From the NCBI RefSeq assembly GCF_013623775.1, contig NZ_JABFAM010000006.1, positions 248,001 to 312,000 of the forward strand: a stretch of 64,000 nucleotides of DNA, in the 5' to 3' direction. Numbering within the stretch: the stretch's first letter is position 1; the number at the start of each line of letters is the position of its first letter. Positions 1 through 64,000 of this stretch are shown piece by piece. A model generated the notes under the pieces. The model worked only from the letters and a program-made list of their open reading frames with translations, was not told where the DNA came from and did no database searches. The DNA comes from Rufibacter sp. XAAS-G3-1 (GTDB taxonomy: Bacteria; Bacteroidota; Bacteroidia; Cytophagales; Hymenobacteraceae). The position numbers and the translations under genes were made by a program.

Positions 1-2
1 AG

Positions 3-272
3 AAAACAAACGGCAGGTTTGAGCAAATCAGATTTCAAGGAAATCCAATTAACTATAATGGGCGTTTCCCACGCGTTTCTACCATAGAAAGGGAAGAACC
101 GTTGGAAGGCGATATCCGGTACAGCATCAATATTTTTGAGGAAACCAGAAACCCCAATGCGCTTCTAAGACGCGGCGATACCATACGGTTTGATGTGCAA
201 ATAATGGATCGTTCAGGCAATAAAAGTCCGGTAGTGACTACCTCAGAAGTGATCTTGTTCTCCCAACAGTAA
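3..272 (+). CDS. C-terminal fragment of an unknown protein (cut by window edge)
   Basis: An open frame runs in from the left edge and ends at a TAA at 270-272, giving the last 89 residues of a protein whose start lies outside the window. The visible part is polar, with alternating charged and beta-prone stretches such as RYSINIFEE and DTIRFDVQIMDRSGN, and ends SEVILFSQQ. This pattern would fit an extracellular or periplasmic beta-rich protein, but I do not recognise a family. It converges on the E1 gene across a long palindrome. I am sure of the frame because it is uninterrupted and ends just before the palindrome; the function is unknown. Confidence 0.6.
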   Translation, partial: KTNGRFEQIRFQGNPINYNGRFPRVSTIEREEPLEGDIRYSINIFEETRNPNALLRRGDTIRFDVQIMDRSGNKSPVVTTSEVILFSQQ

Positions 273-292
273 TTTACAATTTCCTTTACTTC

Positions 293-348
293 AATCTCAA
301 AAGCCAACGGCCTGCTTTCATGAAAGCAGGCCGTTGGCTTTTGAGATT
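293..348. terminator. Perfect 28-bp-arm palindrome, bidirectional terminator
   Basis: The two 28-base arms meet at 320/321 with no mismatch, and runs of A and T flank the outer ends. It sits in the 85-bp gap between two convergent genes (the edge fragment and the E1 gene) and can serve both as a rho-independent terminator. The inner part (GCCTGCTTTC/GAAAGCAGGC) resembles the core of the dispersed hairpin family A. Confidence 0.75.
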
Positions 349-357
349 TTTCACTGG

Positions 358-2769
358 CTAGTAAAGCGCAGGGAAACTCTCCGGGTCTGCCTCGTGCATT
401 ATGGCGTACACTCTTTCAAAGACATCCTCGGCGCTTGGCTTAGAGAAGTAGTCTCCGTCTGTTGAGTACGAGGGGCGGTGATCCTGGGCCGAAAGCGTAG
501 CCGGCTTGGAATCCAGCCAACGCCAGGCCTCCTGCTCATCAATCACTTTCTGCAGCATATACCCGGTGGCCCCGCCCGAAACGTCTTCATCCGTAATCAA
601 CACCCGATTGGTTTTCCGGATAGAATCAGTAATCAAATGCTCTAGGTCAAAGGGCAAAAGGGTTTGTACGTCAATCACTTCCGCGGAAATGCCTACGGTC
701 TGCAATTGCCCGGCGGCGTCCATGACCACTTTGCACATAGAACCGTAGGTGACAATCGTGATATCAGTACCGGTTCTCAAAACCTCGGGCATTCCCAACG
801 GAACGGTGAATTCGCCAATGTTGGCCGGGATGCGCTCTTTTAAACGGTATCCGTTCAGAGGCTCCACTACTAAAGCCGGTTCATCAGACTTCAACAACAG
901 ATTGTAGAACCCAGCGGCTTGCGTCATGTTACGGGGCACCAACACGTGCATACCGCGCAAACTGTTCACAATCATACCCATGGGGGAGCCTGAGTGCCAA
1001 ACGCCTTCCAGACGGTGCCCGCGCGTCCGGACAATCAGCGGTGCTTTCTGCCCGCCTTTGGTGCGGTACTGCAAGCTGGCCACGTCATCGCTCAGAATCT
1101 GGATGGCATACAGTAAATAATCCAGGTACTGGATCTCGGTAATGGGACGGAGACCTCTTAAGGCAGCCCCTATGCCCTGACCAACAATGGTACACTCCCT
1201 GATGCCGGTATCGGTGACGCGCAACTCGCCGTATTTATCCTGCAAACCGGCAAACGCCTGGTTCACGTCGCCAATCTTTCCTACGTCTTCGCCAATGGCG
1301 AATAAACGGGGCTCCCGGGCCAGTGCGGCATCAAAACAAGCCTGTAGCACTTCGCGGCCATCTACCAAGGGGCTGTTCTCTGTGTATTCGGGCTTTATTT
1401 CTTCCACCAGCAAAGCAGATTCCTCTGACTGGCTGTAGAGGTACGAGTTGTAGCGCTCGGCATTTTCGCCCTGTACGGTTTCCAGCCATTTCACCAAATC
1501 GCGTTTGGCCGCGCTTCTTTCCTTCCGGACGTAGCGCAAGACTCTTCTGGCCGCCCTGATGGCATCTGACCGAAGCGGGTTGATCACTTTGCTCAGTTCC
1601 TCTCTGATGGAAGCGATCTCTGAGACATTTTGCCCGCTGCTGCTTACCAGTTGGTCTAGCAGGTGCAGGCATTGTTTATGGTCTACCTGTATGGCGTTGT
1701 TGAAGGAAGTCCAGGCATTGGCCCGGGCAAGGCGTACGGCTTCTTTCGCTTCGGCCTCAATCTGGTTCAGTTCAGCGTGCTGGGCGTAACCGTTGGTGAT
1801 CAACCAATTGCGCATCTGCTTGATGCAGTCATACTCTTCTTCCCAGGCTAACCGCTCTTTTGATTTGTAGCGCTCATGCGAGCCAGAGGTGGAATGGCCC
1901 TGCGGCTGGGTTACTTCCTCTACGTGAATCAATACGGGTACGTGCTGCTCACGGCAGATTTGGGTTGCCTGGTGGTAGACCTCACAAAGACCCGCGTAAT
2001 CCCACCCTTTCACTTTGAAGATTTCGTAGCCCTGTTCGCCCGGAGCTTCGCGCTGGAAGCCGGCCAGAATCTCAGAGATGCTGCTTTTGGTGGTTTGGTA
2101 ATGCGCGGGCACAGAAATGCCGTAGCCATCGTCCCACACTGAAACCAACATGGGCACTTGTAAAACCCCGGCGGCATTGATGGCTTCAAAGAAAACCCCT
2201 TCTGAGGTAGAGGCGTTGCCAATGGTACCGAAGGCGATTTCATCTCCGTTGTGGGAGAAGTCTGTGAATTGGTGCAGTTCTGGGTTCTGTCTGTATAATT
2301 TAGAGGCGTAGGCCAGCCCTAACAGGCGGGGCATCTGGGCACCGGTGGGCGAAATATCTGCGGAAGAGTTCTTGGCGGAGGTCTGTGGCTTCCATTTGCC
2401 CTCTTCATCCAGTAAACGCGTCCCAAAGTGACCGGTCATGCTACGGCCTGCGGTAGACGGTTCCTGCTCCACGTCTGTGTGGGCGTAGAGTTGCGCGAAG
2501 AACTGCTGTATGGTCAATTCGCCAATGGCGAACATGAACGTCTGGTCTCTATAGTATCCTGAACGGAAATCGCCGGGGCGGAAGAACCGCGCCATTGCCA
2601 ATTGCGCCACTTCCTTGCCGTCACCAAAAATCCCGAACTTGGCTTTACCCATGAACACTTCCTTGCGGCCGGTTAAACTGGCCTGCCGACTCTCGCACGC
2701 AATGCGATAGTCCTGCAACATCTCTTCTTTGGTAAGGGAAAGCTGATTAATCCGTTCAACGGTTTGCAT
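358..2769 (-). CDS. Fused 2-oxoacid dehydrogenase E1, alpha and beta subunits
   Basis: This is an 803-residue single-chain thiamine-diphosphate E1 of a 2-oxoacid dehydrogenase complex, which decarboxylates branched-chain 2-oxoacids or pyruvate and passes the acyl group to the E2 lipoyl domain. The alpha half is about residues 15-340 and the beta half about 470-800, starting near VDGREVLQACFDAAL. The TPP/magnesium motif, usually GDG...NN, reads GNASTSEG (184-191) followed by DDGYGIS (213-219). I believe this is normal for the fused Bacteroidota branch, where the substrate is often annotated as 2-oxoisovalerate. ATG start at 2769. No E2 or E3 gene is adjacent. Family confidence is high; substrate is not settled. 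Confidence 0.92.
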   Translation of the reverse strand: MQTVERINQLSLTKEEMLQDYRIACESRQASLTGRKEVFMGKAKFGIFGDGKEVAQLAMARFFRPGDFRSGYYRDQTFMFAIGELTIQQFFAQLYAHTDVEQEPSTAGRSMTGHFGTRLLDEEGKWKPQTSAKNSSADISPTGAQMPRLLGLAYASKLYRQNPELHQFTDFSHNGDEIAFGTIGNASTSEGVFFEAINAAGVLQVPMLVSVWDDGYGISVPAHYQTTKSSISEILAGFQREAPGEQGYEIFKVKGWDYAGLCEVYHQATQICREQHVPVLIHVEEVTQPQGHSTSGSHERYKSKERLAWEEEYDCIKQMRNWLITNGYAQHAELNQIEAEAKEAVRLARANAWTSFNNAIQVDHKQCLHLLDQLVSSSGQNVSEIASIREELSKVINPLRSDAIRAARRVLRYVRKERSAAKRDLVKWLETVQGENAERYNSYLYSQSEESALLVEEIKPEYTENSPLVDGREVLQACFDAALAREPRLFAIGEDVGKIGDVNQAFAGLQDKYGELRVTDTGIRECTIVGQGIGAALRGLRPITEIQYLDYLLYAIQILSDDVASLQYRTKGGQKAPLIVRTRGHRLEGVWHSGSPMGMIVNSLRGMHVLVPRNMTQAAGFYNLLLKSDEPALVVEPLNGYRLKERIPANIGEFTVPLGMPEVLRTGTDITIVTYGSMCKVVMDAAGQLQTVGISAEVIDVQTLLPFDLEHLITDSIRKTNRVLITDEDVSGGATGYMLQKVIDEQEAWRWLDSKPATLSAQDHRPSYSTDGDYFSKPSAEDVFERVYAIMHEADPESFPALY

Positions 2770-2899
2770 GCGTTTTCTTATAAGGTTCTATAAGGATTTT
2801 TAAAGCCAAAACTACGTAGATTTTACCCCATTTTCAAATGGTTTGTCTTGCCCCCTGTTAATCAAGTGATTTAGTGTAGCGTAAAGAACTTATTTTTCT

Positions 2900-2907
2900 T
2901 ATTTTTG
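2900..2907 (+). promoter_or_regulatory. TAnnTTTG-type -7 element upstream of the DUF1573 gene
   Basis: TATTTTTG matches the Bacteroidota -7 consensus and lies about 49 bp before the ATG at 2956. No convincing -33 box was found, so this is a candidate only. Confidence 0.4.
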
Positions 2908-2955
2908 TTAACCCACTAACCGGGCTTTCTAACCGAAGCAAATCTTTAAAAAATT

Positions 2956-3750
2956 ATGAAAAAAGTCTATCTTTTCCTTTCCCTTGTCCTAGTAGTGCTT
3001 ACCCAAGGGATGGTTTCAGCACAAGGCGTGCTGACCTTTGAAAAAGACCTGCATGATTTTGGCAATGTGACCGAAGGGGTGCAAGCCATTTACGAGTTTA
3101 AATTCAAAAACACGGGAAACCAGCCGGTAGTTATCTCGCACGTGCAGGCCTCTTGCGGTTGCACTACCCCAGAGTGGCCCAAAGAAGCGATTTTACCCGG
3201 TAAAACCGGCGTGGTAAAAGCAGGTTATAACAGCGCGGGCCGTCCGGGTGCCTTCAACAAAACCTTGACTGTTACGTCTAACGGCAACCCAGAAACGCAG
3301 TCTTTGTTTATCAAAGGTACCGTTACGCCAAAAGCTGCCACTCCGGCTCCCTCTTCTACCGCCTCTGCCCAAGAAGTAGCCAAGTCGCCTAAAATTGAGG
3401 TAGCCAGCACCACCTATGATTTCGGCAAACTAGAGAAAGGCCAGAAAGCCACCGCTAAATTCACGCTTAAGAACACCGGTAAATCTGATTTGAACATCAC
3501 CGGTTTACAGACTGCCTGCAACTGCGTAGCGTTCAAGATGAACCCTTCGGTAGTAAAAGCAGGACAATCTGCAAAATTGGAACTTACCTACAGCCCACAG
3601 GTGTTACAGGATAGAATTGAGGCGGTAACACTGCTTTCCAACGACATCACAGGCTTTGCTCCTACCCTTACCCTTAAGGCCAAAGTAGTAGAAAGCCTCG
3701 CAAAACAAAGTTCAGTTAAGGTAAACAAGGCGTCAGTGCCTTTTAAATAG
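2956..3750 (+). CDS. Secreted protein with two DUF1573 domains
   Basis: The 264-residue product begins with a clear signal peptide (MKKVYLFLSLVLVVL, cleavage near VSAQG) and contains two copies of the DUF1573 immunoglobulin-like fold. The first is about residues 25-110 and carries SCGCTTPEWP; the second is about 135-245 and carries ACNCVAF. An Ala/Pro/Ser-rich linker joins them. Each copy keeps the paired cysteines and the YDFG/HDFG opening typical of the family. DUF1573 proteins are abundant periplasmic or surface proteins in Bacteroidota with no assigned reaction. It is monocistronic, divergent from the E1 gene, and has its own likely promoter. Confidence 0.88.
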   Translation: MKKVYLFLSLVLVVLTQGMVSAQGVLTFEKDLHDFGNVTEGVQAIYEFKFKNTGNQPVVISHVQASCGCTTPEWPKEAILPGKTGVVKAGYNSAGRPGAFNKTLTVTSNGNPETQSLFIKGTVTPKAATPAPSSTASAQEVAKSPKIEVASTTYDFGKLEKGQKATAKFTLKNTGKSDLNITGLQTACNCVAFKMNPSVVKAGQSAKLELTYSPQVLQDRIEAVTLLSNDITGFAPTLTLKAKVVESLAKQSSVKVNKASVPFK

Positions 3751-3923
3751 TTTTTTCATAGTTTTATTTTGTACTAATGGCAGTAACTAAGTTGCTGCCT
3801 TTTTTATGTCTGTACATTTCTGTTTCTGCCGTGTTTTTGCAAAAAGAAGCGAAAAACCAGACGTACCCAAACAAACGTTGATTAATATCTGCTTTAACTT
3901 GCAAATCTCATAGCAGGTTGGTG

Positions 3924-3931
3924 TATATTTG
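3924..3931 (+). promoter_or_regulatory. TATATTTG -7 element of the alanine dehydrogenase gene
   Basis: TATATTTG fits TAnnTTTG and lies about 34 bp upstream of the ald start. A TTG at 3898-3900 sits roughly where a -33 box would be, with slightly long spacing. Confidence 0.5.
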
Positions 3932-3965
3932 AGCACTTTTTCACCAACTACTAAAAAATCAGAAA

Positions 3966-5081
3966 ATGATAATTGGTCTTCCGAAGGAGATAAAAAACAA
4001 CGAAAACCGTGTGGCCCTTACCCCTGGTGGCGTGGCGGAGTTTATTAAAAACGGACACACCGTTTATGTACAGGCTACTGCCGGTGAAGGGAGTGGTTTC
4101 TCAGATGAGCAATACGCCGCCGCCGGAGCAACCCTTCTTCCTACCATTGAGGAAGTGTACGGCATTGCCGAAATGATTGTGAAAGTGAAAGAGCCCATTG
4201 AGCAGGAATATAACCTTATCAAGGAAGGCCAGTTGTTGTTCACCTATTTCCACTTTGCTTCCTACGAGCCGCTTACCCATGCCATGATTGAGCGCAAAGC
4301 TACCTGCCTGGCGTATGAAACCGTTGAGTTGAAAGACCGTTCCCTTCCTTTGCTTGTTCCTATGAGTGAAGTAGCGGGGCGCATGGCTCCGCAGGAAGGC
4401 GCCAAATACCTGGAGAAACCCTTGAAAGGCCGTGGTATTTTATTAGGTGGTGTACCAGGCGTGAAGCCAGCCAATGTATTGGTGCTAGGCGGTGGTATTG
4501 TAGGAACCCAGGCCGCTAAAATCTCTGCCGGTTTTGGGGCTAACGTGACCATCATGGACATCAGCCTGAAGCGTCTGCGCGAACTGGATGACATCATGCC
4601 CGCCAACGTAACCACGGTGATGTCCAACCACTACAACATCAAAGAAGCTATCAAAGACGCAGATTTGATCATTGGCGCGGTTCTTATTCCCGGCGCGAAA
4701 GCCCCTCACCTGATCACCCGTGACATGCTGAAAGACATGCGCCCGGGTACCGTGTTGGTAGACGTAGCCGTAGACCAGGGCGGTTGCATTGAGACCTGCA
4801 AACCCACTACCCACGAGAACCCAACCTTCATCATTGACGACGTGGTGCATTACTGCGTAGCCAACATGCCAGGGGCCGTTCCTTACACTTCTACCCTTGC
4901 CTTGACCAACGCCACCCTTCCGTACGCGATATTACTGGCCAACAAAGGCTGGAAACAAGCCTGCCTAGAGCGCGATGAGCTGAGATTAGGCTTAAACGTG
5001 GTAGACGGCAAGGTAGTGTACCCCGGCGTAGCCGAAGCGTTCAACTTACCATTGACAGACGTAGCCCAAGTATTGGCTTAA
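3966..5081 (+). CDS. ald: Alanine dehydrogenase
   Basis: This 371-residue cytosolic enzyme catalyses NAD-dependent interconversion of L-alanine with pyruvate and ammonia (EC 1.4.1.1). The length is standard. The N-terminal [20 protein letters not shown] is diagnostic, K75 and H96 (in YFHFASY) match the known catalytic positions, and the Rossmann glycine motif GGGIVG is at 175-180. The aspartate in VDVAVDQGG is also kept. The gene is monocistronic with a TAnnTTTG promoter before it and a strong terminator after it. It may feed alanine carbon to the 2-oxoacid dehydrogenase nearby, but there is no operon link. Identification is secure. Confidence 0.96.
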
Positions 5082-5096
5082 TTCTTATTATCTGCC

Positions 5097-5132
5097 AAAA
5101 AGCCCTCTCTTTTAGCCAAGAGAGGGCTTTTT
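5097..5132 (+). terminator. Rho-independent terminator after ald
   Basis: Arms of 14 bases (AAAAAGCCCTCTCT and its complement) enclose an 8-base loop and are followed by TTGTTTTT. It lies 16 bp after the ald stop. Confidence 0.9.
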
Positions 5133-5184
5133 GTTTTTACTTCGATTTCTCAAAAGTAGCTTCAAAACCCCTATTGGGTGGGTA

Positions 5185-5592
5185 ATTGGTGCACCCTTGA
5201 GGGTGATGGTGGAAAGCCAGAACCTACCCCTACCCCTCCCAGGAGGGGAATACGCCTTTGCGGTAGAATACAAGTAAATCCGCGCCATAGTAAGCCTTTA
5301 CTACATTTATTGCTACTGCCATTACTTACTTTCCCCAGTTCCAGTCTTCCCCGAGCGCGCCTCGCTTTTGGCCTTAGATAAACTTGAACTAAGAGCAATA
5401 GACTTTTCAGGCCGAAAGGGCAGTGCGAGAGGGGAAGACGGGGCCTCGCGGCCGTGAGCGCTTAGCGGAAGCTATGCAAAGAGCCGCACCTGCACCCACG
5501 GAACAAACGGACAAGCCAAGGAAACAGCAAAAGGCATGCACCCACCAATACCCACGCAACAAGCAACCAAGGAAGCAGCAAAAGGCATGCAC
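5185..5592 (+). repeat. Dispersed element B, copy 1
   Basis: First of five copies of a long intergenic element. From left to right it holds a CCCCTCC-AGGAGGGG palindrome, a variable spacer, TTTCCCCAGTTCCAG, a long stem pairing 5344-5373 with 5410-5439, a GC-rich stretch (GGCCGTGAGCGC) and an A-rich tail ending in GGCATGCACC. The stem combines GTCTTCCCC with GGGGAAGAC, CTCGC with GCGAG, and TTTTGGCC with GGCCGAAA through one G-U pair. The tail is partly duplicated here (second AAGGCATGCACC at about 5581-5592). Short open frames across it are not protein-like. Confidence 0.85.
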
Positions 5593-5636
5593 CAGCTACT
5601 TTTCAGCAGTTGATCAATAGAAATAAAAGAACAATC

Positions 5637-6104
5637 TCACCCCCCCGTTTTAAGGCTGATTTCCTGAAAAGACGGCAAAACAGGAAGGGGCGTGATCTGG
5701 TTGGTTTCTGCCTGAACATGCCAGCAGTAATGCTCCCGGCCGTTGCTAACCAGTAAATAAGGAGCGGCTATGGTTTGGTTGTAAACCGCCACTTGCCGTA
5801 CAGTGGCTTCCGTGATGGGTACCTGGGGGGCTTTACATTCCACCAGCAGCAAAGGAATCCCTTCTGAGGAATACACCCGTAAATCGGTACGCTTTTGCAG
5901 GGTGTTGTATTTGGTGCCACGCTCCACACTCATCAAGGCCAGCGGATACTGCAAATGCTCGTGCAGCCAGTGGATAAGGTGCTGCCTCACCCATTCCTCG
6001 GGGGTTAAAACTACATATTTGCGGCGCACCTGATCCAGAATAAATGTTTTCCCTTCATAATCCTTAAGTTTGTAGGAATATGCCGGCAATGAAAGCTGAT
6101 CCAT
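5637..6104 (-). CDS. Stand-alone type I restriction HsdR N-terminal-like protein
   Basis: This 155-residue protein resembles the nuclease-fold N-terminal domain of type I restriction HsdR subunits, in the small single-domain version common in Bacteroidota. Visible signs are VRRKYVVLTPEEWVRQHLIHWL at residues 27-48 in pieces, the core DLRVYS...PLLLVECKAP (a PD-(D/E)xK-like D and ExK), and VAVYNQTIAAPYLLVSNG. No methylase, specificity subunit or helicase motor is nearby, so it is probably not part of a restriction system; its role is unknown. It is monocistronic, convergent with ald across repeat element B1 and divergent from AMP nucleosidase. Confidence 0.8.
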   Translation of the reverse strand: MDQLSLPAYSYKLKDYEGKTFILDQVRRKYVVLTPEEWVRQHLIHWLHEHLQYPLALMSVERGTKYNTLQKRTDLRVYSSEGIPLLLVECKAPQVPITEATVRQVAVYNQTIAAPYLLVSNGREHYCWHVQAETNQITPLPVLPSFQEISLKTGG

Positions 6105-6179
6105 GCGCCAAAAGTACTAAGTTGGAAGCAGAGCAGTTGTTTTTAAGCCGTTTTTCTCAAAATCGAACCAAAAGAAACT

Positions 6180-6950
6180 ATGAAGACAAAACAGGAGATT
6201 GTGGAGAACTGGCTTCCCCGGTACACGGGTAGGCCCCTCAATGAATTTGGCGAATACATCTTACTGACCAATTTCCTTAACTACGTGGTGATGTTCGCCA
6301 ACCAGTTTGAGGTGGAGATCAAAGGCTCTGACAAACCCATGCAGACCGCCACGGCCCATAACATCACCATCATCAACTTCGGGATGGGAAGTGCCATGGC
6401 GGCAACCGTGATGGATCTCCTCTCGGCGGTGAAACCGAAGGCGGCCCTGTTCCTGGGTAAATGCGGAGGCTTGAAGAAGTCGAAGTTGGGAGATTTGATC
6501 CTTCCTATCGCGGCCATTAGGGGCGAAGGAACGTCTGATGATTACCTGCCACCAGAGATTCCTGCTCTTCCCTCCTTCCGCTTACAGCGCGCCGTTTCGT
6601 CCATGATCAAAAAGCATGAGATGGACTACTGGACTGGTACCGTGTACACCACCAACCGCCGCGTGTGGGAGCATGACGAGGAGTTCAAAGAATACCTGCG
6701 CTCTATTCGCGCCCTGGGCGTGGACATGGAAACCGCCACTATCTTTGTGGTAGGCTTTATGAACGATATTCCGCACGGGGCTTTGTTGCTGGTCTCTGAC
6801 AACCCCATGACTCCGGACGGTGTGAAAACCGCCGAAAGCGATCTGCGCATTACCAGTGACTTTGTAACCAAACACCTCCAGATTGGAATTGATTCTTTAA
6901 TGGAACTCCGTGACTCCGGAGAATCTGTAAAACACCTGCGCTATGAATAG
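6180..6950 (+). CDS. amn: AMP nucleosidase
   Basis: A 256-residue phosphorylase-superfamily enzyme predicted to hydrolyse the N-glycosidic bond of AMP to give adenine and ribose 5-phosphate in the cytosol. The short Bacteroidota form lacks the extra N-terminal domain of the longer E. coli Amn. Visible family features are FGMGSAMAATVMDLLSAV (about residues 64-81), FLGKCGGLKKSKLGDLILP, and GVDMETATIF near residue 180, the purine/ribose-binding methionine-glutamate segment. The ATG overlaps nothing upstream. Its stop overlaps the next gene by 8 bp, so the two are co-transcribed and probably translationally coupled. Confidence 0.9.
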   Translation: MKTKQEIVENWLPRYTGRPLNEFGEYILLTNFLNYVVMFANQFEVEIKGSDKPMQTATAHNITIINFGMGSAMAATVMDLLSAVKPKAALFLGKCGGLKKSKLGDLILPIAAIRGEGTSDDYLPPEIPALPSFRLQRAVSSMIKKHEMDYWTGTVYTTNRRVWEHDEEFKEYLRSIRALGVDMETATIFVVGFMNDIPHGALLLVSDNPMTPDGVKTAESDLRITSDFVTKHLQIGIDSLMELRDSGESVKHLRYE

Positions 6951-8595
6951 AAAATGGAATTTAGCGGGCTTGGCTGCCTTGCTGGGGCTTTCCCTCTTTT
7001 CAGCCTGTACCCAAGGCGAAAAGGCCGATCTGCTGGTGTACAACGCCACCGTGTACACCGTCAACCCCAGCTTTGACAAGGCGCAGGCCTTTGCCGTGAG
7101 AGAAGGCAAGATTCTGGAAGTGGGCACGTCAGAGACGTTGCGCCAGAAGTACAAGGCCACCCAAGAAGTAGACGCGCAGGGCAAACCCGTGTACCCGGGC
7201 CTGATTGACGCACACGCGCACTTCCTGGGGTACGCCATGAACCAGCGCGAGGCCGATTTGGTAGGCGCCACCTCCTTCACGGAAGTGGTACAGCGTCTGC
7301 AGGCCCACCGCCAGGCGTACCCGCAGGCGGCCTGGCTTACCGGCCGGGGCTGGGATCAGAACGACTGGCCAGGAAAGCAATTCCCCTCCAAAGACACCCT
7401 GGACGCGCTTTTCCCCAACGTACCCGTGATCATTGAGCGCATAGACGGCCACGCCTCCCTGGCAAACCAGAAGGCGCTGGATTTGGCGGGCGTCACGCCG
7501 CAAACCACCGTTGTTGGGGGCAAAGTGGAAGTGAAAAACGGGAAACTCACGGGTTTGCTCGTAGACAAAGCCGCGAACCAGGTGGTGGCGCAAATCCCCT
7601 CTCCCTCGGTAACGGAGCTAACCCAAATGCTGAAGAAAGCCGAGCAGAACCTGTTTGCCGTTGGCCTTACCTCGGTGGTAGACGCCGGTTTGAGCAAAGG
7701 CTCGGTAGACCTGCTGGACTCCCTTCAGAAGAAAGAGGAACTGCGCATCAGGGTTTACGCCATGCTGAGCCCATCTCCTGAAAACAAAAGCCACTACTTC
7801 AAGAACGGCCCCTACACCACCAACCGGCTCACCGTCCGGTCTTTCAAAGTTTACGGCGACGGAGCACTGGGCTCCAGGGGGGCCTGCCTCATTCACCCGT
7901 ACTCAGACCGGCCCCATGAAACCGGGTTTCTGCTGGAAACGGTGCAGGAGTACAAAGACCTGGCGGCTGAGATCTACCAGCACAATTTCCAGATGAACAC
8001 CCACGCCATCGGGGATTCTGCCAACCGGCTCATTCTGCAGATTTACGGCGACAACCTGAAAGGCAAGAACGACCGCCGCTGGCGCATTGAACACGCGCAG
8101 GTGGTGCATCCCGCCGATGTTCCGCTGTTTGGCAAGTACAGCATTCTGCCGTCGGTGCAGCCCACGCACGCCACCTCAGACATGTACTGGGCCGGTGAAC
8201 GCCTGGGGTTAGACCGCGTGAAACATGCCTATGCGTTTAAAGCCTTGTTACAGCAAAACAACATGATTCCGTTGGGTTCTGATTTTCCGGTGGAGCATAT
8301 CAATCCGCTGTTTGGCTTTCACTCGGCTATTGCGAGGCAAGACGCTAAAAATTACCCCGAAGGTGGTTTCCAGATGGAGAATGCCTTGACCCGCGAAGAA
8401 GCCTTGAAAGGCACTACCATTTGGGCTGCATACGCCAACTTTGAGGAAAAACAGAAAGGCAGTATTGAACCCGGCAAAGTAGCGGATTTCGTGATCTTGG
8501 ATCAAGACATCATGACCATTCAGCCGGAAGCCATCAGAGACGTGAAAGTGATCAGCACCTTTTTGAACGGAGAGAAAGTGTACAGCAGAAAATAG
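6943..8595 (+). CDS. YtcJ-like amidohydrolase lipoprotein
   Basis: This is a 550-residue metal-dependent amidohydrolase (Amidohydro_3/YtcJ group). The N-terminus NRKWNLAGLAALLGLSLFSAC is a lipoprotein signal with the lipidated cysteine near residue 22, so the enzyme is probably anchored in the envelope. The catalytic fold shows YPGLIDAHAHFLGYA (metal ligands HxH), RIDGHAS, HAIGD and GSDFPVE, and the closing strand EPGKVADFVILDQD. The substrate in this group is rarely known; hydrolysis of a cyclic amide or similar bond is assumed. It overlaps amn by 8 bp, an odd pairing of a cytosolic and an exported enzyme. Confidence 0.88.
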   Translation: MNRKWNLAGLAALLGLSLFSACTQGEKADLLVYNATVYTVNPSFDKAQAFAVREGKILEVGTSETLRQKYKATQEVDAQGKPVYPGLIDAHAHFLGYAMNQREADLVGATSFTEVVQRLQAHRQAYPQAAWLTGRGWDQNDWPGKQFPSKDTLDALFPNVPVIIERIDGHASLANQKALDLAGVTPQTTVVGGKVEVKNGKLTGLLVDKAANQVVAQIPSPSVTELTQMLKKAEQNLFAVGLTSVVDAGLSKGSVDLLDSLQKKEELRIRVYAMLSPSPENKSHYFKNGPYTTNRLTVRSFKVYGDGALGSRGACLIHPYSDRPHETGFLLETVQEYKDLAAEIYQHNFQMNTHAIGDSANRLILQIYGDNLKGKNDRRWRIEHAQVVHPADVPLFGKYSILPSVQPTHATSDMYWAGERLGLDRVKHAYAFKALLQQNNMIPLGSDFPVEHINPLFGFHSAIARQDAKNYPEGGFQMENALTREEALKGTTIWAAYANFEEKQKGSIEPGKVADFVILDQDIMTIQPEAIRDVKVISTFLNGEKVYSRK

Positions 8596-8618
8596 CCATT
8601 TACCGCCTCTTTTTCTAA

Positions 8619-8682
8619 AAACGCCTCAGAAACGAAGAAGGGCATTCTGTTATGGATGCCCTTCTTCGTTTCTGAGGCGTTT
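8619..8682. terminator. Bidirectional terminator, 27-bp arms
   Basis: Perfect inverted repeat 8619-8645 / 8656-8682 around a 10-base loop, between the convergent amidohydrolase and MFS genes. Both are short of signals elsewhere, so it likely serves both. Confidence 0.85.
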
Positions 8683-8688
8683 AAGGTT

Positions 8689-10002
8689 TTAGAACACAGA
8701 GGGTTCAACAGGTGCCAGTTTCCGGGTTCTGATGGAGAACAGCAGGGCCAGGCCAATGACAAAAAAGACCAGCAAGGTGAGAATGCTGTTGCGCATAGAC
8801 CCAAAGATTTGCTCGGTAATGCCAAACGCCAAGGTGCCTAAAGCCAAGCCCACTTTGTCGCAGATGTCATAGAAACTGAAGAAAGAGGCGTGGTCTGTGG
8901 TTTCAGGCAACAACTTACTGTAGGTAGACCGGGAAAGCGATTGCACCCCTCCCATCACGGCTCCTACTACAAAAGCCAATACATAATATTGATTTCCGGT
9001 GGTGACAAAATAAGCACCTATGGTAATGCCCACCCACACCAGCACCGCCCACACCAACGCCATGGTATTCCCAACTTTCCCCGAAAGCCACGCAAAGAAA
9101 TAAGCTCCGCCAATGGCTACGGCCTGAATAATCAATAATACAGTAATTAAAGCATTATCGGGTAAATTCAGCTCTTTAGAACCAAAAAGGGAGGCCACGT
9201 ACATGACGGTTTGCACGCCCATGTTATAGAAAAAGAACGCCATCAGAAAACGCTTGAGCAAGGGCAACTCTTTCAGCATGCTGACTACCCTGCCCAGTTC
9301 TTTGAACCCGTTCAGCAGATAATTTCCTTCGGCTTTCTTCTTGTAAGGGTTATTGGGCAGGTACGCAAACGAATACTGCGAGAAGCCAAACCACCAGAGG
9401 CCCGTAATCAGAAAGGAGATGCGTGGCGGCAACCCGGCATCTTCAATACCCAATTTCTCGCTGTTCAAGACCAAGGCCAACGAGAAAATCAACAGAAGCA
9501 TACTGCCTATATACCCCAAAGAAAAACCACGCGCGCTCAATTTGTCAAAGTTGTCTTCCGTGGCGATTTCGGGCAGGTAGGAATTGTAAAACACAATGCT
9601 CCCGCTGAAGCCGATGGCCGCCACCATGAACAGCAATACCGAGAGGGAAAAAGTCTCTTCGGTGAAAAAGAAAAGCCCCATGCAGGCAGTAGAGCCCATG
9701 TAGCAGAAGAAGCGCATAAAGTTCTTTTTGTTTCCGCCGTAGTCTGCAATGGCGGTGAGTAGAGGACTCAGGAAAGCAATGGTCAGGAAAGCCCCGGTTA
9801 AGGCATAACTATACAGGACAGAGGCCGATATTTCAATTCCGAAGAAACTGACGATATCGCCATTGTTTCCTCTGGTGAGGGCGACATAATAAATGGGGAA
9901 AATGGCGGTGGTGATGACAAGCGAGTAAACAGAATTTGCCCAATCATAAAAGCACCAGGCTTTCATGATTTTAGGGTCGTTTTTAAGAGTGGTCTGCATC
10001 AT
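8689..10002 (-). CDS. MFS transporter, UMF1 (Atg22-like) family
   Basis: The 437-residue polytopic membrane protein opens with KAWCFYDWANSVYSLVITT, a hallmark of the UMF1/Atg22 branch of the major facilitator superfamily, and has about twelve hydrophobic segments. Yeast Atg22 exports amino acids from the vacuole; bacterial members have no agreed substrate. A cytoplasmic loop rich in charge (NNPYKKKAEG) separates the two six-helix halves at about residues 215-225. Two adjacent ATG codons (10002 and 9999) can start it. It is monocistronic and divergent from the sigma factor gene. Confidence 0.88.
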   Translation of the reverse strand: MMQTTLKNDPKIMKAWCFYDWANSVYSLVITTAIFPIYYVALTRGNNGDIVSFFGIEISASVLYSYALTGAFLTIAFLSPLLTAIADYGGNKKNFMRFFCYMGSTACMGLFFFTEETFSLSVLLFMVAAIGFSGSIVFYNSYLPEIATEDNFDKLSARGFSLGYIGSMLLLIFSLALVLNSEKLGIEDAGLPPRISFLITGLWWFGFSQYSFAYLPNNPYKKKAEGNYLLNGFKELGRVVSMLKELPLLKRFLMAFFFYNMGVQTVMYVASLFGSKELNLPDNALITVLLIIQAVAIGGAYFFAWLSGKVGNTMALVWAVLVWVGITIGAYFVTTGNQYYVLAFVVGAVMGGVQSLSRSTYSKLLPETTDHASFFSFYDICDKVGLALGTLAFGITEQIFGSMRNSILTLLVFFVIGLALLFSIRTRKLAPVEPSVF

Positions 10003-10119
10003 AGGGGCAACTAGGCCTTGGTAAAGTCAATTTGGAGTTCTAGTTAAGCAAAATACTGAAATATTGAGACATACATTTTGATTTTAAACGGGAATTATAG
10101 GATAACTTAAAGGTTCTTA

Positions 10120-10127
10120 TACCTTTG
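10120..10127 (+). promoter_or_regulatory. TACCTTTG -7 element of the sigma/anti-sigma operon
   Basis: TACCTTTG matches TAnnTTTG and lies 22 bp before the sigma gene ATG at 10150. It looks like a housekeeping-sigma promoter. No clear -33 box is present. Confidence 0.5.
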
Positions 10128-10149
10128 CAGTACACTTAATCTTACGTAT

Positions 10150-10761
10150 ATGGGTACACCAATACTTACCCAAGACCAGGAACTGCACCACCTGCTCAAA
10201 ACAGATGAAAAGCTTTTCATGGAAACGCTGTTCAAGCAGTACTACGCATTATTGTGCAGAACAGCCGTGCGTTTCACCAAAGACACCGAGGCGGCCGAAG
10301 ATCTGGTGCAGGAAGTCTTCTGTAAAATCTGGCAAAACCGTGAGGTGCTGGAGGTAAACACATCTTACAAGGCGTACCTTATCAGGTCGGTGACCAACCA
10401 GGCTTTGAACTACCTGGAGAAACAGAAGCGCCTGGTGTTGGCAGAAGACACCTCCCCCTTTGAAGCCTCCCTTTCGGCCAACACTACTATGGAACTGCTA
10501 GCCGGAACCGAGATGGAAAGCCGCATTCAGCAGGCCCTGAACGATTTACCGCCCCAGTGCCGCCTTATCTTTGAAATGAGCCGGTTTGAGGAATTAACCT
10601 ACAAAGAGATAGCCGAAACGCTGCAACTTTCCCCTAAAACGGTTGAGAACCAGATGGGAAAAGCCCTGCGCATGTTGCGTGAGCGTCTGCTGTTTTTATT
10701 TATAACGTGCTCTTTCTTAATAACTTTAACTGAGACTGGCAAAACTTTAACATTAGTTTAA
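10150..10761 (+). CDS. ECF RNA polymerase sigma-70 factor (FecI-like)
   Basis: A 203-residue extracytoplasmic-function sigma factor. Region 2 is about residues 26-65 (LFKQYYALLCRTA...DLVQEVFCKIWQ) and region 4 about 125-180, with the helix-turn-helix ELTYKEIAETLQLSPKTVENQ. Such factors bind core polymerase and direct it to a small regulon, usually outer-membrane receptor genes. The C-terminal tail (LLFLFITCSFLITLT) is unusually hydrophobic for a sigma factor, which I have seen in other Bacteroidota FecI-like proteins. A FecR-type anti-sigma gene follows 73 bp downstream, so activity is probably held until an outer-membrane signal arrives. Confidence 0.93.
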   Translation: MGTPILTQDQELHHLLKTDEKLFMETLFKQYYALLCRTAVRFTKDTEAAEDLVQEVFCKIWQNREVLEVNTSYKAYLIRSVTNQALNYLEKQKRLVLAEDTSPFEASLSANTTMELLAGTEMESRIQQALNDLPPQCRLIFEMSRFEELTYKEIAETLQLSPKTVENQMGKALRMLRERLLFLFITCSFLITLTETGKTLTLV

Positions 10762-10834
10762 CAAATGATTGAAGTGGGCATAGGGGTTACCCTCCTTTCA
10801 TCTGTCTTACAGATACCACGACACTAACACTACC

Positions 10835-11908
10835 ATGACACAAACAAAACCGAACACCCACGAGAACCCAGAATGGGTCTTGATGGCGAAAGCTTTGCGC
10901 GGAGAGCTCACCGAAGAAGAACAGGTTGCATTTTCTGCCTGGTTAAACCAAGATGAAGCACACACGCAACAATGGACAGACGCGCTGGAAGTTTGGGATC
11001 AAGTTGGCGCAGAACAAAACCAGGCCTTCCAGCCAGATGCAGACCTGGCCTGGACTAAACTGAGCGCCAAACTAGAGTTTCCTACAGAGACCAAAGTCAT
11101 TCCGCTGATACCCGCTGAGCCAGTTGCCTCTTTAGAGCCAACCGTAACCGTAGAAAGACAGCTCTCCCCCTGGAATACCCTATACAAGTACGCCGCCGCG
11201 CTTGTTCTGGCCGCCGGTTTAGCTTGGTTAGGGTATTTGCAATTTAACACGTCCTCTTCTGCCTGGGCCCAGGTAGCCACCGCAGCCGGCCAAAGGCAAC
11301 TGATTTATCTACCAGACAGCAGCCAGGTGACCCTCAATGAAAATTCGACCCTCCGCTACCAGACCGCTTTCAATGGCGCTGAGCGCCAGGTGGAATTGGT
11401 GGGCGAAGGTTTCTTTGAAGTCAGGAAAAACCCAGAGCAGCCGTTTATTGTGAAAAGCGGTAACGCCCAAACCAAAGTACTAGGCACGTCCTTTAACGTG
11501 AGGGCCATCAAGGATGAGCCAAACGTTTCGGTGGCGGTGGTTACCGGCAAAGTAGCTTTCTCTTCCCTGAAAGACCATCAGCAAGTTCTGCTGACCCCAG
11601 GGTTTACCGGACAGCTTTCGGCCAATGGCCAACTTGCCAAGAAACAGACGCTGGAAACTTCTGCCAGCACCTGGCGGACGCTGGAATTTGACAATACGTC
11701 TATCAAGGCTGTGGCGCAACAATTAGAAGCGTATTTCAAAGTTTCTGTGGCCATCCCTGACCAGAAGCTGCAAGCCTGCACGTTCACCGGCACGTTTGAG
11801 AACCCTGAGTTAGATGAAATCCTAGCGGTTTTGATTGCCTCATCAGATTTGAAAATAAGCCGTTCTCAAACCGGATCTTACACCATTGAAGGGGCAGGTT
11901 GCCAATAA
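10835..11908 (+). CDS. FecR-type anti-sigma factor
   Basis: This 357-residue inner-membrane regulator has a cytoplasmic sigma-binding N-terminal part (residues 1-90), one membrane helix at about 110-128 (YAAALVLAAGLAWLGYL), a periplasmic FecR domain (about 150-250, LPDSSQVTLNENSTLRY and GEGFFEVRKNPEQPF) and a C-terminal DUF4974/STN-like domain (about 275-350). It is expected to sequester or activate the ECF sigma encoded upstream and to receive the signal from the STN domain of a TonB-dependent receptor. The nearest such receptor starts 2 kb downstream. Its stop lies 36 bp inside the longest reading of the next gene. Confidence 0.92.
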   Translation: MTQTKPNTHENPEWVLMAKALRGELTEEEQVAFSAWLNQDEAHTQQWTDALEVWDQVGAEQNQAFQPDADLAWTKLSAKLEFPTETKVIPLIPAEPVASLEPTVTVERQLSPWNTLYKYAAALVLAAGLAWLGYLQFNTSSSAWAQVATAAGQRQLIYLPDSSQVTLNENSTLRYQTAFNGAERQVELVGEGFFEVRKNPEQPFIVKSGNAQTKVLGTSFNVRAIKDEPNVSVAVVTGKVAFSSLKDHQQVLLTPGFTGQLSANGQLAKKQTLETSASTWRTLEFDNTSIKAVAQQLEAYFKVSVAIPDQKLQACTFTGTFENPELDEILAVLIASSDLKISRSQTGSYTIEGAGCQ

Positions 11909-11943
11909 GTACCTTTCCCCTGCAGAGGTATTTGAACACCATC

Positions 11944-12678
11944 ATGCACCTTAGAGTAAGTTTCCATTCCCTCTTGCTACTCTGTTTTCTGGGCATCTTC
12001 ACGGCCTGTGACATTTTAGGTGACAGCCCCTGTTTAGAGGGAGATGGCCAAAGCAAAACAGAAGCCAGGGCTGTACCCTCCTTTACTGGAGTGGACATGC
12101 GGATAGCCGGAAATGTCTATGTCACTGCCGGGCCAAAGGCTGAAGTGAAGGTGGAGAGCTTCGCCAATCTTCTACCCGAAATTGTGACCGAACTGGAAGG
12201 CAGCACCTTGGTAATCAGATCAGAATCTTGTTTAGAATATTCTGATGAGGAAACCACCGTGTACATCACCTTACCAGACATAGAATACGCCGAGCTCCAA
12301 AGCTCCGGGCAGATGAGGATTCAAGCAGTGCCGTCCTCTAAGGGTCTTAAGATAAGATTAACCGGTTCAGGAACTGTCAGGTACCTGGGAAGCACAAACC
12401 GCATCCAAGTTACCCACACTAGCTCAGGCGACGTAGACTTGGATGGCTTTGTCTCTCACCTGGAGACCACGTTGACCGGCTCAGGAAAAATTCTCGGGTA
12501 TTCTCTTCGGGCAGATACGGTGGAAGCCAAATCAACCGGTTCCGGACACCAGCAGATTTGGGTAGATAAAGTTCTGGAAGCAACAGTTAACGGCAGCGGA
12601 AACATATATTACCGCGGCTCTCCTTCTCTCGTCTCCACGTTTACCACAGGTTGGGGCAAAGTACTACAGGATGATTGA
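11944..12678 (+). CDS. Head-GIN (DUF2807) lipoprotein
   Basis: From the ATG at 11944 the product is 244 residues, opening with MHLRVSFHSLLLLCFLGIF and a cysteine after TA, a lipoprotein signal. An upstream in-frame start at 11899 would place non-signal residues in front, so I prefer 11944, 35 bp after fecR. The rest is the putative auto-transporter adhesin head-GIN/DUF2807 fold: a repetitive right-handed beta structure with recurring glycine-serine turns (LTGSGTVRYLGS, TLTGSGKILGY, KSTGSGHQQI, VNGSGNIYYRG). It is probably co-transcribed with the sigma/anti-sigma pair. Role unknown; a cell-surface protein is likely. Confidence 0.85.
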   Translation: MHLRVSFHSLLLLCFLGIFTACDILGDSPCLEGDGQSKTEARAVPSFTGVDMRIAGNVYVTAGPKAEVKVESFANLLPEIVTELEGSTLVIRSESCLEYSDEETTVYITLPDIEYAELQSSGQMRIQAVPSSKGLKIRLTGSGTVRYLGSTNRIQVTHTSSGDVDLDGFVSHLETTLTGSGKILGYSLRADTVEAKSTGSGHQQIWVDKVLEATVNGSGNIYYRGSPSLVSTFTTGWGKVLQDD

Positions 12679-12689
12679 ATCATTCCTTC

Positions 12690-12775
12690 TGTCATCCTGT
12701 AAGGATCTTGGAGCGAATTGGGAATGAAGTGAATAAACGCCATTGCCGTTTGTAACCAAGATCCTTTCAGGTTAA
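12690..12775. repeat. Palindromic repeat G, copy 1
   Basis: Imperfect inverted repeat whose ends read GTCATCCTGTAAGGATCTTGG and the near complement of the same. It is the counterpart of the cleaner copy at 49305-49392 and the half copy at 42384. It follows the DUF2807 gene and may terminate that operon. Confidence 0.65.
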
Positions 12776-12827
12776 TAGGAATAGGTTCCTTTCTGCGCTT
12801 TGGCTTTCTTTGGGGGATTGACAGTGA

Positions 12828-13320
12828 CATGCCTTCTGCTATTCCCTTGGCTTGTCTGCTTCTTGCGTGGGTGCAAATACTTTGTTGTTTCATCTTTGGC
12901 GGTAAGCGCTCACGGCCGCGGGGGCCCGTCTTCCCCTCTCGCACTGCCCTTTCAGCCTGGGAAGTTCTCTTCTCTTGGCTCATGTCTATTCAGGGCCAAA
13001 AGCGAGGCGCGCTCGGGGAAGACTGGAACCGGGGAAAGTAAGTAATGGCAGCAGTAAAAGTATGCCCGCTCTTCCGGAGTTCCACTCCGGAAGCAACCTG
13101 CCGGGGAGTTCCACTCCCCTTCTTTTGCCGTGGCTCCCGGCAGAGTGGAAATCCGCAGCAGACAGGTTCGGGAGTAGAACTCCCGAATAGCAAGGGTAGT
13201 AATTAGGGGCTAGCTGTATTGCCTCTCTTCTCCTATAAAGGCGCATTCCCCTCCTCGGAGGGGTAAGGGTGGGTTCTGGCGCTCCACCATCTCCCTCAAA
13301 GGCGAACCAATCATTGCACA
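12828..13320 (-). repeat. Dispersed element B, copy 2 (inverted), with nested C palindromes
   Basis: Same element as at 5185 but in reverse. The conserved stem pairs 12928-12942 with the segment ending at 13023. Between the core and the AGGAGGGG-type palindrome lie small nested palindromes of type C built on GGAGTTCCACTCC: 13071-13093, 13101-13122, a worn copy near 13135-13156, and 13167-13187. The same insert occurs in copy 3, so copies 2 and 3 form a subtype. The element occupies much of the 1.3-kb gap between the sigma/anti-sigma operon and the TonB receptor. Confidence 0.85.
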
Positions 13321-13512
13321 GGGGTATAAAATTCCAGTTTCAACATCCCGCAGATTCTTTGCGCTAAACCTTTAAGTAACTGCTAAGCAACTTACTTTCT
13401 TGAGGAGTGCTCAAACATTTTAATCTATTCCCCAAAGAGGAACTGTTTATTGCCTGTTTTCGGTAAAAGACCCTTAAAACGGATTCCGCTAATAACTCAG
13501 GCTAATGCCACT

Positions 13513-13790
13513 CATAGAACCTGTTTAGAGTTTTCATAAACCGGCATTTAAAGCAATTCCCCTGGTGCAGGCGTCCGTTTGTGCCGTCGTTTTCAGGCTG
13601 CTTTTACAAAAACAGGCCAAAATCAAGAGGTTTATTTATACTCTGGCGTAAGCATCCGCTTGTACCTCTGTTTTTAGGTTGTTTTTCTGAAAACAGGCAG
13701 AAAGCTCCAAACAGCTTCATAGTTTTAAAATTCTGTTTTGAGCCTCTTTTTCCAAAAACAGGCAAGAAACGCGCGCTTTGGAGAAGGAGC
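13513..13790. repeat. MITE-like element M copy 1 with three A hairpins
   Basis: Terminal inverted repeats (AGAACCTGTTTAGAGTTTT from 13517 and its relative ending at 13722) enclose two type A hairpins at 13588-13624 and 13668-13704, each preceded by an H module (CAGGCGTCCGTTTGTGCC, GTAAGCATCCGCTTGTACC). A third A hairpin at 13733-13770 lies just outside. No transposase is encoded. The stretch 13321-13512 holds only a worn A-like copy near 13451-13480, and 13791-13958 looks like an AT-rich promoter region for the receptor gene. Confidence 0.7.
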
Positions 13791-13958
13791 ATTTACCATT
13801 TACTTTCTAGGATGCAGCTTTAAATTAAAATATCAATACAGAACACAGCTAAATTCCTATTTCATGATAATTGAATTTTGTAAATATTCATGAATTTCAG
13901 AAATTAGCGAGCAGATTTCTGCCGTTTACCAACATCCATCCCCTTCAAATGACCGGTT

Positions 13959-16625
13959 TTGCTTAAACAAGTATGCCTCTGTTTTTGTGTTGTTTTCCTG
14001 ATCTTCTTCCCCTTGAGATCGGGAGCGCAGGAATTACCGGCTGGGGTGTCTGTTTCCTTTCACTACCAGAATAAAACCTTAGAGCAGGTTCTGGAAGATT
14101 TGCAGAAGCGGTATTCTCTGAATTTTTTCTATAGCAACAGTCAACTGCCACTTACTACTAAAGTTTCCTGCGCGGCTACCTCGCTCCCTTTAGAGAAAGC
14201 CCTGCAAGCTTTATGTGCCTGTGCTGATCTTTCCTTCCAGATTATTGGGGAACAGATTGTCCTAAAACCAAAGAATGGGATGAAAGACAACGCTGTTTCT
14301 TTGAAGACCTTTACGCAAACCCTACGAGGAACCGTGATAGATGCCGGACTAAAAACGCCTTTGATAGGTGCCACCGTCTCCCTCCTATCCGTTGATCCCA
14401 ACCGGGCCGTGAGCACCGGCCTAGACGGATCTTTTGCGTTGGAAAAACTACCAATTGGCAGACATACCCTTCAGGTTTCTTACCTGGGGTACAAAGACGC
14501 TGAGCTGCCGAATATTATGCTTGTGTCAGGAAAAGAAACGGTCATCTCTGTCCAAATGGAAGAAAGTTTCATTCAGCAGGCCGAAGTGTTAATTGAGGCC
14601 GAAAGAGACAAAGCCCTTCCCCAGAACCTACTCATTTCCTCCAGTGTGCATACGCTTCGTACCGAAGAAATCAACCGGTTTGCGGGCTCCCGGCAAGATC
14701 CCAGCCGGATGGCAGCCAATTACGCGGGCGTTTCCAGTGCTTCAGACCAGCGGAACGATATCATTGTGAGAGGCAATTCTCCCTTAGGTGTTCTCTGGCG
14801 CCTGGAAGGGGTAGAAATTCCCAACCCAAACCATTTTACGTTCACGCCTAATACCGGTGGGGCGTTCAGTATGCTCAATAACAACCTGCTGGACAATTCA
14901 GACTTCCTGACGGGCGCCTTCCCCGCCGAGTACGGAAACCGAATTGGGGCAGTCATGGACGTACGCTTACGGGAGGGCAATAACAAAAGAGTAGAGAATA
15001 CATTACAGATTGGCCTGAACGGAATGGAAGTGGTCACGGAAGGCCCCTTAGTGAAAAAGTGGGGCGGCTCTTTTCTGGGCAGTATGCGTCTCTTTACGTT
15101 TCGGCCACTGGAAGAATTAGGAGTGAACATTGGCTATCAAGGTCTGCCCAGATTTCAGGACGGCTCCTTTAAAATTGTGTTGCCTACGCCTACAGCGGGC
15201 AAGTTCTCTGCCTGGGGCATTGCCGGTAGCAGCAGCGTCACCATTTATGACATAGACGAAGATACTACCACCTGGGGAAAGGTTCATTATAGGCTGGAGC
15301 CCACCTTGTACAACCAGATGTACGCTTTTGGAGTGCATCATACCTATTCTAAGATCCCTAAAACAGTCACCGAACTGATCATCTCTACTTCGGGCAGCCA
15401 GGTAGAGGCCACCAGCATTGCCACCTTTAGGAATCTCACCTCCAGATTGTTCTACTACTTGCGCAATTACGAAAGGCAACTCATAACCCGGTTTACTGTC
15501 ACCCACAAACCTACGCCTGGGCTGTTGTTCAAAAGCGGCTTCACCTGGCAGAAAATGTACTACAACAACCAAGAAATCATGTATCAATATCCCAGGGATG
15601 TGTACGAGATTCCGCTGGATGCCCAGGGTTCTGCCACCTTGTTACAAGGCTATTTTCTGTCTAAGTATTCTATCTCCCCCCAACTTGACGTGCAGGCCGG
15701 ATTATACGCCCAAAAATTTTCCATTGGGGAGCGGTTAGCCGTAGAGCCCAGAATCACGTTTGATTATTATATTACGGATGCCCACAAAGTCCACCTTTCC
15801 GCCGGATTCCACAGCCAAACCCAACCCTTGGTTTACTATGAATACAGGTTCTTTTCGCAAGAACAGCCTGTTTTCAATCAACCGTACAACCAACTGGATT
15901 TTACCAGAAGCCGTCAGGTTGTGTTAGGCTATAACTACTCTCTCAATTCAAGTTGGCGTCTAAAAGCAGAGGCATACTACCAGTACCATTATAATGCTCC
16001 GGTAAGTAAAAGAGAGGGAGAAGAAGCTTTCTCCATGCTCAACCTGGGCACCGACTACAGCTTTGTTACCGTAGACAGTGTTGTGAGCACAGGAACCGGC
16101 AAAAACTACGGCATAGAATTCACCGCCGAACGCTTTCTCAAAGATGGTTTCTACGCCTTAGCCAACCTCTCGCTGCTGAAGTCTACTTTCACCGGAGGCG
16201 ATGGGAAAGAACGGCCAACCGCCTTTAGCATCGGCTTTATTTCTAACCTACTTTTAGGAAAAGAAATTAAATTGGGTTACGACAATAGACATCACCTTTC
16301 CTTGGATCTTAGAATCAATTATGCCGGGGGCAGAAGGTACATTCCAATTGACAAAGAAAGAACCAATCAAGAACCAACCGATAAAATTTATTACGATGTT
16401 GAAAATGCCTATATACCCAAACTCAGAAACTACTTCAGAACCGACCTTCGTCTCTCCTACCAGCTGAACACCAAGAAAACAACCCACTGGTTTTTTGCAG
16501 CCGCAGACAACATCTTCAACAGAAAAAACGAACTTTACTATGGCTGGGATTTAGAGGAGAATGAAGCAAAGGAATATTACCAGCTGGGCATTTATCCCTA
16601 TTTAGGCTATAGAATACAATTCTGA
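13959..16625 (+). CDS. TonB-dependent receptor with STN signalling domain
   Basis: This 888-residue outer-membrane receptor has a signal peptide, an STN domain (about 28-105, VSFHYQNKTLEQVLEDLQ), a carboxypeptidase-regulatory-like beta domain (about 118-205), a plug (about 225-340) and a 22-strand barrel ending in GYRIQF. The STN domain is the part that contacts FecR, so this is a good partner for the sigma/anti-sigma pair 2 kb upstream. No SusD-like gene accompanies it, so a siderophore, metal or peptide ligand is as likely as a glycan. The start is odd: the only in-frame initiator is TTG at 13959, while an ATG at 13949 is one base out of frame (see findings). Confidence 0.88.
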   Translation: MLKQVCLCFCVVFLIFFPLRSGAQELPAGVSVSFHYQNKTLEQVLEDLQKRYSLNFFYSNSQLPLTTKVSCAATSLPLEKALQALCACADLSFQIIGEQIVLKPKNGMKDNAVSLKTFTQTLRGTVIDAGLKTPLIGATVSLLSVDPNRAVSTGLDGSFALEKLPIGRHTLQVSYLGYKDAELPNIMLVSGKETVISVQMEESFIQQAEVLIEAERDKALPQNLLISSSVHTLRTEEINRFAGSRQDPSRMAANYAGVSSASDQRNDIIVRGNSPLGVLWRLEGVEIPNPNHFTFTPNTGGAFSMLNNNLLDNSDFLTGAFPAEYGNRIGAVMDVRLREGNNKRVENTLQIGLNGMEVVTEGPLVKKWGGSFLGSMRLFTFRPLEELGVNIGYQGLPRFQDGSFKIVLPTPTAGKFSAWGIAGSSSVTIYDIDEDTTTWGKVHYRLEPTLYNQMYAFGVHHTYSKIPKTVTELIISTSGSQVEATSIATFRNLTSRLFYYLRNYERQLITRFTVTHKPTPGLLFKSGFTWQKMYYNNQEIMYQYPRDVYEIPLDAQGSATLLQGYFLSKYSISPQLDVQAGLYAQKFSIGERLAVEPRITFDYYITDAHKVHLSAGFHSQTQPLVYYEYRFFSQEQPVFNQPYNQLDFTRSRQVVLGYNYSLNSSWRLKAEAYYQYHYNAPVSKREGEEAFSMLNLGTDYSFVTVDSVVSTGTGKNYGIEFTAERFLKDGFYALANLSLLKSTFTGGDGKERPTAFSIGFISNLLLGKEIKLGYDNRHHLSLDLRINYAGGRRYIPIDKERTNQEPTDKIYYDVENAYIPKLRNYFRTDLRLSYQLNTKKTTHWFFAAADNIFNRKNELYYGWDLEENEAKEYYQLGIYPYLGYRIQF

Positions 16626-16740
16626 TTTACTCCCTTATAAATCAAGTATAAGAGCTACCCTATTCAAGCACTAATAAAGGTATTTCACATTAAGTTTAAA
16701 TTGTTATTCATCACACTAAAACTAAATCAATTACCCCATC

Positions 16741-18225
16741 TCACTGCTTTGCATGTAGGGTTGTATTCTTTATTCTATTTAATACAAGCTCCCATAAATG
16801 CTCATAAGGTATAATCTCAATTTCAGCATAAGCGTCTCCGGGAGTTGGAGTCTTTTGCAATTTCTGATACAGATGGCTTCCTTTTTTATGGGTAACAGAA
16901 TAATCAAAATTGGAGCTTACCAATACCGTTAAAAGCTTGAAAAAAATTCGACTGCGTTCACTAAAGCTATCCTTAAAGTGGTGCTGGGCGTACTTTTTCA
17001 AGGAGTCCACTCTATACTCTAAAGCTTCATAGTCAGCAATTTCAAGATAGTACATTACCTGTAAAATAAGGATTGCAACATTGAACCCTTCTTTATCCTT
17101 ACTGTAGGTTGGGGCATTATGTACTAAACTTTGCCACTTCAACGGATTCTCTTTCTCAGGTGCTATAAATTGTAAGTAGGCCTCAAACAAAGTCCACCTT
17201 TCCTGGGCCAACTTATTTATTTTCTTAATAAAGGGGTTTTCCTGAACCTGATGCAACAACATATGCGCCACTTCATACTTCTTTGCATGGATAGCCAACA
17301 AAGTATAGTTCTCCATATAGGCAAACCAGTTGTTGCTTGAAGGACTAAAAGAAGGTAAATACGCATTAGCCAGAGCTAGGCCTTGCTCTAGTTTTTTAGC
17401 TCTTAAGTGAGCATATACCTGTATGAATTGATTATACCGATGATCAAATCTTTTTGCCACATTTTTATAGTCCTTTAAAATTTGTTCTGATCTATCTGTC
17501 AAATTAACAATTTGGTCAAAATTGCCATTTAACTCATGCAGCCACATGGAGAGCCTATAATAATTATTAAACGTTTCAAACGTTTTGGCATCTTGCCATA
17601 TTTTATTCATTTTACCTAGTACCTGATCTACCCTTTGGAGGTAATCTTTTCGGGCTACAATTGAACGGCTGAGCTCTATATTGGCCTCTGAAAAAATCAT
17701 TTCTGATTCCTGGTCAGCAGTCAGTTTAGACGTTACAGTTTTCAATTGGTCTACCGCTTTGTAAAATAGAGTTGTTTCTTTTAAATTAACATAAGCTTGA
17801 ATAATCGCCCGCAAACACAAGGAAGAGATATAAGTGAAATCATATTCAGCCGCCTTAGACAAGGCTTGTTTCAGCAATGGCAAAGCCAGGTTATTGGCCC
17901 CCGCATCTAGCAAAACCCTTGCCTGCAAGAATTTTGCTAGGCAACTTTGTTCTATGGCATGTGAACCTTGGTTATTTCCTATGTTTTCATCAATGAAAAA
18001 AAGCTGATTCATTAACTTCTTCCTAAGTCTTGATTTAACCATTTTCAACCCTCCTTTATCCTGCCCATTTGAATAAAGAATAAGATTGGCGGAAGATTCG
18101 TCATGAATCTGGCCTGTTATAATTTCTCTATATAATTGCTTTTCTTTAGAATTAACGGTAAAAACATGAGGCGGCATGCCACCTCTTTTTTCAACTATTT
18201 GCACTAATTTTATTAATTCTTCCAT
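16741..18225 (-). CDS. Unknown helical-repeat (TPR-like) protein
   Basis: I do not recognise this 494-residue protein by name. It has no signal peptide and no membrane segment, so it should be cytosolic. Residues 1-80 form a basic, mixed region containing KSRLRKKLMNQLFF at 64-77. From about residue 90 it reads as consecutive amphipathic helices, e.g. LQARVLLDAGANNLALPLL, consistent with TPR-like repeats through to the C-terminus. Proteins with this N-terminal signature occur in other Cytophagales as unnamed families. It is divergent from a 62-aa peptide gene and an oligopeptide importer, and the surrounding DNA is clearly more AT-rich than the flanks. A peptide-sensing role is an inference from this context. 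No helix-turn-helix is obvious. Confidence 0.8.
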   Translation of the reverse strand: MEELIKLVQIVEKRGGMPPHVFTVNSKEKQLYREIITGQIHDESSANLILYSNGQDKGGLKMVKSRLRKKLMNQLFFIDENIGNNQGSHAIEQSCLAKFLQARVLLDAGANNLALPLLKQALSKAAEYDFTYISSLCLRAIIQAYVNLKETTLFYKAVDQLKTVTSKLTADQESEMIFSEANIELSRSIVARKDYLQRVDQVLGKMNKIWQDAKTFETFNNYYRLSMWLHELNGNFDQIVNLTDRSEQILKDYKNVAKRFDHRYNQFIQVYAHLRAKKLEQGLALANAYLPSFSPSSNNWFAYMENYTLLAIHAKKYEVAHMLLHQVQENPFIKKINKLAQERWTLFEAYLQFIAPEKENPLKWQSLVHNAPTYSKDKEGFNVAILILQVMYYLEIADYEALEYRVDSLKKYAQHHFKDSFSERSRIFFKLLTVLVSSNFDYSVTHKKGSHLYQKLQKTPTPGDAYAEIEIIPYEHLWELVLNRIKNTTLHAKQ

Positions 18226-18458
18226 TGTTCATAGATTCTTGAAATAAGGTGAACCATATTCAATGACTTTGATGTCTTTGACTATATAAGTAATTCTTTT
18301 TGCTTCAATATCAGTTTAAAATTACGTAAAATTACATTATGATACGATATAAATTAAATCAATAAAGAGCTATATATTAATAATTTTATATTTTTTATTA
18401 ATATAACCATAGTTACAAATTCACCAGAAGTTTCCTTTTCTTCCCCTCCCCAATCACC

Positions 18459-18466
18459 CATATTTG
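18459..18466 (+). promoter_or_regulatory. Possible -7 element before the peptide gene
   Basis: CATATTTG differs by one base from TAnnTTTG and lies 29 bp before the ATG at 18496. The region 18226-18458 is very AT-rich and otherwise contains no gene; it must hold the divergent promoters. Confidence 0.3.
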
Positions 18467-18495
18467 TACCATACTTTTAAACATTCAATACAGCC

Positions 18496-18684
18496 ATGAT
18501 AGAATTACTACTCGCCCTCCTGCTTCAACTTGCTACCTTGAATGGAGATACAACAGTTAAAAAGGACAATGAAAAAGCCAAAGCGGCTACAACTTCAGTA
18601 AGTACTGCAGCGACAACTCAGGATACAGATTCAGGTTCTGAACCTAGCCGTGGCGGAACAGGTACCTGGGACACAAGAAACTAA
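18496..18684 (+). CDS. Small peptide with hydrophobic N-terminus, unknown
   Basis: A 62-residue reading frame with an ATG start. The first 15 residues (MIELLLALLLQLATL) are strongly hydrophobic but lack the positive charge of a normal signal peptide. The middle (NGDTTVKKDNEKAKAATT) is polar and low in complexity, and the end SGSEPSRGGTGTWDTRN is distinctive, with the only aromatic residue. This is the plan expected of an exported precursor with a C-terminal mature peptide, but that is inference. It lies between a divergent TPR-like protein and an oligopeptide-binding protein gene (137 bp downstream). It could also be a chance open frame; the ordered composition and the position argue for a real gene. 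Confidence 0.55.
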   Translation: MIELLLALLLQLATLNGDTTVKKDNEKAKAATTSVSTAATTQDTDSGSEPSRGGTGTWDTRN

Positions 18685-18821
18685 TACATCAAATATAATT
18701 GATAGAACGCCTCTTAAAGTTGATTCATCTCTATCTTTAGGAGTACTATAAATGAGCTAAGGCATTTTGAAGCAAGTTTTGTAATATTGAGCTGGGCTTA
18801 TGCCTACATTGATCGCTCTAT

Positions 18822-20543
18822 ATGAAAAACTACTGCGCAAAATGCCTTAGCTTCATTTTTATATGTATTCTCTCCTGCACTTCTAAACCAGAAGAAACGG
18901 GCATTAGAATAAGATTTGATCAAGATCCAGAGTCACTACACCCTCTTAGCTATGGGAATGCTCCAGCACTTCAGATACTTAACCACGTATACCAAAGCCT
19001 ATTAACTGTTGATTTAGCGGATAAGTCAATTCGTCCGTTACTTGCGGCAGAGCTACCAAGCGTACGCAAAACAGATTCAACCTCTTTATTTACTTTTTCC
19101 ATTCGTCCCGAAGCCCAATGGGATAACGGATCACCCATCACTGCTCAGGACGTGGCTTTCTCTCTAAAGCTACTCCATAGTCCGCTTATTGACAATGAAC
19201 GCTGGCGAGCTCAGTACGAATTCATCAAAGATATTCAGCTTTCCCAGAGAGATCCTAGAAGCTTTACTTTGGTCTGCTCTGGATATACACCTGAAATGAG
19301 GCTAATGGCAGGTGATTTTTTTGTCCTCCCATCTTATCAATTTGACCCAAAAGGTACCCTTGCTTCCGTCTCCTATCAATTGATAAGACAGAAATTTGAT
19401 TCTCTTGCCCTTACCCCAACTTTTAAGGCCTTTGCTACCATTATTAATAATGTAGCTATGGCAAGAGATACTTCTTTGATTAAAGGAAGTGGCCCTTATA
19501 GACTAAGAAAGTGGAATGCTGGCCAGTCAATCACTTTAGAGAAAAAGAAGCCTTGGTGGGGAGACGGCGTTAATCCCCATGTTCCTGCACTACAGGCAAG
19601 ACCAAGCCATATTGTTTTCCAAATAATACCTGATAATGCCTCCGCCATTTTAGCTTTGAAGGCTAGCCAATTGGAGTTGATGGACAACATTCCTTTGATT
19701 CCATTCCTGGAGATGCAGAGAGAAAGGAAGTACCAGCAACTTTTCAACTTTCACACTCCAACTTCCTATGAACTCATTTTCATGGGGGTTAATGGGCAAA
19801 ATCCTATCTTACAAGATCGTTCAACCAGACAGGCTCTAGCCCATTTACTAGATATCCCCCAGATAATAAACTCTTTACAAGGAGGATTAGCAACCCCAAC
19901 TGTTGGCTTTGTACACCCTCAGGAAAAAGAATTCTATAACTCAGATTTACCAATACTCAAGTTTGACAAACCAAAAGCCAGAAATTTATTACTAGCTGCC
20001 GGATGGAGGCAGACTTCTACCGGATGGGAAAAGAAGATAAATGGAAAAATTCACCAGCTAAAGCTTGATCTGTTACATAAAGTAGGCAACTCTGATTTTG
20101 AAAACATGAGTTTACTCTTTCAGCAGAATGCGAAATCACTGGGAATTCCGGTGACCCTTCAGGCACTGGAGAGCAGTCAGATAAGCGAGAGACTGCAAAC
20201 CAGGAAGTTTGATCTCTATTTCAGAACATTGATAGGTAATCCATTCTCCTATAACCTTATTCCATTGCTCCATACTTCTAATGCTAAAAATGGCGGAGGC
20301 AATGTGACTAGTTTTGGAACCGCTGAGACTGACCTTCTCCTTGAAAAAATTGCCAATGAGGAACTGCCTGAAGAGAAAGCATTACTTTTGAAATCTCTTC
20401 AGCAAAAGATGCAGGAAGAAAGCAACATGATTTTCCTCTACTTTTCAAAAAACAGAATAGCGGTATCAAAGCAGATGGATTCTGTGATTATATCTGGTTT
20501 AAAACCTGGGTATGATGTGACCAGAGCTTTTTTAAAGAAATAA
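18822..20543 (+). CDS. Oligopeptide/nickel-type ABC transporter substrate-binding lipoprotein
   Basis: A 573-residue periplasmic binding protein of the SBP_bac_5 (OppA/DppA) family. The signal (MKNYCAKCLSFIFICILSC) places the lipidated cysteine near residue 19. Family signs are IRIRFDQDPESLHPL at the start of the mature chain, LTVDLADKSIRPLLAAELP, FSIRPEAQWDNGSPITAQDV with the W-x-G-x-P-x-T/ADV pattern, and GSGPYRLRKWNAGQ. These proteins capture peptides or similar ligands for import. Two permease genes follow with 6- and 7-bp gaps, forming a tight operon. No ATP-binding subunit is present, so ATPases must come from elsewhere. Confidence 0.9.
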   Translation: MKNYCAKCLSFIFICILSCTSKPEETGIRIRFDQDPESLHPLSYGNAPALQILNHVYQSLLTVDLADKSIRPLLAAELPSVRKTDSTSLFTFSIRPEAQWDNGSPITAQDVAFSLKLLHSPLIDNERWRAQYEFIKDIQLSQRDPRSFTLVCSGYTPEMRLMAGDFFVLPSYQFDPKGTLASVSYQLIRQKFDSLALTPTFKAFATIINNVAMARDTSLIKGSGPYRLRKWNAGQSITLEKKKPWWGDGVNPHVPALQARPSHIVFQIIPDNASAILALKASQLELMDNIPLIPFLEMQRERKYQQLFNFHTPTSYELIFMGVNGQNPILQDRSTRQALAHLLDIPQIINSLQGGLATPTVGFVHPQEKEFYNSDLPILKFDKPKARNLLLAAGWRQTSTGWEKKINGKIHQLKLDLLHKVGNSDFENMSLLFQQNAKSLGIPVTLQALESSQISERLQTRKFDLYFRTLIGNPFSYNLIPLLHTSNAKNGGGNVTSFGTAETDLLLEKIANEELPEEKALLLKSLQQKMQEESNMIFLYFSKNRIAVSKQMDSVIISGLKPGYDVTRAFLKK

Positions 20544-20549
20544 ACAGCT

Positions 20550-21908
20550 ATGTCGTTGTTGAATATATTCCTTCGACTCACCAAATTTATTCTCCTGCTT
20601 TGGCTCACCGCTTCCTGTGTTTTCCTAATGAGCCGCTTATTGCCTTCTGCCAATGCACCAAAAGGCATGGAAGACGCAGACCTTTCCATGCATGGGGCAA
20701 CAAATGCTGCTATCCTTGAGCAAGTTAGAAGTGACTATCTGGAGAGAACGGGTTTAGGTAAGCCTCTCTTTTACTTCGATCTAGCCTTGAGGGGGCATGC
20801 ATTAGCCGGAAAATTGCAAGCCACAGCAACTGACAGGCCGTGGGCTGAGAAGGCTGTTCTCTGGCATGGAAACAGAGAGGCCGAAAGTTTTTATTCCATT
20901 TGGCAGCAGTGGCAATTACGTGCGGCAGAGTCAGAGAAAAGAACGCTGCTCAACCATCTACTCTCCTGGTCAATCAGTGATTCACCCACAGACAGGGTTG
21001 TTCAAGAAAAGGAAATTGCAAACAGATTGCGTGCCTCTTCCCTTTCCGTTTCAAGCCAGCTTCTCACTTCTTGGCAAAAATTACGAAAGACGCCGTCTAC
21101 CTTAACCAATTACCTGCCCGTTGTGCAATGGCACGGGAGTGATAACCTCTATCATGATTGGATGGTCAAAACCCTAAAAGGTGACTTGGGCGCATCTACG
21201 CAGGATTATCAAGCCGTTTCCTTTAAAATAAAAGAAGCCGCGGGTGTATCAATAATAGTAGGATTGGTAGGGTTACTTTTTGCGATGGTGGTTTCGTACT
21301 TCATGGGGTTACACTTCACAGAAAACCCATCAAGCGTATTTACCTATCTTACGCAGCAGTTTCTGTATGTATTGGATAGTATTCCGTCTTTCATGATCGC
21401 CCTCTTCTTACTTAGTATATTTTTAGGAGCTGGAGGTTCTATTTTCAACCCATTTTTGGTGGATGATGGCAGTGTTTTACTGGATATACTTGGAACACCG
21501 TCAATCCTGCTAGGAAGTCTTTGTATATCGCTCTTGCTCATCCCCCATCTTACGCTACAGTTTCACAGAAGCCTTGTTGCGCAAACCCAGGTTTTATACC
21601 AGCGCACAGCTTTAGCAAAAGGGCTTACTTTCAAGAAAACACTTCGGAAACACGCTTTACCCAATGCCTTACTCCCCAGTATAACCATTCTTAGTGAAGT
21701 CATTATTGGGTTACTGGCCGGTGTGTTGGTGGTGGAGATTACGTTTTCTTTACCTGGTTTGGGGAGCTTGCTGGCAAAGTCCATCCTTTCGGCCGATTAC
21801 CCGGTATTGGTAGGATTAACCCTCCTGTTTCTGATTTTCAGGCTACTCATCGTGTGGCTTACAGAGCTATTGTATGGCTGGCTTGACCCAAGAATGAGAA
21901 GCAACTAA
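20550..21908 (+). CDS. ABC transporter permease, OppB/DppB type, with a large insertion
   Basis: A 452-residue membrane permease of the peptide-import type. The first membrane helix is at about residues 8-28. Roughly 200 residues of polar sequence follow, where ordinary OppB proteins have about 70-90, and the five-helix core begins near residue 230 (VSIIVGLVGLLFAMVVSYF). The coupling (EAA) loop, ALAKGLTFKKTLRKHALPNA, is intact, so it should still dock an ATPase. The insertion probably forms a periplasmic domain contacting the binding protein. Start ATG 6 bp after the binding-protein stop. Confidence 0.88.
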   Translation: MSLLNIFLRLTKFILLLWLTASCVFLMSRLLPSANAPKGMEDADLSMHGATNAAILEQVRSDYLERTGLGKPLFYFDLALRGHALAGKLQATATDRPWAEKAVLWHGNREAESFYSIWQQWQLRAAESEKRTLLNHLLSWSISDSPTDRVVQEKEIANRLRASSLSVSSQLLTSWQKLRKTPSTLTNYLPVVQWHGSDNLYHDWMVKTLKGDLGASTQDYQAVSFKIKEAAGVSIIVGLVGLLFAMVVSYFMGLHFTENPSSVFTYLTQQFLYVLDSIPSFMIALFLLSIFLGAGGSIFNPFLVDDGSVLLDILGTPSILLGSLCISLLLIPHLTLQFHRSLVAQTQVLYQRTALAKGLTFKKTLRKHALPNALLPSITILSEVIIGLLAGVLVVEITFSLPGLGSLLAKSILSADYPVLVGLTLLFLIFRLLIVWLTELLYGWLDPRMRSN

Positions 21909-21915
21909 GGAGTTT

Positions 21916-22971
21916 ATGGGAGAAACACCATCGCGACAGCCTTTATCGTTTGCTGAAAAAGCATCTATGTCCTGGCTAGTTCTTTTTTCAATTGCCGCCT
22001 TTATTTCCCAAATCCTGTTATGGCAGGGAAAACAGGCAGTAGCCATTCCAGAACAGGCCTACCTCCCTCCTTTCACTTCCGTAGAGCACCTTTTGGGAAC
22101 AGACCAACTAGGCAGGGATGTTTTATATTATTTATTCCTCAGCTGCCGCACGGCATGGCTTCTAGCTGTACCGCCTTTGATTGTAGCAACCGCCATTGGT
22201 GTTCTGTTTGGTTCAGGAGCCGCCATTCTGGGCAATAATGGCGTGAAAATCACCGTAAGAAAACTTCTTACGCTGGCTTTGTTGCTAGTGGCGTACCTGG
22301 TTCTACATTCCATCATTCGCTACTGGCCTCCCTTGTCAGACTACCCGTTTACACGCTGGCTATATTACGGGAGCGGTATTCTCCTTTTATGTTATGTATT
22401 GAACCGAAAACCTGGTTCTGCTTTCTCAAAGAAAAGAACATTGCTGACCTTACCCGTAGACGAAGGGCTTCAAAAGATAATTGATCTCTGGTCTACCCTG
22501 CCAAAGTTACTTTTACTATTGATCCTTACCGCCTTCACTCCTTTTTCCATGCTCACGTTAATGGGCTGGATAACTGCCACCTACTGGGTCTTACCTGCCC
22601 GTATAGCCAGGGCCAGCGTTTTGCAGTTGAAGAAAGGATCTTACTATGAAACCGCACAGGCCCTGGGTATTCCCTTCAACAGAGTCTTCACCCATTTTAT
22701 CTTACCCTCTCTGAAGGGGCCAATTCTAACGAACTTCTGTTTTGCTGCTTCCGGATTATTAGGGGTAGGGTCTACTTTGGCTTACTTAGGAATAGGGATA
22801 CCGGCAGATGTGCCTTCATGGGGTAAAATGTTGGCAAATGCACGTTTTTCAGTTGAGGCTTGGTGGCTTTTGGTCTTTCCCGCCGCTTTATTACTGGGTA
22901 GTATCTTCAGTCTTCAGGTTTTAGGTCATAGTTTATCTGCTCAAAACAGGGACAAATCCGTTACAAAATAA
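21916..22971 (+). CDS. ABC transporter permease, OppC/DppC type
   Basis: The 351-residue second permease of the importer. LLGTDQLGRDVLYYLFLSCRTA near residues 57-77 (in two parts) is the standard OppC signature, and the EAA loop appears as ETAQALGIPFNRVFTHFILP near residue 255. Between the third and fourth helices there is an extra segment with two additional hydrophobic stretches (about residues 115-160) and a short charged linker. This matches the enlarged partner upstream and suggests a lineage-specific importer. It ends the three-gene operon; a second small protein gene lies 180 bp downstream. Confidence 0.88.
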   Translation: MGETPSRQPLSFAEKASMSWLVLFSIAAFISQILLWQGKQAVAIPEQAYLPPFTSVEHLLGTDQLGRDVLYYLFLSCRTAWLLAVPPLIVATAIGVLFGSGAAILGNNGVKITVRKLLTLALLLVAYLVLHSIIRYWPPLSDYPFTRWLYYGSGILLLCYVLNRKPGSAFSKKRTLLTLPVDEGLQKIIDLWSTLPKLLLLLILTAFTPFSMLTLMGWITATYWVLPARIARASVLQLKKGSYYETAQALGIPFNRVFTHFILPSLKGPILTNFCFAASGLLGVGSTLAYLGIGIPADVPSWGKMLANARFSVEAWWLLVFPAALLLGSIFSLQVLGHSLSAQNRDKSVTK

Positions 22972-23153
22972 CCCTTTTTGTTCCTGTATTCCTACCATAA
23001 TAACATGGAAACAATGGTATAAAGAGCAAAATACGCGTTTATCAGCACTTAAAGTACAATAACTTTCATGAAATATTCAAGTTATAGATATAATGATTCT
23101 TTCCTGTTTTGAGACCATAGTACCCTGTATTATTGTATCATAATAATAAGCAA

Positions 23154-23420
23154 ATGGAAATGAATGTATCTGGGTCTAGTTTAATGAACACTTTACATCA
23201 CCAATCTCACCTAACCGTAGATGTAAGGGCTTCCAAAAAGCCAGGTGGCCAAACTGCCCAGTCATTGCTTGGTAAGATAGGAACGTATTCTTCTACTTCC
23301 ATATCTAACCTCATGGAATTCTCAACCACTAGCTTGTCAGAAGGCTTTGTGTTAGATGGATTCTTCTTAGGAACCTTTGAGTTTGATTCACTTACCGGCC
23401 ACCCGGGAATACGATATTAA
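23154..23420 (+). CDS. Small protein of unknown function downstream of the importer
   Basis: The preferred start is the ATG at 23154 (88 residues); a TTG at 23133 would add seven residues. The N-terminal third (MEMNVSGSSLMNTLHHQSHL...KKPGG) is polar and ends in a Gly-Gly pair. The rest is rich in Ser, Thr, Phe and Gly (FSTTSLSEGFVLDGFFLG) and ends in DSLTGHPGIRY. It has no signal peptide. The layout recalls peptide precursors with a leader ending in GG, but no maturation enzyme is nearby, so this is only a suggestion. A strong terminator 76 bp downstream suggests that transcription of the importer operon runs through it. Confidence 0.5.
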   Translation: MEMNVSGSSLMNTLHHQSHLTVDVRASKKPGGQTAQSLLGKIGTYSSTSISNLMEFSTTSLSEGFVLDGFFLGTFEFDSLTGHPGIRY

Positions 23421-23495
23421 GTTTTTGAGTTGTCTTCCGTAGCCCCCCATACGGAAGTTAGTTTCTTGTTTCAGTTTTTTTGTTGTTTGTCTGTT

Positions 23496-23528
23496 TGCCT
23501 GCCGGCTTGTCACCGGCAGGCATTTTTT
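23496..23528 (+). terminator. Terminator closing the peptide/importer locus
   Basis: TGCCTGCCGG and its complement pair around a 7-base loop (23496-23522) and are followed by a run of T. It marks the right end of the AT-rich locus. Confidence 0.88.
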
Positions 23529-23609
23529 GTCTTAAATAACGTAAACAGAAGTCGCTTTTCCTTCATTCAATCAAGCGTTCATGTTTGACAAGATCAAAAT
23601 TCATCAGCT

Positions 23610-23780
23610 CGTTTAAGGCGTGTTTTCTTTAAAACAAGCTCTAAACGGCTTCATGAAACAAAGAACCCGTTTAGAGCTTTGGGCAGAGTTTTCTTGTTCC
23701 ATGCATCGGCACCTCCCCTTGGCGAAAGTGCCATCTCCGCCGCCTGTTTTGAGGCTGTTTTCTGCAAAACAGGCGCTAAC
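23610..23780. repeat. Two A hairpins flanking a small inverted repeat
   Basis: A hairpins at 23610-23647 and 23746-23780 flank a smaller inverted repeat (AAGCTCTAAACGG and complement, within 23635-23680) that resembles the terminal repeat of element M. No coding sequence is visible from 23529 to about 23858. Confidence 0.65.
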
Positions 23781-23858
23781 CGGAAATCTTTACCAGAAGG
23801 CGAGCCCCTGCAAACGCTTTCGCCAGCACTTCATAAAGAATAAATTACCTCTCGTATA

Positions 23859-24074
23859 TTTAGCGTGCGTTTTGAGGCGGGTACCACAACGGTTAAGGTT
23901 CCCAGGCTAATAGGCGAACAAGTGGAGCAACACTGATCGGGTGGGCTTGGGCGGGAAGATAGCTACCGGCTGGGGCCGAATGATAAACGTGCCGTGGAAA
24001 AAGATTTTGTATGTTTAGGCCGTCCTGAAGAGGAGCAAATTGAGGCCTACCCAAATTCTTATGCCGATTGCTAG
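23859..24074 (+). pseudogene. Decayed DUF7009-like gene upstream of mobA
   Basis: In the frame of mobA, the DNA encodes FSVRFEAGTTTVKVPR, then a TGA at 23934-23936, then YRLGPNDKRAVEKDFVCL and PEEEQIEAYPNSYADC before a TAG at 24072. The ending VEKDFVCL...YPN..A.C resembles the C-terminus of the small DUF7009 family, which in Hymenobacter-type genomes often sits beside the MobA fusion; this match is from memory. The first half of the gene is missing, apparently replaced by repeats. The internal stop and missing start indicate a pseudogene. Confidence 0.55.
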
Positions 24075-24098
24075 AAAGAAACAGGAGCGAGAAAGATT

Positions 24099-25244
24099 TT
24101 GAAAGACCATAAAAAACACCGTGCCATCACCCAACCCGCCTACGGCAATTACAGCAGGCTGGAATGGGCTCTTCTGGGAACCACCTGCGGCACCATCAAA
24201 ACCCTGGCCGAGTCCATCATCAATGCGTTAACGCCTGACTACAGATGCGGCTACGTAGACGCCCAACACACCAAAGACCAGGAAGAACCTGAAACAGGCC
24301 GATTGGGAGCCGGTGCCCGATTGGAGTACACAGACCAGATCACGTTTGATCAGTTCCATTTCCAAAAGCCGTTGAGCACCTTTCAGTTCCGTCAGATTTT
24401 CTCTGAGATGGATGCGGTTTTGGTGAATGGGAACCACCAACAGGCAAAAGCGCAGGTGGTCATCATGGACGAAAACAAAAAGGCCTCCCTGCAAAAAAGA
24501 ATAGCCCAACTCACCAACGTGCAACTGATTTTACTAGCCGACAACGCCGACTCAGCTTTTGACTTTGTGCAGGAAGCTATCCCCGTCTGGCAGGAAATCC
24601 CGTTATTCCGCCTGCACGAAACAGGCAAAATCGTCTCCTTTTTCCAAAAACAGCTTAAAAACGCAACCCCGGTCTTGAATGGTCTGGTATTGGCAGGCGG
24701 ACGAAGCCTGCGGATGGGGCAGGACAAAGGAGCCATTGCCTGGCACGGAAAAGAGCAGCGGTATCATGTGGCAGATCAGCTGAAAGGCTTGTGCCAAAAC
24801 GTGTTTATCTCCTGCCGGGCAGAGCAACAGGCTTCACTAGAAGAGGGCTATGCCACCCTGCCAGATACTTTCACCGCCCTGGGGCCTTACGGGGCTATTC
24901 TGTCTGCTTTTCGGGAGCAGCCAGACGCGGCCTGGTTAGTCGTAGCCTGTGACCTTCCCCTACTGGACACGGCTACCCTGCGGTACCTGGTAGCGAACAG
25001 AGCCGTATCTGCCCTAGCCACCACGTTTGAGAGCCCACATGACGGTTTTCCCGAGCCCCTCATCACTATCTGGGAACCGAAGAGCTATCCTGTCTTGCTT
25101 TCGTTCCTGGCCCAGGGTTATACCTGCCCCCGAAAGGTTCTACGGAACAGTGAGATTCACTCATTAAAGCCTCTCAACCCAGATGCGCTCCTAAACGTGA
25201 ACACCCCCGAAGAAGTAGAGAAAGCAAAGCAAAAGATGACGTAA
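24099..25244 (+). CDS. mobA: Molybdenum cofactor guanylyltransferase with N-terminal MobB-like domain
   Basis: The 381-residue protein has a C-terminal MobA domain (about 190-375) with the nucleotide-binding loop LVLAGGRSLRMGQDKG and VVACDLPLLD, which transfers GMP to molybdopterin. An N-terminal domain (about 1-180) resembles the MobB-like part of the Cytophagales fusion (EWALLGTTCGTIKTLAESI, GYVDAQH), although a clear P-loop lysine is not evident. The only start after the upstream stop is TTG at 24099; the natural start may have been lost with the decayed neighbour. No molybdoenzyme gene is in the window. Confidence 0.85.
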   Translation: MKDHKKHRAITQPAYGNYSRLEWALLGTTCGTIKTLAESIINALTPDYRCGYVDAQHTKDQEEPETGRLGAGARLEYTDQITFDQFHFQKPLSTFQFRQIFSEMDAVLVNGNHQQAKAQVVIMDENKKASLQKRIAQLTNVQLILLADNADSAFDFVQEAIPVWQEIPLFRLHETGKIVSFFQKQLKNATPVLNGLVLAGGRSLRMGQDKGAIAWHGKEQRYHVADQLKGLCQNVFISCRAEQQASLEEGYATLPDTFTALGPYGAILSAFREQPDAAWLVVACDLPLLDTATLRYLVANRAVSALATTFESPHDGFPEPLITIWEPKSYPVLLSFLAQGYTCPRKVLRNSEIHSLKPLNPDALLNVNTPEEVEKAKQKMT

Positions 25245-25373
25245 GAGGGTAGGCTACTTCCCCAAATCCTCATGCACCATAACAAAAGTTCTTACTCTCT
25301 TCAAATGCTACTCCCATTCTCCTGTCAGAATGCTAGCCCTTAACCTGACCTTACGCCCTCCTGCTGGTGGTTT

Positions 25374-25515
25374 CCGGCGAGTCTGGAGACTCACTCATCC
25401 TAAGTCACGAGACTGGAGTCTTGCGCCGGTTAGTTCTACACCTGTGAGGTCTTGAAGCCCTCACAGGTGATGCGTTTTGAGCCTGTTTTCCGCAAAACAG
25501 CTTCAAAACGCATCA
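25374..25515. repeat. Composite repeat D-E-A
   Basis: Three modules in a row: D (25374-25428, CGAGTCTGGAGACTC and ACGAGACTGGAGTCTTG), E (25439-25468, CACCTGTGAGGTC and its complement) and an A hairpin (25468-25515, nearly perfect with outer arms TGATGCG/CGCATCA). The same order recurs at 42466 and 54969. Confidence 0.75.
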
Positions 25516-25544
25516 CAGGGGCTCCTCGTTCCGTTCAAGTAGGT

Positions 25545-26023
25545 GACATCGCATGGGAGACAGAACCTACCCCTCCAAGGAGGGGAATACGCCTTTATAG
25601 AAGAAGAGGGGCAATACAGCTAGCCCCTAATCACTACCCTTGCTGTTCGGGAGTTCTACTCCCGAACCTGCCTGGTGCGGAGTTCCACTCCGCCGGGAGC
25701 CACGGCAAAAGAAGGGGAGTGGAACTCCCCGGCAGCTTGCTTCCGAAGTGGAACTCCGGAAGAGCGGGATTGGGTATACTAACTGCCTGTTACTACTTTA
25801 CTTACTTTCCCCAGTTCCAGTCTTCCCCGAGCGCGCCTCGCTTTTGGCCATAGATAGACTTGAACTAAGAGCAAAAGACTTTCCGGGCCGAAAGGACCGT
25901 GCGAGAGGGGAAGACGAGGCCCCGCGGCCGTGAGCGCTTACCGTAAAAGATGAAACAATACAGCACTTGCACCCACGAGAAAAGCAGCCAAGCCAGGGGA
26001 ACAGCAAACAACGTGCACCCACC
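25545..26023 (+). repeat. Dispersed element B, copy 3, with nested C palindromes
   Basis: Same orientation as copy 1. The conserved stem pairs GTCTTCCCC at 25820-25828 with GGGGAAGAC at 25907-25915. Four small C palindromes lie between 25646 and 25765 and closely match those of copy 2. The remainder of the 930-bp gap between mobA and the tRNA holds the D-E-A composite and no recognisable gene. Confidence 0.85.
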
Positions 26024-26127
26024 AATCTCCCCAAAGAAGCCACTTCCAGACAGAGGCCAAAGTAAAGAAAAAAACCAATTGAGGTATTAGTTTTAATCAA
26101 TAGTCTACGGTGTATCTGAAGCATAAG

Positions 26128-26166
26128 AAAAAAGCCCTGTAAAAATCTAATTTACAGGGCTTTTTT
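26128..26166 (-). terminator. Terminator of the tRNA-Ser gene
   Basis: Sixteen-base arms (26128-26143 and 26151-26166) around a short loop; on the minus strand it ends in a run of T directly after the tRNA. Confidence 0.85.
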
Positions 26167-26176
26167 AACTATGATG

Positions 26177-26263
26177 CGGAGAGGGAGGGATTCGAACCCT
26201 CGATACCGTTACCAGTATACACACTTTCCAGGCGTGCTCGTTCGACCACTCTGACACCTCTCC
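26177..26263 (-). tRNA. tRNA-Ser, anticodon GGA
   Basis: Read on the minus strand, the 7-bp acceptor stem GGAGAGG pairs with CCTCTCC. The anticodon loop reads CTGGAAA with anticodon GGA. A long variable arm of the serine type follows, and the T loop is GGTTCGAATCC. The discriminator is G and no CCA is encoded. About 87 nt long. Confidence 0.95.
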
Positions 26264-26339
26264 GTGATCTCCGTTTTTCGGAATGCAAAGAAAGCCAGAA
26301 GCAACGGTATTTGCAAACCCGACGCATTCATTTTTTAGC

Positions 26340-27413
26340 TTAACTGCGGCGGGACATTTCACCCCGTAGGTCTTTTCCCAACAGGGTTACTTTCTCCTGC
26401 GGGGTAAGGTTCTGGGCCAGGACAAACATCAGCTTGGTAACGGCGGCCTCGGTACTAATGTCAGAACCGCTAACAACGCCCATTTCTTTCAAGTAGTAGC
26501 TCGTCTCGTACTGCCCCTGGTGCACCTCTCCTTCCTCGCATTGAGACACATTGAGAATTGTAATGCCACGGTCTACCGCTTCACGGAGGAGTTTCAGAAA
26601 CCACGGATAGGTAGGTGCGTTTCCGGCCCCGAAGGTTTCCAGCACCAAGCCCTTCAAGCCTTTGGCTCTAAGTATAGCTTCAATCAAGGTTTTATTGATT
26701 CCGGGGAAAAGCTTTAGTACCGCCACCTGGCTTTCCAATTCCTGGTAAATCCGCAGGGGTTCGGTGGGCGGCGGCAGAATCACGGAGCGGTTGTACTCAA
26801 TATCAATCCCGGCCTTGGCCAACTGCGGATATTTACCGGAGTGGAAGGCGTTGAAGTGCCGGCTTTCCACCTTGGTGGATCGGTTTCCGCGTAACAACAC
26901 GGTATTGAAGAAAATAGAAACCTCGGGCACCAACGGTTTTCCAGAGCGGTAGGCCGAGGCTATTTCCATGGCAGTGATTAAGTTACGGCGGGCATCAGTC
27001 CGCATCCGGCCAATGGGCACCTGGGCACCGGTGAAAATGACCGGTTTTCCCAGATTCTCCAACAAAAAGCTCAGGGCCGAGGCACTGTACGCCATGGTAT
27101 CGGTGCCGTGTAGTATCACAAAACCATCATACTCCTGGTAATTCACCTGTATGACCTGGGCTAGTTTTATCCAATGCTCTACGCCTATGTTGGAGGAGTC
27201 AATGGGCGGATCTAAACTAAGCACCGTCAGCATCACCTTGAATTGGCGCATCTCGGGCACGCGGTGAATCACTTCACTAAAATCAAACGGCACCAGGTGC
27301 TGGTCTTCTTTGTCAGAGACCATCCCAATGGTACCACCGGTGTAAATAAGCAAAATGGAAGCCTCAGGATCTCGCGGAGCCGCCGTATTGATATTTACCT
27401 TTAAGAACTTCAT
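26340..27413 (-). CDS. ansA: Type I L-asparaginase
   Basis: A 357-residue cytosolic asparaginase that hydrolyses L-asparagine to aspartate and ammonia. The two catalytic threonine motifs are present: YTGGTIGMV near residue 26 and ILHGTDTMAYSAS near residue 100. TGAQVPIGRMRTDARRN is also typical. I start at the ATG at 27413; a TTG at 27425 would add four residues and overlap tatD. The ATG lies 4 bp after the tatD stop, so the two genes are almost certainly co-transcribed. Confidence 0.92.
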   Translation of the reverse strand: MKFLKVNINTAAPRDPEASILLIYTGGTIGMVSDKEDQHLVPFDFSEVIHRVPEMRQFKVMLTVLSLDPPIDSSNIGVEHWIKLAQVIQVNYQEYDGFVILHGTDTMAYSASALSFLLENLGKPVIFTGAQVPIGRMRTDARRNLITAMEIASAYRSGKPLVPEVSIFFNTVLLRGNRSTKVESRHFNAFHSGKYPQLAKAGIDIEYNRSVILPPPTEPLRIYQELESQVAVLKLFPGINKTLIEAILRAKGLKGLVLETFGAGNAPTYPWFLKLLREAVDRGITILNVSQCEEGEVHQGQYETSYYLKEMGVVSGSDISTEAAVTKLMFVLAQNLTPQEKVTLLGKDLRGEMSRRS

Positions 27414-27417
27414 AGAA

Positions 27418-28179
27418 TTAGGCAAAGAGGTTTCTTGCGTTGGCCGTGGTGGCTGCCGCTACCTCATCTAAAGTAATAGACTTGATTTCTGAAATCCGGT
27501 TTGCCACGTACGGCAGAAAAGCGGGTTCATTTCGTTTGCCCCGTTTGGGAACGGGTGCAAGATACGGACTGTCAGTTTCCAATACTACGTGTTTTAGATC
27601 AATCGCCTGTAGTACCGGTTCAAGCCCGCCGTTTTTGAAGGTACTTACGCCGCCTATGCCCAAAAGGAAATTCTGATCTACGGCGGCTTGCGCTTCCTCT
27701 ACGGTACCAGAGAAGCAATGGAAAATTCCTCTCAAGGTACCGTCCTGTTGCTCTCGTATTATCTCAAAGGTATCCTGGAAAGCGTCACGGGTATGGAGAA
27801 TGATGGGGATCTGGTACTTTTTGGCCCAGCCGCACTGGATACGGAGCGCCTCTTGCTGCTCGGGCACAAACGTTTTATCCCAGTAGTAATCCAGTCCGGC
27901 CTCTCCTACTCCTTTGAACGTACGTTTTTCAAACCATTGCTCCATCTCGTGCAGAACCTCTCTGTAGTCCTGGAAAACATGGCACGGGTGCAAGCCCATT
28001 AACGCGTGACACCACGGGTGCCGCTCCTCAATTTGCAGCATGGTGCCAATGGAGGCAAGGTCAATATTGGGCATATACACTTCGGCCACCTGGGCCTCCT
28101 GGGCGCGTTGCAGCATCTCTTCCCGGTCTTGCGCAAACTCAGGGGAGAAAACGTGGGCGTGTGAATCTATGTACTTCAT
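27418..28179 (-). CDS. tatD: TatD family metal-dependent hydrolase
   Basis: The 253-residue TIM-barrel hydrolase starts at the ATG at 28179 (MKYIDSHAHVF). A longer frame to 28251 only reads through the A hairpin upstream and is not credible. Metal-ligand motifs are DSHAHV, GEAGLDYYWD, IILHTRDAF, IFHCFSG and VLETDSPYLAP. TatD proteins act as DNases or peptide/D-aminoacyl-tRNA related hydrolases; the bacterial role is best supported for 3'-5' DNA repair. It heads a two-gene operon with asparaginase. Confidence 0.92.
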   Translation of the reverse strand: MKYIDSHAHVFSPEFAQDREEMLQRAQEAQVAEVYMPNIDLASIGTMLQIEERHPWCHALMGLHPCHVFQDYREVLHEMEQWFEKRTFKGVGEAGLDYYWDKTFVPEQQEALRIQCGWAKKYQIPIILHTRDAFQDTFEIIREQQDGTLRGIFHCFSGTVEEAQAAVDQNFLLGIGGVSTFKNGGLEPVLQAIDLKHVVLETDSPYLAPVPKRGKRNEPAFLPYVANRISEIKSITLDEVAAATTANARNLFA

Positions 28180-28200
28180 GAATCTAAAATCTAGGGAACA

Positions 28201-28236
28201 GTTTTGAGCCTGTTTTCTGTAAAACAGCCTCAAAAC
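28201..28236. repeat. A hairpin between the glycosyltransferase and tatD
   Basis: Arms GTTTTGAGCCTGTTTT and AAAACAGCCTCAAAAC pair around CTGT with one unpaired base. It sits between two genes on the same strand and probably ends the upstream operon. Confidence 0.8.
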
Positions 28237-28269
28237 GGCAAAGGTACGCAATTCAGTGCGTCGTGAAAC

Positions 28270-29361
28270 TTAATACAACCTGCCTTTCCACCTGATTTTG
28301 AACGGCAGGAAGAAATAGATGATCAATACCAACGTGCTAACCAGGAGGTAAATTTCAAGAAAGAGGATGTCTGTCCATTTAGCTTTCCTATGCACATAAG
28401 AGACACATTTATGAACGAACATACTCTGCAGCACTAGTTTCCCGATGAAGATGGTGATCCAAATCCCGAAGGACGTATGGGCAAAGAATGGCAGCCACAC
28501 CGGGTAGTACGAAGAATGGATCACAAACAGCAGCAGCATGTACCAGGGTAAGTGCACGGAGCCCCGCATCCAGCGACGACGCTGCTGCAAAAGGGTGGGC
28601 ACATTGGGGGCAGGAAGTGAAAAGGCGAGCACTTCGGGTTGGTAGACGTTTTTGGTTTTAAATCCTTTGGCAAGCACCTGCTTGAAAAGCTGAACATCTT
28701 CGGTAATAGAAAATGGAATGGACTCAAAACCGCCCACGGCTTTATACGCTTCCCTGGTTACCAGCATGTTATTGCCCATGGTGGAAACGGCCAGGTTCCG
28801 GTCTGCCACTACCTGCATCAGCCCCAGATTATAAAGCCAGTCCAGCCGCTGCAGACGCTCAAAGAAACGGCGGCCTTTGGTGGTGGTAATGCCGGTGACA
28901 ATGCCGGTGCCGGGGCTTAGGTACCGAAGCATGGTTTCTACCCAGTGGGGCGGTACTTCAATGTCAGCATCGGTGATGAAGAAGATGTCTGAGGTGGCCT
29001 GTTGGGCAAGTTGGGCCAGCACATTGGCTTTGCCTTTGGTACCCTGAATGTCATGGAGAATGCCGTGGCAGGTGACATACGGGTGGGTTTGCCGGAAAGC
29101 CTCTATCAGGTGGCGGGTATTATCGGTGGAACGGTCATCGCCAACCAGCACCTCTAACCGGTCTTTGGGGTACTTGAGCCGGTGAATGGCCTCCAGGCAC
29201 GTAGTAATGTGCTCTTCTTCGTTACGGGCCGCAATTAGGATACTTACTCTGGGAAACTGCGTGAGCGGCGGAACAACCCTGGGTTTTCTATTCCACCACA
29301 GGCTCAGAAGAACCGTGAAGATGGAAAAATAGAGAATTAGGAATCCAAGGGAAAAGAGCAT
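28270..29361 (-). CDS. Membrane glycosyltransferase, GT2 family
   Basis: A 363-residue family 2 glycosyltransferase with an N-terminal membrane helix (residues 2-22), a cytosolic GT-A domain (about 35-260: SILIAARNEEEHITTCLEA, ITDADIEVP with the DxD, and QQRRRWMRG as the Q/R-x-x-R-W motif) and three C-terminal helices. This layout fits processive or polyprenol-linked sugar transfer. The gene begins 3 bp after the polysaccharide deacetylase stop. The pair could make and edit a surface polysaccharide or glycolipid, but the substrate is not inferable. Confidence 0.88.
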   Translation of the reverse strand: MLFSLGFLILYFSIFTVLLSLWWNRKPRVVPPLTQFPRVSILIAARNEEEHITTCLEAIHRLKYPKDRLEVLVGDDRSTDNTRHLIEAFRQTHPYVTCHGILHDIQGTKGKANVLAQLAQQATSDIFFITDADIEVPPHWVETMLRYLSPGTGIVTGITTTKGRRFFERLQRLDWLYNLGLMQVVADRNLAVSTMGNNMLVTREAYKAVGGFESIPFSITEDVQLFKQVLAKGFKTKNVYQPEVLAFSLPAPNVPTLLQQRRRWMRGSVHLPWYMLLLFVIHSSYYPVWLPFFAHTSFGIWITIFIGKLVLQSMFVHKCVSYVHRKAKWTDILFLEIYLLVSTLVLIIYFFLPFKIRWKGRLY

Positions 29362-29364
29362 CCG

Positions 29365-30000
29365 CTACAGGGTTTTGAAAGAATATCCCAGCTCAGAGAA
29401 GTGGCGCAGTAGCCGGGGCAATACATAGCGCAGGTTTCGCTCCGCCTTCAGGCTGTCATGAAACACCACCACAGATCCGGGGCCGGTTACTGAAATCGCC
29501 TTGGCCAGGCATTTCTCCGGTGACAGGGTGGCGTCAAAATCATAGGTGAGGGTGCTCCACATGACAATCTGGTACTCTGGCTCCAACATACGCAGATGTT
29601 GCCAGGTCAGTTGACCATGGGGCGGCCTGAACAATTTTCGCTGGTTGGTGGTGCCCCCCACCTTTTCCAGCGCCATCTGGCATTGGTGTATTTGGCTGCG
29701 GTACGCGGCGGGCGACAGATTCCAGGCTTTTACGTGTTGGTGGGTATGGTTCGCCAGAAGATGTCCCTGGTTCAAGACCTGCCGCGCGATGCCGGGGTAA
29801 CGCTCCAGGTTTTCCCCCACGCAGAAGAAAGTGGCTTTGGCCTGGTAAGCAGCCAACTGTTCCAGCACAAACGGCGTGACCACCGGAATGGGCCCGTCAT
29901 CAAACGTAAGGAAAATAGTTTTATCGGCCACGGGCCTCTTCCACCAGACGTTAGGAAACAGCCAAGGCAAAAGAGGCGGGGTTTTGTGGAAGCGCAGCAC
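29365..30000 (-). CDS. Polysaccharide deacetylase (NodB homology domain)
   Basis: I favour the GTG at 30000, giving 211 residues (LRFHKTPPLLPWLFP...). The alternative TTG at 30105 adds 35 basic residues that look non-coding. The NodB motifs are clear: TFDDGPIP (catalytic base and metal aspartate), HTHQH (metal histidines), RPPHGQ and VVFHDSL. Members remove acetyl groups from N-acetylated sugars in chitin-like chains, peptidoglycan or exopolysaccharide. It forms a tight operon with the GT2 gene downstream. Confidence 0.88.
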   Translation of the reverse strand: MLRFHKTPPLLPWLFPNVWWKRPVADKTIFLTFDDGPIPVVTPFVLEQLAAYQAKATFFCVGENLERYPGIARQVLNQGHLLANHTHQHVKAWNLSPAAYRSQIHQCQMALEKVGGTTNQRKLFRPPHGQLTWQHLRMLEPEYQIVMWSTLTYDFDATLSPEKCLAKAISVTGPGSVVVFHDSLKAERNLRYVLPRLLRHFSELGYSFKTL

Positions 30001-30184
30001 TAGATAAGTTAAAAGTGTATTCCCCTTTCTGTCAAAACCTTTTCTGGTTCTTGATATGGACTTACGTTTAAAACCCAATTTCTTAAAATCAGGCTTAAAA
30101 CACAAAGGCTCTGGTTTTATAAAGATAAAGATTTATTTCTGCGCTGTAGCCTCTGCCTGGAACTTGCTTCTATTGAGGGATTAG

Positions 30185-30545
30185 CAGGTGCATGGAGTAT
30201 GCTGTTCCCTTGGTTTGTCCGTTCGTTGCGTGGGTGCAAGTGCTGTGTTGTTTCATCTTTGGCGGTAAGCGCTCACGGCCGCGGGGCCCCGTCTTCCCCT
30301 CGCGCACTGCCCTTTCGGCCTGAGCCGTTTGTCTCTCTTAGCTGAGGTCTGTCCATGACCAAAAGCGAGGCGCGCTCGGGGAAGACTGGAAATGGGGAAA
30401 GGAGCGAAAGCGGTGATGATTGTACCTGTAGAGACCAGGCATTGCCTTGGCTCTGTCACGCATTCCTGTCTCCTGGAAAAGCGTATTCATTCCCCTCCTG
30501 GGAGGGGTTGGGGTGGGTTCTGGCGCTTCGCTTCACCATCTCCTA
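30185..30545 (-). repeat. Dispersed element B, copy 4 (inverted)
   Basis: Reverse orientation, like copy 2, but without the nested C palindromes. The stem pairs GTCTTCCCC at 30291-30299 with GGGGAAGAC at 30378-30386; the AGGAGGGG-type palindrome is near 30490. It fills the gap between the deacetylase and phosphatase genes, where no gene is visible. Confidence 0.85.
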
Positions 30546-30606
30546 TTAGAACAAAACCATCAAAATAGAGACGTCATATTCTATGGTGAAACGTTTCCCG
30601 CTTCTT

Positions 30607-31830
30607 TTATTTGAAACGGCAGGAAAGCAGGGTAATGTCATCATTGAAGGAAGTGCCGCTGTTGTAGGCGTTTACTTCGTGCAACAGTTGCCGATGGATA
30701 TTTTTGGAGCTCACATAACGGCAATTCTGCAGCACCCTAAGGGTGTTCTCTATCCCGAACTCGTCTTCCTCCTGGTTGAAAACCTCGGTGAGGCCATCGG
30801 TGTAGCAGAGCACCAGGGCGTTGTGCGGCACATGCACCTTGGTGACCGTCAAAAACGGAAGCTCATCAAAGATGCCCAGCATGGTAGTTCCCTCGGTTAA
30901 CAGGCGGTAGGTGTTGTTCTCGTAGAGGAGAATGGACTCATTGTGCCCGGCACTCACGTAGCTGAGTTCACGGGTGCTGCGGTTGTACAGGCCCAGAAAA
31001 CAGGTAATGAACTTCTCGGCAATCGCGTTGCGGTAAATCAGGTCGTTCAGCTCGCTGACAATGGTGTGCAGGTTGGTGGTTTGGCGCAGAATGGTGCGCA
31101 GCCCGGCCTGAAAATTGGACATCAAGAGCGAGGCCGGCACGCCTTTCCCCGAAACATCGGCTACGCAGAAAAGGAACTGGTCTTTGTCAATGGGCACGTA
31201 ATCATAATAGTCACCGCCAATGGACGAGTGCGGAATGTAGGTGGCATGGATGGCCACGTCATGGTTATTGGGCAGGGACTTAGGGAAAAGCATGTTCTGC
31301 ACTTCGCGGGCAATCTCAATCTCTTTCCGCATGGCCTCCTGCGTGAGCCGGTGGCGCTCTAACCGGCGATTCTCCATGGCTACCAGAATGATGTTGCTCA
31401 GCGTCTGCACAAAACTCAGGGCACCCAGCGTGGTGTAGTAGGCGTGCACATTCCCTATCATCACAAAAGCCAGAATACGGTTGTTGTGCATGATAGGAAT
31501 GACCGTCTCAAAGTCATACCAGCAGTCATCAATATTTAATTTGGCGAGCGACGTGATTTCCCGCAGCTCCGTGATGGCTGGGGGAAGTTTTATCTCCCGG
31601 AAGTTGTGGGGAGTCCCGAAACTCACTTTGCACTCCCACTTCTCGTCAATGAGGAAAAGGGAAAGGCGCCGGATATTGAGTTGCGCCAGCAACGTGAAAT
31701 GGTATATTTTGTAAAGTGCTTCTTCCGGCAGATTGTTGTTGATGGCTTTGGTGATTTCCAACAGCGCAGCCAACTCCAACTTCTTCAGGTTCAATTCCTG
31801 TTCAACTGTAGGAAACTTCAATTCAGGCAT
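30607..31830 (-). CDS. PP2C/SpoIIE-type phosphatase with GAF domain
   Basis: The 407-residue protein has an N-terminal GAF-like sensor domain (about 15-150), a short coiled linker (HRLTQEAMRKEIEIAREVQN, about 160-180) and a SpoIIE-type PP2C phosphatase domain (about 195-405). Metal-binding motifs are GGDYYDYV, VADVSGKGVPASLLMS and CYTDGLTEV. Such proteins dephosphorylate anti-anti-sigma proteins in partner-switch pathways; no STAS or anti-sigma kinase partner is nearby. It is monocistronic, or the last gene of the cluster starting at 34427. Confidence 0.9.
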   Translation of the reverse strand: MPELKFPTVEQELNLKKLELAALLEITKAINNNLPEEALYKIYHFTLLAQLNIRRLSLFLIDEKWECKVSFGTPHNFREIKLPPAITELREITSLAKLNIDDCWYDFETVIPIMHNNRILAFVMIGNVHAYYTTLGALSFVQTLSNIILVAMENRRLERHRLTQEAMRKEIEIAREVQNMLFPKSLPNNHDVAIHATYIPHSSIGGDYYDYVPIDKDQFLFCVADVSGKGVPASLLMSNFQAGLRTILRQTTNLHTIVSELNDLIYRNAIAEKFITCFLGLYNRSTRELSYVSAGHNESILLYENNTYRLLTEGTTMLGIFDELPFLTVTKVHVPHNALVLCYTDGLTEVFNQEEDEFGIENTLRVLQNCRYVSSKNIHRQLLHEVNAYNSGTSFNDDITLLSCRFK

Positions 31831-31986
31831 CTATTAAAGATATTAGCGGTTCATCTGTGTGTTAGAACCTTGGGTAAATTTAAGCAAAGTGTTCAAGGAA
31901 CTATGCACTGGGGAGCTTGAATAAAAAGCGATGGCCGGTAAACTGCCCCACAGAAACCAGTGCTTTCCTGCCATGCAGCTTACCGG

Positions 31987-32026
31987 GTGTTTTGGGCCCA
32001 TTTCTAGAAAAACAGCCCAAAAAAGA
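31987..32026. repeat. A hairpin, diverged copy
   Basis: GTGTTTTGGGC...GCCCAAAA pairs with a partly disrupted core (CCATTTCTAGAAAAACAG). It lies just after the small conserved protein gene on the minus strand and may act as its terminator. Confidence 0.55.
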
Positions 32027-32035
32027 ACTACTTTT

Positions 32036-32293
32036 TCACCTTGAATTATGGGTAAGGAGCCCATCTTTAGAGGCCAGGAAAAAGTACTGGTGCCCTTCCC
32101 GCTCAAAATGATCAGGATCAAACGGCACCTCGGTGTCCTGGTCGGGGAAAAGGCACTTCACATAGTTCATACTGATCAACCCCCTTAGCGCCTCCCTGAG
32201 TGCCGGTTCTGGCATCTCCAGTTCCTGCTGCAACTCAGCAAACGAAGTCACAAAATAGAGTTCATCTAAAATATCATATTCCTGATCTGTCAT
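32036..32293 (-). CDS. Small conserved protein, winged-helix-like
   Basis: The real start is the ATG at 32293 (MTDQEYDILDELYFV), giving 85 residues; the longer open frame only reads through the neighbour. The ATG overlaps the glycosyltransferase stop as ATGA, so translation is coupled. The pattern of short helices followed by LRGLISMNYVKCL and YFFLASKDGLLTHN looks like a small winged helix, and similar proteins occur beside the same genes in other Cytophagales as far as I recall. Function unknown. Confidence 0.75.
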   Translation of the reverse strand: MTDQEYDILDELYFVTSFAELQQELEMPEPALREALRGLISMNYVKCLFPDQDTEVPFDPDHFEREGHQYFFLASKDGLLTHNSR

Positions 32294-33417
32294 GCGGTGC
32301 TCAGTTGGCGGCCTTTCCAGTGGTACTTTCCCCGTAATCCCAGAAGGCCCGTGAAGACAATGTAGGGGACATACAGCAGTTGTAACAACCACAGGAGCGA
32401 AAGTAACCGCTTTTTATCAAATAAGCTCAGAACCGGGCATAAAAGTAGGGCATCTACACTCATTTTTGTGGTTAATACGATGCCAAAGAACCACCATTCC
32501 CCTAAACCGAAGACCGCCATAAGCAAAGCGACCAAAATAGAACTATTCCCTCCCAGCACAATCAAGGCCAGCAGTTGCGACGTGAACGATTGGTAGTGTT
32601 TCCATTTACTGGCCCACCGCACCCGTTGGTGCAAAAACTGGGTGAGCGTTGCCGCCGCCGGGGTTTGCACAATCACTTCTTTGGCTTTCGCGAAGGTGAT
32701 CTGGCCCGGGTAGCACTGGTGGATTTTGTGGAGCAGGAATTCGTCATCGCCGGAGGGAATCTGTTCATTGCCCTGGAAACCGTGCACCTCATAAAAGGCC
32801 GCTTTTTCATAGGCCAGATTGGCCCCGTTGCACATGGTGGGTTTCTGCACGGCAATAGACGCCGCCCCTACCCCTATCAAGGCCGAAAACTCCAACGCTT
32901 GTAACCGTTGCCAACCAGTAGTTAAAGGCGCATACACCACCGGCCCGCTGATCAGTTTAGGGTTTTGGCCATGCCGAACCTGGTTGAAGGCGGCCAGCCA
33001 GAGTGGCGAGAGACGGCAATCGCCATCGGTGCAGGCAATCCAATCGCCTTGGGCGTGCCGGATGCCCATTTCCACGGCGGCCTTTTTCTGCCTCTTTTCC
33101 GGAAAATCGCTTAAAAACAGCAACGTAAGCGTCAAAGAACTTCGGGCCTGAAACTGTTGCACCAAACCCGGGGTGCCATCCTCAGAATGATCATCCACCA
33201 CAATCACCTCAAACTGAGCCGCCGGGTACTGCTGCCGCTCCAGATCCTTCAACAGCGACAGAATATTTTTGGCCTCGTTCCGGACGGGGATAATGACGGT
33301 GAAGAATGCAGTAGGCGTTTCTTTTGAAATGGAAATTGCAGGAAGTTTTCGCCAGGCGTGCCAGGCCCGCACCATTACCAGCGCGTACACAATCACCAGA
33401 AACAAAACCAGCAGCAT
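32290..33417 (-). CDS. Membrane glycosyltransferase, GT2 family
   Basis: From the ATG at 33417 the product is 375 residues; the longer frame to 33996 is antisense-style read-through of the flippase gene. It has an N-terminal membrane helix (LLVLFLVIVYALVMV), a GT-A domain (FTVIIPVRNEAKNILSLL, IVVDDHSEDGT, CTDGDCRLSP with the DxD-like DGD, and QRVRWASKW as the Q-x-x-R-W motif) and C-terminal membrane helices. It starts inside the stop of the flippase-like gene (TGATG) and ends overlapping the next gene by 4 bp. The three genes are one operon. Confidence 0.9.
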   Translation of the reverse strand: MLLVLFLVIVYALVMVRAWHAWRKLPAISISKETPTAFFTVIIPVRNEAKNILSLLKDLERQQYPAAQFEVIVVDDHSEDGTPGLVQQFQARSSLTLTLLFLSDFPEKRQKKAAVEMGIRHAQGDWIACTDGDCRLSPLWLAAFNQVRHGQNPKLISGPVVYAPLTTGWQRLQALEFSALIGVGAASIAVQKPTMCNGANLAYEKAAFYEVHGFQGNEQIPSGDDEFLLHKIHQCYPGQITFAKAKEVIVQTPAAATLTQFLHQRVRWASKWKHYQSFTSQLLALIVLGGNSSILVALLMAVFGLGEWWFFGIVLTTKMSVDALLLCPVLSLFDKKRLLSLLWLLQLLYVPYIVFTGLLGLRGKYHWKGRQLSTA

Positions 33418-34427
33418 CAACGGGAAGTAGAGAGTTTCAGCGGAAGCACAAAAATAAGCCCCAGCGCACTGGGCAAGGCTATGTTCAAAGTCCACAAAGA
33501 GAGGCTGGCGCCCAGCACCAGCAGGGGATCTTGCCCCATCAACCCAAAAAAGTGCATGGCAGAAAGCTCCCGCATGCCAATATCTGCCAGCGCATTGATG
33601 GAAGGCACCGCCGACTTTATCAAAAACGTGCCCGAAACGCCCCACACATATTCCTCCACTGAAAGATGCACCCCAAACGCCCACAGCAACGCAATGAACT
33701 GCCCCATGAACACCAGGTACCTGACCCCAGAAATGAATATTATCTGTCGCAGTTCTGCAAAAGAATACGTGCCGATGACCGAGAAATAATGCACCCACCG
33801 GCGCAGAAACGTGACCCTTTCCAGTAACCCGATGGCCCATTGAAAACTGAACAGCAGCGCCAATGCCCAGCCATTCATCAACAGCAAGGCCAACCCCACA
33901 GAGATGCCCACCGGCGAAGCCAGGGGAACATAGTATTTGTACACGAAATAGGCGAGTGCCCCAGATCCCATCAGCACCGTGGCAAACAGTTGGCACAAAC
34001 GGCCCAGCAGAATAGCGCCAATGGCATCTGCGCGGTCTTTGCGGTGCAGGGTAAGAATTCGGCCCGCGTAGTCTCCCATACGGTTGGGGGTGACAAAGCC
34101 CAGGGTTAGCCCCACCAACACGGCGCGGTAGGCTTCCAGAAACGTGATTTTCTCAAACTTTTGGGAAAGGTACCGCCACTTCACTGCTTCTACGCCCCAG
34201 TTCATTGGCAGCAAGGCTGCGGCCAGACACAAGGGAAAACCGTTGGTAAACCAGATTTTCCGCAGGGTCTCAAAAGAAAAGGTACTGTGAGAACTTGCTT
34301 CCAGAATTGCTTGTCTTAGGTAGTATAACGTCAGGCCGAAGACCAGCAGCTTGCCTAACCCCACCAAAAGGCGGCGCGGTACCAGCACTTTGCCGGATTG
34401 TTTGTAATTTTGCGCTTCATGATTCAT
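33417..34427 (-). CDS. Flippase-like integral membrane protein (UPF0104/LPG_synthase_TM)
   Basis: A 336-residue polytopic protein with about eight membrane helices, of the family of the membrane part of lysyl-phosphatidylglycerol synthase. LTLGFVTPNRMGDYAGRIL (about residues 112-130) is the family's conserved loop, and SINALADIGMRELS is typical near the end. No aminoacyl-transfer domain is attached. Together with the coupled GT2 gene it may transfer or flip a glycolipid; this is inferred from the operon. Its ATG at 34427 overlaps the divergent ruvC start. Confidence 0.87.
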   Translation of the reverse strand: MNHEAQNYKQSGKVLVPRRLLVGLGKLLVFGLTLYYLRQAILEASSHSTFSFETLRKIWFTNGFPLCLAAALLPMNWGVEAVKWRYLSQKFEKITFLEAYRAVLVGLTLGFVTPNRMGDYAGRILTLHRKDRADAIGAILLGRLCQLFATVLMGSGALAYFVYKYYVPLASPVGISVGLALLLMNGWALALLFSFQWAIGLLERVTFLRRWVHYFSVIGTYSFAELRQIIFISGVRYLVFMGQFIALLWAFGVHLSVEEYVWGVSGTFLIKSAVPSINALADIGMRELSAMHFFGLMGQDPLLVLGASLSLWTLNIALPSALGLIFVLPLKLSTSR

Positions 34428-34991
34428 TCTACCGCAGTTCTTCCCAATAATAAATTAATCTTAGGTGTAGACCCCGGCACCAACGTCATGGGCTATGGCC
34501 TCATAGAGGTGAACGGCTCCAAAATAACGGTTCTCCAGTACGGCGTGTTACAACTCAAAAGCTACAGCAACCACGCCGTAAAGCTGAAGAAGATCTATGA
34601 CAGCACCCTGCGCCTCATCACCGAGTACCTGCCGGACGAAATGGCCATTGAAGCGCCTTTCTTCGGCACCAACGTCCAGTCCATGCTGAAACTGGGCCGC
34701 GCCCAGGGGGTAGCCATTGCCGCCGCCCTGTCCCGCGACATCCCGTACGTGGAATACGCCCCAAAGAAAATAAAACAATCTGTGACCGGCAACGGAAACG
34801 CCTCCAAAGAGCAGGTAGCGGCCATGCTACTGCAGATTCTCAAGATCAAAGAAGCCCCCAAATTCCTGGATGCCACTGATGCCCTGGCCGTTGCCCTTTG
34901 CCACCATTACCAACAAGGCAACAACCAAAAAGCCGGCGGAAAATCCTGGAAAGCGTTCCTGACCGAAAACCCAGACCGCATGGCGAAGTAG
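34419..34991 (+). CDS. ruvC: Holliday junction resolvase RuvC
   Basis: The 190-residue endonuclease cuts four-way junctions as a dimer with RuvAB. Acidic active-site residues are visible in LGVDPGTNVMGYG, AIEAPFFGTN and DATDALAVALCHH. I start at the ATG at 34419 rather than the TTG at 34398, because the first seven residues of the longer form are not conserved-looking. The ATG overlaps the start of the divergent flippase-like gene by 9 bp, so both promoters must lie inside the opposite gene. The tail after CHHYQQG is lysine-rich. Confidence 0.95.
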   Translation: MIHSTAVLPNNKLILGVDPGTNVMGYGLIEVNGSKITVLQYGVLQLKSYSNHAVKLKKIYDSTLRLITEYLPDEMAIEAPFFGTNVQSMLKLGRAQGVAIAAALSRDIPYVEYAPKKIKQSVTGNGNASKEQVAAMLLQILKIKEAPKFLDATDALAVALCHHYQQGNNQKAGGKSWKAFLTENPDRMAK

Positions 34992-34994
34992 TTT

Positions 34995-35262
34995 TCAGTT
35001 GTCAGTTATCAGTTGTTAGTTATCAGTTGTTAGTTTTTAGATTAAATTATTGGATTTAAGTTCTCGCGTAAAACTTACTCCATAAAAGTCATTCGCTCTG
35101 TTTAGGGGCTGTTTTCAATGAAACAGCTCCTAAACAGAGCGAATGACTTTTAGTAGGTCTAGCAACTAAACACTAATAACTGACAACCAACAACTACACA
35201 CTAACAACTGATAACTAACAACTGATAACTAACAACTGATAACTAACAACTGATAACTAGCA
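34995..35262. repeat. Long hairpin with tandem AACTGATAACTAAC repeats
   Basis: The 270-bp gap between ruvC and the HIT gene is one nested inverted structure. At the centre, 35084-35151 is an A hairpin with long outer arms (AAAAGTCATTCGCTCTG and complement). Outside it, the left flank repeats CAGTTATCAGTTGTTAG (34995-35040) and the right flank holds several tandem copies of AACAACTGATAACT (about 35185-35258), the complement of the left flank. Because ruvC and the HIT gene converge here, it probably terminates both. Confidence 0.8.
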
Positions 35263-35263
35263 A

Positions 35264-35656
35264 CTAAAAAGCCTGTCTAATCCGTTTGGCAATCTCTTCC
35301 ATTACTTCGGGCTCCAGCTTTAGTTTGGGGCTGCTGAAGTTCATGTCTGAGATTTGGTTGATGGGCACCAGATGCACGTGGGCGTGCGGAACCTCCAGAC
35401 CAATAACGGCCACGCCTACTTTCTTGCAAGGAACGGCTTTCTTCACAGCCGCCGCTACCTTCTGGGCAAACTTATGCAGATCGGCCAGGGCATCGGGGTT
35501 TAGGTCAAAGATATAGTCCACGGGCTCTTTGGGAATGACCAGCGTATGGCCTTTCACCAACGGGAACACGTCCAGAAACGCCAGAAACCGGTCGTCTTCC
35601 AGCACCTTGTAGGCCTTTACTTCGCCGCTAATGATCTTAGAGAAAATGGTTTCCAT
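35264..35656 (-). CDS. HIT family nucleotide hydrolase
   Basis: A 130-residue histidine-triad protein of the HINT branch, which hydrolyses nucleoside phosphoramidates. The motif VPHAHVHLVPI (about residues 88-98) supplies the catalytic histidine, and TIFSKIISGEVKAYKVLED and HTLVIPKEPVDYIFDL are typical of the branch. It lies 11 bp after greA and is surely co-transcribed with it, an order common in Bacteroidota. Confidence 0.93.
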   Translation of the reverse strand: METIFSKIISGEVKAYKVLEDDRFLAFLDVFPLVKGHTLVIPKEPVDYIFDLNPDALADLHKFAQKVAAAVKKAVPCKKVGVAVIGLEVPHAHVHLVPINQISDMNFSSPKLKLEPEVMEEIAKRIRQAF

Positions 35657-35667
35657 GGGAACAGCGT

Positions 35668-36141
35668 TTATCGGGAGATTTCCAGGATTTCGAAACGAAG
35701 CTTGCCCGCCGGTACGGTGATCTCCGCAATCTCGCCCACAGACTTTCCCAACAAGCCTTTGCCAATGGGCGACTTCACAGAGATTTTACCGGCCGCCAGG
35801 TTCGCCTCTTCCTCGGCCACCAGGGTGTAGAGCATCTCCATGTTGTTGTTCAGGTTCTTCAGCTTCACTTTAGACAAGATGAGCGCCTTGGTCAAATCCA
35901 TGTTAGACTCATCAATGAGGCGGGCGTTGCCCAGCACTTCCTCCAGTTTGGAGATCTTAAGTTCAAGATGGCCTTGGGCATCTTTGGCGGCATCATATTC
36001 GGCGTTCTCACTTAAGTCCCCTTTATCACGCGCTTCGGCCAACTGGCGCGCCACTTCTGAGCGGCCTTTCGTCTTCAGCTCATGTAACTCTTCCTTGAGT
36101 TTCTGCAATCCCTCTGGGGTGTAGTAAGATACTGTTGCCAT
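35668..36141 (-). CDS. greA: Transcription elongation factor GreA
   Basis: The 157-residue factor enters the RNA polymerase secondary channel and stimulates cleavage of backtracked RNA. The N-terminal coiled coil (about 8-75) carries the tip acidic residues in ARDKGDLSENAEYDAAKDAQG, and the C-terminal FKBP-like domain contains SPIGKGLLGKSVGE. The length is standard. Upstream (36142-36398) I see a small hairpin (36176-36207), a worn A-like hairpin at 36313-36347 and no gene; the greA and ppx promoters should be there. Confidence 0.96.
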   Translation of the reverse strand: MATVSYYTPEGLQKLKEELHELKTKGRSEVARQLAEARDKGDLSENAEYDAAKDAQGHLELKISKLEEVLGNARLIDESNMDLTKALILSKVKLKNLNNNMEMLYTLVAEEEANLAAGKISVKSPIGKGLLGKSVGEIAEITVPAGKLRFEILEISR

Positions 36142-36398
36142 AGTAGTAATGGGTTAGTACAATGATATAAAAAAGAAGAACGGCCTTCCTGTCTGGAGAC
36201 CGTTCTTATGCTAAGGTATCACAATTTTTCTAAACAACATGCATGAGAGCTATTATTTTGCGCATCGGCAAAGCCGATGCAGGCCTACCTCCTGCTTCTT
36301 TCCTACCAGTTGGTTTTTACCTCTTTTTACGGAAATAAGCTAAAAACTACGGTTCGGTTGCAACAAAAATTGACTTTTGGTGATATGTTTACAACTGT

Positions 36399-37325
36399 AT
36401 GTCAGAAGCCACCGAACCATTTCTAAAACTTGCCGCCATAGACATTGGCTCTAACGCGGTCAGATGCCAGATTTCCAACGTCTTCCGGTTTGAAGACCAT
36501 ACCCTTTTCAAGCGCGTAGAGTACATCCGGTACCCCATGCGGCTGGGCGAAGATGTCTTTGCCACGGGCATCATTTCGCGGCCCAAGGCCGAAAAATTCA
36601 TAAAGCTGCTGCACGGCCTTTACCTGATCATGCAGGTACACGAGGTAGATGATTTCATGGTCTGCGCCACCTCGGCCATGCGTTCGGCCGCCAACGCCCC
36701 CGAGATTATTGACGAGGTGTATGACAAATTAGGTCTGCAGATTCAGGTTATTGACGGCACCACCGAAGCCGATCTCATCAACCTGGTCATCCGGCAGCAA
36801 CTGGACGGCCAGAACTACCTGCACATTGACGTGGGCGGCGGCAGCACCGAATTCAACATCTATGTGAACCGCATGAAAGTGGCCTCGCAGTCGTTTGAGC
36901 AAGGCTCCATCCGGCACATGCAGGGCGATGAATCCCTGGAAATGTGGCACACCATGCAGAAATGGGTTACGGAGAAAGCCCGCATGCACCATATTGTGAG
37001 CGCTATTGGCACGGGCGGAAACATCAACAAGATTTATGAAATGGCGGGCAAAATGGCTGGTAAACCTATCTTCCGAAATCAGATAGAGGAAGTGGTACAG
37101 CAGATTGCCAGCTACACCATGGAAGAACGGGTAAAAGTGCTTATGCTCAACGCAGACCGCGCCGATGTCATAGTGCCTGCGGCCGAGATTTATTTATCTG
37201 CCATGAGCTGGGCCAACCTAGACTCTATGCTGGTACCGCAGGTAGGCCTGAAAGACGGCATGCTGCAGTCGCTCTATGAGCGCCACCAAGGCACCACCCA
37301 ATTCCATTTTAAGCTTGATTCCTGA
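36399..37325 (+). CDS. Exopolyphosphatase / guanosine pentaphosphatase family
   Basis: A 308-residue Ppx/GppA enzyme with the actin-like ATPase fold. Phosphate-binding motifs are AAIDIGSNAVRCQI (about 12-25) and HIDVGGGSTEFNIYV (about 138-152), with VCATSAMRSAAN between them. It lacks the C-terminal HD-like extension of long Ppx proteins, as is usual in this phylum. It degrades polyphosphate or pppGpp. It converges on ppk1, which makes polyphosphate, with a shared terminator, placing synthesis and breakdown side by side. Confidence 0.92.
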   Translation: MSEATEPFLKLAAIDIGSNAVRCQISNVFRFEDHTLFKRVEYIRYPMRLGEDVFATGIISRPKAEKFIKLLHGLYLIMQVHEVDDFMVCATSAMRSAANAPEIIDEVYDKLGLQIQVIDGTTEADLINLVIRQQLDGQNYLHIDVGGGSTEFNIYVNRMKVASQSFEQGSIRHMQGDESLEMWHTMQKWVTEKARMHHIVSAIGTGGNINKIYEMAGKMAGKPIFRNQIEEVVQQIASYTMEERVKVLMLNADRADVIVPAAEIYLSAMSWANLDSMLVPQVGLKDGMLQSLYERHQGTTQFHFKLDS

Positions 37326-37336
37326 AAAACAGCCAT

Positions 37337-37382
37337 AAAACAGGTGGGGCGGTCATTCACCAATGACCGCCCCACCTGTTTT
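37337..37382. terminator. Bidirectional terminator between ppx and ppk1
   Basis: Perfect 21-base arms (37337-37357 and 37362-37382) with a 4-base loop, A/T runs on both outer sides, between convergent genes. Confidence 0.92.
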
Positions 37383-37398
37383 ATTGTTAACCTGTTAC

Positions 37399-39501
37399 TT
37401 AAAACAGGCAAGCCTCTACCTCCACATCGGTAGAGAGATGGTAGAACTCGCGGTGCATGTTGAAGATGGGCTCTCCTGCGGCGGGTTGGCGTTTGATGTA
37501 GGAGCCGTCTTCGCGCATGATGTAGGAGTTGTGGTTGTCCATGAGGTTGTACCGCAGAATGTTGGTGGCCTGCCGTTTTAAATCATCGTGCACAATGTAG
37601 AACAGGGCTTCAATGCGGCGCTCAAAACTGCGCACCATGATATCGGCAGAGCCGCCCAGCACCAGCGGATTGCCGTTGTTGTGGAAATAGAAAAGCCGCG
37701 CGTGCTCCAGGTATTCGCCCACAATGGAACTGACCTGAATGTTCTCGCTCAAGCCTTCGCGGCCGGGGCGCAGGCAGCAGATACCGCGCACAATCAGCCT
37801 GATCTGTACGCCGGCCTGGGAGGCGGCGTAGAATTCGTCCATCACTTCTTTGTCTTCCAGCGAGTTGATCTTGATCACAATTCCGGCAGGCAAACCGTTC
37901 TCCGCGTTACGCTTCTCCTGCCTGATGAGCTCCATCAACTGCTGGCGCATGTCTTTGGGCGCGGTAATCAGGTACTCATAATTTTCTGGGTAAGAATGCC
38001 CGGTGATTACGTTGAAGAATTCAGACACGTCATGGCCGTACACGTCATCGGTGGTCAGCAGGCTGATGTCGGTGTAGGTGCGGCTGGTGGACTCGTTGTA
38101 GTTTCCGCTGCCAATGTGCACGTACCGCGTCACCTTCTCGCCCTCCTTCCGGATGATCATGAGCATTTTGGTGTGCGTCTTGTACCTGCTGATGCCGTAG
38201 ATGACAAAGCAACCGGCTTTCTCCAGCTTCTCCCCTTCCCGCAGGTTTCGTTCCTCGTCAAACCGCGCTTTCACCTCCAGTAACGCCGAGACGTGCTTTC
38301 CGTTTTCGGCGGCTTTCAGCAGAGCGGCGGTCACGCGGGAGTTGTCGGCCAGGCGGTAAATGGTTTGCTTTATTCCCAGCACATACGGGTCTTCGGCGGC
38401 TTTTTCCAGCAGGGTTACTACTGGTTCTATGCTGTTGTACGGGTGGTGCAACAGTACGTCATTGTGCTTGAGGTACTCAAAGATGTTCTCCATGGCTCCC
38501 GGCGGTAAGCTGGGCGCCGGAACCGGCACGGGTGGGCGCTGAATTTTGCTGGCGAACTGCGGGTGCCGCACAATCTGCCACAGCGCTTTGAGGTCAATGA
38601 GGCGGTCAATGGAGAAGATGTTTCCGTTGTCAATGCCCCAGCGCTCCTTCAGCATCTTCATGACCTGCGGAGAAGGCGTGCGTTCCACCTCCAGGCGTAC
38701 CACGCGGCCCTTCTTGCGGTTTTTCAGTTTCTGCTTGACCTCCTGCACAAAATCCTGATCCATGTCATCGCTTTCCTCCAGCGTAAAATCGCCGTTACGC
38801 GTAATCCGGAACAGGTTCACCGACTCAATCTCCACGTTGCGGAAAAGCTTGTCCATGTTCCAGCGGATGATCTCTTCAATGGGCACGAAGATGATCTTGT
38901 TTTTGCGCGAAATCTCAAAAAAGCGGGTGAGGTTACTGGGAATCTGCACAAAGGTGGTGCGGCTCTGCTGCTTTTCTTCTTCGGTGGTGCGGGTGACCAC
39001 GGCAAAAATAAGCAGTTGGTTCATCATAAGCGGAAACCCGTGGTAGCTGTCATACACCATGGGCGTGAGCAGCGGGTACACCGTGTTCTTAAAGTAAGAA
39101 GCCGCTTTGGACTGCTCAGACTCGGTCAAGTCCTCTACTTTGCAGATGTTGAAGCCGTGTCTGTCAAAATCGGTTCTCAGTTCCTCATACGTGGTGCATT
39201 GGTCTTCCACAAACCGGTGCGCCAGATCCAGCAGTTTCTTCCGGAACGGCAGCTCCCGCAGGCCCGAGTAATCTACGCGTTCTTTCCCGAAGTCAATGTA
39301 GTTGTACAAGCTGCCCACCCTAATCATGAAGAACTCGTCCAGGTTAGAGGAGGTGATGGCCAGAAACTTCATTCTATCAAACAGGGGCGTATCATAGTTT
39401 CTTGCCAGATCCAGCACCCGGTAGTTGAAACGCAACCAGCTAAGGTCACGGCTAATGTAGTTACTTCTCCGGATTTGCTCCGATGCCTTGATTGAATTCA
39501 T
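37399..39501 (-). CDS. ppk1: Polyphosphate kinase 1
   Basis: The 700-residue enzyme transfers the terminal phosphate of ATP to polyphosphate. The four-domain plan is complete: N-terminal ISRDLSWLRFNYRVLDLA, head domain to about 320, and two phospholipase-D-like catalytic domains. The phosphorylated histidine lies in SRYKTHTKMLMI, followed by HIGSGNYNESTSRTYTDISL; the second catalytic domain has RGICCLRPG and GSADIMVRSFERRIE. It is monocistronic and converges on the exopolyphosphatase gene. Confidence 0.96.
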   Translation of the reverse strand: MNSIKASEQIRRSNYISRDLSWLRFNYRVLDLARNYDTPLFDRMKFLAITSSNLDEFFMIRVGSLYNYIDFGKERVDYSGLRELPFRKKLLDLAHRFVEDQCTTYEELRTDFDRHGFNICKVEDLTESEQSKAASYFKNTVYPLLTPMVYDSYHGFPLMMNQLLIFAVVTRTTEEEKQQSRTTFVQIPSNLTRFFEISRKNKIIFVPIEEIIRWNMDKLFRNVEIESVNLFRITRNGDFTLEESDDMDQDFVQEVKQKLKNRKKGRVVRLEVERTPSPQVMKMLKERWGIDNGNIFSIDRLIDLKALWQIVRHPQFASKIQRPPVPVPAPSLPPGAMENIFEYLKHNDVLLHHPYNSIEPVVTLLEKAAEDPYVLGIKQTIYRLADNSRVTAALLKAAENGKHVSALLEVKARFDEERNLREGEKLEKAGCFVIYGISRYKTHTKMLMIIRKEGEKVTRYVHIGSGNYNESTSRTYTDISLLTTDDVYGHDVSEFFNVITGHSYPENYEYLITAPKDMRQQLMELIRQEKRNAENGLPAGIVIKINSLEDKEVMDEFYAASQAGVQIRLIVRGICCLRPGREGLSENIQVSSIVGEYLEHARLFYFHNNGNPLVLGGSADIMVRSFERRIEALFYIVHDDLKRQATNILRYNLMDNHNSYIMREDGSYIKRQPAAGEPIFNMHREFYHLSTDVEVEACLF

Positions 39502-39607
39502 AGCAGGTGGTCAACTTCTACTTTTCTGTGCTTTTATAGTGTACGTATGGGCCTACCATACGATGGCATTCTCTCTTGCTAAGTAACAGTATTCTATGCC
39601 CAAGAGC

Positions 39608-39642
39608 AACAGAAAAGCCTGCGTAAAGCAGGCTTTTCTGTT
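39608..39642 (-). terminator. Terminator of gyrB
   Basis: Fifteen-base arms (AACAGAAAAGCCTGC and complement) around GTAAA, 20 bp after the gyrB stop on the minus strand. Confidence 0.88.
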
Positions 39643-39662
39643 ATTTACAATATAACTATTTC

Positions 39663-41633
<1,971 letters not shown>

Positions 41634-41644
41634 TTATTAACATG

Positions 41645-41652
41645 CAAAAATA
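41645..41652 (-). promoter_or_regulatory. TATTTTTG -7 element of gyrB
   Basis: On the minus strand TATTTTTG matches TAnnTTTG and lies 26 bp before the gyrB ATG. Confidence 0.5.
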
Positions 41653-41883
41653 CGGAAAATTATCCGCTTTTGCCAGTTTCCACCGCTTAAATATAGAGGT
41701 AGTTTAATTATTTATCGGCCTGCCGGTGGCAGCGCAATCTTAACCTTAAACCATTACATTCTTCTTTCCCATACACCTGTCCCTCAAAGATTTACAGAAC
41801 CAATTCCTCGCTAAGGTGTGAATCTGCGAGGCATCTACTCAACAGGGTGGACTGATATCTTCCATCACCGGTTAGATCCCTCT

Positions 41884-41949
41884 TGGCGCAAGCGTCCGCT
41901 TGTGTCCGCACGCATTTCTGATTTGCAGCGCAAGCGGACGTTTGCGCCA
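41884..41949. repeat. Palindromic repeat H
   Basis: TGGCGCAAGCGTCCGCTTG and its near complement enclose a 25-base loop. Related half-copies precede A hairpins at 13566, 13643 and 49490. It lies in the 1.39-kb gap between gyrB and the ROK gene, where 41653-41883 and 41950-42202 show no gene, only a worn A-like stretch near 42035-42080. Confidence 0.7.
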
Positions 41950-42202
41950 GAAAACCAATGGAAGCAGGTAAATATTAGTTGGGCTATCTACTTCAAGAGC
42001 AGTGTCAGGTTGAAACGATCAATGCTCGTTCTGCTTTTGAACCCGTTTTCTAGAATCAGGCTCTTTTCCAAAAAACAGCCGGTAATCAGATGGCACCTTT
42101 TGTAACATGTGAAAGCGCACAGCGCCAGCGAGGCCTCCAGAACCGAACCGTTCCTAGCGGCCCTCCCCTATCTCGCCACTTGGGTGACTTCTGGCGGCGT
42201 GC

Positions 42203-42240
42203 CTGTTTTTAGCGTACTTTTCAGAAAACAGGCTTAAAAC
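42203..42240. repeat. A hairpin upstream of the ROK gene
   Basis: CTGTTTTTAGCG...CAGAAAACAGGCTTAAAAC, a moderately conserved copy of the A hairpin in a gene-free stretch. Confidence 0.6.
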
Positions 42241-42383
42241 ACCGGCTCAGCCGCAGACCCGATTTCTGATTTTGTGTTCTTTTTAAAATGATCATGCTCC
42301 TCGCTCGCCTCTCAGACGTACCTGGGCTACCTGCGGCCTCTGGCCGATTCTATTGAGTAGAAAGCAGCTTGACAGCAAACCTA

Positions 42384-42690
42384 TCCTGTCCTCCTGAGAG
42401 GATCTGGCGGGCGAACCAGAAGAGTACTTAGTACCTGATGTTCCGCATATCTGCCGGTGGTTCCCGGCGCGTCTGGAGACTCGCTTCATCCCCTGTCACG
42501 GGACTGTAGTTCACGCCAGTAGAATCCAAACCTGTGAGGTCTTGGAGACCTCACAGGTTTTCCTGTTTTGCGCCTGCTTCTGCAATTCCGTCTGCTCCAA
42601 AGACCTCGTAGTGCGCGCAGCTCCTACGAGGGTCTGCGCCAATGCCGTTTATAGCCTGTTTTTCATAAAATAGCTCCAAAACGTATCTGC
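42384..42690. repeat. Composite repeat G-D-E-F-A
   Basis: Longest composite in the window: half a G module (42384-42424), D (42466-42518), E (42528-42560, a perfect palindrome around CTTGG), F (42602-42635, GACCTCGTAG...CTACGAGGGTC) and an A hairpin (42644-42683). D-E-A order matches 25374 and D-F-A order matches 54969. The remaining 42691-43008 has no clear gene; the ROK promoter must be there. Confidence 0.78.
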
Positions 42691-43008
42691 GAGTTCGTGC
42701 GTGTGTGGGGAGCGAGGCAGCCGGGGGGATCATTCCTTTTCTGGAACTAGCCAGATAACCCAAGCTAACACCATCCAGAAGCATGCAGGCCAGAAGTTAA
42801 GCTGCCACCCAGGTTACCAGAAACGTTTGCGGCTTCTACTGGATTTTTGGTGTTTCACGGGTTGCAAAGGTAGGGAAGCAGGGATGGCGTGGCGAATATT
42901 TGGCAAAATGCAGGTTTATTCTTAAGTTTCCATCTCATTAAAAAACTAACCGCACGACAACCAGACGGATCTCGTGCCCTTTACCCGCACCAATCTCTAC
43001 TAACACTC

Positions 43009-43986
43009 ATGAAGGACGTAATTCTAGGCATTGACATCGGTGGCACCAACACCAAGTTTGGGTTCATAGACCGCGATGGCATCATTCTAACCCAAGGCGA
43101 TCTCCCCACCACCGAAGGAGAAACCGTACATGATTTCCTGCGCATCCTCTACAGCGAGGTGCAAACCAAATTCAAGAAAATTGAAGATGAGGCAAATGTC
43201 ATTGGCGTAGGCGTGGGTGCCCCTAACGGGAATTTCTACACCGGTACCATTGAGAACGCGCCCAACCTGAAATGGCACGGCTCTGTTCCGTTGGTAGAAT
43301 TGCTCCAGTCTTACTTCAAGCTTCCGGTGTACCTGACCAATGATGCCAACGCGGCGGCTATTGGGGAGATGATCTACGGTGGGGCCAAGAACATGCAGAA
43401 CTTTGTGGTGGTAACCCTGGGTACGGGCTTAGGCAGCGGTATTGTGGTCAACGGCGAGCTGGTGTACGGCCATGACGGCAACGCCGGTGAACTGGGCCAC
43501 ACGTTAACCAATGCCAAAGGCAGCGGCCGCGTGTGCGGTTGCGGACGCCGTGGCTGCCTGGAGACGTATGTTTCCGCCACCGGGATCAAACGCACCGTGT
43601 ACAAGTTCCTGGCAGACTACACCGACTACAGCGAGCTACGCGGCGTAAGCTTCAACGACCTTACCGCCGAGATGATTACCCAGGCGGCTAAACGCGGCGA
43701 CAAGATTGCCATTGACTGCTTTGAGTATACCGGCAAAGTATTGGGCATGAAACTGGCAGATACCGTAGCGCACCTTAGCCCAGAGGCCATCTTCCTGTTT
43801 GGGGGCTTAACCCGTGCCGAGGAGTTCCTGTTTGACCCGGTACGCTACCACATGGAGAAAAACCTGCTCAGCATCTTCAAAGGCAAAGTAAAGATCCTGC
43901 CGTCTGGCTTAGGTCTGAACAATACCGCCGTCATGGGTGCCGCTGCTCTTGCCTGGAAAGAACTAGAGAGAAGGCCTGTGGCGTAA
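43009..43986 (+). CDS. ROK family sugar kinase
   Basis: From the ATG at 43009 the product is 325 residues (the longer frame from 42889 reads through non-coding DNA). It shows the ROK ATP-binding motif ILGIDIGGTNTKFGFID, the catalytic base region LTNDANAAAIGEM, LGTGLGSGIVVNGELV, and the zinc-binding signature GHTLTNAKGSGRVCGCGRRG with CLETYVS. No DNA-binding domain is fused, so it is a kinase, most likely for glucose or another hexose, rather than a repressor. It is monocistronic with a strong terminator. Confidence 0.92.
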   Translation: MKDVILGIDIGGTNTKFGFIDRDGIILTQGDLPTTEGETVHDFLRILYSEVQTKFKKIEDEANVIGVGVGAPNGNFYTGTIENAPNLKWHGSVPLVELLQSYFKLPVYLTNDANAAAIGEMIYGGAKNMQNFVVVTLGTGLGSGIVVNGELVYGHDGNAGELGHTLTNAKGSGRVCGCGRRGCLETYVSATGIKRTVYKFLADYTDYSELRGVSFNDLTAEMITQAAKRGDKIAIDCFEYTGKVLGMKLADTVAHLSPEAIFLFGGLTRAEEFLFDPVRYHMEKNLLSIFKGKVKILPSGLGLNNTAVMGAAALAWKELERRPVA

Positions 43987-44007
43987 TTCTACTTAACCCA
44001 TCCCCCC

Positions 44008-44038
44008 AAAGCCCGAAGGTGTCCCCTTCGGGCTTTTT
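44008..44038 (+). terminator. Terminator after the ROK gene
   Basis: AAAGCCCGAAGG and complement pair around GTGTC, followed by TTTTTCC. Confidence 0.88.
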
Positions 44039-44176
44039 CCGTTTAGATGTTTTCCAATGTTTACCGTATTTATGGTTGTTGACGCCATTCATCTGGATAA
44101 CAGCCCCGAAGAGCAGATCCGGAAAAAGCAGTTAAAGAATCCGTTTTCTACTTCTCACCCAGTTAATTCTATCGCT

Positions 44177-45426
44177 ATGGACATTCCTCAAATAAAAGCC
44201 TTCAATGCGAATATGGACGGCATTATGGATGAGTTGCTTCCTGAGCTGGAGGAGATTTATAAAGATATTCACCAGCACCCGGAGTTGTCGATGGAGGAAT
44301 TCCGGACGGCCAAAATCGCGGCGGATTATTTAACCAAACACCAATTTGAGGTTTCAACGGGTATTGGGGTAACCGGAGTAGTAGGCATTCTGAAGAACGG
44401 AGACGGGCCGGTAGTCATGCTCCGGGCCGACATGGATGCGCTTCCGGTCACCGAGGACACCGGACTGCCTTACGCCAGCACGACAGTAGCCAGAGATGCA
44501 GAGGGGAATGAGGTGGGCGTGTCGCATGTATGCGGGCATGACCTGCATGTGACGTGGCTCATGGGTGCTGCCCGGTTGTTTTCAGAACACAGAGACCAGT
44601 GGCAAGGAACCCTGCTGGCCGTTTTCCAGCCCGGCGAAGAAGTGGGCCGCGGGGCCCAAGCCATGATAGACGATGGCCTGATGGAGCGCTTCCCTAAGCC
44701 AGATATTATTCTGGGGCAGCACGTGATGGTGGGAGAAGCCGGAGCGGCGCTATCTTATCTGCCGGCAACAGCCTCAAAGTGAAGCTTTTTGGCCGCGGGT
44801 CGCACGGTTCCCAGCCGCAAACGTCCATTGACCCCGTGATTATGGCAGCCGCTACCACCCTGCGTCTGCAAACCATCATTTCCCGTGAGGTAGCGCCCCT
44901 AGAGAATGCCGTGCTCACCGTAGGTGCCTTGCAGGCGGGCACCAAAGAAAACATCATCCCCGAGGATGCCATCCTGAAACTGAATATCCGCACGTTCAAT
45001 GAGGGCGTACGGGATCATATCCTTTCGGCGGTGAAACGGATCTGCTGTGCGGAATGTGCCGCCTCCAATGCCCCCAGAGACCCCGAATTCACGGAACTGG
45101 ACAGTTACCCGTTAACAGAGAACGATGCCAACGCTACCGCGAAAGTGGCGGAAGCCTTTGCGGCACAGTTCGGCGATAAATCCTATGAAACCCAACCCGC
45201 TTCGGCCAGCGAAGATTTCAGCGTTTTTGGCCGGAACTGGAAGGTGCCTTATGTTTTTTGGTTTGTGGGCGGAACCGACCCTGAAACCTATCTGGAAGCC
45301 AAAAAAGCGAATCAACTAAATTCCATTCCCAGCAATCATTCCCCAAGATTCGCCCCGGTAGTACACCCAACCTTGAAAACCGGTTTGCAAACCATGCTGA
45401 CCGCCGCCGCCGCCTGGTTCCATTAA
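44177..45426 (+). pseudogene. M20 family amidohydrolase split by a frameshift
   Basis: Two adjacent frames are halves of one M20 metallopeptidase/amidohydrolase. The first, from the ATG at 44177 (MDIPQIKAFNANMDG), carries the zinc site (LRADMDALPVTEDTGLPYAS, HVCGHDLHVTWLMGAARLF) and ends at a TGA at 44780. The second resumes in another frame with NSLKVKLFGRGSHGSQPQTS and runs to 45426. The join lies near 44740-44760, where GEAG is followed by a GCGGCG stretch, consistent with a small indel. Unless this is a sequencing error, the dimerisation domain is separated from the catalytic half and the enzyme is inactive. Family members hydrolyse N-acyl amino acids or hippurate. Confidence 0.85.
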
Positions 45427-45589
45427 GAGCTTGTTTAAATTTCAGGTTTGCAGGCTCAACTAACCAGAGAAAGGTTCTGCAGAAGCGTTTTTTGAGCCGC
45501 GTGGCAGCGCTACGGTACTAGGAAAAGGTGAACGCAGGTTCTTTTTATGGTCATTTGCAGCGCAAAGATGAAATTTAAACATGCTCTAA
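45426..45589. repeat. Element K, copy 1, with terminal inverted repeats
   Basis: AGAGCTTGTTTAAATTTCA at the left and TGAAATTTAAACATGCTCT at the right bound a 164-bp element. Its inverted sequence aligns with 47013-47133 (shared AGAACCTGCGT and GTAGCGCTGC blocks). The following 45590-46073 holds no recognisable gene; 45850-45900 is very AT-rich and may be the promoter for the SDR gene. Confidence 0.65.
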
Positions 45590-46073
45590 ACTGCTTGGGG
45601 GTATCAAAATAGAAACCCACCTTCCATTCATCCGGGCTTTGCAGCCATGGCTGTGACCACAGGCAGGAAGGTTCCTCCTTTTTTTGAGAAAGAAGCGCTT
45701 TCAATAATCCCAATGGGAAGAGGCTTGAAAGTACTGTTTCCAGCCAATCAACGCATGTATGGTGGTTGAAACCATTTGTGCCCTCCTCTTACCGTTCCGA
45801 AGGATACCTGAACACAAGTAGCGGAACAACCCAGAACCCATTTCCCCGTTCTTAGTATAATATATATTTAAGATTTATTTATATTTATCAAAGTCAATAA
45901 GAGAAGCGCGTTTAATTGAAGATACCGTACGCGCTGGAGAAGAACTTACCTGAACGTTTTCCATGCAGGGGAAGCAGATGTTTCACGATCAGCTTTTATA
46001 CTTAGGGAGGCAGACCACCAAAATTCCCGGTCAGTTACTCAAACCATCATTTAACAATCTAAAACTCACTACT

Positions 46074-46823
46074 ATGAACAGGTTAGAAAACAAAGTCGCT
46101 ATCATCACCGGCGCAGCTTCAGGAATTGGTAAAGAAACCGCGCTGCTGTTTGCCAGAGAAGGCGCGAAAGTTACGGTAAGCGACATTAACGTAGAAAACG
46201 GAAATAAAGTAGTTGAAGAAATCAAGAACAATGGCGGAGAAGCCTTCTTCGTAACAGCCAATGTCGCGAGCGAAGAAGACGTAAGACACTTAGTGGATGA
46301 AACAGTTGAAAAGTTCGGAAAGCTGGATGTATTCTTTGCCAATGCAGGTATCAATATTGAAGCAGATGTTGATACACTGGAATTAGATAAATGGCAAAAG
46401 GTAATAGACGTTAACTTAACCAGCACTTTCCTGTGCAACAAGTATGCGGTGCAACAATTCAAAAAGCAGGGAACCGGCGGGGCTATCGTTAATAATGGAT
46501 CCATCCACAGTTTTGTGGCAAGAAGAGGCTTAACGGCGTATGCCGCTTCCAAAGGTGGGGTTAAGATGCTGACCCAAATGGTGGGAACAACTTATGGAGA
46601 GGATAAAATACGCTGCAACATGGTTTGCCCGGCTTATATCAAAACCCCCTTAATGGATACAGTAACTGCGGAAATAAAAGACCAATTAGTAGGCCTTCAT
46701 CCGGCCGGCCGTTTAGGCGAGCCAATTGAAGTTGCCAACGCCGTTCTTTTCCTGGCGAGTGATGAAGCTTCCTTCATTACCGGGACAAGCCTGAAAGTGG
46801 ATGGCGGCTATACCGCTGTTTAA
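46074..46823 (+). CDS. Short-chain dehydrogenase/reductase
   Basis: From the ATG at 46074 (MNRLENKVAIITGAASGIG) the product is 249 residues, the usual classical SDR length. It has the cofactor motif TGAASGIG, NAG at the end of strand four (FANAGINIE), the catalytic serine in NNGSIHSF and the YAASK tyrosine-lysine motif, and ends in the typical SLKVDGGYTAV. The substrate is unknown. Its codons look more AT-rich than those of the following genes. It is monocistronic and lies before an FMN reductase and a second SDR on the same strand. Confidence 0.9.
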   Translation: MNRLENKVAIITGAASGIGKETALLFAREGAKVTVSDINVENGNKVVEEIKNNGGEAFFVTANVASEEDVRHLVDETVEKFGKLDVFFANAGINIEADVDTLELDKWQKVIDVNLTSTFLCNKYAVQQFKKQGTGGAIVNNGSIHSFVARRGLTAYAASKGGVKMLTQMVGTTYGEDKIRCNMVCPAYIKTPLMDTVTAEIKDQLVGLHPAGRLGEPIEVANAVLFLASDEASFITGTSLKVDGGYTAV

Positions 46824-46879
46824 AACGGCAGCTGTTCAGCGTTTTGTAACCAAGCACTTGCCCTGCCGGAGAAGGGGAA

Positions 46880-46939
46880 CCGCCTTACGCTGTTTTCGGC
46901 CCGTTTTTTAGAAATCACGCCAAAAACAGCGTAAGGCGG
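46880..46939. repeat. A hairpin with long outer arms after the SDR gene
   Basis: CCGCCTTACGCTGTTTTCGGC pairs almost perfectly with the right arm, while the inner core is partly unpaired. Probably the terminator of the SDR gene. Confidence 0.75.
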
Positions 46940-47012
46940 CAGAAGCTTTTAGGGTAGGTGCGGGCGGGGCTGCAGCATTCCAACCAGCTTCGCTTTTAGA
47001 AGACCGCTACTT

Positions 47013-47133
47013 AGAGCAGGTTTAAACGTTGTCTTTCGTGCGGCAAACCGGCATAGAGAGAACCTGCGTCTGCGCTTTCCCCGCCTTTGTAGCGCTGCTA
47101 CGCCGCTCTGCAACCGTTTCCGCAGAACCTTCC
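47013..47133. repeat. Element K, copy 2 (inverted relative to copy 1)
   Basis: AGAGCAGGTTTAAACG, AGAACCTGCGTCTGCG, GTAGCGCTGCTACGC and GCAGAACCTTCC occur in the same order as in the reverse complement of 45426-45589. The right end resembles that copy but the terminal inverted repeat is lost. Confidence 0.6.
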
Positions 47134-47216
47134 TTTGGCCGTTTTCGCTTATCAATCCAAAATCTACACAAACTCCCAGAAAGCATTCCATTTCAGTAAC
47201 ATCTTACCTAAAAATT

Positions 47217-47783
47217 ATGGAAAAGTATAGAATCGCCGTTTTCGTAGGCAGTCTCAGAAAAGAGTCTTACAACCTCAAAACCGCCAAAGCGCTCATCGCC
47301 CTGGCCCCCCAGTCATTGTCCCTTGAGCTAGTAAATATCTCAGAACTCCCCCTGTTCAATGAAGACCTGGAAGCGACCCCGCCTGCTGAATGGACAACGC
47401 TCCGGGAGCAGATCCTGGCCGCCGACGGCCTTCTTTTCCTGACGCCCGAATACAACCGCTCGGTACCGGCCGTATTGAAGAATGCCATAGATGTGGGTTC
47501 CCGCCCTTACGGACAAAATTCATGGAACGGAAAACCCGGCGCGGTGGTGAGTGTTTCCATCGGGAACTTAGGCGGATTTGGCGCGAACCACCACCTGCGC
47601 CAATCCCTTGTTTTTGTGAACGCACCCACCATGGCGCAGCCGGAAGCTTATATTGGGGGAGCCGCCGCTCTATTCGACGACAGCGGCAACCTCACCAATG
47701 AATCTACCAGAGAGTTTTTACGAAGCTTTATGGCCGCCTTTGAGAAATGGGTTCATACCAACGCGAAAAAACAACCTGCCTGA
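47217..47783 (+). CDS. NADPH-dependent FMN reductase
   Basis: A 188-residue flavodoxin-fold reductase. The FMN phosphate loop is VFVGSLRKESYNLKTAKAL (about residues 8-26), and FLTPEYNRSVPAVLKNAIDV plus KPGAVVSVSIGNLGGFGA are the conserved flavin and dimer motifs. Such enzymes reduce quinones, azo dyes or chromate with NADPH; the true role is usually quinone protection. Single gene between repeat clusters. Confidence 0.92.
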   Translation: MEKYRIAVFVGSLRKESYNLKTAKALIALAPQSLSLELVNISELPLFNEDLEATPPAEWTTLREQILAADGLLFLTPEYNRSVPAVLKNAIDVGSRPYGQNSWNGKPGAVVSVSIGNLGGFGANHHLRQSLVFVNAPTMAQPEAYIGGAAALFDDSGNLTNESTREFLRSFMAAFEKWVHTNAKKQPA

Positions 47784-47797
47784 AGCAATAGATAGCA

Positions 47798-47957
47798 CCT
47801 CACCCCCAGCCCCTCTCCCGCGGAGAGGGGAGTTTTGCCGCTGCGTTTAGGGGCTGTTTTAGGAAAAACGGGCTGGAAACGCTAAAACCTGTGTGAGGTC
47901 TTGGAGACCTCACAGGTTTGGAAAGTACTGGCGCGAGACTCCAGTCTCGTGGCGAAG
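47798..47957. repeat. Composite repeat J-A-E-D
   Basis: J (47798-47837, CCTCTCCCGCGGAGAGG core), A hairpin (47843-47880), E (47885-47919) and D (47930-47954, GGCGCGAGACTCCAGTCTCG). This is the reverse order of the D-E-A composites. The linker TTTGGAAAGTACTGGCGCG between E and D reappears, complemented, at 54969. Confidence 0.78.
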
Positions 47958-47987
47958 GATAAAGTACGTATCTTAAAATTCCAATGT

Positions 47988-48749
47988 ATGAACCAGAAAG
48001 TAGTAGTGACGGCAGGTGCCGCCGGTATTGGCCTGGAAATAGTAAAGGCATTTGCGGCAACCGGGGCCACCGTGTTTGTGTGCGATATCAATGAAACAGC
48101 CTTAGAAGAATTAAAGCAAAATGTTCCCGGAGTCCTTACCAAAGTATGCGATATTTCCAACCGAAGCGATGTTGAAAGCATGGTCACTTTTGGCGCCGAA
48201 GCCTTGGGCGGGTTGGATGTATTGGTGAACAATGCCGGTATTGCCGGCCCTACCGCGCCGGTGGAGGAGATAAACCCCCAGGATTGGGAGAAAGTGATGC
48301 AGGTAGATATCAACGGTACCTTCTATGTCACCCGGGCCGCCATCCCCTTCCTGAAAAAATCAGCCGCCGGTGTCATCCTCAATATGTCCTCTTTGGCCGG
48401 CCGGTTCGGCTATGAAAACCGAAGCCCTTATTCCACCGCCAAATGGGGCATCATCGGCTTTACCAAAACGCTTTCCATTGAATTGGGGAAGTATGGTGTT
48501 CGGGCCAACGCCATTCTGCCGGGGGCGGTGGCTGGCCCCCGGATTGACCACGTTCTGCAAAGCAGGGCTGAGGCCAATGGCACCACGTTGGAGGAGGAAA
48601 AAGACAAAGCCATGGCCATACAGTCCCTGAAAGGGTTCGTAGACCCCAAAAATATTGCCGCTTTGGTCGTGTTTCTTGCCTCCGATAGCGCCAAGATGAT
48701 TTCCGGGCAGATCCTACCGATTGACGGTGATGCGCAGGCAGCTTCTTAG
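47988..48749 (+). CDS. Short-chain dehydrogenase/reductase
   Basis: I start at the ATG at 47988 (MNQKVVVTAGAAGIG); the longer frame reads through a D palindrome. The 253-residue product has NNAGIAGP, the catalytic serine in NMSSLAGRFG and YSTAKWG. The cofactor motif reads TAGAAGIG, with alanine where the first glycine of TGxxxGIG is usual, which is tolerated in some SDRs. The C-terminus SGQILPIDGDAQAAS is family-typical. A lipocalin-like gene follows 37 bp downstream, probably in one operon. Confidence 0.9.
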   Translation: MNQKVVVTAGAAGIGLEIVKAFAATGATVFVCDINETALEELKQNVPGVLTKVCDISNRSDVESMVTFGAEALGGLDVLVNNAGIAGPTAPVEEINPQDWEKVMQVDINGTFYVTRAAIPFLKKSAAGVILNMSSLAGRFGYENRSPYSTAKWGIIGFTKTLSIELGKYGVRANAILPGAVAGPRIDHVLQSRAEANGTTLEEEKDKAMAIQSLKGFVDPKNIAALVVFLASDSAKMISGQILPIDGDAQAAS

Positions 48750-48786
48750 CATTCCTTGACTATTTTATCCTTCTAAAATCTTACTT

Positions 48787-49245
48787 ATGCCAAACACCTT
48801 GAAAGAGCGGTTGATTGGGGCCTGGAAGCTGGTTTCTTACGTAGAAGAACCCGTGGATGGATCTGCCCCTTTCTACCCGATGGGTGAAAAGCCCATGGGC
48901 CTCATCATGTACACGCCAGATGGTTTTATGTCGGCGCAACTGATGCACCCCGATAGAAAAAATTTCGCCTCGGGCGATTGGTTCAACGGAACCGATGAAG
49001 AATACAGGCAGGAGGCATCTACTTACATTGCCTACACTGGCCCCTTCCAGGTAGATGAGGAACAGCAGACGCTCACCCATTCCATGTTCGTTTCGTTGTT
49101 CCCCAATTGGACAGGACAGACGCAACCGCGGGTAGTTGCATTAGAGGGTAATCTGTTACACCTCAGCACGGCAACGCCGATTGTATCAGGGGGTAAAACG
49201 GTTAACTCTTTTCTAACCTGGAAACGGGCCGACGCGCAGGATTGA
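48787..49245 (+). CDS. Lipocalin-like domain protein
   Basis: A 152-residue protein of the lipocalin-like family (Lipocalin_5), shown by LKERLIGAWKLVSYVEEP at the start, PMGLIMYTPDGFMSAQLM and YIAYTGPFQVDEEQQTLTH. It has no signal peptide. Members are small beta-barrels of unknown ligand, often found near SDRs and reductases, as here. It seems to be co-transcribed with the SDR upstream. Confidence 0.85.
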   Translation: MPNTLKERLIGAWKLVSYVEEPVDGSAPFYPMGEKPMGLIMYTPDGFMSAQLMHPDRKNFASGDWFNGTDEEYRQEASTYIAYTGPFQVDEEQQTLTHSMFVSLFPNWTGQTQPRVVALEGNLLHLSTATPIVSGGKTVNSFLTWKRADAQD

Positions 49246-49304
49246 ACTGGCTCCTACCACATAAAGTAAGTACGGCGACCGCATCACTTCATACTATTCG
49301 TCCT

Positions 49305-49392
49305 CCTGGAAGGATCTGGTGGGCGAACTAGAGAAGCTTTGATGGAGCGCAACTGCCGTTCGCCACCAAGATCCTTCCAGGAGGACGACAAA
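49305..49392. repeat. Palindromic repeat G, copy 3 (best preserved)
   Basis: The arms CGTCCTCCTGGAAGGATCT... and their complement extend about 30 bp on each side, including GGTGGGCGAAC / GTTCGCCACC. The loop is about 25 bp. It follows the SDR-lipocalin operon and can act as a terminator. Confidence 0.75.
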
Positions 49393-49439
49393 AGAGTAGG
49401 ACAACCTAATTTTGTCAGCGTACTTAGCTAGAATTGATT

Positions 49440-49612
49440 AGAACCTGTTTAGGGTTTTCTAGAAGCTTATCTTCTTTTGGTTTCTCTGGGGCAAGCGTCT
49501 GCTTGCGGCTGCGTTTCCAGGCTTTTATCAGAAAAACAGCCTGAAAACAGAAATTCCTCCCAGGTTTAGACCCTTGCGCCAGAGACAAAACGGAAAACTC
49601 TAAACAGCTTCA
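49440..49612. repeat. MITE-like element M, copy 2
   Basis: The ends GAACCTGTTTAGGGTTTTC and GAAAACTCTAAACAGCTTC form a terminal inverted repeat. Inside are an H module (TCTCTGGGGCAAGCGTCTGC at 49481, with its partner CTTGCGCCAGAGA near 49575-49590) and an A hairpin (49511-49549). The whole is a nested palindrome without coding capacity. Confidence 0.72.
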
Positions 49613-49737
49613 GGCTCTAAAGTAAAATCAAGGGTTTCTACCTTTACAATTTTTTCACTTCATTCCCCGCTTGGCCCCTTGGGGGAACTAGCAAAGCTCC
49701 GCAGCTTGTAACGGGCAGGTAACCGTTTTTCCTTTGG

Positions 49738-51819
49738 TTACTGTAGCTGTTTATAGCTTAACCCTTCCCCGAACTTAAACAAAGCATACGCCTCGCCTTC
49801 CTTGTACCCAGGTAAATCTTCTTTGTTGTTCTCAACGGCCTGCTGGCTGACGGGCGTAGTAAAGGGCATTTTACCGGTAGGGTTGCTTTTCCCGGTCACG
49901 ATGTCCAGCAGGGCTTCGGGTTCTACCCCGAAAGTAGCCAGAACGCCCAGAAAACGGTTGTTGGTCTTTTGGTTATAGACCTCGTCTATCACAAAAGGGT
50001 TGGCGTAGTTGATGACCATAATGGTAGGTTTCCGGGAGGTGAGCGCGTTTACGTATGTCACATCTACCGCGCAGGACGAAAGGTTCACCCGCAACGGGGA
50101 ATCATCAGCTGGGAAGAGCGGACGGATGGCGGGTTTCAACCACAGCAGGATCACCTCTGCTTCCTCTGGGGTGGTGACAAAGGTAAGCCCTTCATAGTTC
50201 TGCGGGTAGACCTTGCCCGGGCCCGGGGCCATCTTGTTATATGTCTTGGCATATTCCTCAAAGTATACCCTAGTGCCCTTCGCCAGCGGCAGGGTGTTTT
50301 TATTGTTGCGCAACAGCACCACAGACTTGCGCTGCGCCTCTTTGCCAGCCGCCACAAACTCCTGCCTGCCCACCACTTCCGCCGCCTTTTGCTCGTCTAC
50401 GTACGGGTTTTCAAAAAGCCCGAGCTGGAACAGTTCCACCAGCAGCAGCGTGACCGACTCATCTACATACTTCATCACCTCGGGGTGCGCTTTGAGGGTT
50501 TTCAGGAGCTGGGCAGGGTCGGCGTTGCCGGCGAACAGGTTGCTGCCTGCCTCCAGCGCCTTCACGTACCGTTGCTCAATATCAAGCTTCTCTACCCCCC
50601 ACGGCATGGACTCGATTGGGCCAGTATCAGAGTTGATGATTCCTTTGAAGCCCAGTTCCCCGCGCAAGAGATCCCGCAAGATGCCTTTGTTATAGGCATA
50701 GGCCACCTCTTCATACTTGGTGTCTTTGGGCAAGGAGTAATAAGGCATGATGGAGGACGTTCCGGCTTTGATGGCGGCTTTGAACGGGAGCAGGTTTTCC
50801 TCAAACTGCCCTCCGGGGAAAACGGCAAAACGGCCATAGGCATAGTGCGGGTCAAACCCTTTGTTGGCAGACCCTCCCCCCGGAAAGTGCTTGGTGGTCA
50901 TGGCAACCGACCCGTGGTTCAACGTAGGCCCCTGAAAACCCAAGGTGATGGCGGCAATGGATTGGGCGGCCAGTTGGGGGTCTTCGCCAAAGGTTCCTTC
51001 AATGCGCTGCCAGCGGGGCTCGGTGGCCAGATCGGCCATGTACATGTACCCTTTGCGGATGCCTACCGCCAGCCATTCCTGCCGGGCCATATCGCCAAAG
51101 CGATGGATCATCGCGGAATCGGCCATGGCCGCCAGCCCTATCTCAGAGGGCCACTTGGAAAAACCGATAGACGTGGAACCCGTGGCACCCAAGGAGCCGG
51201 CCGTGATATGGTTGCGGGGGTTGGACGCGAACAGCACCGGAATCCCCAGGCTGTCGCTTTCGGCCAGGGCCTGTACTTTGTTTGCCCAACGGGCCATAGT
51301 ATCGGCGGGGGCCGTGGTAGTCCTCCAAATGAAACGGCGCATCTTGTGTTGCAGAATCCCTTTGGTGGTGCCTACCGTGTTCATCACCGGGAAAGGGAGC
51401 GGCTCACCGGTGAACTGGTTTTTGTCAAGGACTACGTCCTGCTCATTGAAGGCACTGGTGACGGGGTTGGTCTCCCCTGAGGCTTCCAGCATAAAGGCCT
51501 CGTTGTTCATGCGCATGTCGGCAATCAGCAGCAGGCCGGCTTTCTCCTCCAGGGTCATCCTGTTGAGTAGATCCTGGCTTCTCTCTGCCGGGGTTAGGCG
51601 CCAGTCTTCGTATTGGTCTAACCGGCCGTTGCGGTTGAGGTCTTTGAACTGTAACCCGTCGGCCTCCACAAGCTTGGCGGAGCGGTACCCCAGACTGGGT
51701 TGGGAGGTTCTTTCTGCTCCAGTCGCTGCTCCGGATTCAGTTTCTGTCTTGGATTGTCCACAGGAATTTATCATAGCAAACAGGACAGCTATAAAGAGGG
51801 AAAATGGAATGTTTTTCAT
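49738..51819 (-). CDS. Glycoside hydrolase family 3 lipoprotein
   Basis: The 693-residue exported enzyme has a lipoprotein signal (MKNIPFSLFIAVLFAMINSC). The N-terminal TIM barrel (about 70-420) carries TKHFPGGGSANKGFDPHY and the nucleophile region GIINSDTGPIESMPWG, where the usual SDW reads SDT. The C-terminal alpha/beta sandwich (about 490-680) contains SVVLLRNNKNTLPL. Family 3 enzymes release glucose or similar residues from beta-linked saccharides; the substrate is open. The end is short and lacks a fibronectin-type domain. It is last of three minus-strand envelope genes. Confidence 0.87.
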   Translation of the reverse strand: MKNIPFSLFIAVLFAMINSCGQSKTETESGAATGAERTSQPSLGYRSAKLVEADGLQFKDLNRNGRLDQYEDWRLTPAERSQDLLNRMTLEEKAGLLLIADMRMNNEAFMLEASGETNPVTSAFNEQDVVLDKNQFTGEPLPFPVMNTVGTTKGILQHKMRRFIWRTTTAPADTMARWANKVQALAESDSLGIPVLFASNPRNHITAGSLGATGSTSIGFSKWPSEIGLAAMADSAMIHRFGDMARQEWLAVGIRKGYMYMADLATEPRWQRIEGTFGEDPQLAAQSIAAITLGFQGPTLNHGSVAMTTKHFPGGGSANKGFDPHYAYGRFAVFPGGQFEENLLPFKAAIKAGTSSIMPYYSLPKDTKYEEVAYAYNKGILRDLLRGELGFKGIINSDTGPIESMPWGVEKLDIEQRYVKALEAGSNLFAGNADPAQLLKTLKAHPEVMKYVDESVTLLLVELFQLGLFENPYVDEQKAAEVVGRQEFVAAGKEAQRKSVVLLRNNKNTLPLAKGTRVYFEEYAKTYNKMAPGPGKVYPQNYEGLTFVTTPEEAEVILLWLKPAIRPLFPADDSPLRVNLSSCAVDVTYVNALTSRKPTIMVINYANPFVIDEVYNQKTNNRFLGVLATFGVEPEALLDIVTGKSNPTGKMPFTTPVSQQAVENNKEDLPGYKEGEAYALFKFGEGLSYKQLQ

Positions 51820-51859
51820 TTTGTTCAGATGTTATTGCGCTTCATGGCTACAAGGCGTT

Positions 51860-53197
51860 TTAGTTATTCAGATAGTCCAGAATCATTTGCACCTGGGCTT
51901 TCACCCCGTTTTGCAGGGCGCTTTCATCAACATTGAATTTGGGATTGTGGTTAGCGGCCCCATTACCAATGCCCAGGGTCACAAAGCCTACGGGGGCTAT
52001 TTTTCTGTAATAGGCAAAATCCTCACTGGCGGTCATCATGGGGGCGTCAAAGATTTGGTTTCCCCCCAGAATGGCGGCCGCACTGTTCCTGGCCTGGGAA
52101 GTGAGGGCCGCATCGTTTTGGATGGCCGGGTAGGTAGGGATGTACTCCAGTTTGTAGGTAGCGCCATAGGCCTTGGTAATGTTCTCGATTATCCCTTTTA
52201 TTCTGGTTTCCACCATTTTCCTGGTTTCTTCTGACGTGGTGCGGATGCTGGCTGCCAGTTCCGCCCTGTCGGCAATCACGTTGGGGGCATCGCCGGACTG
52301 AAATTTACCTATGGAAACCACCGTCATTTCTCCCGGTGTCACATTCCTGGACACAACGGATTGTAATGCAGTGACAATAGCCGCCCCTACCACAATGGGG
52401 TCAATTCCCAAATGGGGCATGGAGCCATGTGAGCCTTTCCCGATTATGGTCAGGTTGAAGATGTCCTGCGCGGTAGAAGCCGCTCCCACAGGCAAGATAC
52501 CAATGTGGCCTGCCGGAAAATTGGGTAGCACGTGCATCCCGAAAAAGGCATCAACGTCCTTGAGGGCCCCTGAATTGACAATGTCCAACGCCCCGCCGGG
52601 TGGTTGCTCCTCGGCGTGCTGAAATATAAAGTAGATTGTTCCCTTTATCTGATCCGGCATTTTAGAAAGGGTGGAGGCGGTTGCCAGCAGCATAGCCGTA
52701 TGGGCGTCATGGCCGCAGGCGTGACTCACGTTCTTTACTTTTGAACTATAGGGCAACCCGGTTTCCTCCTGCAAAGGCAAGGCATCCATGTCGGCCCGGA
52801 AGGCTACGGTTTTTCCGGGCTGGGCCCCTTTGAGAATCCCGATAACGCTTGTCTTTCCGGGTTTTTGGATTTCCATGTTGGGCAGGGATCTGAGGATACC
52901 TTCCACGTACTTGCTGGTTTGCTCTTCCCTGAAAGACACTTCGGGGTTTTGGTGGATGTGCCGTCGCCATTTTATAAGGTCATCGGTGGGTATGTTCTTC
53001 ACCCAGGAAGCGTTTGAGGCAATTGGGGGGGTGTTATTGGTTTGCGCGGTTTGGACTTGGGGAGATAACTCTGCCTCTGGCCCTGCTTCTGTTTTATTTT
53101 CCTTGTTTGTTTCTGATCTTGCTTCTGGCTCAGATTGACTGCAACATTGAAGCATACCGCTACATAGTACGGCAATGAGTAGTAGTATCTTTTTCAT
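51860..53197 (-). CDS. M20 family amidohydrolase lipoprotein
   Basis: From the ATG at 53197 (KKILLLIAVLCSGMLQCC) the product is 445 residues, with a lipoprotein signal and an acidic linker before the enzyme domain. The M20/Amidohydrolase zinc ligands are in FRADMDALPLQEETGLPYSS, HACGHDAHTAMLLATAS and QHAEEQPPGG, and the dimerisation domain has GKGSHGSMPHLGIDPIVVG. Members cleave N-acyl amino acids or acyl-dipeptides. It lies 40 bp upstream of the GH3 gene and is probably co-transcribed with it. It is a second, intact relative of the frameshifted gene at 44177. Confidence 0.9.
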   Translation of the reverse strand: MKKILLLIAVLCSGMLQCCSQSEPEARSETNKENKTEAGPEAELSPQVQTAQTNNTPPIASNASWVKNIPTDDLIKWRRHIHQNPEVSFREEQTSKYVEGILRSLPNMEIQKPGKTSVIGILKGAQPGKTVAFRADMDALPLQEETGLPYSSKVKNVSHACGHDAHTAMLLATASTLSKMPDQIKGTIYFIFQHAEEQPPGGALDIVNSGALKDVDAFFGMHVLPNFPAGHIGILPVGAASTAQDIFNLTIIGKGSHGSMPHLGIDPIVVGAAIVTALQSVVSRNVTPGEMTVVSIGKFQSGDAPNVIADRAELAASIRTTSEETRKMVETRIKGIIENITKAYGATYKLEYIPTYPAIQNDAALTSQARNSAAAILGGNQIFDAPMMTASEDFAYYRKIAPVGFVTLGIGNGAANHNPKFNVDESALQNGVKAQVQMILDYLNN

Positions 53198-53422
53198 AGT
53201 AGTAACATTTTCCATCAAATAGTTAAATTTCCTTTTTGAGCTTACCAGATAGATTAGAAACAGGTAGATGGTTAGAGCGACGGCTTCTTTCCAATTCGGC
53301 GTGATTCAGTTAACAAGGCAGACGCCTCTGTTTTGTACTAATGGAATTCCGTTTGTGGCGTGGTGGCTTCAGGCTTTGATGATTCATTGGTCTTATATCC
53401 ATACCATGGAGGCGAAAGCTGC

Positions 53423-54655
53423 CTATTGGGTTGCATTCGCAAAAAACGAATGGGAAAAGTTGTATTTAAATGAAAACTGTACCCGCACGGTAGAGGAGCT
53501 AAACCCATCCCTGAAATTGTTCCGCTTTCCCCATTGCAATTCAGCGCCCACCAATGATTGCGGAAAAGGCTGGTGCAGTAAATTGAGGATGGCGTAATTC
53601 CCGTTTTTGAAAGCAGTGGCTGCCTGAGCGTCTGAGTTCTTAATATGCACCCTTGAATAGCCCACCGTGCTGCTCCATTTGCTGTTCCAGCTACGTTCCA
53701 GAAAGGCGAGCCCACCTAGTACCGGTAACGAGACACCCAATACAGGGGTGGTGGGGTCCTCAAAGTTGTTTTCGATCCCAATGTCAGGGCCTGCGTCCGT
53801 CAGATGGCTCTCAACACCCTTGCCATACACCAATTGGCCCTTGAAAGAGGTTTTGCTATCCAGTTGCTGGGTGGAACTGAGGTTGAAACCCCACCCAATT
53901 TCCTGCCCGCTGAGGTCAATCACAGAATTGGCGGTATTCTCCCACCTGATCCATTTCAAAACCCCACCTACTTCAACATACCCGTTCACGGTTTGCCGAC
54001 GGTATTCGGCTGCAACGTCCGGCAGTTTGAAGGCCGCCCGCACGTGTTGGAGTTCTATGCGGTTGGCATAAATACCGTCATCTGAAACAGCGTCGGGCTG
54101 TTCCAAGGCTATCCCCCATCTGTCCTGCTCCCTGGCCCGCATATAGCGTACCTGGATGGTGCGCAGGTAAGCCCTGCTGGGCGGTGCCCCGAAGTCCAGC
54201 GTGCCGGGCGTGACATCAACATCTGAGAAAAGACTTTCGGTTTGCCCAACGGTGAATCTTCCCAGTTCTACATAAGCCTTCCGGAAGCGGAAGACCGTTT
54301 GGCCAACCTCTGGCCCTACCCCAAAAAGATCGAACTCGAAATTGGCTTTGAGTTGGCCCAGCGGAGTCTGCGACCAACTGTTTAACCCCAGCCTTGTTTC
54401 GCGCACGCTGAAATATATCTTCCCGTCAGGCGCAAACTGGTTTTTATACTGGGGAAGTTTGGTGACGCGTAACACATCAAACCAATTAGGGTCAGTTTGG
54501 TTGAAATTATAGCCTACATCTGCCTTGATGTACCCGTACACTTCAAGGCCTTTCCCCTGTTCCTGGGCTTGGGTAGGTCTCATAGCCAACAGAAAGAGCA
54601 GCAGGAACAAGGCCTGCCTAAGTTTCTTGCTTAACGGAAAACTGAAGTACTTCAT
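53423..54655 (-). CDS. DcaP-like outer-membrane porin
   Basis: From the ATG at 54655 (KYFSFPLSKKLRQALFLLLF) the product is 410 residues with a signal peptide ending near PTQAQ. The mature chain opens with LEVYGYIKADVGYNFNQ and alternates hydrophobic and polar residues to a C-terminal strand, as in DcaP-type trimeric porins. FDLFGVGPEVGQTVFRFRKA and GQTESLFSDVDVTPGTLDF are the inner-loop motifs. Homologues pass small dicarboxylates or peptides. It is the first of three minus-strand envelope genes, with 225 bp to the next start. Confidence 0.85.
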   Translation of the reverse strand: MKYFSFPLSKKLRQALFLLLFLLAMRPTQAQEQGKGLEVYGYIKADVGYNFNQTDPNWFDVLRVTKLPQYKNQFAPDGKIYFSVRETRLGLNSWSQTPLGQLKANFEFDLFGVGPEVGQTVFRFRKAYVELGRFTVGQTESLFSDVDVTPGTLDFGAPPSRAYLRTIQVRYMRAREQDRWGIALEQPDAVSDDGIYANRIELQHVRAAFKLPDVAAEYRRQTVNGYVEVGGVLKWIRWENTANSVIDLSGQEIGWGFNLSSTQQLDSKTSFKGQLVYGKGVESHLTDAGPDIGIENNFEDPTTPVLGVSLPVLGGLAFLERSWNSKWSSTVGYSRVHIKNSDAQAATAFKNGNYAILNLLHQPFPQSLVGAELQWGKRNNFRDGFSSSTVRVQFSFKYNFSHSFFANATQ

Positions 54656-54968
54656 TTGGGCAGGATAGTTAGCCAGGGCATGGATTTGTATACGGTTGCT
54701 CAACTAAAAGAAGCCTATTTTGTGGTACTTTTTTTATAAGTATTTTTCTTTTATGATCCCTCAGTCTACTTTATTCAGGTATGCTTGAAGCGGCACCTTG
54801 GTGATGGTTGCTAGTGTTGCCACCAGTACTCTCTTTTATTTGGCAGCAAACCTCTTGTCAAATAGTAAATACCAATATGATAATCAGTTACTTGCGGCAT
54901 AATCAAGAAACCTTCCCTACTAAGGGCAGAAACAGGTTGCTACTCCTTACCTGACCTCAAATTCTCCT

Positions 54969-55160
54969 GCCGGCGGTTCCCTGCGCGCCTGGAGACGCGC
55001 TTCCTCCCAAGTCACGAGACGAAAGTCCCGCGCCAGTACTTTCCAAAGCCTGCCTCCGCGCTGCCGCCCGCTCCCAAGACCTCGTAGGGCGCGCAGCTCC
55101 TACGAGTGTCTCTGCCGATGGCGTTTCTAGCCTGTTTTCCCTAAAACTGACCCGAAACGC
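54969..55160. repeat. Composite repeat D-(E)-F-A
   Basis: D module (54969-55034, GCGCCTGGAGACGCGC and ACGAGACGAAAGTCC), a linker with CCAGTACTTTCCAAAGCCTG in place of E, F (55078-55108) and an A hairpin (55121-55160). Upstream, 54704-54968 is AT-rich and gene-free and should contain the porin promoter. Confidence 0.72.
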
Positions 55161-55269
55161 TGGGCCGGAGGGAGGATGTCTGCCCCGCAGGAAAAACCAA
55201 CCATAGAAAGCAGTGCGTGCCGGAGACAAGGCAGTGCCCGGTCGCTACCGGAACGTGATTTACCCGGTT

Positions 55270-55312
55270 TCCGCGTTTCCGGCCCGTTTTCCGCAAAACA
55301 GCCCCTAAACGC
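55270..55312. repeat. A hairpin upstream of the TRIC gene
   Basis: GCGTTTCCGGCCCGTTTTCC pairs with GCAAAACAGCCCCTAAACGC with a few mismatches. 55313-55466 has no clear separate gene. Confidence 0.7.
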
Positions 55313-55466
55313 AGCAGCGGGGCTGGAACCTAAGGTCAGGTTTCAATCAACGGCTAACATTTACCTTAGCCTGCCCGTTAGGGAAAGGCTGGGCTTGATG
55401 ACCGGTTGGCAGAACATGCTGGCCGTTGCCGCGGTCGGGCTTATTTCAACTTCCTGGGGTTATAGC

Positions 55467-56114
55467 ATGGAGAAATTACATTCCTTGTATTATGTGCTTG
55501 AAATAGCTGGTACGTTCGCCTTTGCCATAAGTGGGGCGACGGCGGCAAGAAAACGCAACCTTGACTTGTTTGGGATCTGCGCCATTGCCTTTGTGGTGGC
55601 CTGCGGCGGCGGTATCATCCGGGATCTTTGCATTGGGGCTATTCCACCCGCCGGGTTAACCAACTGGCCCTATTTGGTGGTCGCCATTATTGCCGCAGGG
55701 TTAACCGTCCACTTTTTCCCGGTGGTACAGCGGCTCACCCGCCCGGTGCTGTTCTTTGACGCCGTTGGCTTATCGTTGTTCGCCGTGACCGGGGCAGAGA
55801 AAGCGCTGCACTATGGCCATAATGGGGAGGTGGCCGTTCTGTTGGGGATTACCACCGCGGTGGGCGGCGGAGTGATCCGTGATGTTTTGCTTACCCGGGT
55901 GCCTGTCATTCTGGAGAAAGAGATTTATGCTTCGGCGGCACTTTTAGGGGCCGTGCTGGTCGTGCTGGGGAATTACCTGCAATGGGTATCACGCGATTGG
56001 GTGGCGATCATTGCTTTAACGGTGTGTTTTACCCTGCGCATATTAGCCCTCTATTTTCATTGGAACCTGCCTGTTCCCGCGAATGAGAAAACCGACCTGG
56101 ATAAACAAAAATAG
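55467..56114 (+). CDS. TRIC family (UPF0126) cation channel
   Basis: From the ATG at 55467 (MEKLHSLYYVLEIAG) the product is 215 residues, the usual length for bacterial TRIC channels; a longer frame from 55176 reads through repeats. Two internal repeats each carry the signature glycine motif: CGGGIIRDLCIG (about 55-66) and GGGVIRDVLLT (about 140-150). Seven membrane helices are expected. The family forms homotrimeric channels for monovalent cations. Single gene. Confidence 0.9.
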   Translation: MEKLHSLYYVLEIAGTFAFAISGATAARKRNLDLFGICAIAFVVACGGGIIRDLCIGAIPPAGLTNWPYLVVAIIAAGLTVHFFPVVQRLTRPVLFFDAVGLSLFAVTGAEKALHYGHNGEVAVLLGITTAVGGGVIRDVLLTRVPVILEKEIYASAALLGAVLVVLGNYLQWVSRDWVAIIALTVCFTLRILALYFHWNLPVPANEKTDLDKQK

Positions 56115-56147
56115 CACCTCCTGCTTTCCCCTCTTTTTCTCTTCACG

Positions 56148-56272
56148 ATGAAGCTGTTTAGTGTTTTATGCCTGTTTTCATAAAATCAGCCTGAAAACGG
56201 GGTACCCGCGTACGTTTGCTCCAGAGGAATTGCTTTAAAAGCCGGTTAATGAAAAACCCTAAACAGGTTCAT
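56148..56272. repeat. MITE-like element M, copy 3
   Basis: ATGAAGCTGTTTAGTGTTTT and the complement of ATGAACCTGTTTAGGGTTTT bound a 125-bp element with an A hairpin at 56162-56199. The right half (GAATTGCTTT...GCCGGTT) matches the left half of copy 1 in reverse. Confidence 0.75.
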
Positions 56273-56315
56273 AGTACAAAGCAGGTCTGTCTCAGGATTC
56301 ATACCACTGTTGAAT

Positions 56316-56715
56316 ATTGGTGCCGCTTGGAAGGAGATGGCGGAGCGCCAGAACCCACCCCTCCCAGGAGGGGAATACGCCTTTGCAGGGGATAGGAATG
56401 CGTGAACCTACGTGTGTAAACACCCCCCTTCGCCCCCTTCAAAAGGGGAAGTATTTGCTTTAGAGGACAGAAGGACTGAATGGATAGAGATAGCTTCTGC
56501 TCCTTTCCCCAGTTCCAGTCTTCCCCGAGCGCGCCTCGCTTTTGGCCCTGAATAGGCAGTAGCTAAGAGCGAATATCTTCACAGGCCGAAAGGGCAGTGC
56601 GAGAGGGGAAGACGGGGCCCCGCGGCCGTGAGCGCATACCGCCAAAGCTGGAACAACACAGCACTTGCACCCACGCAAAAAGCAGCCAAGCCAGGGGAAC
56701 AGCATAAGGCATGCA
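56316..56715 (+). repeat. Dispersed element B, copy 5
   Basis: Same orientation as copies 1 and 3. The stem pairs GTCTTCCCC at 56518-56526 with GGGGAAGAC at 56605-56613. An I module (CCCCCTTCAAAAGGGG, near 56430-56450) sits in the variable spacer. No gene is visible from 56115 to 56985; 56716-56985 is plain sequence that should hold the promoter of the small lipoprotein gene. Confidence 0.85.
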
Positions 56716-56985
56716 CAAACCTAATCATTCCACAGAAGCCAATTCCAGGCAGAGGCTAAAAATTCCCTTTAGCAAAAAGAACAGTAAGGAAGTGGAACAA
56801 GCCGGATTCACCACCACAGAACCAATCACCTCTAATAACCCGCAATCCACACAATCACACGCAGAGAGATCATCCCTAAACCTGTACCCAAAACACTCCC
56901 CACTATAAATCAAAAATTGCGTATAGAGATTCAACCCAGTCTTACAATTGAAAAGCGATAAGGCTACACTAACTCTATACACGCT

Positions 56986-57201
56986 ATGAAAAAGACATTT
57001 GTAACAAATCTGGTGGCTTTGGCTTTGGCCTCGGGGATTATTTCTTCCTGCGGAGGAGACGCGCAAACACCAGCAGAGAAAACCGGCACGACCAACACCG
57101 AAGACATGGTAGAAGGGGTTGACGGTGGGCTTGACTCTTTAGACCTATCCGCCGACACCACTACTTCTTCGGGCTCCACCGGCCAAGGCAATGGTCAATG
57201 A
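56986..57201 (+). CDS. Small predicted lipoprotein
   Basis: A 71-residue product with a convincing lipoprotein signal (MKKTFVTNLVALALASGIIS followed by SC). The mature part is acidic and low in complexity, rich in Thr, Asp, Ser and Gly, ending TSSGSTGQGNGQ. No family is recognised. Small acidic lipoproteins of this kind are common in Bacteroidota. Confidence 0.65.
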   Translation: MKKTFVTNLVALALASGIISSCGGDAQTPAEKTGTTNTEDMVEGVDGGLDSLDLSADTTTSSGSTGQGNGQ

Positions 57202-57266
57202 TTCAGGAACGAGCGTAAACCGTAACCCCCACCATACGGGAGACAAAGTAATTTACTATGATAAAT

Positions 57267-57318
57267 AAATCGGCGTTTAGGGCCTGTTTTAGGTAAAACA
57301 GGCCCTAAACGCCGATTT
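57267..57318. repeat. A hairpin, perfect copy between convergent genes
   Basis: AAATCGGCGTTTAGGGCCTG begins a perfect palindrome whose arms meet around TTTTAGGTAAAA. It separates the small lipoprotein gene from the convergent esterase gene and can terminate both. Confidence 0.85.
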
Positions 57319-57338
57319 GTTTTCAAAAACCGTGCTGC

Positions 57339-58505
57339 CTATCGGGAGAACAGCCACTTGAAAACCCGGGGGAACTCCCTTTGCCAATAAGCCTCGGTGT
57401 GTTCGCCGTCTTCGTGCACTTCATATTTGAGGTTGGAAGGCTTAAGCCCTTGTTTCACCAAAACATCGCGCATGCGGGCCATGTCGGGTACCATCTGCTT
57501 GCTCTCTTTGGCCCCGGCTAGCAAGAACATCTTTAAATCGGGCGCAGGCTTTGTTTTGGCGGCAAAGTCAAATATCTCTGGCGCGAACCAGAAAGCCGGC
57601 GAAAAAACACCTGCCTTGCCATACACCTGCGGGTATTTGAGGGCCGCATAAAAGGAAATCAGTCCGCCCATGGAGCTGCCCGCTACCCCCGTATGTTCTT
57701 TATCGGTGAGCGTGCGGTAATGAGCGTCTATGTAAGGCTTAAGCGTCTGCACCAGAAAGTCTACGTAGGCATCTCCTTTTCCGCCGCCCAGTTTCTTATT
57801 TCGCCAGGGCGAGTATTCATTAATGCGTTCTTCTCCTCCGTTATCAATGCCCACCACAATCACTTCGCGGCCATTAGATTCAAACTGCTCGTTCAAAGAC
57901 TCATCTACGCCCCATTCTGCTCCGCCGAAGGAATAAAAAGCGTCAAACAGATTCTGCCCGTCGTGCATATACAACACCGGGTACTTCTTGTCTGAGGTAG
58001 CATAATTGGGGGGCAGGTAAAGCCAGATCCGGCGGGATTGCTTTAGCTGGGGCATCCAGAACTGATTACTCAGAATCAGGACATTGGCGGTGGCGGTATG
58101 GTCTTTCGTAGTAGTAGGGAAATTATCTTGCCAGTTTTCCACCTCAATACGTACGGTGTCCCTGCCTGGTTTGACTTTATACGTCCTGTTTCCCCGGCCC
58201 GTACCGTTCAGCAGCGTCTCCACTTTCTCCCAGTTGCCCCTGGTGATTTTATACTCCAACGCCCCCTCACCCCCAGGCAGCGTGAGGTAATACCTGGCAT
58301 TGGCCGCCCGCTTGAACGCAAAACGCGTAGCCCGTGGGTTCCAGTGGTTCAGATTGGCTGCCAGAAAGAGCGTATCCTCCAGCGGGGTTTTCTCTGGCAC
58401 CTTCGCAACCTCAACAGTGACCTGCGCCTCAGCCGGAACCACCAGCACCCCAAGAAATAAAGATAAAAGCGCAAAAAGCCCTCTCCACATTTTCATAAAT
58501 GGCAT
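57339..58505 (-). CDS. Exported esterase with N-terminal glycogen-binding-like domain
   Basis: The 388-residue protein has a signal peptide (FALLSLFLGVLVVPAEAQ), a beta-sandwich domain resembling CBM20/48 starch- or glycogen-binding modules (about 30-115, AANLNHWNPRATRFAF) and a C-terminal alpha/beta hydrolase of the esterase D group (about 140-385). Catalytic parts are VLYMHDGQNLFD, the nucleophile elbow GVAGSSMGGLISF and a late histidine in EDGEHTEAYW. It may remove acyl groups from a polysaccharide. It lies near the maltose phosphorylase operon but faces the other way. Confidence 0.87.
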   Translation of the reverse strand: MPFMKMWRGLFALLSLFLGVLVVPAEAQVTVEVAKVPEKTPLEDTLFLAANLNHWNPRATRFAFKRAANARYYLTLPGGEGALEYKITRGNWEKVETLLNGTGRGNRTYKVKPGRDTVRIEVENWQDNFPTTTKDHTATANVLILSNQFWMPQLKQSRRIWLYLPPNYATSDKKYPVLYMHDGQNLFDAFYSFGGAEWGVDESLNEQFESNGREVIVVGIDNGGEERINEYSPWRNKKLGGGKGDAYVDFLVQTLKPYIDAHYRTLTDKEHTGVAGSSMGGLISFYAALKYPQVYGKAGVFSPAFWFAPEIFDFAAKTKPAPDLKMFLLAGAKESKQMVPDMARMRDVLVKQGLKPSNLKYEVHEDGEHTEAYWQREFPRVFKWLFSR

Positions 58506-58825
58506 TTTTAATTCCAGGAAATCGATTTCTTAATGAAAAAAGCGTAGATTTACCTCCATCATTTTACAATATTAACAACAGCCGTAGATATAGCCGTCTA
58601 AAGGTATTATAATTCCTGAAAGGCTACTTCGTTCTTAGCAGATTGCCAGCAGGTTAGTGCCGCAGGGACAAATAAGGTTTCGCTGCCAAATAGGTAGCCT
58701 ATTTATTCTGATGGCCAAAGAAGCAGGCTTGCAAGATGGTTCGCAACAAGTAACGTTTGCGGGGCCGTGAACCAGCAGCCTATTCTAATGGATATGGGGT
58801 AGTATTCGTACAGCAGAAAGCCATA

Positions 58826-58868
58826 ACCTGTTTCAGGACTGTTTTTCTGAAACAAGGCCCAAAACAAT
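58826..58868. repeat. A hairpin before pgmB
   Basis: CTGTTTCAGGACTGTTTTTC pairs imperfectly with GAAACAAGGCCCAAAACA. The rest of 58506-58825 shows no gene; promoters of the divergent esterase and pgmB genes must lie there. Confidence 0.6.
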
Positions 58869-58917
58869 AGAAGCAAACATCGCCCTTTTACAGGGTGCAG
58901 ACATAACCACAAGCAAC

Positions 58918-59577
58918 ATGCGAATCCTCAAAGCCTGCCTTTTTGATTTAGACGGAGTGCTGGTAGACACCGCGGGGTACCATTTCAAAGCCTGGCGCCG
59001 CTTGGCCCAGACCTTGGGCATTGACTTCACCGAGCACGACAACGAGCGTCTCAAAGGGGTTAGCCGCATGCGGTCACTGGAGATCATCCTGGAGATTGGC
59101 GAACGGACCCTGCCCCCAGAACAGATGCTGGCCCTCTGCGAGCAGAAAAACACCGAGTACCTGCTGGACGTGGCCCAAATGACCCCAGCCGAAATCCTGC
59201 CCGGCGTGGTAGAGTTCCTCAAAGCGCTTAAAGCCGAAGGCTTCAAGATCGCCCTCGGCTCCGCCAGCAAAAACGCCCAACTGATTCTGGAGCGCACCGC
59301 GCTGCTCCCCTTTTTTGACGCCATCATTGACGGGCGGCACGTGACCAACGGCAAACCAGACCCCGAGGTCTTCCTGAAAGGAGCCGAGGCGCTGGGCGTA
59401 TTGCCCGAAGAATGCGTGGTGTTTGAAGACGCCGTGGCCGGGGTGGAAGCCGCCAAAAACGGCAACATGCGCTGCGTGGGCGTAGGCCAACCAGAAGTCC
59501 TCACCCTGGCGGATATTGTGGTGCAAGACCTCACCGAGATGTCGGTGGCAAGGCTTCGGGAATTGGAGCAAATGTAA
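58918..59577 (+). CDS. pgmB: Beta-phosphoglucomutase
   Basis: The 219-residue HAD-superfamily enzyme converts beta-glucose 1-phosphate to glucose 6-phosphate. The phospho-accepting aspartate and the acid/base aspartate are D10 and D12 in LFDLDGVLVDTAGYHFKAW; the cap domain carries KGVSRMRSLEIILE, and later motifs are ALGSASKNAQ and VFEDAVAGVEAAK. It precedes a GH65 phosphorylase, which produces exactly this sugar phosphate, and a GH13 amylase. Confidence 0.95.
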   Translation: MRILKACLFDLDGVLVDTAGYHFKAWRRLAQTLGIDFTEHDNERLKGVSRMRSLEIILEIGERTLPPEQMLALCEQKNTEYLLDVAQMTPAEILPGVVEFLKALKAEGFKIALGSASKNAQLILERTALLPFFDAIIDGRHVTNGKPDPEVFLKGAEALGVLPEECVVFEDAVAGVEAAKNGNMRCVGVGQPEVLTLADIVVQDLTEMSVARLRELEQM

Positions 59578-59583
59578 AAGTTT

Positions 59584-59826
59584 GCGTTTAGCGGCTGTTT
59601 TCAGAAAATCAGCCATAAAACGTGTTAAGCCACTTGTCCCCCTTTGAAGGGGGTTGGGGGATGATAAAGGCGGCAAGAAGAACCAAAAGAAATGCTAAGC
59701 GCCAGGAAAAATGATTCTCGGGAATGCCTGACCTGCACGCGTCATCATCCCCCTACCCCCTTCAAAGGGGGACGAAAAAGTAAATTCCGTTTCAGGCCTG
59801 TTTTCCCAAAATCAGGCTCAGAACAA
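59584..59826. repeat. Mirror-image repeat cluster A-I-I-A
   Basis: A hairpin (59584-59622), I module (59637-59665, CCCCCTTTGAAGGGGG then TTGGGGGATGAT), about 80 bp of spacer, the inverted I module (59743-59772) and another A hairpin (59788-59826). The whole cluster is roughly symmetrical. A short direct repeat of TGATACCTGATACTTG (about 59870-59900) follows just before the GH65 start. Confidence 0.75.
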
Positions 59827-59908
59827 AATAAAACGCAACTGAAGAAGAAGTCTTGAAACCTGTGTCTTGCTACTTGATACCTGATACTTGATACCTGATA
59901 CAACTATT

Positions 59909-62227
59909 ATGAAACAATATGTCACCGTTGATGAGTGGTCTATCATAGAGGAAGGCTTCCATCCGCAGTATAACCAAATCTCGGAAAGCATCTTCAGCCT
60001 GGGCAACGGGCGCATGGGGCAGCGCGCCAACTTTGAGGAGGCGTTCTCCGGCCAGACCCTGCCCGGCAATTACGTGGCCGGGGTTTACTACCCCGATAAA
60101 ACCCGCGTGGGCTGGTGGAAGAACGGCTACCCCGAGTATTTCGCCAAGGTGCTCAACGCCGCCAACTGGATCGGCATTGACGTGCAGCTGGACGGCGAGA
60201 CCCTGGATCTGCACCAGTGCCAGGTGCTGGATTTTCGGCGCGAGCTAAACATGCGCGAGGGCTGGCTGGAACGCACCTTCACCGCCCTGCTGCCCAGCGG
60301 CAAGCAGGTGCGCGTGGCCGCCCAGCGCTTCACCAGCATCGTGGACGACGAGGTGGGCGCCATCCGCTACAGCATCACGCCGGTGAACTTCAGCGGTACG
60401 CTCACCCTCACCCCGTACGTGGACGCCGACATCATGAACGCCGACTCCAACTACGACGAGAAATTCTGGGACGAAGTCCTGCAGGAAGCCCACCCCACCG
60501 AAGGCTACGTAATTGCCGAAACCAAGAAAACCTTCTTCCACGTCTGCACCGGCCAGAAGTTCGCGGTCACCCAGAACGGCCAGGAAGTGAAGGTAAACGC
60601 CACGCCGCAGGAAAAAACCAAATACATTGCCTCTACGTTTGAGCTGGCCGTGCAGCAAGATCAGGAAACCGTTCTGTACAAGTACGCCGCCAACCTTTCC
60701 TCTGAGAACCACCCCAAAGCAGAACTGCTGGCCAACACTAAAACCGTGCTTTCGGCCGCGGCCGAGAAAGGCTTTGACCAGCTGATGCGGGAGCAGGCCC
60801 AGGCTTGGGCGGCCAAGTGGGAGGAAAGCGACATTGTGATTGAGGGCGATGCCGCCGCCCAGCAGGGCATCCGGTTCAACATCTTCCAACTGAACCAAAC
60901 CTACACTGGTGAAGATGAGCGCCTGAACATCGGCCCCAAAGGCTTCACCGGCGAGAAATACGGCGGCACCACCTACTGGGATACCGAGGCCTACTGCCTC
61001 CCCTTCTACCTGGCTACCGCCGATCCGCAGGTGGCCCGCAACCTGCTCGTGTACCGCTACAAACACCTGCCCAAAGCCATTGAGAATGCCGAAAAACTAG
61101 GCTTCAGCGGCGGCGCGGCCCTGTACCCCATGGTCACCATCAACGGCGAGGAGTGCCACAACGAGTGGGAAATCACCTTTGAAGAAATCCACCGCAACGG
61201 GGCCATCGCCCACGCCATCCATGACTACATCCGCTACACCGGTGATGATGGTTATTTGGCCGAGTACGGGCTGGAGGTACTGGTGGGCATCTCCCGGTTC
61301 TGGGCGCAGCGCGTAAACTGGTCGGGCGCCAAGAACCAGTATGTGATGCTGGGCGTGACCGGCCCCAACGAGTACGAGAACAACGTCAACAACAACTGGT
61401 ACACCAGCACCATTGCCACCTGGACCCTGGACTACACGCTCAAAGCCTTGCAGCACGTGCGGGAAACCTCCCCGGCGCGTTATCGGGAATTGGTTGGCAA
61501 ACTGAACCTGAACGTAGCCGAGGAAACCGGGAAATGGCAGCACGTCATTGGCCACATGTACTACGCCGAAGACCAGGAACTAGGCATTTTCCTGCAACAG
61601 GACGGCTTTCTGGACAAAGAGCAGACCCTGGTACGCGACCTTGACCCGGCAGACCGCCCGCTGAACCAGAAATGGTCATGGGATAGAATCCTGCGCTCGG
61701 TGTTCATCAAGCAGGCTGATGTGCTGCAAGGCATTTACCTGTTTGAAGACCGCTTTGACCTGGAGACCATCCGGCGGAACTATGATTTCTACGAGCCGCG
61801 CACCGTGCATGAATCCTCGCTGTCGCCCTGCGTGCACGCCATTCTGGCCGCCAAACTGGGCGATGAGGAACGCGCCTACGAGTTCTACCTCCGCACCGCC
61901 CGCCTTGACCTGGATGACTACAACAACGACACCGAAGACGGCTGCCACATCACCTCTATGGCCGGCACCTGGATGGCTGTGGTACAGGGCTTCGGGGGCA
62001 TGCGCGTGCGCGATAACCAGCTGTTCTTCAATCCATTTATCCCAGCTGGCTGGAGTTCTTATTCCTTCAAGATCCGGTTCAGGGGCCACCTGCTCAACAT
62101 CAAGGTAACCAAGGAGAACGTGCAGATGGAGAACCAGCACGAGGCCGCCCTCACACTCAACGTGTTTGACCAAGCCGTGGAAATCAAGGCCAATGGCAAG
62201 GCCGAGATCGCGCACCAGTTGGCGTAA
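59909..62227 (+). CDS. Glycoside hydrolase family 65 phosphorylase (maltose phosphorylase-like)
   Basis: From the ATG at 59909 (MKQYVTVDEWSIIEEG) the product is 772 residues, the usual GH65 length, with an N-terminal beta-sandwich (about 1-270), an (alpha/alpha)6 barrel (about 320-690) and a small C-terminal beta domain. The general-acid glutamate lies in CHNEWEITFEEIHRNG (about residues 416-431), and GPNEYENNVNNNWYTST is the other conserved loop. Such enzymes phosphorolyse alpha-glucosides to beta-glucose 1-phosphate and glucose. Maltose is the best guess from the neighbours; trehalose or kojibiose are possible. No signal peptide, so cytosolic. GC-rich and well conserved. Confidence 0.92.
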   Translation: MKQYVTVDEWSIIEEGFHPQYNQISESIFSLGNGRMGQRANFEEAFSGQTLPGNYVAGVYYPDKTRVGWWKNGYPEYFAKVLNAANWIGIDVQLDGETLDLHQCQVLDFRRELNMREGWLERTFTALLPSGKQVRVAAQRFTSIVDDEVGAIRYSITPVNFSGTLTLTPYVDADIMNADSNYDEKFWDEVLQEAHPTEGYVIAETKKTFFHVCTGQKFAVTQNGQEVKVNATPQEKTKYIASTFELAVQQDQETVLYKYAANLSSENHPKAELLANTKTVLSAAAEKGFDQLMREQAQAWAAKWEESDIVIEGDAAAQQGIRFNIFQLNQTYTGEDERLNIGPKGFTGEKYGGTTYWDTEAYCLPFYLATADPQVARNLLVYRYKHLPKAIENAEKLGFSGGAALYPMVTINGEECHNEWEITFEEIHRNGAIAHAIHDYIRYTGDDGYLAEYGLEVLVGISRFWAQRVNWSGAKNQYVMLGVTGPNEYENNVNNNWYTSTIATWTLDYTLKALQHVRETSPARYRELVGKLNLNVAEETGKWQHVIGHMYYAEDQELGIFLQQDGFLDKEQTLVRDLDPADRPLNQKWSWDRILRSVFIKQADVLQGIYLFEDRFDLETIRRNYDFYEPRTVHESSLSPCVHAILAAKLGDEERAYEFYLRTARLDLDDYNNDTEDGCHITSMAGTWMAVVQGFGGMRVRDNQLFFNPFIPAGWSSYSFKIRFRGHLLNIKVTKENVQMENQHEAALTLNVFDQAVEIKANGKAEIAHQLA

Positions 62228-62232
62228 AAAGA

Positions 62233-62474
62233 CCTCACCCTAACTCCCTCTCCCGCGGAGAGGGAGTTTTCAGCAGTTGCGTTTAGGCGCTGTTTTTTAG
62301 AAAACGAGCCTAAAACAGAAAGTTCTTCCCTTTGGCGCGAGACTAAAGTCTCGTGACCTGGGATGAAGCGAGTCTCCAGACTCGCCGGGGATTACGAACC
62401 GGAATATGTGAAAAGGGTGTCTGGAGACTCCCAACATCCCAGGTCACGAGTCTGGAGACTCGCGCCAAAGGGAA
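62233..62474. repeat. Composite repeat J-A-D with 40-bp mirror arms
   Basis: J (62233-62270), A hairpin (62279-62317), then a large inverted repeat whose arms are 62326-62365 and 62435-62474. Each arm contains its own small palindrome (GAGACTAAAGTCTC and GAGTCTGGAGACTC), and a third (GCGAGTCTCCAGACTCGC) lies inside the loop. It separates the GH65 and GH13 genes. Confidence 0.8.
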
Positions 62475-62508
62475 ACTTGCTACGCGCTACCAGTTACGAT
62501 AAAACCAC

Positions 62509-64000
62509 ATGAGAAAAACCAAGGCCCAACGTCCGCTTCTGTCTCTGGTGCTGCTGGCAGCGCTGGAGGCGGGCTGTACCTCCACCGCGCCCACGGGCAA
62601 TAGTAGTTCAGACTCTAACACATCAGAAACCGCCATGACGCAACCTGGGCAAACCACTGACCCCAACACCACCGGGGAAGAAGTGCAGGATCACAAGCTG
62701 GTCATTTACCAGATGATGACGCGCCTGTTCGGGAACCAGAAAACGCTGAACAAAACTTACGGCACCCTCCAGGAAAACGGCGTGGGCAAGTTCCATGACA
62801 TCACCCACCAAGCCCTACGGGAAATCAAGAAGCTGGGGGCCACGCACGTGTGGTACACTGGCGTGCTGGAACACGCCACCATGACCAACTACACTAAATT
62901 CGGGATTCCGCTGGACGATGCCGACGTGGTGAAAGGCCGCGCCGGCTCGCCGTACGCCATCAAAGATTACTATGACGTGAACCCAGACCTGGCGGTAGAC
63001 GTGCGCAAGCGGATGGCGGAGTTTGAGGCGCTGGTGCAACGCACCCATGCTAACGGCCTGAAAGTCATTGTCGATTTCGTGCCCAACCACGTAGCCCGCA
63101 AGTACAGTTCAGATGCCAAACCAGCGGGCGTGGAAGACTTCGGGGCGAAGGATGACCACACGGTTGCCTTCAAACCCAACAATAACTTCTATTACCTGCC
63201 GGGCCAGGAACTGCAGGTTCCCGCCGCCAACAATCCTTTGGGAGCCGCGTTGAAAGGCCCGCAGGAAAACGGCCGGTTTTCTGAAAACCCCGCCAAAGCA
63301 TCTGGCAACGACGTGTTCAGCGCCTCGCCCAGCGTAGACGATTGGTTTGAGACCGTGAAACTGAACTACGGGGTAGACATCCAGAACAACCGCACCAAGC
63401 ACTTCGCCCCCATCCCCGATACCTGGCACAAGATGCGCGACATCCTGCTCTACTGGGCGGGCAAAGGGGCCGATGGATTCCGCTGTGACATGGCCGAGAT
63501 GGTGCCGGTGGAATTCTGGGCCTGGGTTATTCCGCAGGTGAAAGCCCAGCACCCAGACCTCAAATTCATCGCTGAGATCTACAACCCCAAAGAGTACCGC
63601 AACTACCTCCAGAACGGGAAGTTTGATTACCTCTATGACAAGGTGGGCTTGTATGACGGCGTACGCCGATTGATGGAAAACCGCGGCAAAGGCAATACCC
63701 AGGAGATCACCAGCGCGTGGCGCGAGGAAAGCCGCGGCATCTCCAGCCACATGCTCCGTTTCCTGGAAAACCATGACGAGCAACGCATTGCCTCTGCTGA
63801 ATTTGCGGGCACTCCCTTGGCGGGTATTCCGGCCATGACGCTAAGCGCTACCTTGGGCAGTGGCCCGGTAATGGTGTATTTTGGGCAGGAAGTGGGCGAG
63901 CCCGGCAAAGGCCATGAAGGTTTCCAGGGCGAAGACGGCCGCACCACCATCTTTGACTATTGGGGCGTACCCGCGCACCAGGCCTGGATGAACGGCGGCA
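62509..64000 (+). CDS. GH13 alpha-amylase family lipoprotein (cut by window edge)
   Basis: An open frame from the ATG at 62509 runs off the right edge, giving the first 497 residues. The N-terminus (RKTKAQRPLLSLVLLAALEAG then C23) is a lipoprotein-type signal, although the -3 residue is glutamate, which is atypical. A Ser/Thr-rich linker follows to about residue 60. The catalytic barrel shows VDFVPNH (region I), GFRCDMAEM with the nucleophile D327, the acid E356 in IAEIY, and D423 in LENHDEQ. It would degrade starch-like glucans outside the inner membrane and supply maltose to the phosphorylase upstream. Specificity is not settled. Confidence 0.9.
   Translation, partial: MRKTKAQRPLLSLVLLAALEAGCTSTAPTGNSSSDSNTSETAMTQPGQTTDPNTTGEEVQDHKLVIYQMMTRLFGNQKTLNKTYGTLQENGVGKFHDITHQALREIKKLGATHVWYTGVLEHATMTNYTKFGIPLDDADVVKGRAGSPYAIKDYYDVNPDLAVDVRKRMAEFEALVQRTHANGLKVIVDFVPNHVARKYSSDAKPAGVEDFGAKDDHTVAFKPNNNFYYLPGQELQVPAANNPLGAALKGPQENGRFSENPAKASGNDVFSASPSVDDWFETVKLNYGVDIQNNRTKHFAPIPDTWHKMRDILLYWAGKGADGFRCDMAEMVPVEFWAWVIPQVKAQHPDLKFIAEIYNPKEYRNYLQNGKFDYLYDKVGLYDGVRRLMENRGKGNTQEITSAWREESRGISSHMLRFLENHDEQRIASAEFAGTPLAGIPAMTLSATLGSGPVMVYFGQEVGEPGKGHEGFQGEDGRTTIFDYWGVPAHQAWMNGG

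Follow-up and report, generated by a model that had tools for sequence, protein, structure and literature searches.

A candidate peptide-signalling cassette with its own oligopeptide importer genes in Rufibacter and its family

In the Bacillota, the standard means of communication is a peptide signal sensed by a cytosolic TPR-type receptor, and the RRNPP systems of Gram-positive bacteria combine such a receptor with a short exported pro-peptide and Opp import. Does the locus at positions 16741–23420 of the window (the whole 64,000-nt stretch of Rufibacter sp. XAAS-G3-1, contig NZ_JABFAM010000006.1, that was analysed) encode a system of the same kind? A preliminary description had proposed a Bacteroidota analogue of RRNPP, and conservation, co-occurrence and protein fold now support it; the function itself we infer. 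We suggest, with a probability of roughly two in three, that the locus is a peptide-signalling cassette of export, re-import and cytosolic reception, working in the manner of the RRNPPA systems and with no detected sequence kinship to them.

The layout is as follows. A gene for a 62-aa peptide, the candidate pro-pheromone (18496–18684, plus strand), stands between the divergent gene of an all-helical repeat protein of 494 aa, the candidate cytosolic peptide receptor (16741–18225, minus strand), and oppABC, both here and in the family loci. The oppA gene (18822–20543) encodes a substrate-binding lipoprotein (Pfam SBP_bac_5, E 5e-50), the lipoprotein assignment having been made by eye from FICILSCTS. 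The permeases are encoded by oppB (20550–21908; BPD_transp_1, E 1.6e-23) and oppC (21916–22971; BPD_transp_1, E 5.4e-16), all three genes lying on the plus strand. The positions given earlier for these five genes are correct.

The importer accompanies the helical protein, as had been supposed. Of 200 family genomes, 193 have both the receptor and a close OppA, and the remaining seven have neither. The best OppA match is E 1.1e-70 or better in each of the 193 receptor-bearing genomes and only E 5e-7 to 8e-9 in the same seven that have no receptor. In the 59 named loci, OppA always adjoins the receptor, and OppB and OppC do so in 58. Because the cassette recurs in this way across family genomes, with close OppA matches, and across named neighbourhoods, we reject the idea of a system confined to one window.

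The 62-aa peptide consists of the leader MIELLLALLLQL, a Ser/Thr/Lys-rich linker and the C-terminal core GGTGTWDTRN; family members share a leader of hydrophobic residues, a region that is Ser/Thr-rich or made of repeats, and a core of the Gly/Trp type. Upstream of the helical protein gene, a finder that requires such a leader plus a G..W core was positive in 182 of 187 regions versus 7/187 on the opposite strand, 12/187 shuffles and 35/338 control windows. The 187 loci form two sets, of 128 and 59, with at least 23 of the 59 duplicating loci in the 128, and the 128-locus set covers the peptide region of 126 of the 193 receptor-bearing genomes. One positive (L211) is false, and L139, L148, L168 and L226, four of the finder's five misses, have a peptide that can be recognized by eye. 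Finder and by-eye reading together place the peptide beside the helical protein in 185 of the 187 loci, so the conserved neighbour on which the preliminary description had staked its idea is present, and a helical protein that never adjoins a small frame is not what was found. Since the controls score far lower, a chance open reading frame is ruled out. From sequence comparison, the frame belongs to a genuine, so far nameless, peptide family.

Selection on the C-terminus, which had been named as a check, is indicated by a pN/pS of 0.18 over the last nine codons of the small gene in 16 orthologues. Further information comes from propeptides with tandem cores, the analysis here covering the g5 and g6 genes that have three units or more (54 of 92 g5/g6 loci). 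These 54 propeptides have 3 to 20 units each, and some of those in g6 exceed 100 aa. The cores are nearly identical inside one gene, unlike between genomes, and the first units of the 54 genes include 42 distinct sequences. Between units, pS is 0.456 and pN is 0.021, a ratio of 0.046; pN is below pS in 53 genes, and one gene has zero change of both kinds. By these substitution counts, the repeat copies are under strong purifying selection.

The peptide gene is preceded by a promoter in three parts (18412–18466, plus strand), recognized in an alignment of 16 genus members and likewise conserved as judged from the aligned loci. Its parts are GTTAC at 18412, TTTCCTTT at 18431–18438, and a −7-like ATATTTG at 18460–18466. 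TTCCTTT with the −7-like part is found in 147 of 185 loci (the count omits L211 and L249), and 121 of these 147 have GT[TC]A[CT] at exactly −20; the pattern was not found in the other 38. The promoter core pattern has one further site in the genome. A promoter regulon was sought and rejected, the genome counts being no higher than the controls: TTTCCTTT-N19-21-ANNTTTG gave two matches versus two and three (two strands, reversed-pattern control), and GTTA-N16-TTCCTTT gave 10 versus 10. A 372-aa lipoprotein with HEAFH and its paralogue have GTTAC-N15-TTTCCTT upstream in common. No promoter target is claimed, because the homologues of this lipoprotein in genomes G022 and G048 lack that upstream motif.

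The 494-aa protein had been described as TPR-like, and this holds for its predicted structure only. In a model with pLDDT 84.9, residues 1–88 form a separate helical domain and residues ~88–490 a TPR-like superhelix; in sequence tests with Pfam and NCBIfam models, by comparison, no Pfam TPR family scores above cut-off (TPR_16, E 0.18, 12.8 vs 32.7 bits). The proposed comparison with Rap and NprR favours the original idea. In VIA-align, a DALI-like method, the top eight rows are all Rap (Z 17.1 to 15.5), the best at 4.7 Å over 296 residues with Z 17.1, and Rap, NprR or AimR occupy 20 of 50 rows; proteasome and LGN rows (15.3) come about level with the lower Rap rows (Z 15.5–15.9), and helical models commonly reach Z near 14. 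A Foldseek search of the PDB gave no match at E ≤ 0.001, with MalT domain III as its top row (E 1.8e-3) and mostly generic TPR proteins below. A profile of 28 receptor members found no RRNPPA chain in the PDB at E ≤ 1 and so gave no sign of sequence homology to RRNPPA; its sole match was KWOCA_73, a designed protein (E 0.0019).

The statement that the helical protein has no DNA-binding domain is now doubtful. The N-terminal domain is predicted to have four helices; in VIA-align it scores Z 4.8 against sigma region 4 and slightly higher, Z 5.0, against an unrelated model, and Foldseek returned nothing for it at E ≤ 1. These slight resemblances hint that the domain could bind DNA, possibly through a helix-turn-helix.

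The closest named system is RRNPPA (Rap-Phr, NprR-NprX, PlcR-PapR, PrgX, Rgg/ComR and AimR-AimP, all of the Bacillota). According to passages in two surveys, both of which looked in Bacillota, it is marked by a cytosolic TPR-type receptor of ~250–500 aa, an adjacent small propeptide gene and Opp import (PMC10075063, PMC9765709). The cassette receptor, at 494 aa, lies inside that range; the small propeptide gene is a directly adjacent, divergent neighbour; the receptor has a predicted TPR-like superhelical fold with Rap, NprR and AimR as the best VIA-align matches; and there is an Opp importer. Several copies of one core per propeptide are a further likeness, as PMC9765709 and PMC11343458 document multi-copy propeptides for RRNPPA, up to six copies in the former; the cassette has up to 20 units. 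The cassette also differs in its Gram-negative phylum, divergent gene order, inclusion of oppABC, leader mostly without lysines and Trp/Gly-type core. RRNPPA receptors have an N-terminal HTH (transcription factors) or a three-helix bundle (Rap); four helices are predicted here. No sequence relationship was found in the PDB, and the receptor departs in its TPR sequence models (Pfam, NCBIfam) from the RRNPP_detector signature, which passages of PMC10075063 use as the criteria for membership. Under those criteria a propeptide would also be exported by Sec or PptAB and, after entry through Opp, bound in the TPR groove of its receptor. Rgg and PrgX are described in part of PMC9765709 as having a TPR-like superhelical fold without TPR sequences, and the same source reports low similarity among RRNPPA subfamilies. 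MalT-type and other TPR regulators share the predicted superhelix; unlike MalT, the cassette receptor has 494 aa, no Pfam MalT ATPase domain and a partner peptide gene. Nothing comparable to the cassette was found in the literature searched.

The operon supplies the parts of an oligopeptide ABC importer, namely an SBP_bac_5 binding protein and two BPD_transp_1 permeases. All NCBIfam matches of OppA, OppB and OppC are below their cut-offs, including those of OppB to Opp4B (E 1.1e-36) and OppC to Opp4C (E 2.7e-39). Set against Opp/Dpp importers (Opp4-like), the operon has the OppA, OppB and OppC domains and no ATPase gene. A fused OppDF-type ATPase of 607 aa, with ABC_tran and two oligo_HPY stretches, is encoded on another contig; it does not look dedicated to the cassette, since all 17 genomes tested have it, the seven that lack the cassette among them.

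Could the locus instead serve plain oligopeptide uptake under a helical-repeat regulator, with the small frame acting not as a signal but as a leader peptide, or as a small membrane protein, to adjust oppA expression? The locus OppA is the sole SBP_bac_5 protein of the genome and therefore may serve nutrition too, and in the genus a structured leader (18733–18874, plus strand) overlaps the oppA start codon. This leader has a perfect 15-nt inverted repeat (18755–18769/18838–18852), the conserved CAAGTTTTGTAATATTG, and a folding z of −6.1 for 18685–18895. By locus counts, its 17-nt motif is genus-specific: it occurs in 16/16 g1 (genus) loci, in 10/59 named loci, all Rufibacter or Sabulibacter, and in 0/83 g6, 0/10 g3, 0/9 g5, 0/8 g4 and 0/2 g2 loci. 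The median folding z is −4.29 in g1, −2.82 in g4 (3/8 below −3), −0.86 in g6 (11/67 below −3) and −0.81 in g3 (five loci). In a count of base pairs over 12 of the 16 genus sequences, picked for an aligning 5′ arm (L012–L015 left out), the cells changed on both sides exceed all 500 shuffles; the number of pairs changed on both sides was matched by 44/500 shuffles and the pair types by 499/500. Rfam gave no known RNA family for the leader and one sub-threshold match elsewhere. An attenuator leader peptide is ruled out by the tandem cores, and cores under purifying selection with 42 distinct first units misfit it. Candidate receptor–peptide pairs also exist with no Opp in the examined stretch (L089, L097, L102, L103, L107, L111, L307, L313, L315 and L316), the candidate peptides outside the family having been selected by inspection after a permissive filter, with no control for chance. 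We regard an uptake operon as improbable, at odds of about one in eight.

The peptide might also be an antimicrobial that is secreted, or the precursor of a modified natural product, with several cores, the helical protein its regulator and OppABC a means of self-uptake or immunity; this we consider unlikely, to a marginally greater degree. A leader with repeated short cores does resemble multi-core precursors. NCBIfam searches of seven typed peptides and Pfam searches of five gave only matches below cut-off; two of these point weakly this way, TIGR04450, a putative immunity/bacteriocin fusion model, for one g1 peptide (E 0.019, 14.6 of 27 bits), and an ATP-grasp target model for one g6 peptide (E 0.72). 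However, 40 of the 59 named loci is the highest count for any gene beyond the receptor and OppABC, which leaves no modifying enzyme or immunity gene as a constant companion. That highest count belongs to an ATG22/MFS-type transporter, also present within the window (8689–10002) and a purely conjectural exporter of the peptide. The preliminary description saw no dedicated export or protease gene; in agreement, no obvious export, protease or signal-peptidase gene recurs near the cassette in these loci. Bacteriocin clusters are usually patchy in distribution, whereas 193 of the 200 family genomes have the cassette. The cores inside any one gene also remain almost identical to one another.

The leader is short and hydrophobic, with no clear cleavage site, and K/R are almost always absent from it. 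In this it differs from a classical Sec signal, which counts against the signalling reading, although the finder itself barred K/R in residues 2–10 and K stands at position 3 in three peptides found by eye. It is very improbable that the peptide is a Gly/Trp-rich envelope component monitored or recycled through Opp, with the helical protein sensing breakdown products as a gauge of envelope stress: anchoring by such a leader, the Ser/Thr-rich linker, the below-cut-off match of one g1 peptide to a Pfam glycine-rich protein family (E 0.0078) and Opp recycling of periplasmic peptides, known in principle, would allow it, but a core that varies between genomes and is constant per gene is more typical of a ligand.

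For the favoured peptide-signalling cassette, the gene set, co-inheritance, conservation of peptide and promoter, and selection on repeat copies are evident from sequence, while we infer export, cleavage, import, binding and DNA binding. The propeptide would be exported across the inner membrane via its hydrophobic leader and cut, freeing a short Gly/Trp core. OppA would capture the core in the periplasm, and OppBC, with an ATPase encoded elsewhere, would return it to the cytosol. There it would bind in the superhelix of the divergent 494-aa protein and alter the action of the N-terminal domain, most likely on the conserved peptide-gene promoter. The signal would either leave through the outer membrane (cell–cell) or circulate only through the periplasm (self-sensing).

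A broader proposal, for which we see even odds, is that Bacteroidota own a widespread intracellular peptide-receptor family, independent of or anciently split from RRNPPA, in which each receptor is paired with a fast-diverging propeptide, Opp was captured in the family of the window, and each species has a private pherotype. Such a scheme would have Gly/Trp cores in one family and [IF]DRxED cores in a distant one, with the pherotype amplified to 3–20 tandem copies in some genera. Receptor homologues in the distant family f44 adjoin leader-bearing peptides (four loci, five peptides) with a different common C-terminus, [IF]DRxED. Among 32 same-order loci outside the family, a candidate peptide was not seen by eye in 24, and Opp genes are absent from the examined stretch in most.

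If the signalling cassette is real, a diderm phylum would have the receptor–propeptide–Opp layout known to date chiefly from Gram-positive bacteria. Experiments could then ask by what means Bacteroidota gauge their own density or envelope, and whether a circuit of export, re-import and TPR sensing arose on more than one occasion. Synthetic peptides could be tested at once in environmental isolates, as the cores are short, predicted from sequence and different from species to species.

The second small protein and terminator that had been placed after the permeases are both recognizable. The frame extends from 23133 to 23420 (plus strand), with its first ATG at 23154, and terminator-like hairpins follow at 23434–23457 and 23496–23522 in a simple pattern scan. 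This downstream neighbour is only a candidate member of the cassette; 13 of the 16 genus members have a homologue 3′ of oppC, ending in FDSLTGHPGIRY or a similar C-terminus.

The locus has the layout that the preliminary description gave it, and the coordinates were correct. A 494-residue helical-repeat protein, the candidate receptor (16741–18225, minus strand), is divergent from a 62-residue small frame, the candidate propeptide (18496–18684), which lies upstream of oppA. An SBP_bac_5 protein (OppA) and two BPD_transp_1 permeases follow (18822–22971), then a second small frame downstream of oppC (23154–23420) and terminator-like hairpins. No ATPase gene is found within the opp operon. The nearest named relatives point to a Rufibacter-like genome, the helical protein being 79% identical to that of R. 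sediminis. In the genus labels used here, matching contigs make g1 the Rufibacter group (named Rufibacter records plus one under the title Sabulibacter ruber), g2 and g4 Adhaeribacter, and g3 Pontibacter and Botryobacter; g6 is perhaps Hymenobacter.

Each of the 16 g1 genomes has, between oppA and the divergent helical protein, a frame with a leader of the form M-x-[ED]-[LI]...LLLQ and the C-terminus GG-x-G-[TN]-W-[DE]-x-[RK]-[DN]. The small frame is conserved beside the helical protein in both sets of family loci: 126 of the 128 loci listed by handle (126 genomes; the exceptions, L211 and L249, are second copies) and 59 of the 59 named loci. The two sets overlap by at least 23 loci. An automatic finder was positive at 182 of the 187 loci, falsely so at L211; of the five loci that it missed, four (L139, L148, L168, and L226) have a real peptide by eye. 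Its controls gave 7/187 on the opposite strand, 12/187 with dinucleotide shuffles, and 35/338 in other windows. Judged by sequence, the candidate propeptide is a real gene family. One locus, L026, carries three tandem peptide genes.

The propeptides of g5 and g6 often repeat the core, the Gly/Trp C-terminal segment, within one frame: L127 has five IGGTGWGN-type units, L083 has seven DHGNGGWTG-type units, and L233, L242, and L276 have still longer arrays, their frames reaching as much as 297 residues. Units were compared within 54 g5 and g6 genes having at least 3 units (range 3 to 20). Synonymous differences between units were 0.456 and non-synonymous 0.021, a ratio of 0.046; pN was below pS in 53 of the 54 genes, the remaining gene being without any difference. 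The first units of these genes comprise 42 distinct sequences. It follows that selection preserves the core's amino acids inside each gene and that the core varies from genome to genome, a pattern expected of a ligand. A dN/dS below 1 for the C-terminus of the small frame had been named as a check, and the 16 g1 orthologues have a ratio of 0.18 over the last nine codons and 0.32 over the leader, rough values given synonymous differences near 0.6.

The helical protein, the small frame, and the importer are inherited as a set. The helical protein is present in 193 of 200 family genomes, and exactly those 193 have a close relative of OppA (E at most 1.1e-70). The other genomes (G107, G115, G133, G143, G156, G158, and G169) have distant OppAs only (E 5e-7 to 8e-9); all seven are g6 and may reflect a single loss, so that they are not countable as seven independent events. 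OppA adjoins in all 59 named loci, and OppB and OppC in 58. An OppA start lies inside the fetched segment at 122 of 128 handle loci; where it is missing, the contig ends soon upstream (L079, L254, and L259), the locus is rearranged with OppA adjoining another receptor copy, L125 (L086), or the start is simply not in the segment (L260 and the second copy L211). In the genome of the window, OppA is the sole SBP_bac_5 match, and the sole oligo_HPY ATPase is a fused 607-residue protein on a different contig, with close relatives in 17 of 17 genomes tested, the seven cassette-less ones included.

The next commonest neighbours in the 59 named loci are an MFS-type frame (40) and an amidohydrolase-type frame (36). 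Both have counterparts in the window, an ATG22/MFS-type transporter (8689–10002, minus strand; ATG22 E 5.6e-75) and an amidohydrolase-type frame (6943–8595), so the wider gene order is partly shared. The transporter is a possible exporter of the peptide, offered as a lead and nothing more. The named loci have 91 receptor frames in all; in Pontibacter loci, L164, L171, and L144 among them, as many as four receptor paralogues stand in tandem next to the peptide gene. Genes for an ECF-type sigma factor, FecR, and a TonB-dependent receptor (10150–16625; STN, FecR_C, and Plug domains) adjoin the cassette, and such genes are seen in 9 named loci. This set is a possible outer-membrane partner, in the g1 genus only.

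The receptor model is all helical (pLDDT 84.9, built with 28 sequences). In the comparison with Rap and NprR that had been called for, the top eight of 50 VIA-align rows are Rap (Z 17.1 to 15.5; 4.4–5.2 Å over 272–299 residues), and Rap, NprR, and AimR together fill 20 of the 50. Among unrelated proteins the highest Z, 15.3, belongs to proteasome subunits and LGN; the top Rap rows are ahead by about 1.8 Z and the lower ones level with unrelated folds, in a method that re-ranks the Foldseek list only and for which a best Z near 14 is common with helical models. Foldseek gave no match to the receptor model at E 0.001. The model supports a Rap-like superhelix, which does not imply common descent with Rap. 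The helical protein had been described as having no visible DNA-binding domain, which is doubtful. Residues 1–88, modelled alone (pLDDT 84.5, 84 sequences), have six weak VIA-align matches to sigma region-4 entries (Z 4.8 to 3.2, amid other folds, the top row at Z 5.0 being unrelated) and no Foldseek match at E ≤ 1. The domain can be recognised in distant homologues and has a basic helix, consensus KMLKSRLxKKL. A DNA-binding role for this predicted domain is plausible.

Upstream of the peptide, 147 of 185 loci have T[TG]CCTTT, a 19–22 nt spacer, and AnnTT[TC]G, with GT[TC]A[CT] exactly 20 nt ahead of T[TG]CCTTT in 121 of those 147. The background frequency of T[TG]CCTTT is 0.08 per 250 nt. Of the 38 loci lacking the pattern, 16 are named Pontibacter and the others are scattered over the remaining groups. 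The AnnTT[TC]G part resembles the −7 element, TAnnTTTG, of promoters in Bacteroidota. Other parts of the genome of the window show no enrichment of the pattern, so no regulon is shown.

A g1-specific structured element (18733–18874) covers the oppA start codon. In the genome of the window, the stretch between the peptide gene and the oppA start folds much more stably than its shuffles (z −6.1), and its outer helix pairs across the start codon. In 12 aligned g1 members, 96.7% of outer-helix cells pair. Two-sided changes occur in 3 of 15 pairs, reached by 44 of 500 shuffles, and 8 cells are changed on both sides, where shuffles average 3.0 and 0 of 500 attain 8. The alignment suggests a partly covarying helix, with the caveat that the 3′ arm is coding sequence too. 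The leader also holds a 17-nt motif, CAAGTTT[TCA]GTAATATTG, in 16 of 16 g1 loci, with none seen in g2–g6; alternatively, this motif could be a promoter. Folding outside g1 is weaker overall, with z below −3 in 3 of 8 g4 and 11 of 67 g6 segments. Rfam has no match for the structured leader.

The gene set, its conservation, the selection, and the promoter are observations, from which we infer all the biochemical steps of the most likely circuit, as follows. The propeptide would be expressed from its own conserved promoter, exported by its leader, and trimmed to the core. OppA would capture the core, and OppBC would import it with shared OppDF. The core would then bind in the receptor superhelix and change the N-terminal domain, whereupon the receptor would act on the peptide promoter and further targets. 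If the peptide stays inside the outer membrane, a periplasm-only loop would serve self-sensing.

The RRNPP signature, as worded in a passage of PMC10075063, has five parts: a small propeptide, secretion, a receptor of 250–500 residues, TPRs, and adjacency. The cassette agrees in receptor size and gene adjacency; the predicted fold of its receptor has TPRs, which Pfam models do not detect. Tandem copies in RRNPPA propeptides are reported in PMC9765709, up to six, and in PMC11343458. Among the matches listed from open-access full texts, preprints excluded, there is no Bacteroidota counterpart. We file the cassette as working like RRNPPA, with RRNPPA membership not established.

Homologues of the helical protein occur in 83 of 291 genomes of the order, family members counted in, and, at a stricter E of 1e-10, in 21 of 395 genomes of the wider phylum, four being family members. 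A candidate leader-bearing peptide lies beside the receptor in 8 of 32 same-order loci of other families (L089, L090, L097, L100, L102, L103, L107, and L111), and a candidate peptide in 9 of 14 loci outside the order. In a distant family, f44, L307 (two genes), L313, L315, and L316 share the leader type and the C-terminus [IF]DRxED, which is a stronger sign than the looser candidate sets, picked by eye. Few out-of-family loci (L090, L100, and L314) have OppA or OppABC next door. At L093, L098, and L128, a distant receptor homologue lies by tatA-like and amidase-like genes (named by eye), and no peptide is seen; these surroundings are a different recurrent context of the receptor family.

The second small protein, present in 13 of 16 Rufibacter-group genomes, carries a PGGQT motif, and its C-terminus, in most cases GTFEFDSLTGHPGIRY, is strongly conserved; it has no Pfam or NCBIfam family. 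A paralogue (G000:C25:410439-410720, in the genome of the window) lies beside a beta-ketoacyl synthase gene. The same genome has a lipoprotein family, at G000:C13:195274-196389 (L292) and C13:82653-83096 (L296), with the N-terminal part in common and a Gly-rich linker, which in one includes GGYGGTG. The C-termini are dissimilar, HEAFH being present in one, and each gene is followed by a small one. By analogy, this layout recalls polymorphic toxin–immunity pairs.
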